Source: Methanobacteriota archaeon (lineage in GTDB: Archaea > Thermoplasmatota > Thermoplasmata > RBG-16-68-12). From it: a stretch of DNA of 38,386 nucleotides. Of the stretch, positions 1-38,386 are shown one piece after another. Position 1 is the first letter of the stretch, and each line of letters opens with the position of its first letter. Location of the stretch: the NCBI GenBank assembly GCA_005878985.1, contig VBMA01000093.1, positions 1-38,386 on the forward strand. Reading direction: 5' to 3'. Under the pieces are notes generated by a model. It worked only from the letters and a program-made list of their open reading frames with translations, did no database searches and had not been told where the DNA came from. The position numbers were made by a program, and so were the translations under genes.

Positions 1-1303
1 CCTCTTTCGCCTCGGCGTCGAGCTTGACCTTGACCCACTTGTTTTCCCCGTAGAGTTCGTCGAGGACAAAGCGCCGGAGCGCGTCGACCGCCTCCTTGTG
101 GCCCCCGTACGTCTCGTCGAGGCTCTCCGCGGTCGGCAAGTCCTCGTTCAGGTAGATCCGAAGGATCTCCTCCGCGGCCTTGCGGTCCGGACGCGGGATC
201 TCGATGATCTCGTCGAACCGCCCCGGCCTCAAGAGGGCCGGGTCCACGAGGTCCGCGCGATTCGTCGCGCCGATCACGAAGACGTCGTGCAGCTCGACGA
301 GTCCGTCCATCTCGCTCAGGATCTGCGCGATGATGTTCTTGTGGACGCCGGACGTGTCCATCATGCCGCGGACCGTGAACAGCGCCTCGATCTCGTCGAA
401 GAAGACGATGCTCGGCTTCTTCTCGTGCGCCTGGCGGAAGATCTCCTTGATGATGCGCTCGCTCTCCCCGACCCACTTCGAGAGGACGTCCGCGATGCTG
501 ACGTTGAAGAACGTCATGTCGTTCTCCGTCGCGATCGCCTTCACGAGGAGCGTCTTGCCGCAACCCGGGGGACCGTAGAGCAGAATCCCGCGCGGCGCCT
601 GGAGGGAGATCTGCGCGAACAGCTTGGCCTCCTGGTACGGGAGCACGACGACGTCCTTGATCCGCTCGATCGCCTCCATGAGCCCGCCGATCTCGCCGTA
701 CGTCACGTTCGGCTTCTCGCCGAGGAGGAGGGACTTGACCTCGAGGTTCGGGAGGATGTCGAGGACTTCCATCGTCGGAGGCAGGACGCCGATCTGGAAT
801 CCGGGCTTGAGCTTCTTGAAGACGTTCTTGTCGCAATCGATCAGGCGCTTCTCCATGTCCCCTTCCACGGAGATCACGAGCTTGCCGTCCAGCATGTCGA
901 CGACCTTCGCGATCACGCCCTCGTTGCGCACCGCGCTGCCTTCCACGATCGCGTACGTCTGCGGGTGCACCCAGACATATTGGCCGACGCCGAGCTGCGA
1001 CTTGTCGACCAACCCGGTCGAGACCTTGAGCAGTTCCGTCGCGCGCGCGACGACGACCTGGTTGCCGTCGAGGTCGGGGCCTTCCTTGCGGACGACGTAG
1101 GCATAGAGGAGCGGCGGTTGCTTGATCTTGTTGAACTTGTCCTCGTACGCCTTCAGGCGGTACTCCCGTTCCTCGATCTCGTAGCGGAAGGAGTGGAGGT
1201 CGCGCTCGTACTGCCGACGGAGGCGATCCATCTTCTCCTCGAACTCGTCTCGGACTTCTTCCGCCGACTTCGACACCTTTCCGTCGCCCTCCTCACTCGC
1301 CAT
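1..1303 (-). CDS. Proteasome-associated AAA ATPase (ARC/Mpa-like or PAN-like), C-terminus beyond left edge
   Basis: Manual reverse-complement translation from ATG at 1303 (absent from ORF track because truncated): MASEEGDGKVSKSAEEVRDEFEEKMDRLRRQYERDLHSF... coiled coil, OB-like region, Walker A GPPGCGKT, Walker B IVFFDEIEALF, SRH ATNRADLVDPALLRPGRFD; then ILRIYLNEDLPTAESLDETYGGHKEAVDALRRFVLDELYGENKWVKVKL. Confidence 0.9.
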   Translation of the reverse strand, partial: MASEEGDGKVSKSAEEVRDEFEEKMDRLRRQYERDLHSFRYEIEEREYRLKAYEDKFNKIKQPPLLYAYVVRKEGPDLDGNQVVVARATELLKVSTGLVDKSQLGVGQYVWVHPQTYAIVEGSAVRNEGVIAKVVDMLDGKLVISVEGDMEKRLIDCDKNVFKKLKPGFQIGVLPPTMEVLDILPNLEVKSLLLGEKPNVTYGEIGGLMEAIERIKDVVVLPYQEAKLFAQISLQAPRGILLYGPPGCGKTLLVKAIATENDMTFFNVSIADVLSKWVGESERIIKEIFRQAHEKKPSIVFFDEIEALFTVRGMMDTSGVHKNIIAQILSEMDGLVELHDVFVIGATNRADLVDPALLRPGRFDEIIEIPRPDRKAAEEILRIYLNEDLPTAESLDETYGGHKEAVDALRRFVLDELYGENKWVKVKLDAEAKE

Positions 1304-1600
1304 TTTTGGATCACCGCGGGCTTGCGCACGCGAGACGTTCAGGACGCGACGGCATCCGCTCTGGGGACGCGAGTCTGTGGAACAAGATGCCGTCTCGTCC
1401 CATCCCTTGTTAGAAAGTGGCATCCGGAATTAAAGCTTTTGTTATCGGTACTGAAGACGGGACAATCCTGGGACGCGTGCGAAAATCGTCGCGTCCTCCG
1501 GAGGAACGCGATTGCGCGTCGCGATCCGCACCCCGTTTTGTTGTAGCGAACGGACGCACAGAAATTCAGGTCGCATTCGCGCATCGTGCGCCCGATGTCC

Positions 1601-4600
1601 TTACGTGTAGCCGCCCTGGATCAATTTCTTGATGTACGGGGTGAGGACCCGCGCGAGGCCCATGTCCCCGTCCCAATCTTCGATCTGGTCCCAGTGATGA
1701 TCTTCCATGTCCTTGATGCATCGTTCGATCTGGGTGGTCCAGCTCTGCGAACCGTCGCCTTCGATCCGAGCCGCGAGCACGAGCCACTTGCCGCGGCCGA
1801 TCAGGATGTGCATGTGGCCGACCGTCATCTCGTTCAGGTCGGCGTAGTCGTCCCCGCGGAGCGCGTCCTTGACGAACGCCTGCACCGCCGTGAGCATGCC
1901 GCTCAAGATATCCATGTCAACGTCGGGCCTCAGCCGTCGGGTCTCGTGCTTGATCAGCAGGCCGTCCTTGTGGTTGAGGAGAAACACGTCCTCGACGATC
2001 GCGTCGCTCGTCTTCGCGGCGGTCGTTGGCGGCGGGGCGGCGGGCTTGGACGCCTCGGCCCCGCGTCGACGCAGGATGAGGAACGCGGCGGCGGCGACTG
2101 CCGCGCCGACGAGGACGAGGATCCACCAGAATTGCGCCAAGAAGCCCGGGGCGGTCGAGAACTGGAAGGTCTTCGACGACACCATCGTGTTCCCGGCGAG
2201 ATCGCGTGCGGTCGGATCGATCACGACGAAGTAGGTCGCCCCGGAATCGAGGTCGCGCGCCGGGACGAACGTCATGACGCGGGAATCCGAACTCCACACG
2301 GATGCGCCGTCGATGGCGGGCGTGATCGAGAACGCGGCCTCGACGGAGGTCCGGTTCATGGGCTCGTTGAACGTCACGACCACCCAAGGCGTCAGGTTCG
2401 TGTTCGACCCGACAGGCCGGGAATCCGTCACGAACGGCTTCGTGACATCGACGACGGTCCATGTGTCGTTCGTCGCGGGAGGCGTCTCAACGTTCCCCGC
2501 GCGATCCCGCGCGATCGAGCGGAAGGCGTAGACGTGGGGGTCTTGCCCAACGAACGTCGCGCCGGTCGCCGTGGTGTACGTATATCCTACGAGATCGGTC
2601 CACGGATTCGCTCCATCTTTCCACTGAATGAGATAGGCCGCGATGTCCGTCGTACCGACGACGGGGCCCCATGCGATCGCAAATTGGAGGGTGTTTTCGT
2701 ATCTCGGTAACGTCGTCACCGCGGACTCGGGTGGCGTGACGTCCACGATCGTCCACGACTCGTTTCCGGACACCGCTTCCGTGTTCCCTGCGCGGTCTGT
2801 GGCGACCGAGCGGAACTGGTACGTGTGGCCATCCTGGCCGGTGAACGTCCCCGAGGTCGTCGCGGCCGTCGCGACGAGCCAGTCCGTCCAGCCGGCCCCG
2901 TTGTCATTCCGTTGAATGTGGTAGGTCGCGACGTCCGTCGTCCCCTCCGTCGGTCCCCATTGGACGATGAAGGAGAGGGATGTCTCGTATGTCGGCAGGG
3001 CCAACGTGCGGGACGTCGGAGCGGTCGTATCGACCCTCGTCCAGGTGTCGTTCGCGGCCGGGGGGACCTCACGGTTGCCCGCGTGGTCCGTGGCGATCGA
3101 CCGGAAGGCATAGATCCCTTGCCCCGAGGCCGTGAACGTCCCGGACGTCGCGGTCGTGCCGACGAGCCAGTCCGTCCAACCGGCGGCTCCGGCATTGTAT
3201 TGGATCGTGTACGATGCGATGTCCGTCACGCCTACGTCCGGTCCCCACGACACCAGGAACGCGCTCCGGTTTTCGTATTGGCCCAACGTATTCACATGGG
3301 AGCCTGGCCCGACTGTGTCGACCATCGTCCACGTATCGTTGGCAGACGGTTGGGATTCCTGGTTCCCCGAGGCATCCTCCGCCGTCGTGGCGAACTCGTA
3401 TACCCCGTCGGCCGACGCCGTGAACGAGAGGAAGCCGAAGTTCCCGCCGGGTTGGACGGAGTACTGGATCCAGATCGCGCTTCCGGCCGTCCGGTACCAC
3501 AGGGTGACGTTGACTACCCCGGTCCCGTTCCCGTCCGAAGCGCCGTACGAGATCCAGAAGGTGAGCGTGTTCTCATACGTTGGCAAGGGGCTGGCCGCGG
3601 ACGTCGGGGCGTCCTTGTCGACCATTACGAACGATTCCGTGTGGCTGGTCCCCATGTCGACGGACCGCGGGTCGTTGGTGAAAGCGTAAGGCGGGTACGT
3701 CACGCTGACCTGGGTCACGTTATCGGTCGGGATCGGAGAGTTCACGTAGATGCGGTCCGTGACGAGGATCCAGGATTGGATGCCGGAGGGGGCCGTGCGA
3801 TCCCAGATCGTCGTGCTTCCGTCCGAGACCTTGATGCGTGCCCCGCCGACCGGCATGAAACCGTTCGGCCAGAGCGCGTCGACCTCAAGGAAGTTCCGGA
3901 CCGTCAGATTCCCCGCGGCCATCACCGCGAGCTTCGTGAACGGACTGTTCACCGCTATCGCTTGCGTGTAGTTGTCCACGAAGAACTCGTAGCTCCCGAT
4001 GGACGACAGCGTCGCGTTTTCGGCCGTGAAGTGCATCTTAAACGTCTTGTTGCCGACGAGGTAGTATCCGTCCGCATAGGACGTCTGAATCGGGGGACCG
4101 GTGCCCGCTCCGCCTTTCGTCACGCTCGAAATCGTATCCCCCGCGGAGAGGCCGTTCAAGACGAGCCCCGAGATAACGCCGTATGCATCTCCGCCGCGGC
4201 CACCGTTCGTCCCGACGACGGAGTCCCCACCTCGGCCGCCTTGCATCGTGGTCACCCCGTTCGATGAGAAGTCCGGAGACGTGTATACCGCAGCGATTCC
4301 CGCCGCCGTGCCCCCGTTGCCTCCGAATCGCGTGCCGATGCCTCCGGCCCCGGCGGTGATCGTATCGAGTTGGTTGAAACTGGCCTGGGTCTTGTTGAAC
4401 GCACCGTCGTTGTTTCCGAAGAAGATGAGTCCGGTCGCGTTGCCGCCGTATCCGCCGCGCACGCTGCGGCCTCCATCGCCTGCAACGAGAGTCGCCAACG
4501 TGTTGGCATGGACCGTCGCCGGGCCTGCGACGTAGAAGACCGCGACCCCGTTCGCCGCGCCGCCGGTCCCACCGTTCCCGGAGCCTCCACCCGCGACCGC

Positions 4601-5911
4601 CCCGTTTCCGCCGATGCCGCCCCGGATGTTCTGGAGAGAGTTACCACTCGTATCGACGTTTCTCGCACTGATCAGGAACACCGCGTCTGCGTCGCCGCCC
4701 GTTCCGCCGTTCCCGTTCGTCGTCCCACCGTTTCCACCGAGTCCCCCGCCGCCGCCGGTTACGCCGCCGGCCGTGTTCGTGAATAACTGGCTGATTCCGA
4801 CTGAATTCGCCACTTCGATGGCAACGGCCGTGCCCGCGTCTCCGCCTCGGCCACCGGCCGTCGTCGTGGCGCTCCCGCCGCCCGATCCCCCGTTTCCGCC
4901 GGTCATGGTCGTGACCATGTTCCACTGGATCATCGGGCTCGTCGTGCCGACGACGACGATGCCCGCGGCGGAACCCCCGTTGCCGCCCCGACCTCCCGTG
5001 CCTCCGGTGTTTGCCTGACCGTCGCCCCCCCGTCCTCCACTCACGCTGTCGACGGCGTTGCTCGTGATCGAAGCAGACGGTGCCCCAGACACGTAGATGC
5101 CGGCGCCGATCGAGCCGTCACGACCCGGGGCCCCCGGACCAATCCCGGCGGCTCCTGCGGAGCCGCGGATTCCCTGAACCGTGTTTCCGTCAATCGATGC
5201 GGTCGCCCCGCCCGTTAGGAGGATTCCCATCGCGAACCCGCTGCTCACGTTCGTGATCGCGTTGCCCGAGATCGTCGGGAAACCGGGCTGCTCGATCTGG
5301 ATTCCGACCGCGGTGTTGTTGATTGCGTTGCCGGAAATCTGGACGCTGGATGCGTTCGCGTACACGCCCACGCTCGTCGCGCGGATGATCGTGTTGCTAG
5401 ACACATAGCTCGATGACCGAAGGAACACGAATCCGGCTCCCGCTTGGATGACCTTGTTGCTGATGATGTCCGGAGAGCTGTCCGTCGCCGAGATCGCCCG
5501 GTCGACGCGATCGAACGTCGACCAGGAAACGGAGCCGGATGAGCTGGCGTTGAATTGAATGCCGCCCCACGGGGTCAGGGATGACGTGTTCGCGGCGAAG
5601 GTGATCGGTTTCGCCGGGGTCCCGTCGGCTTTCAGCTGCCCGTCGACGAAGAGGTGGACGCCCGGATCGAACTTCACCGTCGTCCCGGGCATGATCGTCA
5701 GGGTCCGAGGAGCTCTGATCGTGACGGCACCCGTCGCGATGTAGACCGTGTCGGCCACACCCCACGTCACGTCCGTCGTGTACACACCTCGGACGTACGT
5801 GGTGGCGCTCACGGTCGGGGCGCTGACGAGGAGAACTGCCCCAATCGACCCGAGGAGCGCGAGGGCCACCGCCACACTTCTCATCGAGAACCGCGAAGGG
5901 GGGGTGCGCAT
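1601..5911 (-). CDS. Large surface protein: signal peptide, parallel beta-helix with glycine-rich inserts, four Fn3-like repeats, Big_5/Ig-like domain, single TM, C-terminal cytoplasmic domain (longin/roadblock-like?)
   Basis: 1436-aa ORF; N-term MRSVAVALALLGSIGAVLLVSAPTVSA; repeated SGNxI..N beta-helix rungs; GGRGGDGG-type inserts; repeated DTTAPTS..LPTYE..L.F.V.WGP...TDIA.Y.IQ..; FWWILVLVGAAVAAAAFLILRRRG TM; tail EDVFLLNHKDGLLIKHETRRLRPDVDMDILSGMLTAVQAFVKDAL. Confidence 0.9.
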   Translation of the reverse strand: MRTPPSRFSMRSVAVALALLGSIGAVLLVSAPTVSATTYVRGVYTTDVTWGVADTVYIATGAVTIRAPRTLTIMPGTTVKFDPGVHLFVDGQLKADGTPAKPITFAANTSSLTPWGGIQFNASSSGSVSWSTFDRVDRAISATDSSPDIISNKVIQAGAGFVFLRSSSYVSSNTIIRATSVGVYANASSVQISGNAINNTAVGIQIEQPGFPTISGNAITNVSSGFAMGILLTGGATASIDGNTVQGIRGSAGAAGIGPGAPGRDGSIGAGIYVSGAPSASITSNAVDSVSGGRGGDGQANTGGTGGRGGNGGSAAGIVVVGTTSPMIQWNMVTTMTGGNGGSGGGSATTTAGGRGGDAGTAVAIEVANSVGISQLFTNTAGGVTGGGGGLGGNGGTTNGNGGTGGDADAVFLISARNVDTSGNSLQNIRGGIGGNGAVAGGGSGNGGTGGAANGVAVFYVAGPATVHANTLATLVAGDGGRSVRGGYGGNATGLIFFGNNDGAFNKTQASFNQLDTITAGAGGIGTRFGGNGGTAAGIAAVYTSPDFSSNGVTTMQGGRGGDSVVGTNGGRGGDAYGVISGLVLNGLSAGDTISSVTKGGAGTGPPIQTSYADGYYLVGNKTFKMHFTAENATLSSIGSYEFFVDNYTQAIAVNSPFTKLAVMAAGNLTVRNFLEVDALWPNGFMPVGGARIKVSDGSTTIWDRTAPSGIQSWILVTDRIYVNSPIPTDNVTQVSVTYPPYAFTNDPRSVDMGTSHTESFVMVDKDAPTSAASPLPTYENTLTFWISYGASDGNGTGVVNVTLWYRTAGSAIWIQYSVQPGGNFGFLSFTASADGVYEFATTAEDASGNQESQPSANDTWTMVDTVGPGSHVNTLGQYENRSAFLVSWGPDVGVTDIASYTIQYNAGAAGWTDWLVGTTATSGTFTASGQGIYAFRSIATDHAGNREVPPAANDTWTRVDTTAPTSRTLALPTYETSLSFIVQWGPTEGTTDVATYHIQRNDNGAGWTDWLVATAATTSGTFTGQDGHTYQFRSVATDRAGNTEAVSGNESWTIVDVTPPESAVTTLPRYENTLQFAIAWGPVVGTTDIAAYLIQWKDGANPWTDLVGYTYTTATGATFVGQDPHVYAFRSIARDRAGNVETPPATNDTWTVVDVTKPFVTDSRPVGSNTNLTPWVVVTFNEPMNRTSVEAAFSITPAIDGASVWSSDSRVMTFVPARDLDSGATYFVVIDPTARDLAGNTMVSSKTFQFSTAPGFLAQFWWILVLVGAAVAAAAFLILRRRGAEASKPAAPPPTTAAKTSDAIVEDVFLLNHKDGLLIKHETRRLRPDVDMDILSGMLTAVQAFVKDALRGDDYADLNEMTVGHMHILIGRGKWLVLAARIEGDGSQSWTTQIERCIKDMEDHHWDQIEDWDGDMGLARVLTPYIKKLIQGGYT

Positions 5912-5975
5912 GCGGGGCGGCGTCTCCCGGGCGAGGGCATTCCCCGGCCCAGTGCCGTCCCGTTCTCCGGTTCCG

Positions 5976-6001
5976 TATATTACTCAAATGGCGCCGTTAT
6001 C
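5976..6001 (-). promoter_or_regulatory. Putative promoter: GATAAC-N13-TAATATA (minus strand)
   Basis: Reverse complement of GTTATC 5996-6001 and TATATTA 5976-5982; upstream of the minus-strand start at 5911. Confidence 0.55.
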
Positions 6002-6091
6002 CCGCGTGATACCGACTTCGCAACCGGATAACGGCCGTCGCACCTTGACGATGCGAGAACCTTCAAGCCGCGCCGAGGGTTTGGCCGCCCG

Positions 6092-8212
6092 ATGTCCCGC
6101 TCGGGACTCGATGCGATCTTCTCGCCGTCATCCATCGCGATCGTCGGCGCGTCCCGTCACCGCGGGAAAATCGGATACGAAATCCTTCACAATCTCATTT
6201 TGAACGAGTTCCAGGGGACCGTCTATCCGGTGAATCCGAAGGCGACGAGCGTCCACGGGATCCGGGCGTACCCGAACGTCCTCGAAATCCCTGGCCCGGT
6301 GGACCTTGCGGTGATCACCGTACCCGCCGAGGTCGCCCTCCAATCCGTCGAAGATTGCGGGAAGAAGGGCGTGAAAGGCCTCATCGTAATCACGGCGGGC
6401 TTCCGAGAGATCGGTGACGTGGGAACGGACCGAGAGGCGCGGCTCCTCGCGGTTTGCGCGCAGTACGACATGACGATGATCGGCCCGAACTGCATGGGCG
6501 TGATCAACACCCATCCGGACATCCGCATGGACGCGACGTTCGCGCCGACGCCGCCGTTGCCCGGCGGAATCTCGCTCGCCACGCAGAGCGGCGCCCTCGG
6601 GATCGCCATCCTGGACCATGCGAAATCGCTGGGCGTCGGTTTCGCGAAATTCTGCTCCTTGGGGAACAAGGCGCAAGTGAGCCTGAACGATCTCCTTCAG
6701 GTGTGGCACGAGGACCCGGACACGAAGCTGATCCTCGCGTACATCGAGAACTTCGGCAACCCGCAGAATTTCGTCCGGATCGCGCGCGAGACCACGAAAG
6801 ACAAACCCGTGATCGCGGTGAAGTCGGGCCGATCGGAGGCCGGAAGCCGCGCGGCGGTATCGCACACCGGTTCCCTGGGGGGCTCGGACCTCGCCGCGGA
6901 GGCCGTGTTCTCACAGACCGGCGTGCTACGGGCGAACTCGATCGAGGAGCTGTTCGACCTGGCGATGGCGTTCGCCTTGCAGCCCGTCCCTCGCGGGGAC
7001 CGCGTTGCAGTCGTCTCGGATGCGGGCGGCCCGGCGATCATGTGCGTCGATGAGCTGGTCGCCCAAGGGCTCCGGCTCGCGGAACTGTCGCCGGCGACTC
7101 GGGCGGAGATGAAGAAGTGGGCTCCCCCGGAGGCGTCGCTCCAGAACCCGATCGACCTGACCCCGCAAGGGAGCCTTGACGATTACCGCCGTGCGATGGA
7201 CGCCGTCCTCGCGGATGGATCCGTCGACGCCGCGATCGCAATCTACGTGCCGCCTGTCCGAGTCGACGAGGTGGAGGTCGCCCGCGCGATCTGGGAGATC
7301 ACCCGAAAACATTCGAAGCCGGTCCTGTGCAACTTCCTCGGACGCGCCCAGGATAGTGCGGGCTTCGTCGAGCTCGTCACGCATGGCGTGCCCTCGTACT
7401 CGTATCCGGAGAGCGCCGCGCGGGCGCTCGCCGCGATGCATCGGTATGCCCGATACCGGGACCGGGACGAAGGAGACCTTCGCACGTTCCCGGTCGATCG
7501 CGGCATTGCCGAATCCGTCTTGACCCGGAGCCGGGCGGAGAATCGAACGTTGTTGCGCGCCGAGGAGGCGAACCGCCTCCTGGAAGCGTACGGGATTCGC
7601 ACCGCGAAGACTCGGTTGGCACCCACCGTGGAGGATCTGCCGGCCACCGCAGCAGAAATCGGATATCCGGTCGTCGTGAAGGCGGTCGGCCCCGCTCTTG
7701 TGCACAAGTCCGAACTGCAAGCCGTCCTGCTCGATGTCCGCGGGAAGGAGGACCTAGTCGAAGGGGCGTCACGCATGGCCCGTCGCCTCCGGGACCGAGG
7801 CGTCGCCATCGAGGGATTCCTGGTCCAGGAGTTCGTGACCGGCGGCACCGAGGTCATCCTGGGCATGACCCGAGACAAGGTCTACGGGCCGTGCCTTGTC
7901 TTCGGGCTCGGCGGCATCTACGTCGAGTACCTGAAGGACGTTGCGTTCGGACTGCCGCCGTTGACGGATCGCGACGCGATGCGGATGATCGAATCAATCC
8001 GGACCTTCCCGCTGTTGCAAGGCGTGCGGGGCGAACCTCCGCGAGACGTGAAGGCATTGCAGGATGCCCTCCTGCGACTCGCCCAGCTCGTGTCGGATTC
8101 AGACCGGATCCAGGAGATCGACCTCAATCCCGTAATCGTCCTCCCGGAGGGGAAGGGTTATCGGGCCGTCGACGCCCGGATCGTGCTCGCGCCGGCCCCG
8201 CCTCGGGTCTAG
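6092..8212 (+). CDS. Acyl-CoA/acetate--CoA ligase (ADP-forming), fused alpha-beta subunits
   Basis: 706 aa; N-terminal CoA-binding (FSPSSIAIVGASRHRGKIGYEILHNL), active-site His context AVSHTGSLGGSD, C-terminal ATP-grasp (YPVVVKAVGPALVHKSE...GVAIEGFLVQEFVTGGTEVILGMTRD). Confidence 0.93.
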   Translation: MSRSGLDAIFSPSSIAIVGASRHRGKIGYEILHNLILNEFQGTVYPVNPKATSVHGIRAYPNVLEIPGPVDLAVITVPAEVALQSVEDCGKKGVKGLIVITAGFREIGDVGTDREARLLAVCAQYDMTMIGPNCMGVINTHPDIRMDATFAPTPPLPGGISLATQSGALGIAILDHAKSLGVGFAKFCSLGNKAQVSLNDLLQVWHEDPDTKLILAYIENFGNPQNFVRIARETTKDKPVIAVKSGRSEAGSRAAVSHTGSLGGSDLAAEAVFSQTGVLRANSIEELFDLAMAFALQPVPRGDRVAVVSDAGGPAIMCVDELVAQGLRLAELSPATRAEMKKWAPPEASLQNPIDLTPQGSLDDYRRAMDAVLADGSVDAAIAIYVPPVRVDEVEVARAIWEITRKHSKPVLCNFLGRAQDSAGFVELVTHGVPSYSYPESAARALAAMHRYARYRDRDEGDLRTFPVDRGIAESVLTRSRAENRTLLRAEEANRLLEAYGIRTAKTRLAPTVEDLPATAAEIGYPVVVKAVGPALVHKSELQAVLLDVRGKEDLVEGASRMARRLRDRGVAIEGFLVQEFVTGGTEVILGMTRDKVYGPCLVFGLGGIYVEYLKDVAFGLPPLTDRDAMRMIESIRTFPLLQGVRGEPPRDVKALQDALLRLAQLVSDSDRIQEIDLNPVIVLPEGKGYRAVDARIVLAPAPPRV

Positions 8213-8610
8213 TCGCCGGGAACCGGGCCGCTCAACTCGATCCAAATCCCATCCGGATCTTCGACGTATGCGAGCATGCTCCCTCCTTCGGCGAAGGGAG
8301 GATGGCCGCTTCGCGCCCCTTTCGCGATCAGTTCGCCGTAGGCCCGCTCGACATCCGCGCACGCGAACGCGATGTGATCCAGCTCGTCCCCGTTGCGATA
8401 CGGGCCGGTGAAGAACTTCGAGCCGTCTGGATACCAGTTCAACTCGAGCATCTGCTTGGACCCGGCACTGCGGAGCTCCGCCCATTCGCCGTCCGTCTCC
8501 GGAACCCGCTGACGGCGCACGACGCGCATCCCCAGGACATCCCGATAGAAGGAAATCGAACGCTCCAAGTTCCGAACCTGAATCCCGACGTAGGCGAGTG
8601 TGTAGCGCAT
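8209..8610 (-). CDS. VOC-family (glyoxalase/bleomycin resistance-like) protein
   Basis: 133 aa; YVGIQVRNLERSISFYRDVLGMRVVRR...NGDELDHIAFACADVERAYGELIAKGA...YVEDPDGIWIELSGP. Confidence 0.88.
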   Translation of the reverse strand: MRYTLAYVGIQVRNLERSISFYRDVLGMRVVRRQRVPETDGEWAELRSAGSKQMLELNWYPDGSKFFTGPYRNGDELDHIAFACADVERAYGELIAKGARSGHPPFAEGGSMLAYVEDPDGIWIELSGPVPGD

Positions 8611-8713
8611 CGAACCAATCCGGGAGTGAAGGGCCGCCCATAAGCGATTTGCCGCCGGACGACGGCGCGTAACCCTTGTAGCCTCGCCCGCCTATGTCGG
8701 TCCGGAGGGGGAC

Positions 8714-9088
8714 ATGATCCAAATTGACGTGGAGGTCCCGGACCGGCCGGGAGAGCTCGCGAAGCTCGCGGCGATCCTGGGAGATGCGGGCATCAACATC
8801 GACGCGATCGGCGCCGAGTCTGCGGGCGGGCGATCGTACGTGAGCCTGATCGTCAACCAGCCGATGCAGGCCCGGGAGGCGATGATGAAGAGCGGATACG
8901 CTTGCTCGACGCGGACCGTCCTCGTCGTCCGCCTAGACGACAAGCCGGGCGCACTGGCCGCCCTCGCCCGGAAGCTGGGCGATGCCGGCGTCGATGTCGT
9001 CAGCGCGATCCACCTCGGCACCGTGGGCGGCCATGCCCAGGTCGCGCTCGGTGTCGACAACTTGGAACGGGCTCGGTCTCTCGTGTGA
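8714..9088 (+). CDS. Tandem ACT-domain protein
   Basis: 124 aa; two ACT motifs: VEVPDRPGELAKLAAILGDAGINIDAIG and VVRLDDKPGALAALARKLGDAGVDVVSAI. Confidence 0.87.
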   Translation: MIQIDVEVPDRPGELAKLAAILGDAGINIDAIGAESAGGRSYVSLIVNQPMQAREAMMKSGYACSTRTVLVVRLDDKPGALAALARKLGDAGVDVVSAIHLGTVGGHAQVALGVDNLERARSLV

Positions 9089-9150
9089 GCCCTCGACGGA
9101 CCGAGGACGACGCGCTTCCCGCGAGGCCTTCACCGCCCCTTCTCACAACC

Positions 9151-9176
9151 GATAACCAAAGCCCGTTTCTTAAATA
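9151..9176 (+). promoter_or_regulatory. Putative promoter: GATAAC-N13-TTAAATA
   Basis: GATAAC 9151-9156, TTAAATA 9170-9176, 72 bp upstream of ATG 9248. Confidence 0.6.
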
Positions 9177-9247
9177 AGGAGCGGGCCGCTCGATTTCTCC
9201 GTACTCGAACCGCGAGGAGATGCCCTCGCGACCTAGGCGGCCAGCGT

Positions 9248-10654
9248 ATGCAAGGGGCGATCGAAGCTCTGCTTTCCGGTCTCGTACTGCGAGGCCTCGG
9301 CCCGGCCCTCTCCGGAATCCTCATGGCCGCTCCGCTGAAGAAAGTCGCCCGGGCGCAGCTCAAGAAGATCTACGTCCTCGATGAGCGCGGCGAGATGGCC
9401 GGGGAATACATCCTCGATCAGGATTGCCCGATCGACTACAACGACTTCCTGAAAGTTTTGCCCGATGAAGGGATCGGCGATCGCGATTCCTTGTTCGTCG
9501 GCGAATATGTTTTCACAGCATTCCAGAGCGGCAAGTTCGTGTTTGTCCTCCTGTCGCGCGGCCAACTCGCGCCCGAGGATGTCAACTGGACCGCCCTCCT
9601 CCTCACGGCCGCGGATTCGCATCTCGCGTCCGCGGCGAATCGCCCTGCGCCGGCCCGCGCCGCCGAACCGAGACCGGAGGTCGACAAGGGAATCGCGGAA
9701 CGCGATGCGCGCCTCCAAGCGAAAGAAAAGTCCCTCGCCGAGCTCGAGGCGAAGCTCAAGGCGGACGCAGCCAACCTGAGTGGACGCCAGGAGGAGCTAG
9801 ACCGTCAGAAGGCGAGGCTCGCGGCCCTCGCGGACTATTCCACCCAACTGCAGGATGCGGTGTCGAAGGGCGCCTCCCGGTCGGCGAAGACCCTGGAGAT
9901 CGCGGAACAGCTCGCGACGAGCTCCAACGAGGATTCGAAGAAGGCCGAGTCGAAGGCCAACTCGGACGCGCGACAAGCATTCGAGCAAGAGCGGAAAGCG
10001 CTCATCGCGGCGAAGACCGAGCTCGAAACTCGCTACCAAGAGGGTTCCGCCAGAATCGCCCAACTCGAAAAGGAGGCGAAGGCCTCGGTCGCCTTCCTCG
10101 AAAAGGAACGGGCGGAGACCGCGGTTCGGTCGGCGGAAGAAGAGAAGACCCGCCGCGAAATCGAGAGCCGGGTGGCCGACCTGAGTCAGCGTTTCACATC
10201 AATGGCGAAAGAGCGGCTCGTGGCCTCGCATCGACCCCCCGGCGAGGTCTCTGATGAAGTTCGGAAGGCGATGGAAGGCGAGAAGTCCGAGCTCGCGCGG
10301 GAGCGCAAGTTCCTGCAACGTCGGGCGATCGAACTCCTGGACCGCGAGGAGCGGGTCCGGGACCGCGAAGCACGGGTCGAGGAACGAGACCGGGATTTCG
10401 GGCGACGGGAGAAAGATCTCTCCACCCGCGAGGAGGATCTAGACCGGCAACGGACGCTCCTCGCCCAAGCGAAGCCGCAGGCGCCCGAGATCCGCGCCGA
10501 ACCGGACGAGGCGAAGAAGGACATCGAGCGGCGCGTGAAGATCATTCAGCAGAAGGCCCTGGAGCTGCTGGACCGGGAGGAAAAACTCCGGAGGCGAGCG
10601 GCGGAGCTCGAGGCGATGGAGGCCCGGCTATCCGGGCGAGTGACGGTCGAGTGA
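9248..10654 (+). CDS. Coiled-coil protein with small N-terminal domain shared with the 4428-aa protein; conserved C-terminal tail
   Basis: 468-aa ORF preceded by TTAAATA box (9170-9176); N-domain KKIYVLDERGEMAGEYILDQDCPIDY; heptad coiled coil; RKFLQRRAIELLDREERVR and RVKIIQQKALELLDREEKLR near the C-terminus. Alternative ATG at 9323. Confidence 0.88.
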   Translation: MQGAIEALLSGLVLRGLGPALSGILMAAPLKKVARAQLKKIYVLDERGEMAGEYILDQDCPIDYNDFLKVLPDEGIGDRDSLFVGEYVFTAFQSGKFVFVLLSRGQLAPEDVNWTALLLTAADSHLASAANRPAPARAAEPRPEVDKGIAERDARLQAKEKSLAELEAKLKADAANLSGRQEELDRQKARLAALADYSTQLQDAVSKGASRSAKTLEIAEQLATSSNEDSKKAESKANSDARQAFEQERKALIAAKTELETRYQEGSARIAQLEKEAKASVAFLEKERAETAVRSAEEEKTRREIESRVADLSQRFTSMAKERLVASHRPPGEVSDEVRKAMEGEKSELARERKFLQRRAIELLDREERVRDREARVEERDRDFGRREKDLSTREEDLDRQRTLLAQAKPQAPEIRAEPDEAKKDIERRVKIIQQKALELLDREEKLRRRAAELEAMEARLSGRVTVE

Positions 10655-10685
10655 ACCGGATTCCCCTCCAGAAGGAATCAGGTCA

Positions 10686-10711
10686 GATAACCACCAAACG
10701 GCGCTTAAATA
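10686..10711 (+). promoter_or_regulatory. Putative promoter: GATAAC-N13-TTAAATA
   Basis: GATAAC 10686-10691, TTAAATA 10705-10711, about 208 bp upstream of the GTG at 10919. Confidence 0.6.
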
Positions 10712-10918
10712 GGTCCGAACGGAACCCCGCTGCAACGCCACGCAGACGCTCGTCAGAGTCGTGACGGCTTTGAACGTCTCATGTGCAGAACTGCCAGGTT
10801 CCAACCACGACGTCGCGCGAAGGGACTCAACCGGAATCCCCGGGCCTTCCGCTGCGTCGATGAGCGGTACCGCCACTCCGTCTAACCGCTCCCTCCCAGT
10901 CCGCGCCGTGGTGTTTTC

Positions 10919-13900
10919 GTGAAGGCGCGAACCGCGTTCCTCGTCGCCTTCGTCATGCTGGCAACCGCCGCCCTGGTGGTCGTAAGCCAGTCGATGCCCG
11001 ACCCGCTCGCGGAATTCAGATCTCCCGACGGTCGGCTCACGATTCCCGGGCGTGCGTTGACCCCGGAACTGCAACGGCTGCTGTTTCATGGGAATGATCT
11101 GCAGCCTTTCACCAATGTCACCTTCCTTCTCCCGGCGCGATCTTCGTATCCGACGGAGCGCCTCGTCGCAATCTCATTCACGTCTCCAAATCTCAACGTC
11201 TTCGTTCATCCGCGTCAAGCGCCGGAAACGTGGGGCAGCGCGATCAATCACGTCCTCCGAGTGTGGTTCCCTCCGATCGACTGGCACGAGGTGGCAGTCG
11301 GATTCCGAGACTCGATCCGGGACGGCGTCGGGTGGTTTTTCGATCTCTTCACGATGAATGCTAGGGCCGACGCATTGACGGTGGATTCGACGACCGTCGC
11401 ACTCGTCGACCCCGCCGCGGCAACCTGCACGACCTCTCAATCGGCGACCGCGGGCGACAACGCGGTGCTCGTGATGCTCAGCAATCGAGGGCCCACCGCG
11501 TACACAAGCGTTACGTACGGAGCGGCGAGCCTCAGCCTGATTCCCGGGACCGCCACGAGCGGCACCGGAATCGTGCGCACGGAGATGTGGTTCTTCCAAG
11601 GCGTGATTCCAAGCGGCGCTCAGACGATGACGGCCACGCTCGTGAGTGGCACCGCGAAACAGGTGTGTGCCACGGTCCTCCTAGGGGGAGTATTGGCCAC
11701 GACCCCGACCGCGGGAGGAACCACGGCGAGCGGGACGACCGCGAATCCGAGCATTTCGATTTCCCCGGCATCCGCCGGCGAACTGGCTTTCGCGGTCCTG
11801 GGGATTCGAGGGACCACGGCACCGACGGCCGTCACCGGCACGGCCGCAACCGCGATGTCTCTCTACGGAATCGCGCCGACTCAGTGCGCCGCCGCACCCA
11901 CCACTTTTTGCGGCGCGGGAGCCGACATGCCCTTCCCCGGCACGGCAATCACCTGGACGGACGGCAACGCCACCGACTGGGTCATCTCCGCGGTCCGCGT
12001 GCTGCCCACCCCGAACTGCGGCGTTGCGTCGGGGAACTGCTATCGGATCGGAGCCGGCGGGACGTGGGCCACGGGTGCGAACTGGTCGAATACGTCCGGC
12101 GGGGCCGCGTGTAGCTGCACTCCCGTCGCGACGAACGATGTGATCTTCAATGCCACTCCCACCGGCACCACGACCCTTGCGGCAGCCACCACGATCGCGA
12201 GCATCGACATGACGGGCTTCACCGGCACGCTCGACACGACCGCATCCAACTGGGCTCTCACGGTCAACGGGCCATTCGCGATTCAGGGGACGGTCCAGGC
12301 TCGGAGTTCGACGATCACCGTCACCGGGGATGTCGACGTGCTCACCGCGGGGACGATCGTCAATCTCGGCGCATCGAGCTGGACGGTCAACGGACTGTGG
12401 ACCAATCTCTCGACCTCCGTCTCGTGGGCCGCGGGGACGAGCACGGTGACGATCCGAGATGCCGGGAGCGGACCACTGACGTTCGCCGCGCTGGCCGGCG
12501 GGACGAACGAGTTCAACAATCTCACGCTCGACGCCAGTGTGACCCCCAGCATCACGTACACGATGGCGGTCAACGCGCTGAGGATGGGAGGGACGCTCAC
12601 GATCCGCAACTCGACGGGCGGGGCGACGGGACCGACCATCTTGACGACATCCGCGTCGAACTTGGGCATCACCGCGGGGGCGCTCACCCTCTCGACTTTC
12701 GGAAGCCTGACGGCGAATGGGTCAACCGTCGTGGTCAACGGCAACCTGAACGTCAGCGCTGCGAACGGCTACGTCGTCATGGGTACGTCGACTTGGACCG
12801 TCACGGGGACTTGGACGAACGCGTCGACATCCGCCTCATGGACTCCCGGGACCGGCACGGTCACCTTCACGAGTGCGACCGGCGGGACGATGACGTTCGC
12901 CGGGACGAATCTTCCGAGCAACGAGTTCAACAACATTTCGTTCACCTCCTCGGCGGCGTCCGCCCAGACCTTCACCATGGGGACAAGGGCCCTCATCTGG
13001 GGCGGGACGCTCACGATCTCGGACGGTTCTTCGACGACGGCGCTCGCAACCGCCAATCTCGGCCTGACCGGCGGCGCCCTCGTTGTCGGCAATGGCGGCA
13101 TCCTCACCGCGAACGCGTCTACGGTCTCTGTGTCGAGCGTGGCGATGACCGGGGGGACGAGCGGAACGATCACGCTCACGAGCAGCTCGTTCACGAGCAC
13201 CGGTAACTGGGACACGAGTGGCGCCGGCTCCGTGTTCACGAAAGGCACGAGCACGGTGACGATGAACGGGGTGGCCAACATCGCGATTCTGAACGCGGGC
13301 AACAACTTCAACAACCTGGTCCTCTCGGCGGCGGGAACGGTCACCCAAACCGGCCTCGTGGACGTCTCCGGGACCTTGACGGTGAGTGCCGGCTCAGTCC
13401 TCGCGAGCGGCACCTTCACGCTGACCGTGGCCACCCTCGCAGCGAACATGGCGGGTGGAATCACCGGGGGCGCGGCGGGCACGAAGACGATCACCGGGAA
13501 TGTCAGCATCGCCGCCTCGGGATACTTCAGCTTCGGCGCGACGACTTGGAACTTTGGCGGTTCGTGGACGAACTCGACGACGAGCGGATCGTGGTCCGCC
13601 GGAACGGGCACGGTTGTCTTCAATTCCGGCTCGTCTCGCACCATGACCTTCGCCAACTTGGGAGCCTCGGAATTCAACAACGTGCAGTTCAGCCCGACCG
13701 CCGCGGCCACGTTCACCATGGCGACGAACGGACTCCGATGGGGAGGCACGTTGACCCTCAACAACAATGCGGCCCTGGCGACCGCGAACCTCGCGTTGAC
13801 GGGCCCGGGAGGGAACCTCACCGTGAACAACGGGGCCACCTTGACCGCGGGCACGTCCGTCGTGAGCGTGACCAACGTGACGATGACCGGCGGGACCTCC

Positions 13901-16900
13901 GGGACGATCACGGCCGCAGGCTCCTGGACCGTCGCAGGGAACTGGGACACGTCCGGAGCGGGCTCCGTCTTCACGGCGGCTTCCAGTTCCGTCACGATGA
14001 GCGGAGCCGCGAAGACCGTCAAGACTCTGAACGCGTCGAACGGCTTCGGCGCACTCACGATCAGTGGCACCGTCACCGCGGCATCGGCGACCACACTCGC
14101 CGGCCTCCTGACGGTCAGCGGCACCTTCGACACGACCGCGACCAACTACGGCCTGTTCGTGGGCGGCGGCCTGACGGTCAGCGGTGCCGCGGCAGTCCTC
14201 CGATCAAACGGATCGACCGTCTCGGTGGCCGGGAATGTTTCCGTGAACAATCCGGCCGGCTACATCACGTCCGGCGGCGCCGGTTCGTGGACCGTCTCCG
14301 GATCCTGGACAAACGCGTCCACGTCCGCGTCCTGGAATTTCGCGTCTCCAATCACGTTCAACTCATCGGCCTCTCAGACGATGACCTTCGCCGTCCTTCC
14401 GGGAGCAGCCGCCGAGTTCAACGACATCGCGTTCAACAGCGGCGCGTCGACCGTCACGTTCACCATGGCGACGAACCGCCTCATCTGGTCGGGGACCTTG
14501 TCGGTCCAGGGCGGGGCCGGAGCGACGACCCTCGCGACGAGCAACCTGACCCTCACCGGCGGCGCACTCACGATCGGTAACGGGGGTGTGCTGACGGCGA
14601 ATGCATCCGCGGTGAGTGCATCGAACGTCACGATGACGGGCGGTGCGTCAGGTACGCTGACGCTGACCACCGGCGCATGGACCGTCACGGGTAACTGGGA
14701 CACATCTGGCGCAGGCTCGACATTCACGGGCGGAGCCAGCACCGTGACGATGACCGGAGCGGGCACGACCGTCAAGCTCCTGAACGCGTCGAACGGGTTC
14801 GCCGCTCTTGCCGTCAGCGGCACCGTCTCGGCCGCCTCGGCCCTCACGACGGCGGGACTCGTCACCGTGAGTGGTATGCTCGACACGACGGGCGCGAACT
14901 ACGGCCTCACGATTGGTGGCGGGCTCACCGTCAGCGGGGCGAGCGGGGTGCTCCGCTCGAATGCGTCGATCGTCTCGGTGGCCGGGAACGTGAATGTCAA
15001 CAACGCCGCGGGCTACATCACGTCGACGTCCGGTGGTTCTTGGACGGCGTCCGGGTCGTGGACGAACGCCTCGACGTCGGCCTCGTGGGGTTTTGTCGCC
15101 CCGATCACCTTCAACTCGTCGGCCTCGCGGACGATGACCTTCGGCAACCCGACCCAGGAATTTGGCGGGAACGTCACGTTCAACTCCGGCGCCTCGACGG
15201 TCACTTTCACAATGGCCACGAACAGCCTGGCCGTCGGCGGGACGCTGACGATCTCAGGCGGAGCCGGAACGACGACGCTGAACACGAGTGGATCAAATCT
15301 CGCCATCAACGCGGTCACGTTGGTCGTGAACGCGGGAGGAGCCCTCACGGCCAACGGATCCTCGATTACCGTCACGTCGATGGACACCCACCTCGGGACA
15401 TTCACGGTCGGCGCCTCGAACGTCGTCGTGAACGCATCGGGCGGCTCCATGAACATCACGCAGACCGTGAACAATCTCACGGTCAGTCCCGCCGTCTCGA
15501 CGACCTTCACCGGATCTCTCACGTGGACCGGAACGCTCGCCTTCACGAACGCCGGGACCGTCGCATTCGGAACGAACAGCCTGACCTCCAGCGGCGCCGC
15601 GACGTTCACGTTCGCATCGGCGACGATCACGATGAGCTCGGGGAACTGGGATACGTCCTCGGCCACGACCTTCACGGCGACCAGTTCGACGGTTACCTTC
15701 TCAGGGACCGGGAACCTTCGAATCGGGGGAAGCGCCTCCTTCAATGCGCTCACGGTCAGCGGCGGCACCCGGACTCTTCAGAGCCAACTCACGACGGCGG
15801 GATTGCTGACCCTTTCGGGCGGCATCCTCGCGAAGGGGACGAGCGCGCTTACCGCCAACGCCGGACTCACGATGTCGGGAGGCGCGCTCACCTCCACGTC
15901 CGGCGGGGTCAGCATCACCGGCAACGTATCGATCGCGGCGGCGTCCTACATCGTCTTCGGGTCCGAGACTTGGACCGTGAGTGGCTCGTGGACGGACAAT
16001 TCCACGTCGGCGAGTTGGTCGATTGGAACCGCGACCGTGGCCTTCAACGCGTCGTCGGCGCAGACGATCACGTTCGCCGCTCTCCCGGGCAACGCACCCG
16101 AGTTCTACAACGTGACCTTCAACAGCGGCGCGTCGACGGTCACATTCACGATGATGACGAACGCCCTGGCTTGGTCCGGAATCCTCACGGTCCAAGGAGG
16201 GGGCGGGGCGACGACGCTCGCTACGGGCAATCTTGGCCTCATCGGAGGCGCCATCGCCGTCGGCAATGCGGGAGTCCTCGCTGCGAACGCCTCCGCGGTG
16301 TCAATCTCCGGATTGACGATGATCGGAGGGGCGAGCGGCACGTTGACGCTGACGACCGGTTCATGGGCCGTCTCCGGCAACTGGAACACCAGCGGGCCGG
16401 GCTCCGTATTCTCGAAGGGAACATCGACGGTCACGTTGACTGGGTCCGGGCAGACGGTATCCATCCTCAACGCTTCGAACGGGTTCTACAACCTCACCGT
16501 CTCGGGGACCGTCACTCAGTCCACCGCCGTCGATGTGACCAATTCGTTGGCGGTGAGCGGAACGCTGACCACCGGAGGGTTCAACATTACGGGCGGCTCG
16601 AACCTCTTCGTCCCGGATGGTGGCACCCTGGCGGCCGGCACCTCGACGTCCACGTTCACGAACGTCACGATGACCGGAGCGGTCTCGGGTACGATCACCC
16701 TGACGGGCGCATGGACCCTGGGCGGTTCTTGGAACAGCACCGGCGCAGGCTCGGTTCTGAACTCCGGGACCTCGACCGTGACCTTCACCGGGACCTCTCA
16801 GACCGTCAGCCTCGCGTCGGGCCAGATGTTCTACAATCTCACGATCGGCGGTACGGTTTCCATCAACTCGTCCGTGACCGTGGCGTCGACTTTGACAGTG

Positions 16901-19900
16901 AACAACGGCGCTGTCCTCACAAAGACCGGCCAGACCATCGCCTTCAACACCTTGACGCAGAACGGGACCGGGAGCATCGTCGACGGAGCAATCACCGTCG
17001 TGAACTTCTCCGTCACGAACAGCGATGGAACGAATCTCACAGCCATCGGCGTGTTCACGACGTGGACGATCGACGCGGACTACACGTGGACCCATTCATC
17101 GACGGTCGCGACCTCGACGATCACCTTCACGATCGGAGGGAACACGAGCGGGCAGCGATTCAATGTGACGAAGGACGCCGTGGACTTCACGAACGGACTC
17201 GTGAACGGTTCCGGTCAGATCGTCTTCGCGATGCTCGGCTCGGATCCGGTCGTCGACGTCCGCCTTACATCGCCCTGCGGGGGCAACCGATATTGGATCG
17301 GTGGGACCGGTAGCTGGTCCCAGACGGCCCACTGGGCGGATTCGACGGGCGGGGCGAACGGATGCTCCGTGCCGAACTCTTCGAACCCCGTCTTCTTTGA
17401 CGCGAACTCCGGAGGCGGAACCGTCACGATTACTCTGAATGTGGCGGTGACTTCGCTGAACACGACCGGGTGGGCCGGGACGATCGCGATCGGATCGTTC
17501 GACCTCGCGGTGAGCGGCGACATCGTCCATGCGGCGGGAATCATTTCGATTGGCGCCTCCTCGAATGCCGGCCTGACGGCCACCGGGACGCTCACTCTCT
17601 TGGGTTCCGCAGTCCTCGACGGGTCTGGCGTGGCGTCTTTGGTCACCATCGCCGGTGACACGTCAATCACGAGTGCATCGGCCTACTTCCGGATGGGCAG
17701 CGGCACCTGGACATTCGGAGGGTCCTGGTCCAACAGCAGCACTTCGACGAACTGGGTCGCAGGAACCGGCGTCGTCATCTTCGATTCTTCGTCCTCGCAG
17801 ACGCTGACTTTTGCGAATCTCGCGGGCGACGAATTCCACGATGTGACATTCCAGTCCGCCGCGGGCAGCGGGACAATCGTCTTCTCGATGGCGGCGACCG
17901 GCCTTCGCTGGAGCGGACTCCTCGCCATTCAAGATTCCGTGGGTTCGACGACCACGCTGGCAACATCGAATCTCTCCCTGACCGGCGGATCCCTTGCGGT
18001 CGGCAACTCGGGAACCCTCATCGCAAGCACGTCGAGCGTCGCCGTGGTCAACGTCACGATGACCGGCGGCGCCTCCGGTACGCTGACCCTCACGAGCGGG
18101 TCTTGGACCGTGAGCGGGCAGTGGAACACGTCGGGGACGGGTTCGACGTTCGCTCGGGGCACGAGCACGGTCACGATGTCGGGCACGTCGGCGAGCGTCG
18201 CGACCCTCGACGCAAACAATGGATTCACCAACCTGGCGATCTCCGGCACGATCACGCAGAGCACCGCGCTCGACGTGCGCGGCACGCTGTCCGTGACGGG
18301 CACGCTCACCACATCGGGGAACAACATCACGGGCGGTGCCAACCTCACGATCTCTGGAGGCGGGAGCCTGATCGGGACCGCATCATCGATCGTCGTCTCC
18401 GGGGTGACGATGAACGACGCGGGGACGAACTCCATTTCCCTGACGATCGGCTCGATTTCCGCGTCGGGCTCATGGGACACCTCCGGATCGTCGTCGGCGT
18501 TCACAGCCGGCTCGTCCACGGTGACCCTCACCGCCGCCACCGGAACAATCGCGATCGGGCCCGCTCAGTCACTCGCGACCTTGATCATCGCCGGAAGCGT
18601 CACGATGGCATCTCCGTTGACGGTCTCCTCCCTCACGATCATCTCCGGCGGACTCGCTAAGGGCCCGCACGCGCTGACGGTGAACGGGAACCTGACGTTG
18701 GCCGGGGGCTACCTCACCTCGACGTCCGGGTCCGCCTCCATCGCAGGAAACGTGAACGTGTCTTCGTCGTCGTCCTACATCGCGTTTGGCTCGGGAACCT
18801 GGATCATCTCCGGGAATTGGACGAACGCCTCGACCTCGGCATCTTGGTCCGCTGGGTCCGCCGTCGTCACATTCGACGCGACGACCGATCAGACGATGAC
18901 GTTCGCCGGAGCCAACTTGGCCGGCAACGAATTCAGCACGGTCGAGTTTGACAGCGGCTCCTCGACCACGACGTTCACGATGACCTCCGACGGACTTGCG
19001 GCGCAGACCATCACGATCCAAGGTGGCCCCGGGACGACCACGTTGACGACCTCGGGCGCGAGTCTCCCGATTCTCGCGAATGCCCTGACGGTTGACGTTG
19101 GCGGGGCACTCGCCGCGAACGCGAGCATCCTGACGGTTCGGTCCCTGAACACTGCCAGCGGCGCATTCGCTGCCGGGACCTCGACCGTCGTCGTCAGCAT
19201 CTCCGGCGGCTCCATCAACGTCCCGCAGACTCTGCACGACGTCGTCGTGAGCCCCGGCATCAGCACGACCTTTGCCTCGAGCATCACTTGGTCCGGGGCG
19301 CTGACACTGACGGACTCCACGACCACCTTCGACGGCAACCTGACTTCGAACGGCCTTGCGGTCCTCAACCTCGGAACCTCCACGATCTCCATCGCAGGAT
19401 CGTGGGACACCTCTTCCGCGGCGAGCCTCACATCGATCGGGTCCGCGGTGACCTTCACCGGTGACAGCGGCACGATCACCCTCGGTGCAGGCCAGCGGTT
19501 CGCCACACTGACCATCGCGGGGACCGTCGCTCTCGGGTCCGATCTGACCGCGGACACCCTGACCGTGACGAGCTCGAGCGTCCTGACGATGACGAGCCAC
19601 GGCATCGCATTCAACAGCCTGGCGGTCAACGGGACGATTGCGGATGGACCCGTGAACGTGACCGACCTTTCGGTCACGAACAACGATACGACCGCCTTGG
19701 TCACGATCGCGGGGTTCCGCGAGTGGTCCCGAGGGTCCTCGTACGCCTGGACCCATACCTCGAGCGAATCGTCCCAGACAATCACGTGGTCGATCGGTGG
19801 AAATGCCGCGGGCATCCCGTACACCGTGACGAAAGACGGCTCGTCGTTCGCAACCGGAACCGTCAACAGTTCCGGTCAGGTCGTCTTCACCATGCTCGGC

Positions 19901-22900
19901 TCCGACCCCGCCATCCAGGTGACGGTGCACAACCCGATTCCGCCGCCGTGGTGGCAGTCCTCCTACATGCTTGCGATCTTCCCCATTGGAATCTTGTTGG
20001 GTGTTGCAATGTTCGCGCAACGACAGCGCTGGAGGCCCGCGAAGGCCTTCCTCGTGGACGACAGCGGGAGAATGCTCAGGGAATTCACCCTGGACCCGGC
20101 CTGCCAGGTCACGTACGACCAGGCGGTCCAGGCCGGCATCTTGGACGCGGTCGACAAGCCGATCAAGATCACCAAGTACCACGGCCAGACGGTCCGCGGG
20201 GACGCACTCGCGGTCGTGCTCCTCGCCTACGGACCGGTTACACGGGAGCATGTCGAGTTCGCTCGGGAGATGCTCGTCCAGATTCAGGACAAGTTTGAGG
20301 ACGGCGTCAAGCAACGTCTGGAAGAGGCCCGTGCCCAAGAGGCCAACGTGGCGACGCAGATGAACGACCTCGCGACCCGCCGGACCGAAGTCGAGACCCG
20401 TGCGGCCGAAGCCCAAACGATGGCCCAGCAATCGGAGGCCGTCCAGGCGAAGATCATCGCGGACACTGACGCCGTCGAGGCGAAGGAACAGGATCTTCGA
20501 CGACGAGAAGAGGAGCTGGCGAACAACCGCAGGGCCATCGATGAGCTGGCCCGCCAAACCGAAGAGGACCGGAGCTCAATCGACCGACGCACCGGGGATC
20601 TTCAAGGCCGGGCGGCCGAAATCGCCGCGAAGTCCGAGGCGGTCGAGGCTCGAGAGGAAGCGGTCAGCGCGCTCGAGCGAACCCTTCGGGACCGAGACGA
20701 GACCCTCGCGACGGGAGAGGCCGGCCTTCAGGAAATCCGGGAGCGCCTCGCGACCGATACCTCGGCGGTGCAAGCGAGACTCGACGAGGCCGGGCGGCGT
20801 GAGGAAGCCCTCGGCCGCGATCAGGCGAACCTCTCGAATGCCCGCGAAAAGTTCCAGGCGGAGCAGCGAGAGCTGCTCGAGTTCAAGCGTTCCATCGATA
20901 GCCGGGTCAGCGCCGTCGAGGAGAAGGAGACCGAGATGGACCGCCTATCGAAGGACGTCGCCGCGCGAGAGGCCCGCGTGGTGCCCGAGGAGGCGCGCCT
21001 CGCAGAGCGGGCGAATGTCGCTGAGCAGAAGGAAGCCGACCTGAAGGCCCGCGAGGACAGGCTGACAGCGAGAACCCAAACGCTCGACGGGCGCGAGCAG
21101 GAGCTCAGCAGCCGCGAGGTCGCGCTCAACGAGGACCGCGTGGTCCTCGCGGAGGCTCGGGGCGCGTTCGAGTCGGATCGGAGAGAATTCGAGGAGCGCA
21201 AGAACCAAGCCGACGAAGAGGCGCGCCGACGCCGGAGCGACCTGGATGGTCAAGCCAAGACGGTCGGCGCGAGTCAGCTTCGCTTGGCCCAGGAGAAGGA
21301 GAGCCTCGAAGCCGCGCACAATGAGCGGAGCCAAGCCATCCTATCCCGGGAGATCGAGCTCGAGGCCCGCGAACAATCCCTCCAAGAGAACGAAGAAGCC
21401 AACCGCACCCAGGCGGACGAAAACGCTCGGCGCTTTGGCGAACTGACCGGTCGAGAGGAATCCCTCGAAATCGAGGCAGCGAAGGCCGACAAGGTCCGGA
21501 GCGACCTCGATGCCCGGAAGGCGGATCTCTCGAGCCGCGCGACAGAACTCGAGGAAGAGGCGGCTCGATTGCGGGGGGAGGAGGCAAAAGCGGCCGAGGA
21601 GAGACGGACCTGGCAGACGACTTTGCAGTCTGAGCAAGCGTTGCTCAAGGACCAGCGAGACGCGTTCGAGCAGGAGGCCGCTTCGGCCCGTGCCTCGTGG
21701 GCCGATCGCGTGATGCGGATCGAGGCGCGCGAAGTCGACCTCGAAGAGAAAGAAGAGAAGGTCCGGACCGACGTCGACTGGGTCGCCCGAAGCGACGAGG
21801 ACCTCAAGCGCCGCGAGAAGGCCGTCGAGGAGGCGGGGCGGTCCGCTGCGCAGGTGCAGGCCAGCGCCGAACGCGCCACGAAGGAGGCCGAACAGCGATT
21901 CCTCGAGATCGAGTCGCGCGAACGCGCCCTTCGAGAAGAGGCCGCGCACGAAGCGATCGAACTCACCAAGCAGACGGAGGCGTTGAAGCAATTCGAGACC
22001 GAGCTGAACTCGAAACAGGCCGACTTCGAGAAGGAGCGGACGGCGCAGACCCAGCGACTCCGGGAGACCGAGAACGAACTCCATTCAAGAGCTGGCACCC
22101 TTGAGGCGAAACGCCGCGACCTCGAGGAACGGGAGAGCCGAATCGCGGGCATGGAGGAGTCTCTCCATCAGGGCGACGAGCGGCTTCAGCGGGAACGTGC
22201 GGACCTGCAGGCGACGGCGAAACAGCTCGAATCCCAGCAGCTCGAACTCGCGCAGCTCAAAGACCGATACGAGTCGGAGGCCACACGCGTTCGCACTGAA
22301 GCGGAGGGCATGCGGCAATCCGTGGCGGCCAAAGAATCCGAACTGCAAGCCGAGCGGGAGCGGATCGAACGGGATTCGTCCGCCCTCCAGGAGACCCTCG
22401 GTGCGAAGGCGAAGGAGATGTCGGTCCGAGAACGAGCGCTCACCGCGCGCGAGGCAGAGCTCCAGACCGAAGAGCAAGAGCTCGAGGCCCGCGGACGAGA
22501 GCTCGAATCAAAAGAACGCCAAGCCGAAGCCCACCTGACCGAGATGTCTGCGCAGGCGATGGCGCTCATCCGGCGAGAGCAGGACTTGAACTCCCGCGGG
22601 ACCCAGGTCGAACAGACCATGCGTCGGTTCGAGTCGGAAGCGACGGAGAAACGGCGCGAATGGGAATCCCTTCAGACGAGCCTGAAGTCTCAGCAGGCAC
22701 AATTCACCGCGTCGTCGGAATCTCGCGCCGGTGATCTCGCGAAGAAAACGGTAGAGCTCGAGGCACGGGATCGCAGCCTTCGAGCGGCTTTGGCCGCGAT
22801 GGAGGTCGAACGATCCAAACTCGATGCTGAGTCAAAAGCCCAATCCGCCAAAAGCACCGAAGCGGAGGCGGCTTGGCGACGATCGGAAGCCCGTCTCGCG

Positions 22901-24205
22901 GAGCTCAAGACGAAGGAAGATGAGTTGCTCCGCGCCCGTCAGTCGTTCGAATCGGACCGCTCCACCTGGTCCGCCCGACGAACCGAGGAGCTGAAACAAC
23001 TCGAGGCGACACGGGATGCGGCCGCGCAACAAGCGCAGCAGACGGAGCGGCTCGTCGCGGAGTCCCAGCGCCGAGCCCTCGTCGCAGAAGAGGCGGAACG
23101 AGCGGCAAAACGCCAGACCGCCGACCTCGCCGCTCAACAGGCGCGACTGGAGACCCGCCGGGCCGAAGCCGAGAAGGCGGAACGCGACGCGCAGGGTCAT
23201 CTGGCCCAGTTGCAGGAGGCCTCACGGAAATTGGCGGTGAAAGACATGGAAATCGCTACGGCCGTCAAGGATCTCGAGGCGCGGCAGTCGAAGCTGGCGG
23301 CCGCGGAGAGGGATTCCGCGGCAATCCAGGGGGAGTTGCGCTCCCGAAAAACGGCCTTGGACGAAGAGGCCGCGCGAATCACCACGTCGTCGAATCAAAT
23401 GACGACGCGCCAGAAAGATCTGGAGTCGCGGACGGCCTCCCTCGAAGCGAAGATGGGCGAAGCCTCAACGAAAGAACAGGCTCTCGCGACGGAACTTCAG
23501 CGTGCGGACAACCTCATGGAGGACCTCACCAAGAAGGACCGTGATCTTCGCTCCCGCGAAGAGGCCGCGAAGGCGTCCGAGAAGACCATGGCGGCGCGGG
23601 AGACGAGCCTCGTCGCACGCGACGCCGAGGTCCGGGACGGGATGCGGGGTCTCGAAAAGCTCCGCAAGGAAATCGACGACCAGCGCGGCGCCACCGAAGA
23701 AGACCGTCGAACCGCGAAGACCACCCGCGCTGAGGCCGAAGCGACGAAGCGCGAGGCGGACAAGATGCGGGCCCAGGCCGACGAAATGCAGTCGGAGGTG
23801 AACAAGAACCTCCGGTTCCTCCAGAAGAAAGCCCTTGACGTGTTGGATCAGGAGGAGAAAATCCGGGCTCGCGTCGCCGCGATTGAAGGGCAGGAGAAGT
23901 CCCTCGACACCCGGGCGGAAATCCTCGAAGGGAAAGAGCGGGCCCTCGAAGCGGACCAGGCTGCCATGGATTCCAAGGTCGCGAAGCTTCAGGCCGAGAT
24001 TGATCGGCTGCGCGGGAGCATTGCCGATGCGGTGAAATCCGGAGGCCCGACGACGGCCGCGATGGAAGAGTGGAAGAAGGACGTCGAGAACCGGGTGAAG
24101 ATCATCCAGAAGAAGGCCATGGACCTCTTGGACCGCGAGGAAAAGCTCCGGAAGAAGGAAGAGGAACTCCGAGCGCTCGCGAGCCAGCTCGGCGCGAAGC
24201 CGTGA
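10919..24205 (+). CDS. Giant 4428-aa transmembrane protein: signal peptide, about 3000-aa repetitive ectodomain, one TM helix, cytoplasmic domain, about 1300-aa coiled coil
   Basis: Single uninterrupted ORF (GTG start); signal MKARTAFLVAFVMLATAALVVVSQS; recurrent VTFTMATNxLxWxGTLTI / GxWDTSGAGSxFTxGTSTVTMxG / LNASNGFxxLxVSGTV repeats; TM WWQSSYMLAIFPIGILLGVAMFAQRQRWRPAK; heptad-rich REREL-type coiled coil to C-terminus. Confidence 0.93.
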   Translation: MKARTAFLVAFVMLATAALVVVSQSMPDPLAEFRSPDGRLTIPGRALTPELQRLLFHGNDLQPFTNVTFLLPARSSYPTERLVAISFTSPNLNVFVHPRQAPETWGSAINHVLRVWFPPIDWHEVAVGFRDSIRDGVGWFFDLFTMNARADALTVDSTTVALVDPAAATCTTSQSATAGDNAVLVMLSNRGPTAYTSVTYGAASLSLIPGTATSGTGIVRTEMWFFQGVIPSGAQTMTATLVSGTAKQVCATVLLGGVLATTPTAGGTTASGTTANPSISISPASAGELAFAVLGIRGTTAPTAVTGTAATAMSLYGIAPTQCAAAPTTFCGAGADMPFPGTAITWTDGNATDWVISAVRVLPTPNCGVASGNCYRIGAGGTWATGANWSNTSGGAACSCTPVATNDVIFNATPTGTTTLAAATTIASIDMTGFTGTLDTTASNWALTVNGPFAIQGTVQARSSTITVTGDVDVLTAGTIVNLGASSWTVNGLWTNLSTSVSWAAGTSTVTIRDAGSGPLTFAALAGGTNEFNNLTLDASVTPSITYTMAVNALRMGGTLTIRNSTGGATGPTILTTSASNLGITAGALTLSTFGSLTANGSTVVVNGNLNVSAANGYVVMGTSTWTVTGTWTNASTSASWTPGTGTVTFTSATGGTMTFAGTNLPSNEFNNISFTSSAASAQTFTMGTRALIWGGTLTISDGSSTTALATANLGLTGGALVVGNGGILTANASTVSVSSVAMTGGTSGTITLTSSSFTSTGNWDTSGAGSVFTKGTSTVTMNGVANIAILNAGNNFNNLVLSAAGTVTQTGLVDVSGTLTVSAGSVLASGTFTLTVATLAANMAGGITGGAAGTKTITGNVSIAASGYFSFGATTWNFGGSWTNSTTSGSWSAGTGTVVFNSGSSRTMTFANLGASEFNNVQFSPTAAATFTMATNGLRWGGTLTLNNNAALATANLALTGPGGNLTVNNGATLTAGTSVVSVTNVTMTGGTSGTITAAGSWTVAGNWDTSGAGSVFTAASSSVTMSGAAKTVKTLNASNGFGALTISGTVTAASATTLAGLLTVSGTFDTTATNYGLFVGGGLTVSGAAAVLRSNGSTVSVAGNVSVNNPAGYITSGGAGSWTVSGSWTNASTSASWNFASPITFNSSASQTMTFAVLPGAAAEFNDIAFNSGASTVTFTMATNRLIWSGTLSVQGGAGATTLATSNLTLTGGALTIGNGGVLTANASAVSASNVTMTGGASGTLTLTTGAWTVTGNWDTSGAGSTFTGGASTVTMTGAGTTVKLLNASNGFAALAVSGTVSAASALTTAGLVTVSGMLDTTGANYGLTIGGGLTVSGASGVLRSNASIVSVAGNVNVNNAAGYITSTSGGSWTASGSWTNASTSASWGFVAPITFNSSASRTMTFGNPTQEFGGNVTFNSGASTVTFTMATNSLAVGGTLTISGGAGTTTLNTSGSNLAINAVTLVVNAGGALTANGSSITVTSMDTHLGTFTVGASNVVVNASGGSMNITQTVNNLTVSPAVSTTFTGSLTWTGTLAFTNAGTVAFGTNSLTSSGAATFTFASATITMSSGNWDTSSATTFTATSSTVTFSGTGNLRIGGSASFNALTVSGGTRTLQSQLTTAGLLTLSGGILAKGTSALTANAGLTMSGGALTSTSGGVSITGNVSIAAASYIVFGSETWTVSGSWTDNSTSASWSIGTATVAFNASSAQTITFAALPGNAPEFYNVTFNSGASTVTFTMMTNALAWSGILTVQGGGGATTLATGNLGLIGGAIAVGNAGVLAANASAVSISGLTMIGGASGTLTLTTGSWAVSGNWNTSGPGSVFSKGTSTVTLTGSGQTVSILNASNGFYNLTVSGTVTQSTAVDVTNSLAVSGTLTTGGFNITGGSNLFVPDGGTLAAGTSTSTFTNVTMTGAVSGTITLTGAWTLGGSWNSTGAGSVLNSGTSTVTFTGTSQTVSLASGQMFYNLTIGGTVSINSSVTVASTLTVNNGAVLTKTGQTIAFNTLTQNGTGSIVDGAITVVNFSVTNSDGTNLTAIGVFTTWTIDADYTWTHSSTVATSTITFTIGGNTSGQRFNVTKDAVDFTNGLVNGSGQIVFAMLGSDPVVDVRLTSPCGGNRYWIGGTGSWSQTAHWADSTGGANGCSVPNSSNPVFFDANSGGGTVTITLNVAVTSLNTTGWAGTIAIGSFDLAVSGDIVHAAGIISIGASSNAGLTATGTLTLLGSAVLDGSGVASLVTIAGDTSITSASAYFRMGSGTWTFGGSWSNSSTSTNWVAGTGVVIFDSSSSQTLTFANLAGDEFHDVTFQSAAGSGTIVFSMAATGLRWSGLLAIQDSVGSTTTLATSNLSLTGGSLAVGNSGTLIASTSSVAVVNVTMTGGASGTLTLTSGSWTVSGQWNTSGTGSTFARGTSTVTMSGTSASVATLDANNGFTNLAISGTITQSTALDVRGTLSVTGTLTTSGNNITGGANLTISGGGSLIGTASSIVVSGVTMNDAGTNSISLTIGSISASGSWDTSGSSSAFTAGSSTVTLTAATGTIAIGPAQSLATLIIAGSVTMASPLTVSSLTIISGGLAKGPHALTVNGNLTLAGGYLTSTSGSASIAGNVNVSSSSSYIAFGSGTWIISGNWTNASTSASWSAGSAVVTFDATTDQTMTFAGANLAGNEFSTVEFDSGSSTTTFTMTSDGLAAQTITIQGGPGTTTLTTSGASLPILANALTVDVGGALAANASILTVRSLNTASGAFAAGTSTVVVSISGGSINVPQTLHDVVVSPGISTTFASSITWSGALTLTDSTTTFDGNLTSNGLAVLNLGTSTISIAGSWDTSSAASLTSIGSAVTFTGDSGTITLGAGQRFATLTIAGTVALGSDLTADTLTVTSSSVLTMTSHGIAFNSLAVNGTIADGPVNVTDLSVTNNDTTALVTIAGFREWSRGSSYAWTHTSSESSQTITWSIGGNAAGIPYTVTKDGSSFATGTVNSSGQVVFTMLGSDPAIQVTVHNPIPPPWWQSSYMLAIFPIGILLGVAMFAQRQRWRPAKAFLVDDSGRMLREFTLDPACQVTYDQAVQAGILDAVDKPIKITKYHGQTVRGDALAVVLLAYGPVTREHVEFAREMLVQIQDKFEDGVKQRLEEARAQEANVATQMNDLATRRTEVETRAAEAQTMAQQSEAVQAKIIADTDAVEAKEQDLRRREEELANNRRAIDELARQTEEDRSSIDRRTGDLQGRAAEIAAKSEAVEAREEAVSALERTLRDRDETLATGEAGLQEIRERLATDTSAVQARLDEAGRREEALGRDQANLSNAREKFQAEQRELLEFKRSIDSRVSAVEEKETEMDRLSKDVAAREARVVPEEARLAERANVAEQKEADLKAREDRLTARTQTLDGREQELSSREVALNEDRVVLAEARGAFESDRREFEERKNQADEEARRRRSDLDGQAKTVGASQLRLAQEKESLEAAHNERSQAILSREIELEAREQSLQENEEANRTQADENARRFGELTGREESLEIEAAKADKVRSDLDARKADLSSRATELEEEAARLRGEEAKAAEERRTWQTTLQSEQALLKDQRDAFEQEAASARASWADRVMRIEAREVDLEEKEEKVRTDVDWVARSDEDLKRREKAVEEAGRSAAQVQASAERATKEAEQRFLEIESRERALREEAAHEAIELTKQTEALKQFETELNSKQADFEKERTAQTQRLRETENELHSRAGTLEAKRRDLEERESRIAGMEESLHQGDERLQRERADLQATAKQLESQQLELAQLKDRYESEATRVRTEAEGMRQSVAAKESELQAERERIERDSSALQETLGAKAKEMSVRERALTAREAELQTEEQELEARGRELESKERQAEAHLTEMSAQAMALIRREQDLNSRGTQVEQTMRRFESEATEKRREWESLQTSLKSQQAQFTASSESRAGDLAKKTVELEARDRSLRAALAAMEVERSKLDAESKAQSAKSTEAEAAWRRSEARLAELKTKEDELLRARQSFESDRSTWSARRTEELKQLEATRDAAAQQAQQTERLVAESQRRALVAEEAERAAKRQTADLAAQQARLETRRAEAEKAERDAQGHLAQLQEASRKLAVKDMEIATAVKDLEARQSKLAAAERDSAAIQGELRSRKTALDEEAARITTSSNQMTTRQKDLESRTASLEAKMGEASTKEQALATELQRADNLMEDLTKKDRDLRSREEAAKASEKTMAARETSLVARDAEVRDGMRGLEKLRKEIDDQRGATEEDRRTAKTTRAEAEATKREADKMRAQADEMQSEVNKNLRFLQKKALDVLDQEEKIRARVAAIEGQEKSLDTRAEILEGKERALEADQAAMDSKVAKLQAEIDRLRGSIADAVKSGGPTTAAMEEWKKDVENRVKIIQKKAMDLLDREEKLRKKEEELRALASQLGAKP
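12540..19090 (+). repeat. Degenerate repeats within the giant ectodomain (about 745-bp period in the central block)
   Basis: Eight copies of a [TV]xTFTMxTNxLxWxGTLTI-like motif at about 12556, 12970, 13711, 14458, 15204, 16142, 17877 and 18970; three consecutive spacings are about 741, 747 and 746 bp. Confidence 0.8.
20032..20300 (+). other. Juxtamembrane cytoplasmic domain homologous to N-domain of the 468-aa protein
   Basis: FLVDDSGRMLREFTLDPACQVTY (giant) vs YVLDERGEMAGEYILDQDCPIDY (468 aa): 8/23 identities with conservative changes; both followed by coiled coil. Confidence 0.7.
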
Positions 24206-24250
24206 TCGGCCGCCAAACGGACCGCCGCAATGGCCCCGTCGCGCGGAGCG

Positions 24251-25507
24251 CTAGCGTGAGGCCTTGCGAATCGCTTGATCGAAGTCCTCGATCAGGTCGT
24301 CCGTCTCCTCGAGCCCGACACTCACACGCACGAGCCCTTCGCTGATCCCGCTCGTCATTCGCTCCGACTCCGTCAAGGGACCGTGGGTCATCGAAGCGGG
24401 GTGTTGCACCAAAGTTTCCGTTCCGCCGAGGCTGACGGCGAGCGTCGCCACCTTGACCGACTCGACGAATCGTCTGCCCGCACGATGGCCTCCCTTCAGC
24501 TCGAAACTCAACATCGCCCCGAAGCCGGACATCTGTTTGCGCGCGAGGGCGTGTTGCGGAAATGATCTGAGGCCGGGATAGTGGACTACCCGCACGGCTC
24601 GGAGTCTCTCCAGGGATTCCGCGAGTGCCTGGGCGCTCTCGCCTTGGACACGCATCCGGATGGGGAGCGTCTTCAGCCCGCGTCGAACGAGGAACGACTC
24701 GAACGGGCCGAGCGCAGGTCCCAACATCTTGTACGTGAACCAGATGCGATCGAACAATCGAGGGGTCGCCGTGATGATGGCGCCCGCGACGACATCGCTG
24801 TGACCGCCGAGGTACTTCGTCGCGCTGTGAAGGGCCGCGTCGACCCCAAGCTCGAGTGGACGTTGGTTGATGGGCGACGCAAACGTGTTGTCCGCGAGGG
24901 TCGTGGCTCGCACCGACTTCGCCGCAGCAACCGCTTCGCGGACGTCCGTAATCATCATCGTCGGGTTCGCCGGAGTCTCGATGTAGACCAACCGCGTGTC
25001 GCTCCGCAGGGCCTCCTTCCAGGCCCCGGGCTTCCGAGGGTCGACGAAACTCGTCGACACACCGAACCGAGGAAGGAGACGTGTGAAAATTTCCGTGGTC
25101 GCGGTATAGAGGCTCGCTCCGGCAACGACGTGATCGCCGGAGTCCACGCAGGCGAGGATCGCGGACGCGATCGCGCCCATCCCGGATCCCGTCGCGAGCG
25201 CACGGGCGCCGCCCTCGAGGTCCGCGAGCGTCTCCTCCAATTCGCGGATTGTGGGATTGCCCCACCTCGTGTAGTACGCCTCGGGTGCCGTCGCAGCAGC
25301 GAACTCCGCGCCCTGACGCGCCGATTCGAGAGCCCATGTTGAACTCGCATAGATGGGCGTGACAATCGGACCGGGCCGTTTCCGGCGCCGGCCGTGGACC
25401 GCACGGGTCCGGAGTCCGAGACGTTTTGCCACAAACCAGGGCACGGAGGGTCCACCGAAATAGATTTCGAAGCCGGAAGAAAACAATCGCCGATGAGGAC
25501 GGAACAC
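24251..25507 (-). CDS. Cys/Met metabolism PLP-dependent enzyme (cystathionine gamma-synthase/lyase or methionine gamma-lyase family)
   Basis: 418 aa; RAVHGRRRKRPGPIVTPIYASSTW..., YTRWGNPTIRELEETLADLEGGARALATGSGMGAI, HSATKYLGGHSDVVAGAII (PLP lysine). Start may be internal. Confidence 0.93.
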   Translation of the reverse strand: MFRPHRRLFSSGFEIYFGGPSVPWFVAKRLGLRTRAVHGRRRKRPGPIVTPIYASSTWALESARQGAEFAAATAPEAYYTRWGNPTIRELEETLADLEGGARALATGSGMGAIASAILACVDSGDHVVAGASLYTATTEIFTRLLPRFGVSTSFVDPRKPGAWKEALRSDTRLVYIETPANPTMMITDVREAVAAAKSVRATTLADNTFASPINQRPLELGVDAALHSATKYLGGHSDVVAGAIITATPRLFDRIWFTYKMLGPALGPFESFLVRRGLKTLPIRMRVQGESAQALAESLERLRAVRVVHYPGLRSFPQHALARKQMSGFGAMLSFELKGGHRAGRRFVESVKVATLAVSLGGTETLVQHPASMTHGPLTESERMTSGISEGLVRVSVGLEETDDLIEDFDQAIRKASR

Positions 25508-25623
25508 GTGCGCATCGGTGCGATGAAAGTTATACCGGAAAGGTCAAAAAGGGGGGGCGTATAACAACCTTCTGCCCGGTCGTTGTCTCACGGCCGGGCG
25601 ACCCTGCCTAAGGAGGCAAGCAG

Positions 25624-26049
25624 ATGTCTCGTGAAGTGGATTTTGCCGCGAAACCGATCGACCCCGACTTCATGAACAAGCCGGACGAATACCCCGAGAC
25701 CGGGACCCACTTCGACCATAAGGTCTTCGCCGACGGCGTCGAGCGACTCGATGCCAACGGGAACCCGTATCCGACGAAATTAGGAATCCATGGTCTCCAC
25801 GTCGCCGTCGACTTCGATGGCTGCGTCGCCGACGGGGTCTGCATGGACGTCTGCCCAGTCGACGTGTTCGAGTGGCTTCTGGCTCCCGGCAAGAAGGGCA
25901 CGGGGAACGACAAGATCATCGAGAAGGGCGGCGACGAGTGGGACAAATATCGATGCGACAAGTCCGATATGATTCGAGAGTCGGACTGCATCGACTGCAT
26001 GGCCTGCGAGACCGCCTGCCCGACGAAGGTCATCAAGATCAACCCGTGA
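25624..26049 (+). CDS. Zinc-containing-type ferredoxin (3Fe-4S + 4Fe-4S)
   Basis: 141 aa; N-terminal extension with HxxH (THFDHKVF) and LGIHG; DFDGCVADGVCMDVCPVDVFEW (CxxDGxC, 3Fe-4S type) and CIDCMACETACP (4Fe-4S); SD-like aaggagg at about 25610. Confidence 0.9.
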   Translation: MSREVDFAAKPIDPDFMNKPDEYPETGTHFDHKVFADGVERLDANGNPYPTKLGIHGLHVAVDFDGCVADGVCMDVCPVDVFEWLLAPGKKGTGNDKIIEKGGDEWDKYRCDKSDMIRESDCIDCMACETACPTKVIKINP

Positions 26050-26154
26050 CGCCTCCGTCGATCGATCGCGTGACGCCGGGGCGTTTCCTCCTATTCCACT
26101 CGACCCAAGGATTATCAATAACAGCGTTATACAAGCAGCGAACCGGGTGCCTCG

Positions 26155-26931
26155 TTGACCGATGTGCTCTACGCCGGGTTTCTCGGTCTGATCGCAGGAC
26201 TGGTGCCGGTCTACATCGGTCTGGCTCCGTGGTGGATCTTCAAGCGGCTCTCGGTCGCATGGAGAACCGCGCTCGTGAGTTTCTCGGCGGGCATCCTCCT
26301 GTTTCTGTTCGCCGACGTCATGCATGAGGGCGTAGAGCTCTCGCAAGCGGCCGGGAGCGCGCCGGCGCTCTTTGTGTTGGGCCTGGGGCTGGGCCTCCTC
26401 GGACCCGTGGCGATCACGCACATCCGGCGAAGGAAGATGGCTTCACAAACCCAGGCGCTGCCATCGGACGCACCGTCGACGCCGATCGTCAGCGCGAAAC
26501 TCTTCACCGCCCAAATGATCGCCCTGGGCATCGGGCTTCACAACCTCGGGGAGGGACTTGCGATCGGAGCGGCCTACGCAGCGGGTGTCCTCGGACTCAC
26601 GAACCTCCTCGTAATCGGCTTCGCCCTCCACAATTCCACCGAGGGGCTAGGAATCTCGGGTCCGATCGCATCGACCAACACCGGTGCACGGGACACGCTC
26701 ATCCTCGGATTCCTCGCGGGCTCCCCGACCATCCTCGGCAGCATGATCGGCTCGCTCGCCTACTCCGCGGCGCTCGGAACCCTGTTTTTCTCAGCTGCGG
26801 CGGGCGCATTGCTGTACGTGATCGTCGAGCTTGTCAAGGTCACGTCCGCCCCGGAGGCCAGCAAGATCGTCTTCGTCGGAATCGTGATCGGGATTGTCCT
26901 GATGTTCGTGACCGGCCTTCTGGTCCGGTGA
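26155..26931 (+). CDS. ZIP-family metal transporter
   Basis: 258 aa, about 8 TM; GIGLHNLGEGLAIGAAYAAG and IGFALHNSTEGLGISGPI are ZIP metal-binding HN..E[GS] motifs. TTG start proposed by ORF track. Confidence 0.88.
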   Translation: MTDVLYAGFLGLIAGLVPVYIGLAPWWIFKRLSVAWRTALVSFSAGILLFLFADVMHEGVELSQAAGSAPALFVLGLGLGLLGPVAITHIRRRKMASQTQALPSDAPSTPIVSAKLFTAQMIALGIGLHNLGEGLAIGAAYAAGVLGLTNLLVIGFALHNSTEGLGISGPIASTNTGARDTLILGFLAGSPTILGSMIGSLAYSAALGTLFFSAAAGALLYVIVELVKVTSAPEASKIVFVGIVIGIVLMFVTGLLVR

Positions 26932-26959
26932 ACCAACCGGGTCCCGACCGGCGTGCAAT

Positions 26960-27787
26960 TCAGCGGAGATCCTCGTTCATCGAGCCGCTGCGGTACCCGC
27001 GCAGATCGACCGTCACATACGCGAACCCGGCATTGCGCACCGCCTCCACCACTTCCTCGGCCATGGCGGTCTCGGATATTCGCGGAAGATCCTCCCGGGG
27101 CACCTCGATCCGCGCGATCCCGTCGTGGGCGCGCACGCGCACGACGCGGAAGCCTAACGCCCGAATCGCTCCCTCCGCCGCCTCGACCCGCTGTAGCTTT
27201 TCCACCGTGATCACCTCGCCGTACGCAATGCGAGAGGACAGACACGCGTTGCTCGGCTTGTCGAAGAAGCTAAGGTGCAGCTCCCGGGCGAGCGCTCGGA
27301 CGTCGGCCTTCGTGAACCCGAAGTCGACCAGCGGGTGCCAGAAACCCGCTTCGTTCATCGCTTGGATCCCGGGCCGATGGTCGCCCAAGTCCGAGACGTT
27401 GACACCATCCGCGATCGCCGAGAACCCCAGTTCGGCCGCCAGGGGCTTCAACGCAGCCCCGAGCTCCTGGCGGCAAAAGTAGCATCGATTGATCGGATTC
27501 GCGACGTACCGATCGTTGGCCAGCTCGGAAACGCGGATGGTTTCGAGGCGAATCCCGATCTCCGCGGCTTCGGAAACGGCCTCCGCGAGCTCCCAACGGG
27601 CGAGCGATTCCGCGTCCGCGACGACCGCCAGGGCATTATCCCCGAGCGCCTCGTGCGCGACCCGTGCAACAAGGCCGCTGTCGACGCCTCCCGAGAAGGC
27701 GACGAGCACGCGGCCCCGGGACCTCATCGCGGCGGCCATGCGATCGTGCGCATCCCGCAGGTCGAACGAGCGACTCGCCGTCTCCAT
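26960..27787 (-). CDS. larE: ATP-dependent sacrificial sulfur transferase LarE-like
   Basis: PP-loop LVAFSGGVDSGLVA; NRCYFCRQEL; GVNVSDLGDHRPGIQAMNE; PSNACLSSRIAYGE. ORF extends to 27910; METASRSF start at 27787 leaves room for the divergent gene at 27866. Confidence 0.88.
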   Translation of the reverse strand: METASRSFDLRDAHDRMAAAMRSRGRVLVAFSGGVDSGLVARVAHEALGDNALAVVADAESLARWELAEAVSEAAEIGIRLETIRVSELANDRYVANPINRCYFCRQELGAALKPLAAELGFSAIADGVNVSDLGDHRPGIQAMNEAGFWHPLVDFGFTKADVRALARELHLSFFDKPSNACLSSRIAYGEVITVEKLQRVEAAEGAIRALGFRVVRVRAHDGIARIEVPREDLPRISETAMAEEVVEAVRNAGFAYVTVDLRGYRSGSMNEDLR

Positions 27788-27865
27788 CGCCTCATCGAAC
27801 GCGGCAGCGGGGATAAAGCCATCGCGCGTGACAAAACGTAATGGCCCTCGTCGAGATGACGGCGC

Positions 27866-29083
27866 GTGCGCCCGGCCTTCCTCGAATGCACCACCTGCTC
27901 GAAGCATCACGCGCTCCGGCTCCTCAACACCTGCGATTGCGGCGGTCCTTTGTTCGCCCGTTACGATTGGAACGACATCGACCGCGAGGACCTACTGCCT
28001 CGGGGGGATCTCTGGCGATACGCGCCCCTGCTCCCGCTGGAGCCCGCGGAGATCCGATCGCGCGGCGAAGGAGGAACGCCCCTTCACCGACTCGAGCGGA
28101 TCGGCTCGGGAGGCCGGGTGGCGCGTCTCAAGGTCGCGTCGTTGCACGTCAAGGACGAAGGACTGAATCCGACGCGCACGTTCAAGGCGCGCGGCATGGC
28201 GGTCGCGGTCCCGATGGCCTGCGCCCTGGGGGCGACGACCTTGGCCGTCCCGACCGCCGGAAACGCGGGCGCCGCGTTGGCGGCGTATGCGGCCACGTAC
28301 GGGGCACGCGCCATCGTGATCATGGCGAGCGACGGTCCCCCGTCTCAAGCCCGCGACGCCATCGCATACGGAGCGGAGGTGCTCCGCGTCGACGAGGACA
28401 TCGCGGATGCCGCGCGGATCGTCGCCGAACTCTCGACCACGACCGAGCTGTTCAGTGTGGCAACGCTGCGAGAACCCTATCGTGTCGAAGGCAAGAAGAC
28501 GATTCTCTTCGAAATCTGGGAGGCGCTCGGCGGGATGCCGGACTGGATCCTCGTCCCAACGGGAGGCGGCACGGGAATCGTGGGGATGTGGAAGGCGCTT
28601 CACGAACTGCGCGAGCTCGGTTGGTACGAGGGACCGTGGCCGCGTTTCGGGATCGTTCAGGCCGAAGGATGCGCCCCGCTTGTGAAAGCCTGGAAGGCGG
28701 GCCGGGAGACGGCCGAACCGTGGCCGATGCCACACACCCAAGCAGCCGGGCTTCGAGTTCCGGCGACCCTCGCCGACCGAATCGTGCTCCGGGCGATCCG
28801 GGAGACGCGCGGCGCGGCCGTCGCGGTCTCGGACGAGGCGATGAGAGTCGCGGCATTGAATCTCGCCGTCCTCGAAGGGATCGGCGCGTGCCTCGAAGGG
28901 GCGGCGACCCTCGCCGGTCTCCGGCGCCTGTACGACGATGGCGCAATCACTCGGGAGGACCGGGTCGTGCTGATGAACACCGGCGCGACCGACGGCGGGG
29001 CCGTCCCTTCCGTCGAAGTTCCGGAAGTGAAGACGGCGGAACAGGTCCGGCAGTACCTCGGCCTCACGCCGCGTGCTTCCTGA
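27866..29083 (+). CDS. thrC: Threonine synthase-like PLP enzyme
   Basis: 405 aa; N-terminal CTTC...CDC zinc-ribbon-like, LWRYAPLLPLE, GEGGTPLHRLERIG, KDEGLNPTRTFKARGMAVAV, PTAGNAGAALAAYAA. Confidence 0.88.
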   Translation: MRPAFLECTTCSKHHALRLLNTCDCGGPLFARYDWNDIDREDLLPRGDLWRYAPLLPLEPAEIRSRGEGGTPLHRLERIGSGGRVARLKVASLHVKDEGLNPTRTFKARGMAVAVPMACALGATTLAVPTAGNAGAALAAYAATYGARAIVIMASDGPPSQARDAIAYGAEVLRVDEDIADAARIVAELSTTTELFSVATLREPYRVEGKKTILFEIWEALGGMPDWILVPTGGGTGIVGMWKALHELRELGWYEGPWPRFGIVQAEGCAPLVKAWKAGRETAEPWPMPHTQAAGLRVPATLADRIVLRAIRETRGAAVAVSDEAMRVAALNLAVLEGIGACLEGAATLAGLRRLYDDGAITREDRVVLMNTGATDGGAVPSVEVPEVKTAEQVRQYLGLTPRAS

Positions 29084-29540
29084 CTTCCTCGAGAATCCTC
29101 GCATGGTCTGGCGGGACCTTCGGGTCCTCCGTGACCCACTTGTACCGGATGACCCCGTTCGCGTCGAGCACGAAGACCGATCGTTTCGTCACGCCCTGGA
29201 GGCCGAAACTTCCGAAGCGATCGTAGAGCACCCCGTACGCCGCGCTGACCTTCTTGTTCCAGTCGCTCAGCAACGGGTAGTTGAGGTGGTTCTGTTCCTT
29301 GAAGACGCGATGGCTGTGGTAACTGTCCGTGCTGATGCCGAACACCTTCGCACCCCACTTCTGGAGGTCGCCCATCGAGTCGCGCATCGCGCAGAGCTGG
29401 CCTTGGCACACGTTCGTGAAGTCCCAGACGTAGAAGGACAGGATCACCGGGCCGCCGCCGAGTTCGTTCGAGAGGGTGACGGGCTTGCCTTCGTCGCTGA
29501 GCACCGTGAAGTCCGGCGCCTTCTCGCCGACATCGACCAT
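29064..29540 (-). CDS. Peroxiredoxin (AhpC/TSA, BCP-like)
   Basis: C-terminal 158 aa of the 575-aa ORF: MVDVGEKAPDFTVLSDEGKPVTLSNELGGGPVILSFYVWDFTNVCQGQLCAMRDSM. Upstream ORF extension is a shadow of the + strand gene. Confidence 0.88.
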   Translation of the reverse strand: MVDVGEKAPDFTVLSDEGKPVTLSNELGGGPVILSFYVWDFTNVCQGQLCAMRDSMGDLQKWGAKVFGISTDSYHSHRVFKEQNHLNYPLLSDWNKKVSAAYGVLYDRFGSFGLQGVTKRSVFVLDANGVIRYKWVTEDPKVPPDHARILEEVRKHAA

Positions 29541-29732
29541 CGGAGGGCTCTCCCGCCGTCGAGATGCACGCCGGGGATAACCCTTTCGCTTCGACACTCC
29601 GCGAAGGCGCGATCCCGCGGAACGGAATGTATATCTAACGGGTGGAACCCATACTGGGCCTCGCCTGTCCAGAGGCAATGCTGAACTAGACCGAACGCAT
29701 CGCACGGGGGAACAAGGGGTAGGGGGGAACGA

Positions 29733-31307
29733 ATGGCGAAGTACGTGCTCGCCGCCGATTATACACTCATGACGGACTACCGCAACGTCCCTCTGGCTAC
29801 GTTCTTCAGCTGCATCCCAACGGATTACTGGCACTCCCGCCTCGTGTTTCGCATCCTGGCGGACCCGCCGAAGCTCGACCCGGAGGGCCGGCCGATCCGG
29901 GTGCCGTACGGCCTTCGGAAAGTCGAGGCGTCGCTCGTTCGCGCGTACGGTCGCGACTCGGTCGTCATCGCCGACCCTCGGAACATCGACCGATACATCG
30001 ACGACGAGACGGAGGTGGTCGGATTGAGCCCGATGGATCCCCTCGGCCTCGGTCCCGTCAGCATGTCCTTCACGATGGGCGGGGTCCTCACGCCCTTCAC
30101 CAAAGCGATGTTTTTCGATCTTGTCCGGCGCGTGCAGCGACCCAACCGAAAATACAAGGTCGTCCTCGGGGGGCCGGGTGCCTGGCACTTCGACTACCGC
30201 CCGGAAATGCAGGCATCCCTCGGCATCGACCACATCGTCCACGGGGAGGTCGACCACCTCGTCCCGGAGATTTTCGATCGGATCGTGAACGATCATGCGC
30301 CCCCGGTCATGCGCTTCACCAACGCGACCGCCCCGACGGTCGACCAGATCCCGAAAATCCTGGGTCCGACGATGCACGCGATGAACGAGGTGATGCGGGG
30401 ATGCGGCCGTGGCTGCGAGTTCTGCGAAGTCACCCTGCGCCGGCCCCGGTATTTCCCGTTCGACTACATCGGCGACGAAATCGCGATGAACACCAAGGTC
30501 GGGGAATCGTCGATCCAACTCCACTCGGACGACATCTTCCTGTACAACCTCGAGAACTGGAAAACGATGGAGCCAAACGAGGACGCAGTCAAGGACCTCT
30601 TCCGGTACGTCATGGCCCAACCCGGCGTCTCTCACTGTTACCCCACGCACGGGACCGTCAGCGCCGCGGTCACGAACCCGGGGCTCATCCGGGACATCTC
30701 GGACATCGTGCGCGCGGGCCCCGGCAAGTGGGTCGGCATCCAGAGCGGAATCGAGACGGGGAGCCCCGCACTCTCCCGGGCCGTGCTGCACCGGAAGGCC
30801 GCTCCGTTCACCGCCGAAGAATGGCCGGACCTCGTCGTGCAGGGCACGCAGATTCTAAACCGCAACTATTGGTATCCTGCCTTCACGATCATCCTCGGCC
30901 TGCCGGGTGAGACTCCGGAGGATGCGTGGATGACCGTGGACCTCCTGGACCGGATGGAGCAGATCCCGGACGGGCACTTCATCACGGCGCCGCTCACGTT
31001 CGTTCCGATCGGCGTGTTGCGAGGCGAGGAGTTCTACAACCTCGACGAGATGATCGACGAGTCGCGTTTCAACGTCGCCTACCGCGCGTGGCGCCACGTC
31101 CTCCTGGAAATCGACACCGATCTGTGGCAGCTCACGCGGCTCCCTGCCCCAACGAGGGCGCTGATCGTCGCCACGGCACGGATCGGGGGCCGATACATCC
31201 TCGGAATCATGCACCGGTATGCGAGGCGGATGGGCTTCCGGATCCGTGCACCGGCAACGACACGCCGTCAGGCGGAGGGCCACACCGTCACCTTCCCGGC
31301 GGCATGA
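29733..31307 (+). CDS. B12-binding-like radical SAM protein
   Basis: 524 aa; N-terminal B12-binding-like region (VVGLSPMDPLGLGP...KVVLGGPGAWHFD...IDHIVHGEVDHLVPEIF), CGRGCEFCEVT (CxxxCxxC), TIM-barrel-like remainder. Confidence 0.88.
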   Translation: MAKYVLAADYTLMTDYRNVPLATFFSCIPTDYWHSRLVFRILADPPKLDPEGRPIRVPYGLRKVEASLVRAYGRDSVVIADPRNIDRYIDDETEVVGLSPMDPLGLGPVSMSFTMGGVLTPFTKAMFFDLVRRVQRPNRKYKVVLGGPGAWHFDYRPEMQASLGIDHIVHGEVDHLVPEIFDRIVNDHAPPVMRFTNATAPTVDQIPKILGPTMHAMNEVMRGCGRGCEFCEVTLRRPRYFPFDYIGDEIAMNTKVGESSIQLHSDDIFLYNLENWKTMEPNEDAVKDLFRYVMAQPGVSHCYPTHGTVSAAVTNPGLIRDISDIVRAGPGKWVGIQSGIETGSPALSRAVLHRKAAPFTAEEWPDLVVQGTQILNRNYWYPAFTIILGLPGETPEDAWMTVDLLDRMEQIPDGHFITAPLTFVPIGVLRGEEFYNLDEMIDESRFNVAYRAWRHVLLEIDTDLWQLTRLPAPTRALIVATARIGGRYILGIMHRYARRMGFRIRAPATTRRQAEGHTVTFPAA

Positions 31308-31354
31308 GCGCCGAGGCCGGGGCGGCCGCTGAGATTCTGGCGAGAGCGAGGATT

Positions 31355-31633
31355 TCAGCTTCCGTTCGCGACCCACGACCGGTACTGCTTCGCCTTCGCC
31401 TCTGCGCCTTCCTCTCCCATGATCGACGGGAGCGTGCGCTCCCGGAGCAGATCGACGATCTTCTCGAGGTCGGCTTCCGTCAGGCTCGAGAGGTCCGCGC
31501 GAACATCGCGAAGCCGCTTGCGCAGCATCGCAAGAGCCATGTCTCCCCAGATGGCCCGCATGTCGGCCTCGATGAGCTCGTATGCCGCCTTCACGCCCAA
31601 GGTCTCACGCTTCGGCCGGCATCTGGTGGGCAC
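31355..31633 (-). CDS. Small conserved-looking helical protein of unknown function
   Basis: 92-aa ORF overlapping the 3' end of the upstream membrane gene; start uncertain. Confidence 0.5.
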   Translation of the reverse strand: MPTRCRPKRETLGVKAAYELIEADMRAIWGDMALAMLRKRLRDVRADLSSLTEADLEKIVDLLRERTLPSIMGEEGAEAKAKQYRSWVANGS

Positions 31634-31916
31634 TGAGCCACGCGCTGTACCCGATGTAGAACAGGACGACGAGGGCGAGGACCAAGAACGCGTCGGGAAG
31701 GATCGTGTCGGCGAGGAGGATGCGGAACCCAGCGCTCAGGCTCAGCGCGATCCCGACGGCCGCGAGGCCGACGCTCAAGCGATACAGGAGACCGCCGCGC
31801 ATCATTCGGACGCCTCGGTGAGCGAGCAGGAATCCACCCAAAACGCCGCACGAGATGCTCAAGACCAAGACGACGAATTGCTCGGCGGAGACGGTCATGG
31901 AACCGGTCCGTTCCAT
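31605..31916 (-). CDS. Small multi-span membrane protein
   Basis: 103 aa; hydrophobic stretches FVVLVLSISCGVLGGFLLAH, LYRLSVGLAAVGIALSLSAGF, FLVLALVVLFYIGYSAWL. Confidence 0.7.
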   Translation of the reverse strand: MERTGSMTVSAEQFVVLVLSISCGVLGGFLLAHRGVRMMRGGLLYRLSVGLAAVGIALSLSAGFRILLADTILPDAFLVLALVVLFYIGYSAWLSAHQMPAEA

Positions 31917-31969
31917 GCGGACCGAGGCGCCTTAAGTCTACGCCCTCTAGATTCATGGGTGAGAATAAT

Positions 31970-32878
31970 TCAACCCTCGAGGCGCGCGGTGACGGATTGG
32001 CCCCCGACCTGGACGAAGGCCATCGACCGATAGAGCGCGATCGCCGCGTCGTTGCCGACGGTGACGTACAAGGCGAGTCGGAGCTCATCCCGACCCGCAA
32101 GGCGCCCCATCGCGGCTTGGAGCAACGCCCGACCGAATCCGCGACCCCGGCGATCCTTCGCCACTCCGAGCTCCGCGACGAGCGGCATGCCCATCCAGTG
32201 CGTGATGAGGATCGCGCCCACGATCCGATCGCCTTCGAGGGCAACGTGCGAGGCGTCCGGCATGAACTGACCGGAATCGCCTTTGAAAAGCCCGGCCACA
32301 TACCCGCGCCACTCTTCTTCCGGCCCCGTGTGGATGCCGTATTGTTGTTCCATGTGTCCGGCATACACGTCCATCAGGAACTTCGTGAGTCCGAGGACTT
32401 CGTCTTCCTCTGGCGGTTGCAGCTTCAGGCTGGCCGGCGCGTCGCTTCGCTTCGTCGGCGCTTCCATCCGCATCCGCGCAAACACGCGCCGGAAACCGAG
32501 CGACGTGAATGCGGATTCGTAGAGATCCTCGAAGTGGGCGGTGATCGTGGTCGCGCCCCCGGCCCGGAGACGGTCCATGGACTTCAGGAGCGCACCCGCG
32601 GCCTCGTCGCGGTGCGTCGGGTCCATGGAGAACCCCGAGATCTCCGCGGGGCCCAACCGCACGGTCCCGATGATGCGGCCGTCTTTCTTGACGGAAAAGT
32701 GAGACCGCTGTTCGTCCGGAGGGAGCGCCAGGTACCGATCGAGGTGCACCGTGATGTCACCCGTCGGTAGATCGGTGCGCCCGGAGACGAAGGTACGCCA
32801 ATACGCGTGGGCGTCCGTCGTCTGCAACGGCTCGAGGCTCACCGGCACCTCTGCGGCGAAGGATTCGCGAACCATCAA
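31970..32878 (-). CDS. GNAT-family N-acetyltransferase (probably two GNAT folds)
   Basis: 302 aa; C-terminal VALEGDRIVGAILITHWMGMPLVAELGVAKDRRGRGFGRALLQAAMGRL...LALYVTVGNDAAIALYRSMAF. Confidence 0.88.
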   Translation of the reverse strand: MMVRESFAAEVPVSLEPLQTTDAHAYWRTFVSGRTDLPTGDITVHLDRYLALPPDEQRSHFSVKKDGRIIGTVRLGPAEISGFSMDPTHRDEAAGALLKSMDRLRAGGATTITAHFEDLYESAFTSLGFRRVFARMRMEAPTKRSDAPASLKLQPPEEDEVLGLTKFLMDVYAGHMEQQYGIHTGPEEEWRGYVAGLFKGDSGQFMPDASHVALEGDRIVGAILITHWMGMPLVAELGVAKDRRGRGFGRALLQAAMGRLAGRDELRLALYVTVGNDAAIALYRSMAFVQVGGQSVTARLEG

Positions 32879-32927
32879 GCTTCGGCCGCGGAGCTTTTAT
32901 GCGGAAGGAGGGCCTTCGACACGATGC

Positions 32928-34064
32928 ATGGACTTCGGGCTCACGGAAATCCAGGAGATTACGCGGAAGACGGTCCGCGCCTTCGCAGAGCAAGAGGTCA
33001 TCCCGCAGTCCCGCGCCTTCGACGAGAGCCAGGAGTTCCCGCACGCCTGGGCCAAGAAGATGGGCGAGCTCGGACTCTTCGGGGTCTTCGTCCCGGAGAA
33101 GTACGGGGGCGCGGGACTGGACACCGTCTGCTATGCGATCACGATCGAGGAGCTCTCCCGCGGGGATGCAAGCGCCGGCGTCATCGCGGCGGTGTGCAAC
33201 GGCCTCGTCTGCGAACCGCTCCTGCACTATGGGACCGAGGAGCAGAAGCGGAGGTTCCTCGAACCGGTCGCGCGGGGAGAATGGATGGGCGCCTACGCGC
33301 TCACGGAGCCGGGGAGTGGCTCCGACGCGGCCGCGATGCGCACCACCGCGACGCTCGAGCGGGACGAATGGGTCTTGCGCGGCACGAAGACGTTCGCGAC
33401 GAACGGGTCCGTGGCCAAGATTATTGTCGTTTATGCGCGGACGGGCGCGAAGAAACACGAGATTTCCGCATTCGTCGTCCCGACCGACGCCAAGGGCTTC
33501 TCCGTGCTGAAGAAGGAGGACAAGATGGGAATCCGCGCGAGCGACACGGTCACCCTCGGGTTTGATGGCTGTCGGATTCCGAAGGAGAACCTCCTGGGAG
33601 ACCTTCACAAAGGCTTCACGATCGCGATGGAGACGCTCGACGGAGGACGGATCGGAATCGCCGCCCAAGCGCTCGGCATCGGCCAGCGGGCCCTCGAGGA
33701 GTCCACGAAGTACGCGAAGGAACGGCAGGCGTTCGGACAGAAGATCGCGGATTTCCAGGCGATCCAATGGAAGCTCGCGGACATGGCGACGGAAATCGAC
33801 GCGGCCCGGCTGCTGACCTACCGCGCCGCGCACCTGGAAGATCGTGGGCAGCGGCACACGTACGAATCGAGCGTCGCGAAGCTCTTCGCGTCGGAGGCGG
33901 CCCATCGAGCCGTCGACGCCGCGGTTCAGATTCACGGCGGCTACGGATTCATCAAGGATTACGTGGTGGAGAAGTTGTACAGGGATCAACGCGTCACGGA
34001 AATCTACGAAGGGACCTCCGAGGTCCAGCGGCTCGTCATCGCGCGTTCGATTCTCGGCGGCTGA
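32928..34064 (+). CDS. Acyl-CoA dehydrogenase
   Basis: MDFGLTEIQEITRKTVRAFAEQEVIPQSRAFDES...YALTEPGSGSDAAAMRTTA...QIHGGYGFIKDYVVEKLYRDQRVTEIYEGTSEVQRLVIAR; start trimmed from ORF-track start 32751. Confidence 0.94.
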   Translation: MDFGLTEIQEITRKTVRAFAEQEVIPQSRAFDESQEFPHAWAKKMGELGLFGVFVPEKYGGAGLDTVCYAITIEELSRGDASAGVIAAVCNGLVCEPLLHYGTEEQKRRFLEPVARGEWMGAYALTEPGSGSDAAAMRTTATLERDEWVLRGTKTFATNGSVAKIIVVYARTGAKKHEISAFVVPTDAKGFSVLKKEDKMGIRASDTVTLGFDGCRIPKENLLGDLHKGFTIAMETLDGGRIGIAAQALGIGQRALEESTKYAKERQAFGQKIADFQAIQWKLADMATEIDAARLLTYRAAHLEDRGQRHTYESSVAKLFASEAAHRAVDAAVQIHGGYGFIKDYVVEKLYRDQRVTEIYEGTSEVQRLVIARSILGG

Positions 34065-34137
34065 GAACCCGCTCCAGTCGCGTCCTCGACGGGACCGATC
34101 TTGCGACGAGCCTTTATGCCACCGTGGCTTTTGCGGC

Positions 34138-34872
34138 ATGATGGCCACGCGCGTTCTCTACATGGAGGAGCGACGGGGACAGGATCCCGACCCGAATTAC
34201 GCGCGCGAGTTCGACGCACGAATCGTCGAACGCGGTCCTGATTTCGTCGTCCTCGACCAGACGCTTTTCTACGCGGAGGGGGGCGGGCAACCCGATGACA
34301 CCGGGAGTCTGCGGTGGACCGACGGCGAGGCTCGGGTCCTTCGGGTCACGAAGGAAAAGGGGTTCGTCAAGCACCACGTGGATCGGATGCCGAATGCGGA
34401 TTCGGTGCACGGCGTCATCGACTGGAATCGGCGGTACAAACACATGCGCATGCACACCTCCCAGCACCTCATGTCCGGACTCGTCTTCCGAAAGTACGCC
34501 GCGAGGACCGTTGGCAACCAGATCCACATGGACTACAGTCGCGTGGACTTTCAACCCGCGAATTTCACGACCGACGATTTGAAGCGAATCGAAGACGAGT
34601 GCAACGGGGTCGTCGCCTCGGCTCAAGATGTCCGGATCTTCGAAGAGGATCGCGTGGTTGTCCAGAACAAGATCGAAGACCGAGCTCTGCTCGACCTCAT
34701 CCCACAATCCGTGCGGCGCCTGCGAATCATCCAAATCGGCACCGCGGACTACTGCCCCTGCGGCGGCACGCATCTGAAGAACATCTCCGAGATCGGGAGG
34801 GTCCGCATCCTTGAGAAGCGATCGAAAGGGAAAGAAACGGACCGCGTCGTGTACGAGCTCCTACCGGCGTAG
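34138..34872 (+). CDS. alaX: Alanyl-tRNA editing protein AlaX-like
   Basis: LDQTLFYAEGGGQPDDTGSL, HMRMHTSQHLMSG (HxxxH), CPCGGTHLKNISEIG (CxxxH); metal-binding editing signature. Confidence 0.9.
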   Translation: MMATRVLYMEERRGQDPDPNYAREFDARIVERGPDFVVLDQTLFYAEGGGQPDDTGSLRWTDGEARVLRVTKEKGFVKHHVDRMPNADSVHGVIDWNRRYKHMRMHTSQHLMSGLVFRKYAARTVGNQIHMDYSRVDFQPANFTTDDLKRIEDECNGVVASAQDVRIFEEDRVVVQNKIEDRALLDLIPQSVRRLRIIQIGTADYCPCGGTHLKNISEIGRVRILEKRSKGKETDRVVYELLPA

Positions 34873-34938
34873 CCTCTCCGCCTCAGAGACCCGGGAGCGA
34901 GTGCTTATGGACTCCCAACCCCTTTGATTGACACAACC

Positions 34939-35874
34939 ATGAAGGCCGGGATCGTCGGCGTCGGGAAGCTCGGTGGCACGATTGCGTTCGCCCTCGCGCG
35001 AGAAGGCCCGTGGGACGAACTCGTCCTCGTCGATGCGGTGCCGGACCTCGCCTGGGCCCAGGCCGAGGACATCCGCCACGGCTTGCGCGTGTCCACCCAA
35101 CCGGCGGTCCGGGTGGGCACGATTCAGGACCTCGCGGATTGCGATGTCGTCGTCTTGTCGGCCGGACAGGGGCGGAAGCCCGAGATGACCCGGCTCGACC
35201 TTCTACACGCGAACGCTGGACTGGTCGCAGAACTGAGCCGAAACATCGCCCGCGTGGCGACGCGCGCCAGCCTCGTTGTGCTGACGAACCCGATGGACGT
35301 CATGACGACCATCGCTTGGCAATCGACCGGATGGCCGCGGACCCGTGTGTTGGGCTCGGGAACCCTCCTCGACTCGCAACGGGTCCGGGTGATTCTGGCG
35401 GACCACCTCCAAGTGCCTACCGTGAAGGTCTCCGCGACGGCCTTGGGTGAGCACGGGCAGCGCGTCGTGCCGGTATTCAGTCGCACGAAGGTGAGCGGAC
35501 GGCGTCCCACCCTCTCGACGAAAGACAAGGAGGAAATCGCGCGTCGGTTGCGCGAGGTCAGCACGCGGATCATCGAGGCAAAGGGCGGGACCGCTTTCGG
35601 ACCCGCGGGCGCGACCGTGGAGCTCATCCATGCCCTGATCGGCTCCCGGCCGCGGGTCGTGCCCTGCTCGGTCGTCCTGGATGGGGAATACGGAGTCCAC
35701 GATGTCGCGATTGGTGTTCCGGCCGTCCTGGGCACAGGCCGAGTCCTGGGCCTCGAAGAATGGCCTCTCGCCGAAGACGAGCAGGCCGCGTTCGAGGAAG
35801 CGGCACGGGATCTGAAGGCGTTCGCAGACGACGCGGCGGTCCTACGGAAAGTGGGTGAGCGACCGTCCGGATGA
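34939..35874 (+). CDS. mdh: Malate dehydrogenase (LDH/MDH family, malate-type)
   Basis: GIVGVGKLGGTIAFAL Rossmann motif, AGQGRKPEMTRLDLL, VLTNPMDVMT, GSGTLLDSQRVR, GEHGQRVVPVFS catalytic His. Confidence 0.88.
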   Translation: MKAGIVGVGKLGGTIAFALAREGPWDELVLVDAVPDLAWAQAEDIRHGLRVSTQPAVRVGTIQDLADCDVVVLSAGQGRKPEMTRLDLLHANAGLVAELSRNIARVATRASLVVLTNPMDVMTTIAWQSTGWPRTRVLGSGTLLDSQRVRVILADHLQVPTVKVSATALGEHGQRVVPVFSRTKVSGRRPTLSTKDKEEIARRLREVSTRIIEAKGGTAFGPAGATVELIHALIGSRPRVVPCSVVLDGEYGVHDVAIGVPAVLGTGRVLGLEEWPLAEDEQAAFEEAARDLKAFADDAAVLRKVGERPSG

Positions 35875-35894
35875 GCGGGACGTCCGCGTCGGGG

Positions 35895-36176
35895 TCACAC
35901 GTCAACCGCGTGCGTACCGTCCCAGATCTTGCGCGCCCCTTTCTCGGCGGCGTGGATCAGCAGGTCGCGGCCTGATTTCGTCGGGATGATGAAAAACTCC
36001 TCGGTCTTCCCAGACTCGGCGAGGAGTACGAGCTTCACCTTGCCGTCCTCCATGGGCTGGCCGGTCTCCGGATGCAGGTAGTTGTATCGGACGTAACGGC
36101 CTCGGTCGATGAGGGACCGGACCTCGATGTCGCCTCGCTTCGTGCGCGTCAGGACCTCCTCCGGAAAGGTCGTCAT
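35895..36176 (-). CDS. Conserved hypothetical protein
   Basis: MTTFPEEVLTRTKRGDIEVRSLIDRGRYVRYNYLHPETGQPMEDGKVKLVLLAESGKTEEFFIIPTKSGRDLLIHAAEKGARKIWDGTHAVDV; internal ATG at 36176 preferred. Confidence 0.65.
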   Translation of the reverse strand: MTTFPEEVLTRTKRGDIEVRSLIDRGRYVRYNYLHPETGQPMEDGKVKLVLLAESGKTEEFFIIPTKSGRDLLIHAAEKGARKIWDGTHAVDV

Positions 36177-36280
36177 GGTCTCGGCGGGGCAAGGCGGCTG
36201 CGTGCGAAGAACGTAGCGCACGACGATATTGGACACGGGAGGCCTGTTTCGCCAAATGATTTTCAGCGATTCCCGCGAAG

Positions 36281-36319
36281 TGATTCTCACGGGCCGATGG
36301 TTGCAAGGGAACTCTTATC
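36281..36319 (+). promoter_or_regulatory. Putative promoter of paralog 1: TGATTCTCAC-N23-CTTATC
   Basis: Same spacing as TGATTCTCAC 36893-36902 / CATATC 36926-36931 of paralog 2; both TATA-like boxes end 30 bp before the ATG. Confidence 0.55.
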
Positions 36320-36348
36320 AAACCAGCCCCACCGTCCGGGCTGAAACC

Positions 36349-36744
36349 ATGTCCCACAGCTACGAGAGCGGAAGACAGGCCATGGCCGAGCTCGGCTCGA
36401 AGCAGCCACATGAGCTGCTGTTGATGCTGGGTGGCCTCCTGGCGGTCCTCCTGACCCTCGCGATGTATGGGATCCAGTGGGTGACTACGCCCGGCATTGC
36501 GCAGAGCCAGTATGCTACCGTGGCGACGGCGGTAATCCTGAACGTCGTCCTCGGAGCGGCACTCTGGGCCTCCTCGGCGATCACGCGGAAGAACCTGATG
36601 AACGGCGCCATCGTGGCCGGTGTAATCAGCATCGTCCTGATCTACTTCGGTGGTCGGGCCGGCCAGATCGGCGGCATCGTCGGGATCCTCGGCGCGATCC
36701 TCGCCGCGGCAAAGCCGTATCTCCCCTGGTCCCGACACGATTGA
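36349..36744 (+). CDS. Small membrane protein, paralog 1 of tandem array
   Basis: MSHSYESGRQAMAELGSKQPHELLLMLGGLLAVLLTLAMYGIQ...; three to four TM segments. Confidence 0.82.
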   Translation: MSHSYESGRQAMAELGSKQPHELLLMLGGLLAVLLTLAMYGIQWVTTPGIAQSQYATVATAVILNVVLGAALWASSAITRKNLMNGAIVAGVISIVLIYFGGRAGQIGGIVGILGAILAAAKPYLPWSRHD

Positions 36745-36788
36745 GCCGACCGTTTCGGCTTGCCGTTCGAACCTCCCAGCGGAGCCCT

Positions 36789-36812
36789 TCCCCTTTTTGG
36801 ATTGTTTTCTCT
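36789..36812 (+). terminator. Putative T-rich archaeal terminator (repeated at about 37395-37418)
   Basis: CCCCTTTTTGGATTGTTTTCTCTTCC directly downstream of paralogs 1 and 2. Confidence 0.4.
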
Positions 36813-36892
36813 TCCGGCTTTCGTTGATTCGCCGTGCGCCGCCCGGGGCGAACACCGCGAAATCACCCCGAAACCGGGCCTATTTTGGTGAT

Positions 36893-36931
36893 TGATTCTC
36901 ACCGCGTGCCACCCGGGTCGAAACCCATATC
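36893..36931 (+). promoter_or_regulatory. Putative promoter of paralog 2: TGATTCTCAC-N23-CATATC (repeated at 37499-37537 for paralog 3)
   Basis: See paralog 1 promoter. Confidence 0.55.
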
Positions 36932-36960
36932 GCCCGGATGGCGGGTAGGCCGCCGAAGCT

Positions 36961-37350
36961 ATGACCCAAAGCTACGAGACAGGAAAAGCCATGGTCGAAC
37001 TCGGCGCGAAGCAGCCGCACGAACTGCTGCTGATGCTGGGCGGCGTGTTGGCGATCCTCCTGTCGGTGGCAATCTATGGGATCCAGGCGGCGAACCAGGG
37101 AATTCAGCCGAGCCAGTACAGCACGGTCGTGACGACGGTGGTCATCAACGTCGTCCTCGGCGGAGCTCTCTGGGCGTCCGCGGCGATTACGCGGAAGAAT
37201 CTGATGAACGGAGCAATCGTGGCCGGCGTGATCAGCATCATCCTGATCTACTTCGGAGGTCGGGCCGGCCAGATCGGCGGCATCGTCGGGATCCTCGGCG
37301 CGATCCTCGCCGCGGCAAAGCCGTATCTCCCCTGGTCCCGAGACGATTGA
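36961..37350 (+). CDS. Small membrane protein, paralog 2 (hybrid copy)
   Basis: 129 aa; 5' part near-identical to paralog 3, 3' part near-identical to paralog 1. Confidence 0.85.
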   Translation: MTQSYETGKAMVELGAKQPHELLLMLGGVLAILLSVAIYGIQAANQGIQPSQYSTVVTTVVINVVLGGALWASAAITRKNLMNGAIVAGVISIILIYFGGRAGQIGGIVGILGAILAAAKPYLPWSRDD

Positions 37351-37566
37351 GCCGACCGTTTCGGCTTGCCGTTCGAACCTCCCAGCGGAGCCCTTCCCCT
37401 TTTTGGATTGTTTTCTCTTCCGGCTTTCGTTGATTCGCCGTGCGCCGCCCGGGGCGAACACCGCGAAATCACCCCGAAACCGGGCCTATTTTGGTGATTG
37501 ATTCTCACCGCGTGCCACCCGGGTCGAAACCCATATCGCCCGGATGGCGGGTAGGCCGCCGAAGCT

Positions 37567-37956
37567 ATGACCCAAAGCTACGAGACAGGAAAAGCCATGG
37601 TCGAACTCGGCGCGAAGCAGCCGCACGAGCTGCTGCTGATGCTGGGCGGCGTGTTGGCGATCCTCCTGTCGGTGGCAATCTATGGGATCCAGGCGGCGAA
37701 CCAGGGAATTCAGCCGAGCCAGTACAGCACGGTCGTGACGACGGTGGTCATCAACGTCGTCCTCGGCGGAGCTCTCTGGGCGTCCGCGGCGATTACGCGG
37801 AAGAATCTGATGAACGGAGCAATCGTGGCCGGCGTGATCAGCATCATCCTGATCTACTTCGGAGGCCAGCCGGGCACGATCGGCGGCGTCGTCGGGATTC
37901 TCGGCGCGATCCTCGCCGCGGCAAAGCCGTACATGCCCTGGTCCCGCCGCGACTAA
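37567..37956 (+). CDS. Small membrane protein, paralog 3
   Basis: 129 aa; diverges from paralog 2 only after LIYFGG (GQPGTIGGVVGILG...MPWSRRD). Confidence 0.85.
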   Translation: MTQSYETGKAMVELGAKQPHELLLMLGGVLAILLSVAIYGIQAANQGIQPSQYSTVVTTVVINVVLGGALWASAAITRKNLMNGAIVAGVISIILIYFGGQPGTIGGVVGILGAILAAAKPYMPWSRRD

Positions 37957-37978
37957 GCCACCGGAAACCTACCGTTCA

Positions 37979-37998
37979 CGCCGCGCGTACGCGCGGCG
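37979..37998. repeat. Perfect 20-bp palindrome in convergent intergenic region
   Basis: CGCCGCGCGTACGCGCGGCG; a second inverted repeat GGTCTGG-CCGCG-CCAGACC lies at 38056-38074. Confidence 0.7.
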
Positions 37999-38094
37999 CA
38001 TTCTCCTTCGTCGAGATGGAATGAGGAAGGTCACGTTCCATCAGCGCAGCAAGGGGGTCTGGCCGCGCCAGACCTGCGAAGGCAACGGATCGAC

Positions 38095-38328
38095 CTATCT
38101 TTCAAAGAGCGTTTCGCCTTCGCATTCAATCTTTTCGATCTTGTAGTAGGGAAGCCGACCCGTCCGCGTGGCGAAATAGCGACGCTCGAGCTCCTCGATT
38201 TCCGATCCGCGGATCGTCCGACTCCCTCCCGGTCGGGTCCGGTCCCGATAGACGACGACCGCGTCGGCGAGGCGACTCGGCTGTCTCCAGCGCAGTTCGT
38301 TCAAGATCTCCCGCGCGGTCCGAGTCAT
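38095..38328 (-). CDS. UPF0248/DUF504 (MJ1316-type) family protein
   Basis: MTRTAREILNELRWRQPSRLADAVVVYRDRTRPGGSRTIRGSEIEELERRYFATRTGRLPYYKIEKIECEGETLFER matches the ILNELKW...RG.EI......F......IPYHRI..I...G...F.R family pattern from memory. Confidence 0.8.
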   Translation of the reverse strand: MTRTAREILNELRWRQPSRLADAVVVYRDRTRPGGSRTIRGSEIEELERRYFATRTGRLPYYKIEKIECEGETLFER

Positions 38329-38386
38329 CGCGGGGCGCCATCGCGCGCCGAGGTCTTCGCTTTCGCGGCACAAAAACCATATCGGG

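Follow-up and report, generated by a model that had tools for sequence, protein, structure and literature searches.

In archaea, transcription activators bound just 5′ of the BRE bring TFB or TBP to weak elements (PMC5512572, PMC10665913). The EarA boxes of Methanococcus maripaludis and Pyrococcus furiosus, found in archaellum operon promoters (PMC5512572, PMC10665913), have the sequence TACATA or A(C/G)(C/G)TACA(T/C) and are often repeated (PMC10665913); they lie at a fixed distance 5′ of a weak BRE and TATA box, and EarA itself is a small DNA-binding activator which is thought to recruit TFB. In Sulfolobus, the UV hexamer A(N)TTTC sits just 5′ of BRE/TATA (-44 to -39) and marks a genome-wide regulon of 214 genes that takes in pili and a transcription factor gene, tfb3 (PMC5817253). 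The sugar-inducible ara-box, also from Sulfolobus, is an activator box directly 5′ of a weak BRE, and a promoter given a strong BRE no longer depends on it (PMC5512572).

The GATAAC site described here is probably the shared switch of an order-wide regulon of cell-surface, membrane and surface-to-cytoplasm coupling proteins. It resembles the EarA boxes and the Sulfolobus UV hexamer in kind but belongs to neither, because both sequence and targets differ. As with EarA, a short motif is held at a fixed distance 5′ of a weak BRE and TATA box (here 13 bp before TATA) and surface-structure genes are among the targets. However, in place of the EarA box there is a single WATCR-N5-GATAAC, and instead of the archaellum operon it serves many scattered promoters; archaellin (PF01917) scored above cut-off in none of the 41 relatives searched, whereas four control archaea were positive. 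We therefore rejected the EarA regulon proper, since neither the box sequence nor the archaellum target is present. The UV hexamer differs in sequence, in being non-palindromic, in lacking a second half-site, in the size of its regulon and in phylum, and the hexamer of our promoters is GATAAC at about -50 to -45, which sets aside membership of the UV-box group. The ara-box, compared by description, shares the position directly 5′ of a weak BRE.

The host, an archaeon rich in GC, has as its closest named relatives the 'Euryarchaeota archaeon EA_*' and Rifle RBG genomes together with bins labelled 'Thermoplasmata archaeon'. Its order is most likely RBG-16-68-12, Ca. Angelarchaeales (soil Thermoplasmata), judging from Diamond et al. 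2022 (PMC9038741). Within the window, that is, the whole stretch of 38,386 nucleotides analysed here, three genes and the elements in front of them are as follows.

1601 to 5911, minus strand: gene 1, a secreted/anchored protein of 1436 aa that combines NosD repeats and Ig-like Big domains with one TM segment and a cytoplasmic C-terminal domain
5976 to 5982, minus strand: TATA box TAATATA of this NosD/Big-domain surface gene, kept in 11 of 11 aligned orthologous promoters
5996 to 6001, minus strand: proximal half-site GATAAC of the 1436-aa gene, 13 bp 5′ of TATA
6007 to 6011, minus strand: distal element TATCA of the 1436-aa gene (a degenerate GTTATC half-site), 5 bp 5′ of GATAAC
9141 to 9145, plus strand: distal element TCTCA of the 468-aa gene, inside TTCTCA, which is invariant in 20 of 20 orthologous promoters
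9151 to 9156, plus strand: proximal half-site GATAAC of the 468-aa gene
9170 to 9176, plus strand: TATA box TTAAATA of the 468-aa gene
9248 to 10654, plus strand: gene 2, a 468-aa coiled-coil protein
10676 to 10680, plus strand: distal element AATCA of the 4428-aa gene
10686 to 10691, plus strand: proximal half-site GATAAC of the 4428-aa gene
10705 to 10711, plus strand: TATA box TTAAATA of the 4428-aa gene
10919 to 24205, plus strand: gene 3, a 4428-aa giant protein with a repeat ectodomain, a TM segment, a cytoplasmic domain and a long coiled coil

A sequence-only reading of this DNA had placed GATAAC-N13-TWAWWTA at 5976-6001 (minus), 9151-9176 (plus) and 10686-10711 (plus), and both the coordinates and the exact 13-bp gap were borne out. 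As it had stated, the arrangement is absent from the other promoters, the pattern occurring at these three sites only in the whole window, and the longer GATAACC-N11-CTTAAATA is indeed common to both plus-strand sites. Its description of three large surface/coiled-coil genes holds for the 468-aa protein as regards the coiled coil, but a surface location for this protein is not clear. A second fixed element had been missed: WATCR, ending 5 bp before GATAAC, is found at all three window sites.

We aligned 103 distinct sites, in whose selection the upstream block took no part. The alignment shows W, A/C, T, C and A/G at -10 to -6 relative to GATAAC and scant information farther out. The trinucleotide TC(A/G) stands at -8 in 69 of 77 sites from the genus, while other upstream offsets beyond the core give at most 6 (17 at -3); outside the genus the count is 8 of 26, and there the distal half is often unrecognisable. 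Agreement with GTTATC at -12 to -7 averages 3.9 of 6 positions in the genus and mostly 1.0-1.6 elsewhere, and a perfect GTTATC-N6-GATAAC occurs at the NosD-gene promoters of three genomes (G014, G017 and G007). Based upon this GTTATC-like match and the perfect copies, the operator can best be understood as an inverted repeat of the form GTTATC-N6-GATAAC, imperfect and with its strong half adjoining the core promoter. Every one of the 16 genus genomes sampled has the bipartite pattern and none has a control match; outside the order the pattern is nearly absent.

Since the host is archaeal, TTAAATA/TTATATA is an archaeal TATA box. Such boxes are expected ~25-30 nt 5′ of the transcription start, and the geometry, judged here from gene starts, agrees: the leaderless MscS, KaiC-like and GTPase genes begin 31-32 nt downstream of the first TATA base. 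For the MscS gene this spacing is what places GATAAC at the position given above. The TATA part is thus ordinary, and what is new is the bipartite site 5′ of the box, held in fixed phase. Beside TATA the BRE region is poor in A, with 1.16 A per 6 bp versus 1.82 in a small control set of 28 other TATA promoters from the same loci.

A candidate for the binding factor was met among the one-mismatch matches. TF1 is a small ArsR-like winged-helix protein (G000:C121:11493-11891; G000 is the present genome) which, with its paralogs, is present in 37 of 37 order genomes searched; each genome holds several related winged-helix genes (1-8 found). In 22 of the 30 TF1 copies read, from four families, GATAAT-N13-TATA stands in the gene's own promoter. 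The promoter of TF4, a TF1 paralog, has AATCA in 23 of 23 copies and AATCA-N6-ATAAY in 19 of 23, from six families (counted by eye). There is almost no variation in the recognition-helix region, IPIAA-YR-I--LE. Against Pfam PF12840 (HTH_20; cut-off 27), TF1 passes with 32.1 bits and TF4 falls below with 22.9. The predicted fold of TF1 is a winged helix (H-H-H-beta-wing, pLDDT 78), and its nearest solved relative is the ArsR-family regulator Phr of P. furiosus (PDB 2p4w; sequence E=0.01, fold TM 0.62). TF1 is not Phr itself, for it scores 20.3 bits against the NCBIfam Phr_regulator cut-off of 320. Nor does it lie beside archaellum genes, its neighbours being a KaiC-like ATPase and a second winged-helix paralog. 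Outside the order, the bipartite motif and the TF family co-occur (9/10 versus 43/157, P=1e-4, with kinship ignored), although the family is distributed more widely than the motif. Across the order TF1 and TF4 have sites of the GATAAT type in front of their own genes, and these sites, together with the near-invariant recognition helix, the winged-helix fold and this co-occurrence, make the two proteins the leading candidates for the binding factor. That one of the two actually binds the operator, and is autoregulated, is a prediction for which we see the chances as evenly balanced: the sites of the regulator genes mostly read GATAAT, and the GATAAC of the surface genes could therefore be bound by a paralog instead.

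In the mechanism that we favour, a putative winged-helix factor would occupy WATCR-N5-GATAAC, 13 bp before TATA, and once bound would recruit TFB/TBP to the weak BRE and so activate transcription. Activation is favoured because the site lies where archaeal activators bind, its phase is rigid and the BRE is A-poor. This suggests that EarA-style activation, with a box just 5′ of a weak BRE, is perhaps used for surface genes in archaellum-free lineages. Given the MscS channel in the regulon and a soil habitat subject to drying and wetting, our first guess at the inducing signal is envelope or osmotic stress. The main rival keeps the same operator and regulon but makes the factor a repressor which blocks TFB or RNA polymerase from just 5′ of the BRE. 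Autoregulated regulators are frequently repressors, and the nearest solved fold, Phr, is that of a heat-shock regulator with a repressor role. However, the site lies wholly 5′ of the BRE and TATA box, where activators bind (PMC5512572), and the BREs look weak, so that repression seems unlikely.

Activation by a dedicated factor also has to be weighed against the idea that no separate regulator is involved and that an alternative general factor (a TFB/TBP paralog) reads GATAAC-N13-TATA as an extended core promoter. In its favour, alternative TFBs occur in many archaea, and the phasing with TATA is rigid. Yet GATAAC lies 6-7 bp beyond the BRE, a second half-site stands 5 bp farther up, and the inverted repeat is typical of a dimeric HTH regulator. 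The arrangement is, moreover, confined to ~14 promoters per genome, for which reason we also rejected a generic promoter element; a general factor is accordingly improbable, more so than a repressor.

With up to two mismatches allowed, the full bipartite motif has 14 sites in the present genome and 13 in G014, with no control match in either. The three-gene regulon first proposed is therefore too small: the present genome has two further exact sites, before an MscS channel (L001) and a DUF835-domain membrane protein (L002), and ~9 more within two mismatches, against a control of 0. Members found in at least two genomes include archaeal type IV pilin-like proteins (PF07790; with a GGTAAC variant), a DO-GTPase2-like protein (a weak assignment, below cut-off), an alpha-helical repeat protein, a coiled-coil protein, a membrane protein, and BNR-like and beta-helix-like secreted proteins (both named by eye). 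A Ras-like GTPase, likewise named by eye, has a site with two mismatches in the present genome and, independently, one in G035, from another family. Among other families, KaiC-like ATPases, a PKD-type membrane protein and a secreted protein have the exact arrangement in their promoters, as do CheY-like proteins in a family that lies outside the order. The theme of the regulon is the envelope and its coupling from surface to cytoplasm. Searches of the literature for GATAAC in archaea and for a Thermoplasmata promoter motif or winged-helix regulon gave nothing relevant, and none of the literature searched describes a regulon with a GATAAC motif for such uncultured soil and sediment archaea. The operator-to-TATA code makes co-regulated genes predictable from sequence alone in any genome of the order; it links GTPases, pilins and a mechanosensitive channel with giant proteins without known function, and it supplies a small candidate regulator.

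A bolder reading, possible but somewhat short of probable, is that an autoregulated winged-helix master regulator of this archaella-free order switches on, via one rigid bipartite operator, a surface-to-cytoplasm machine of giant anchored surface proteins, coiled-coil partners, pilins, a mechanosensitive channel, a Ras-like GTPase and a double-GTPase-like protein, joined in some families by Roadblock, KaiC-like and CheY proteins. If true, no envelope/polarity programme of this sort would have been seen before, and its operator code would be the first to be described for the order.

The breadth of the regulon bears on whether the three promoters of the window might instead be recent duplicates of one, their likeness reflecting descent and not shared regulation. 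Genes 2 and 3 adjoin, the 468-aa protein's N-terminal domain and the juxtamembrane domain of the 4428-aa giant are homologous, and the sites of both genes share GATAACC and CTTAAATA. A search for homology between that N-terminal domain and the C-terminal domain of the 1436-aa protein found none, and the structure prediction for the N-terminal domain (pLDDT 44.5) was of too low a confidence to name a fold. Against recent duplication, spacers, BREs and flanks are unlike between the sites, and the arrangement also stands before unrelated genes (MscS, DUF835, KaiC-like, GTPase and winged-helix regulator) in several families. Duplication is thereby largely refuted and must be considered very improbable.

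The pattern had been picked post hoc, and its real test must therefore come from outside the window. Inside it, both strands together hold 9 GATAAC and 4 TWAWWTA, from which ~0.0005 matches are expected (P(≥3) ~2e-11), and 0 of 100 dinucleotide shuffles gave any GATAAC-N13-TATA match. Across the whole genome (2.11 Mb, 200 contigs) there are 5 exact gap-13 matches and none to a reversed-pattern control, which excludes occurrence at background rate; with the gap opened to 1-31, five of the 6 matches in all fall at gap 13. Genome-wide statements such as these combine pattern searches with individually read stretches. A scan of gaps 3-23 across the genus (19 genomes) put 80 of 93 matches at gap 13 (control 1), and in 17 genomes from other genera and families of the order the figure was 36 of 70 (24 of 52 distinct strings). 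A chance pattern, chosen after reading the window, can be dismissed on this replication in independent genomes with controls near zero.

Footprinting in relatives, which the sequence-only reading had suggested, found the pattern kept in orthologous promoters. Overall the pattern is above background, conserved, and not placed before many unrelated genes. Fixed spacing, conservation in orthologs and recurrence before unrelated genes of other families lend strong support to the shared transcription factor and co-regulation that had been proposed, and on these sequence comparisons the site-bearing genes are very likely co-regulated. Orthologs of the 468-aa protein, which were found by protein search and not by motif, have GATAAC in the same place in 20 of 20 copies from 19 of 19 genomes. 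Proteins encoded at the conserved loci diverge by up to ~40% and the spacers are not alike either, so it is the elements and their spacing that are conserved and not a block of DNA. The TATA box before the 468-aa ortholog varies, reading TTAAGTA, TTAATAG and TTAATAA in G009, G014 and G017, respectively.

The giant gene of the window (10919-24205) keeps both its promoter and its position across lineages despite an ectodomain that is wholly unlike those of its positional counterparts (L106, L057, L093, L120, L138 and L130). The ectodomain of the window protein is of a repeat type and that of other lineages is of the 'WNSTTAADFAGPDxxTNVDL' type, an apparent case of ectodomain swapping.

The 1436-aa gene has a further GATAAC about 25 bp upstream of its operator:

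6027-6032, plus strand: additional GATAAC in the opposite orientation, reading GTTATCC on the minus strand

This copy is retained in the closest relatives and is possibly a second operator, lying between divergent genes. Besides the 13 bp gap between GATAAC and TATA, two further gaps are conserved:

G023:C10, G028:C78, G020:C101 and G021:C155: gap of 16 bp
G022:C40, G027:C9 and G033:C24: gap of 10 bp, in a third family

With the 16 bp gap, the site stands before a small protein in one family; in another genus the protein that follows it is a winged-helix paralog. Winged-helix regulator genes, two or three together, also adjoin a KaiC-like ATPase gene in a conserved cluster:

G000:C121:11490-14069 (L218) and G023:C8 (L223): winged-helix gene cluster with KaiC-like ATPase gene

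In many genus members (L054, L058, L067, L077, L078 and others) a paralog of the 468-aa gene lies directly upstream of it; none was found in the window genome. The paralog carries GATAAC at -76 to -91, with a conserved GAAAC-CTCAA stretch in place of the TATA at N13. A membrane protein that is conserved but unassigned to a family (L123, L118, L116, L252) also has the GATAAC promoter; the single copy scanned against Pfam gave no match. Finally, several genus members (L172, L041, L103, L185) have a GATAAC-like N13 promoter, lacking the distal half-site, at the gene for an 84-aa DUF3303/GYD-domain protein.

Follow-up and report, generated by a model that had tools for sequence, protein, structure and literature searches.

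Roadblock/longin domains (RLDs) are the usual platforms on which small GTPases dock, and their distribution among archaea is relevant to the origin of eukaryotic membrane control. Ragulator/LAMTOR, for example, is a membrane-anchored RLD platform for a Ras-superfamily GTPase, in which a lipidated anchor holds the RLD subunits (LAMTOR), each a small protein of its own. Giant surface adhesins of archaea and bacteria combine a signal peptide, a long ectodomain (repetitive or composed of CBM/Ig domains) and a single transmembrane (TM) helix, and usually have a short cytoplasmic tail. RLDs mostly bind GTPases, and in roadblock proteins the C-terminal half of the central helix forms the dimer (PMC10933270). 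Members of the Roadblock/LC7 family have an N-terminal helix ahead of strand 1 and dimerise via a long central helix, while longin domains show no N-terminal helix and two helices after strand 5. The RLD paralogues MglB and MglC act together (PMC7949163), and Loki longins are reported without any coiled coil (PMC4917890).

Here, we describe two neighbouring genes from a Thermoplasmatota order, in which a predicted RLD fold that is missed by current family libraries is located just inside a giant surface protein and recurs in its coiled-coil partner. The studied window, i.e., the whole stretch of DNA that was analysed (38,386 nucleotides), belongs to an archaeal genome of 2.11 Mb in 200 contigs. 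It is related to Thermoplasmatota MAGs that come from grassland soil, aquifer sediment and other sites. Given the MAG names, they look like the GTDB order RBG-16-68-12, i.e., the Ca. Angelarchaeales of PMC9038741, a text with no mention of giant, coiled, cell surface or cytoskeleton. Comparisons were based on the genus (n=19 genomes), the order (n=37) and an even draw across the phylum (n=394). Table 1 lists the features of the 468-aa protein (p468), its 4428-aa neighbour (the giant) and their upstream regions.

Table 1. Features of the p468/giant locus; positions refer to the window.
Feature	Coordinates	Strand	Basis
TATA-like box CTTAAATA, 79 nt upstream of p468 start	9169..9176	+	rarity, relatives
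p468 gene, 468 aa	9248..10654	+	ORF
p468 aa 1-30, conserved hydrophobic N-terminal segment, possible weak membrane anchor	9248..9337	+	conservation, Kyte-Doolittle
p468 N-domain, aa 36-125, predicted roadblock/longin-like fold	9353..9622	+	AlphaFold2, Foldseek, genus identity 82-100%
p468 coiled coil, aa 144-345	9677..10282	+	heptad periodicity, composition scan
p468 tail motif 1, ERKFLQRRAIELLDREERVR region, aa 346-400	10283..10447	+	motif match, conservation
p468 tail motif 2, IERRVKIIQQKALELLDREEKLR, aa 416-460	10493..10627	+	motif match; genus identity 80-100%
TATA-like box CTTAAATA, 215 nt upstream of listed giant start	10704..10711	+	rarity, relatives
giant surface protein gene, 4428 aa	10919..24205	+	ORF; giant-type profile matches in 24/37 order genomes (part of them weaker cross-matches)
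giant hydrophobic signal-peptide-like N-terminus	10919..10993	+	KD 2.46 at aa 5
giant ectodomain 'type A', T/S/G/A-rich degenerate β-strand repeats	10994..19933	+	composition, sequence
giant transmembrane helix, then QRQRWRPAK (positive, cytoplasmic side)	19958..20017	+	KD 2.07 at aa 3015
giant N-domain, aa 3036-3130, predicted roadblock/longin-like fold	20024..20308	+	AlphaFold2, Foldseek, hhalign
giant cytoplasmic coiled coil, ~1150 aa	20339..23788	+	heptad power
giant tail motif 1, RFLQKKALDVLDQEEKIR	23795..23953	+	motif match, conservation
giant tail motif 2, VENRVKIIQKKAMDLLDREEKLR...LRALASQLG	24068..24202	+	motif match, conservation

An earlier note on this DNA, made from the sequence alone, had described p468 as a soluble mini-version of the giant's cytoplasmic half, i.e., with the same order of N-domain, coiled coil and tail. 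As a statement on domain order this is accurate, and both ORFs are located at the coordinates given. The common N-domain spans ~95 aa (p468 aa ~36-125 vs. giant aa ~3036-3130) and is homologous between the two proteins according to three comparisons. The Smith-Waterman score is 63 compared to 25±4 for shuffled sequences (maximum 49; 0/2000 shuffles reach 63), profile-profile alignment by hhalign provides a probability of 97.5 (E 7.1e-12, 87 columns), and a giant-free N-domain profile recovers the giant's domain genome-wide with an E-value of 1.1e-9. That is, the similarity quoted in the earlier note is real but wider than the 23 residues given there, and the profile comparison, which it had named as a possible refutation, finds the domains related. 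One Cys is common to nearly all N-domain copies of both types.

The C-terminal tails are likewise similar (BLASTP E 3e-16), with tail 2 being near-identical in p468 and the giant. The motif [LIV]Q[RQK][KR]A[LIM][ED][LV]LD[RQ]EE[KR][LIV]R occurs exactly twice per protein (p468 aa 356 and 433; giant aa 4301 and 4396), and a tail query against the own genome yields matches in p468 and the giant only, four in total. Between these ends, the giant's coil shows a heptad power of 49 at period 3.52 (shuffled maximum 10.7) and would measure ~170 nm as one unbroken α-helix, while that of p468 (13.3 at period 3.46; shuffled maximum 12.4) is barely outside chance, each based on 200 shuffles. The distance from the N-domain to the last tail motif is ~308 aa in p468 vs. 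~1271 aa in the giant; given this fourfold gap, a full-length in-register coil heterodimer is unlikely. Pfam and NCBIfam assign no family to p468 or the giant. A match of the SMC model TIGR02168 (E 0.014) is far below the cut-off and reflects coiled-coil composition.

Next, we considered the fold of the N-domain. The AlphaFold2 models of p468 aa 1-132 (with 26 family sequences; core pLDDT ~89-95) and of the giant N-domain (mean pLDDT 86) show the identical order β-β-α-β-β-β-α, where both models are not fully independent because their alignments share sequences. Foldseek was run on 350,542 PDB chains for each protein separately, and almost all of the best 50 matches are RLD proteins (probability ~1.00), i.e., Ragulator, AP-2/AP-3 μ longin domains, MglB, MglC, ζ-COP, TRAPP, Rag C-terminal domains and Asgard Roadblock2, beside a minority of few profilins and SRX. 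Since E-values are modest (4e-3 to 8e-2; TM-scores ~0.5), the weight rests on this unanimity. On the sequence level, PF03259 (Roadblock/LC7) matches none of 15 N-domains, and hhalign finds no significant similarity to the Robl_LC7 proteins of the same genomes (probability 4.5). A search of PDB sequences with the N-domain profile provided a single weak match (Retroaldolase 36, E 0.18), which we disregarded. The N-domain is thus, by predicted fold, an RLD and, by sequence, not a PF03259 member.

Compared to the RLD types of PMC10933270, the modelled N-domain is without a confident N-terminal helix (helices before strand 1 appear only at pLDDT <50) and has a short central helix of only 6-7 residues in both models. 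One long helix after strand 5 continues into the coiled coil; a second packed helix is not seen. The predicted core, in which strands 2 and 3 of a five-stranded sheet are separated by a helix, is like that of MglB/MglC (Myxococcus, Thermus) and Asgard roadblocks, but the domain has no Robl_LC7 Pfam match and is fused to long coiled coils and a surface protein. Like MglB and MglC, p468 and the giant would be RLD paralogues with a joint function. Longins (AP μ/σ, ζ-COP, VAMP7-type SNAREs) share the β-β-α-β-β-β-α order and the helix after strand 5, with AP μ among the best superpositions (rmsd 3.2-3.6, TM 0.50-0.57), but show no sequence similarity. p468 also resembles longin SNAREs in that a longin-like domain is followed by a coiled coil. 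We rejected this assignment, since the C-terminus of p468 is a charged coil without TM helix and the coil (~300 aa) is far longer than a SNARE motif. Finally, LAMTOR chains are among the top Foldseek matches, and the proposed membrane-anchored RLD platform would resemble Ragulator; in contrast to Ragulator, the RLD is located directly behind the TM helix of a giant surface protein.

The topology of the giant is deduced from its signal peptide, ectodomain, TM helix and positively charged cytoplasmic flank. It resembles giant adhesins in its outer part and differs from them in its inside portion of ~1400 aa with RLD and coiled coil. For its ectodomain (type A), we found no Pfam, NCBIfam or PDB sequence match, and Tandem Repeats Finder reported nothing for the giant's DNA, as the ectodomain repeats are too degenerate.

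For p468, the earlier note had stated the lack of a clear TM helix. This holds at a strict cut, given a best 19-residue Kyte-Doolittle mean of 1.56, but the hydrophobic segment at aa 1-30 (MQGAIEALLSGLVLRGLGPALSGILMAAPL) is kept in all p468 orthologues of the genus, three of which reach 1.71-1.98. We therefore consider 'soluble' doubtful. The segment occupies a place equivalent to the giant's TM helix and is of low confidence in the AlphaFold2 model; both a hairpin that touches the membrane and an ordinary helix are conceivable. p468 versions outside the genus seem to be without it.

We also studied how both genes are distributed. The N-domain family is narrow: among the 394 genomes of the phylum draw, it was recovered from the own genome and from a single further genome of the class. 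Within the order, p468-type N-domains are present in 25/37 genomes and giant-type profile matches in 24/37, part of which are weaker cross-matches to other RLD copies; one genome without giant match (G014) is an incomplete MAG. Both proteins are absent from the identical 12/37 genomes (families f4-f6). Families f1-f3 may form a single clade, in which case the co-occurrence might count few independent events. In the window, p468 and the giant are on the same strand, 264 nt apart, and the giant directly follows p468 in 14/14 genus genomes with a long enough contig, including giant starts at contig ends. Co-occurrence and adjacency, whose lack the earlier note had named as a second possible refutation, thus hold across the genus. 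Beyond the genus, adjacency is not strict: in G012 two enzyme genes intervene (aldehyde:ferredoxin-oxidoreductase-like and methyltransferase-like by our own reading of their sequences), and in G003 a p468-like and a giant gene are on separate contigs. The distant genome G291 encodes an RLD-coil protein and has no giant match.

The term 'pair' from the earlier note fits the two adjacent genes but has to be extended. Most genus members carry a third RLD gene of ~230-260 aa without tail motif just upstream of p468 (e.g., L041 104-796, L044 9132-9875, L048 9212-9907), such that the usual order is small RLD protein, p468, giant; the window and its closest relatives (its subclade) are without it. 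Bridging architectures exist as well: G013 (1358 aa) and G002 (801 aa) encode TM-RLD-coil proteins without an ectodomain, and G028 encodes a p468-like protein of 1096 aa. In L043, the giant's frame is interrupted at about 14031-14442: a 1600-aa ORF begins 70 nt past p468, followed by an open ORF up to the contig end, which is either a genuine break or an assembly error.

When comparing the protein parts within the genus, the shared ends are the most conserved. For p468, identities are 82-100% for the RLD and 80-100% for tail 2, compared to 44-97% for the coil and 50-100% for the linker or N-terminus. Respective values for the giant are 71-89% (RLD), 49-80% (tail) and 4-71% (coil).

The giant's outer half, on the other hand, is exchanged. 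Type A ectodomains (β-strand repeats) are found in the window, L032, L033, L043 and L048/L054, with starts in L035, L036, L040 and L046. Type B ectodomains, composed of carbohydrate-binding/lectin and Ig/cadherin domains (CBM96, GH43_C2-like, Big_9/cadherin), are found in L041, L044, L055, L061, L066 and L067, with starts in L037-L039. BLAST reveals no similarity between type A and type B ectodomains, while the RLDs across both types are 72-91% identical within the genus. In the tree of the inner half, the type switches at least twice, with L041 (B) and L043 (A) being sisters at 100/100 support; the alternating regions are L041 2430-9287 and L043 14442-19826 vs. window 10919-19933. Type B is also found in other families and is probably ancestral. 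Since unrelated ectodomains are exchanged on a constant inner half, we consider the inner half the working core. Both this exchange and the N-domain fold are new points that were absent from the earlier note.

Each gene is preceded by the TATA-like box CTTAAATA, which has 2 exact copies in the 38-kb window vs. 0.05 expected and 18 copies in the GC-rich genome (reversed-pattern control: 3). Relatives keep CTTAAATA or a TTAAATA/TTATATA variant at both places (about -77 to -82 before p468), except for L057 where the box before p468 is absent. Given that each gene has its own box, a single operon transcript is not required. Several of the 16 other genome sites (L095-L110) shortly precede housekeeping-looking genes, which read as proteasome subunit, ribosomal proteins and SRP54. 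We thus rejected CTTAAATA as the mark of a private regulon; possibly it serves as a core promoter box of high strength, and p468 and the giant probably each have a strong promoter of their own.

We interpret the locus as encoding a membrane-anchored RLD-coiled-coil scaffold that would connect the inside of the cell with an exchangeable surface stalk and would probably be tied to the Ras-family GTPases of the order, and hold this reading at about even confidence. Both proteins would form one archaeal family with a core unit of RLD, parallel coiled coil and paired C-terminal 'QKKA..LLDREEK' helices. The giant would place this unit just inside the membrane, behind signal peptide, long exchangeable ectodomain and one TM helix, while p468 would provide it without ectodomain, perhaps tethered via its hydrophobic N-terminus. 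The coiled coils would oligomerise, and the two proteins, complemented in most relatives by the small third RLD protein, would most likely assemble into a scaffold at the membrane, in which the common tail would join p468 and the giant to each other or to a common partner. The RLDs would provide a platform beneath the membrane, probably used by one Ras/MglA-type GTPase of the cell, such that the scaffold might connect adhesion or contact at the cell surface with organisation or polarity inside the cell. We favour a membrane-attached scaffold because the shared ends are constrained, both genes are jointly present or absent and adjacent, and a constant inner half is combined with a swapped outer half. 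Points against this reading are the modest Foldseek scores, the missing profile similarity to Robl_LC7 proteins, the short central helix, the fourfold gap in coil length and GTPases that do not track the family. The earlier proposal of a possible two-component module, with putative hetero-oligomerisation or a shared partner, is partly supported by the N-domain homology and the conserved co-occurrence.

It is possible but doubtful that p468 and the giant are paralogues working in parallel, i.e., that the unit was duplicated in place and each copy homo-oligomerises, with a common domain and partner but no mutual binding. Such independence would fit the mismatch of the coil lengths between RLD and last tail motif, the separate promoter boxes, and the p468-like genes found apart from giants in G003 and the distant G291. 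It would not account as easily for the strict adjacency in the genus (14/14), the joint absence from the identical 12 genomes, or the near-identity of tail 2, the strictest-kept part besides the RLD.

The GTPase part of the scaffold reading is suggested by the predicted fold together with the genomic context. Ras-family GTPases are found in 37/37 order genomes (7-20 matches each); they were rejected as a co-occurrence marker, since they are also abundant in the 12 genomes without the family. Robl_LC7 genes number 3-10 (mostly 5-10) in families with a giant vs. 2-3 in families without. These Ras-GTPase-rich genomes, the additional Robl_LC7 genes and a KaiC-MglA-like fusion would fit a GTPase coupling. 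The fusion, which joins a KaiC-type ATPase to an MglA/Arf-like GTPase, is found in the own genome, with two roadblock genes and a second KaiC-like ATPase behind it (L082, G000:C65, 883-4802); similar GTPase-roadblock neighbours exist in other f1-f3 genomes. The own genome also contains a tandem of three Ras-family GTPases (G000:C165:21496-23293, inside L091). In L069 (G001:C42), a giant-subtype N-domain-coil gene and a Ras-family GTPase gene are arranged tail-to-tail (3932-4573 and 4661-5692), a GTPase neighbourhood of an N-domain gene seen in this one genome only.

A purely structural link between envelope and cytoskeleton, in which the RLD is a dimerisation cap without GTPase and the coil filaments stiffen a possibly wall-less cell, seems unlikely to us. 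The very long heptad coil and the large ectodomain agree with it, as does the promoter box shared with proteasome-, ribosomal- and SRP-like genes, which hints at strong expression. The short dimer helix would fit as well, and so would the window itself, in which no recognisable GTPase gene adjoins the pair; those neighbours that can be identified are largely metabolic (acyl-CoA synthetase-like, glyoxalase, ACT, Cys/Met PLP enzyme). However, conservation peaks in the RLD for p468 as well as for the giant, which is beyond the needs of a mere cap, and the GTPase binding typical of RLDs elsewhere (PMC10933270) speaks against this role. A further alternative, in which p468 is an incomplete or degenerating copy of the giant or stems from an assembly or frame error, would explain its part order without ectodomain but is highly improbable, as conservation refutes it: orthologues are present in 19/19 genus genomes, codon divergence at third positions is 2-5x that of second positions, and p468 has its own conserved N-terminus and promoter box.

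Extending the favoured scaffold reading, we tentatively consider a new archaeal transmembrane class, in which exchangeable ligand-binding stalks might signal via a juxtamembrane RLD to Ras-family GTPases, with the coiled-coil partner as inner scaffold; this stronger version is rather improbable. If true, it would place adhesion-to-GTPase coupling outside Asgard archaea and eukaryotes. The giant is probably not the only surface protein of the window, since a 1436-aa protein with NosD-like and bacterial Ig-like domains is encoded at 1601-5911 on the minus strand.

Follow-up and report, generated by a model that had tools for sequence, protein, structure and literature searches.

The window, by which we mean the whole stretch of 38,386 nucleotides analysed here, comes from a soil archaeon and encodes a coiled-coil protein of 468 amino acids (the small protein) followed by one of 4428 amino acids (the giant), and both carry an 18-residue sequence twice close to the C-terminus. 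This locus raises the question whether the shared sequence is a specific site or generic coil, and what such a site might do at the end of two proteins of so different length. The first-pass annotation had given the motif as [FI][LI]Q[KR][KR]A[LIM][ED][LV]LD[RQ]EE[KR][LIV]R, with two copies in each protein. Translation confirmed all four copies (Table 1), and none was present elsewhere in the coils of the two proteins.

Table 1. Position and basis of the features of the small and the giant protein in the window.
Feature	Nucleotides	Amino acids	Strand	Content or basis
Small rod protein, 468 aa	9248..10654		+	N-terminal hydrophobic stretch, longin/roadblock-fold domain, coiled coil, tip module
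Small protein, predicted longin/roadblock-fold domain	9341..9649	32-134	+	AlphaFold model and Foldseek PDB matches
Small protein, motif 1 KFLQRRAIELLDREERVR	10307..10360	354-371	+	Translation, motif matrix, selection
Small protein, motif 2 KIIQQKALELLDREEKLR	10538..10591	431-448	+	20 aa before C-terminus
Giant, 4428 aa	10919..24205		+	Signal-like segment, repeat-rich ectodomain, membrane helix, longin domain, ~1290-aa coiled coil, tip module
Giant, N-terminal hydrophobic signal-like segment		about 5-23	+	Hydropathy
Giant, predicted membrane helix	19961..20017	3015-3033	+	Hydropathy; conserved in relatives
Giant, longin-domain counterpart	20018..20326	about 3034-3136	+	Profile match 110.5 bits, E 5.9e-32; query profile A4 includes the giant's own sequence
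Giant, heptad coiled coil to motif 1	20342..23812	about 3142-4298	+	Hydrophobic periodicity
Giant, motif 1 RFLQKKALDVLDQEEKIR	23813..23866	4299-4316	+	Translation, selection, matrix scan
Giant, motif 2 KIIQKKAMDLLDREEKLR	24098..24151	4394-4411	+	17 aa before C-terminus

Specificity and conservation of the motif

A position matrix was made from the copies in relatives of the small protein only and was then scanned over the giant. Both copies of the giant were recovered (38.8 and 30.4 bits), and the next-best site of its coil reached 10.4 bits. The best of 2000 composition shuffles scored 18.4 bits, and shuffles preserving the heptads 16.1 bits. Nearly all true copies scored 33–65 bits, and other stretches in these coils did not exceed about 4 bits; the weakest true copies, found in distant or truncated proteins, scored 19–35 bits. 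No PDB chain matched the motif at E<1.

The motif is under purifying selection. In the small-protein genes (n = 12), pN/pS was 0.135 for motif 1 (aa 349–373) and 0.100 for motif 2 (aa 422–452); the coil gave 0.49 and the segment between the motifs 0.585, and pS was similar throughout (0.52–0.65). The giants (n = 11), with equal pS across the regions, yielded 0.18 for motif 1, 0.13 for motif 2, 0.46–0.77 for the coil and 0.55 between the motifs. The suggestion that the 18-mer is a specific site and not generic coil is borne out by this difference (0.10–0.18 versus 0.46–0.77), in which pairwise values, uncorrected for saturation and shared ancestry, serve to compare regions of one gene only.

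The C-terminal position of the motif, also proposed in the first-pass annotation, holds in every intact copy. The sequence D[IV]E[RN]RVK, which was said always to precede the second copy, is exact in the window and loosens in relatives to about [DE]x[DE]xR[VH][KR] (e.g. DLEHRVK, DVETRVK, DLDARVK, EVDQRVK, DAENRHK). Six of the 18 residues of the motif helices are hydrophobic, compared to a mean of 3.2–3.5 in the coil, a density that is equalled by about 4–6% of the coil windows. Acidic and basic charges nearly balance in the helix, which shows heptad spacing; a simple calculation of the heptad register around the motifs flips between equivalent registers throughout the coil.

Domain order and paralogy of the two proteins

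An iterated profile identified one domain of about 100 amino acids that is common to both proteins and precedes the coil. Profile A4 also retrieves the giants of unsampled genomes, which is independent of the inclusion of the window's giant in this profile. The AlphaFold model of the domain, made with 26 sequences (pLDDT 81.6, pTM 0.73), predicts the order strand-strand-helix-three strands-helix. Almost all of the 50 matches shown by Foldseek against the PDB were longin/roadblock proteins (TM up to 0.61, probability up to 1.00, best E 0.0064), dominated by AP-2 subunits, zeta-COP, Ragulator, MglC, roadblock proteins and Ykt6/Sec22b. In Pfam (26 members) and PDB profile searches the domain matched no longin/roadblock model or solved chain, and since no sequence model recognises it, its assignment to the longin/roadblock fold rests on predicted structure rather than on sequence. 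For the full-length small protein, the AlphaFold model (pTM 0.22) does not inform on the tip.

The region behind this domain is a true heptad coil, as judged from its periodicity. In the giant (aa 3141–4428) the repeat is sustained, with a hydrophobic period of 3.52 and an autocorrelation of 0.44 at lag 7 and 0.27 at lag 42. Among 11 giants the cytoplasmic part ranges in length between 1076 and 1612 aa; their last 140 residues nevertheless align nearly free of gaps except for the extreme tail, and the spacing of the motifs is kept nearly without indels. Because the giant has an N-terminal hydrophobic segment and its predicted membrane helix stands directly before the longin domain, the ectodomain of about 3000 aa would lie outside the cell and the coil in the cytoplasm. 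The ectodomain of the window's giant consists of beta-rich repeats. Other repeat modules replace it in one genome of family f3 (G024) and one of family f2 (G022), and it is apparently absent in two further genomes (G003 and G023), both of which could be affected by contig ends or the choice of the start. The ectodomain is evidently exchangeable and not conserved in kind.

Along the cytoplasmic part, made up of the longin domain, the coil and the two motifs with about 60 residues between them, the small protein and the giant are old paralogues. Their longin domains share 18% identity; motif 2 is 83% identical between the two proteins of the window (mean 84% in relatives) and motif 1 on average 55%. 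With this paralogy, the motif pair was inherited once, as one tip module, and not acquired twice independently. The pairing of motif 1 between the proteins (0.55) is not clearer than that of motif 1 with motif 2 within one protein (0.61–0.64), so that an origin by internal duplication is no more than possible. In the tree of the longin domains, in which one f6 protein (L131) is labelled as small, the set of giants is split from the small and short proteins with a support of 0.92; as a clade of their own, the giants are weakly supported (0.65). As each set has members from families f1, f2 and f3, the two forms and their shared motif were kept in parallel from before the split of these families.

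A third, shorter protein has the same domain and a short coil without the tip. It is encoded directly upstream of the small gene in many members of the genus and was not found in the window's genome. Another paralogue of 1097 aa (L027/L088, G018:C96:2336-5626) combines an N-terminus of the small type with motif copies at aa 264–301 and 958–992, and a degenerate C-terminal copy is visible by eye. In a further genome (G017, L036:3471-5054) a frameshift apparently interrupts the small gene upstream of its second motif, and this motif is encoded in an overlapping frame (4438-4827); an assembly error is possible.

Two other loci of the window encode putative surface or membrane proteins. A surface-type protein of 1436 aa (1601-5911, minus strand) possesses NosD and Ig-like domains and ends in a membrane helix and a cytoplasmic domain (DAIVEDVFLLNHKDGLLIKHETRRLRPDVD...), in which a likeness to longin/roadblock domains is visible by eye; G020 has a similar gene nearby. 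At 36374-38004, the gene of a small multi-helix membrane protein (MTQSYETGKAMVELGAKQPHELLLMLGG...) is repeated in tandem, with three units of about 606 bases each, which are 74–90% identical and have no Pfam match.

Distribution among Thermoplasmata

All genomes available for this comparison are metagenome-assembled and many are fragmented; E-values were computed per genome. A 38-column profile retrieved the motif in 25 of 25 genomes of families f1, f2 and f3, and the 12 remaining genomes of the order gave no match. Nearly every well-assembled genome of the three families has four copies, and each of the six carriers that are at least 90% complete has at least two copies in the small protein and two in the giant or a near equivalent. 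The motif might have recurred in unrelated Glu/Arg-rich coils. This is not the case, as 400 genomes of the class and 394 of the phylum yielded no match beyond f1–f3 at E≤0.001; the few matches at E 0.003–0.01 in the class sample cover 11–20 columns of coil. The motif is confined, as far as these genomes indicate, to part of one archaeal order, which we take to be Ca. Angelarchaeales (Thermoplasmata; RBG-16-68-12 order). This assignment follows the paper on that order (PMC9038741) and the named relatives, which are genomes from soil and sediment under the labels Euryarchaeota or Thermoplasmata, among them RBG_16_67_27, RBG_19FT_COMBO_69_17 and the EA_ series.

On the two points that the first-pass annotation proposed to check by a profile search, the matches are C-terminal in intact copies and the two genes share a neighbourhood within the genus. 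They are also adjacent in G002. In G003, G001 and G024 they are located on different contigs, so that constant adjacency applies to the genus and G002 only.

Beyond f1–f3, the longin profile had matches in many f8 genomes, in each a single protein of about 750 aa, and to one protein each in f23 and f6. Like the window pair, the f8 proteins combine a matching longin domain (43–71 bits) with a long coil behind it, and their C-terminal helix is conserved. Unlike the pair, they occur once per genome, show no membrane helix before the longin domain and end in a tip of their own (QVDSISEITKKLEELRAR) without the 18-mer; this form of tip is also found at the end of the f23 protein. From eight sequences, this suggests that rods with lineage-specific tips are more widespread in Thermoplasmata. 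Within the coils of the f8 proteins (L125–L133), conservation is highest in DRHLQINDRVTLLLEREQ (L126, aa 242–259), whose internal LLEREQ is reminiscent of LLDREE. The motif model has no match there at E≤10, and a relationship is not claimed.

Possible function of the tip and relation to known systems

At the cytoplasmic ends of the two paralogous rods, the motif copies and the about 60 residues between them would make up a single distal tip module, through which the rods could either co-assemble or bind one shared partner. We tentatively favour the former, an assembly from rod to rod, which in our judgement has somewhat less than an even chance. The cell membrane would anchor the giant, with the ectodomain facing outwards and the longin domain directly beneath, and the coil of the giant, probably as a parallel oligomer, would reach about 190 nm into the cytoplasm if fully extended (0.1485 nm per residue). 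The small protein would represent a short version of this cytoplasmic module (about 47 nm). The tip may then mediate helix assembly between giants, between small proteins or between the two, and the membrane-anchored rods would thereby be joined at their free ends. Six hydrophobic residues out of 18 would fit a helix that makes more contacts than are required in a two-stranded coil. A complete membrane-to-cytoplasm scaffold, in which surface giants, their ectodomains being exchangeable, and short rods as their dedicated partners both have longin-fold domains and are linked at the free ends by a shared two-helix tip code, possibly under control of the genome's Ras-like GTPases, is rather unlikely to apply in full.

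The tips of both rods may also bind the same third protein, e.g. a small GTPase or a cytoskeletal or nucleoid component. This leading alternative is possible rather than probable and accounts equally well for one motif being kept in two diverged paralogues. Longin/roadblock domains and long coiled-coil tethers act with Ras-like GTPases elsewhere, and Ras-family matches were obtained in 37 of 37 genomes of the order. The window's genome has 15, including clear Ras-like proteins; three tandem Ras-like small GTPase genes (G000:C165:21502-23296, L145) lie beside a Lon-like ATPase. However, no partner gene is linked to the locus, and Ras-like GTPases are equally present in families f4–f6, which lack the motif. 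As about 14 small-GTPase proteins per genome are moreover usual in archaea (PMC4915359), the co-occurrence is not specific and provides a lead only. In a single f2 genome (L136:932-2728), the gene of a 355-aa longin-coil protein without the motif is convergent to a Ras-like GTPase gene.

It is quite unlikely that the motifs are folding nuclei, register-setting or helix-end (trigger or capping) segments that are conserved for intramolecular reasons only. Their location at the helix end and their heptad spacing would fit such a role, and the approach to motif 2 (R-V-K-I-I-Q) resembles the trimerisation pattern R-h-x-x-h-E, with Q in place of E. A few positions suffice for a trigger, yet surface positions are conserved here too, the sequence is the same in two paralogues, and the f8 proteins of the same architecture have a different conserved end. 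An amphipathic membrane-binding helix, which the dense hydrophobic and basic residues might indicate, is very unlikely because of the balanced acidic and basic charge and the position at the rod end opposite the membrane anchor; the heptad spacing also argues against it, and nothing in the data points to lipid. Chance similarity of biased coils (E 17%, A 15–17%, R 13%, with recurrent LxxRE-like words) is practically negligible, as generic coil similarity is ruled out by the matrix, the shuffles, the selection and about 770 other genome scans of the class and phylum samples without a match. Of the docking, capping, membrane-binding or partner-binding roles first suggested for the motif, a selected site with a putative function in partner- or self-docking is thus the likeliest, and the membrane role is the part to be given up.

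The pair of a small and a giant rod appears to be undescribed. Profile searches against Pfam, NCBIfam and PDB named no family for either protein, a literature search covering mostly open-access papers found no such system, and the paper on the RBG-16-68-12 order (PMC9038741) makes no mention of coiled coils, S-layers or cell-surface terms. Little is known about the inner cytoskeleton of Thermoplasmata or about how their wall or surface is organised, and this single locus offers a testable pair, one protein of which probably reaches outside the cell and whose tip is kept while almost everything else diverges.

Compared to SMC/Rad50-type proteins, only coil matches below the cutoff (52 bits versus 567) and no Pfam head domain were found. 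Intermediate filaments and crescentin resemble the window rods in conserved rod ends and a divergent coil, and the word LLDREE recalls the LLEGEE motif at the end of the rod of intermediate filaments. The window proteins lack the head-rod-tail organisation, however, and neither a Pfam Filament match nor a PDB chain match of the motif (E<1) places them among intermediate filaments or lamins.

The pre-coil domain shares its predicted fold with the N-terminal domain of AP-2 mu, zeta-COP, Ragulator, MglB/MglC, Ykt6 and Sec22b (TM-score about 0.6). What sets it apart from these proteins is its fusion to a long coil, to which the giant adds a membrane helix and an ectodomain. The longin SNAREs Ykt6, Sec22 and VAMP7 likewise unite a longin-fold domain with a coiled coil and a membrane anchor in a single polypeptide; their order is longin-SNARE motif-membrane helix, whereas that of the giant is membrane helix-longin-coil. 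With no Pfam SNARE match and a membrane helix that precedes the coil, the giant does not belong to the SNAREs. A longin-fold domain beside a long coil in an archaeal membrane protein bears, as a resemblance of fold only, on the origin of trafficking-type domain combinations. No GRIP, FYVE or other tether domain was detected by Pfam in the window proteins. The golgins and EEA1 are eukaryotic membrane-attached rods of roughly 200 nm with conserved ends and a divergent middle, and the giant is alike in these respects; unlike them, it is predicted to be an archaeal integral membrane protein with an ectodomain.
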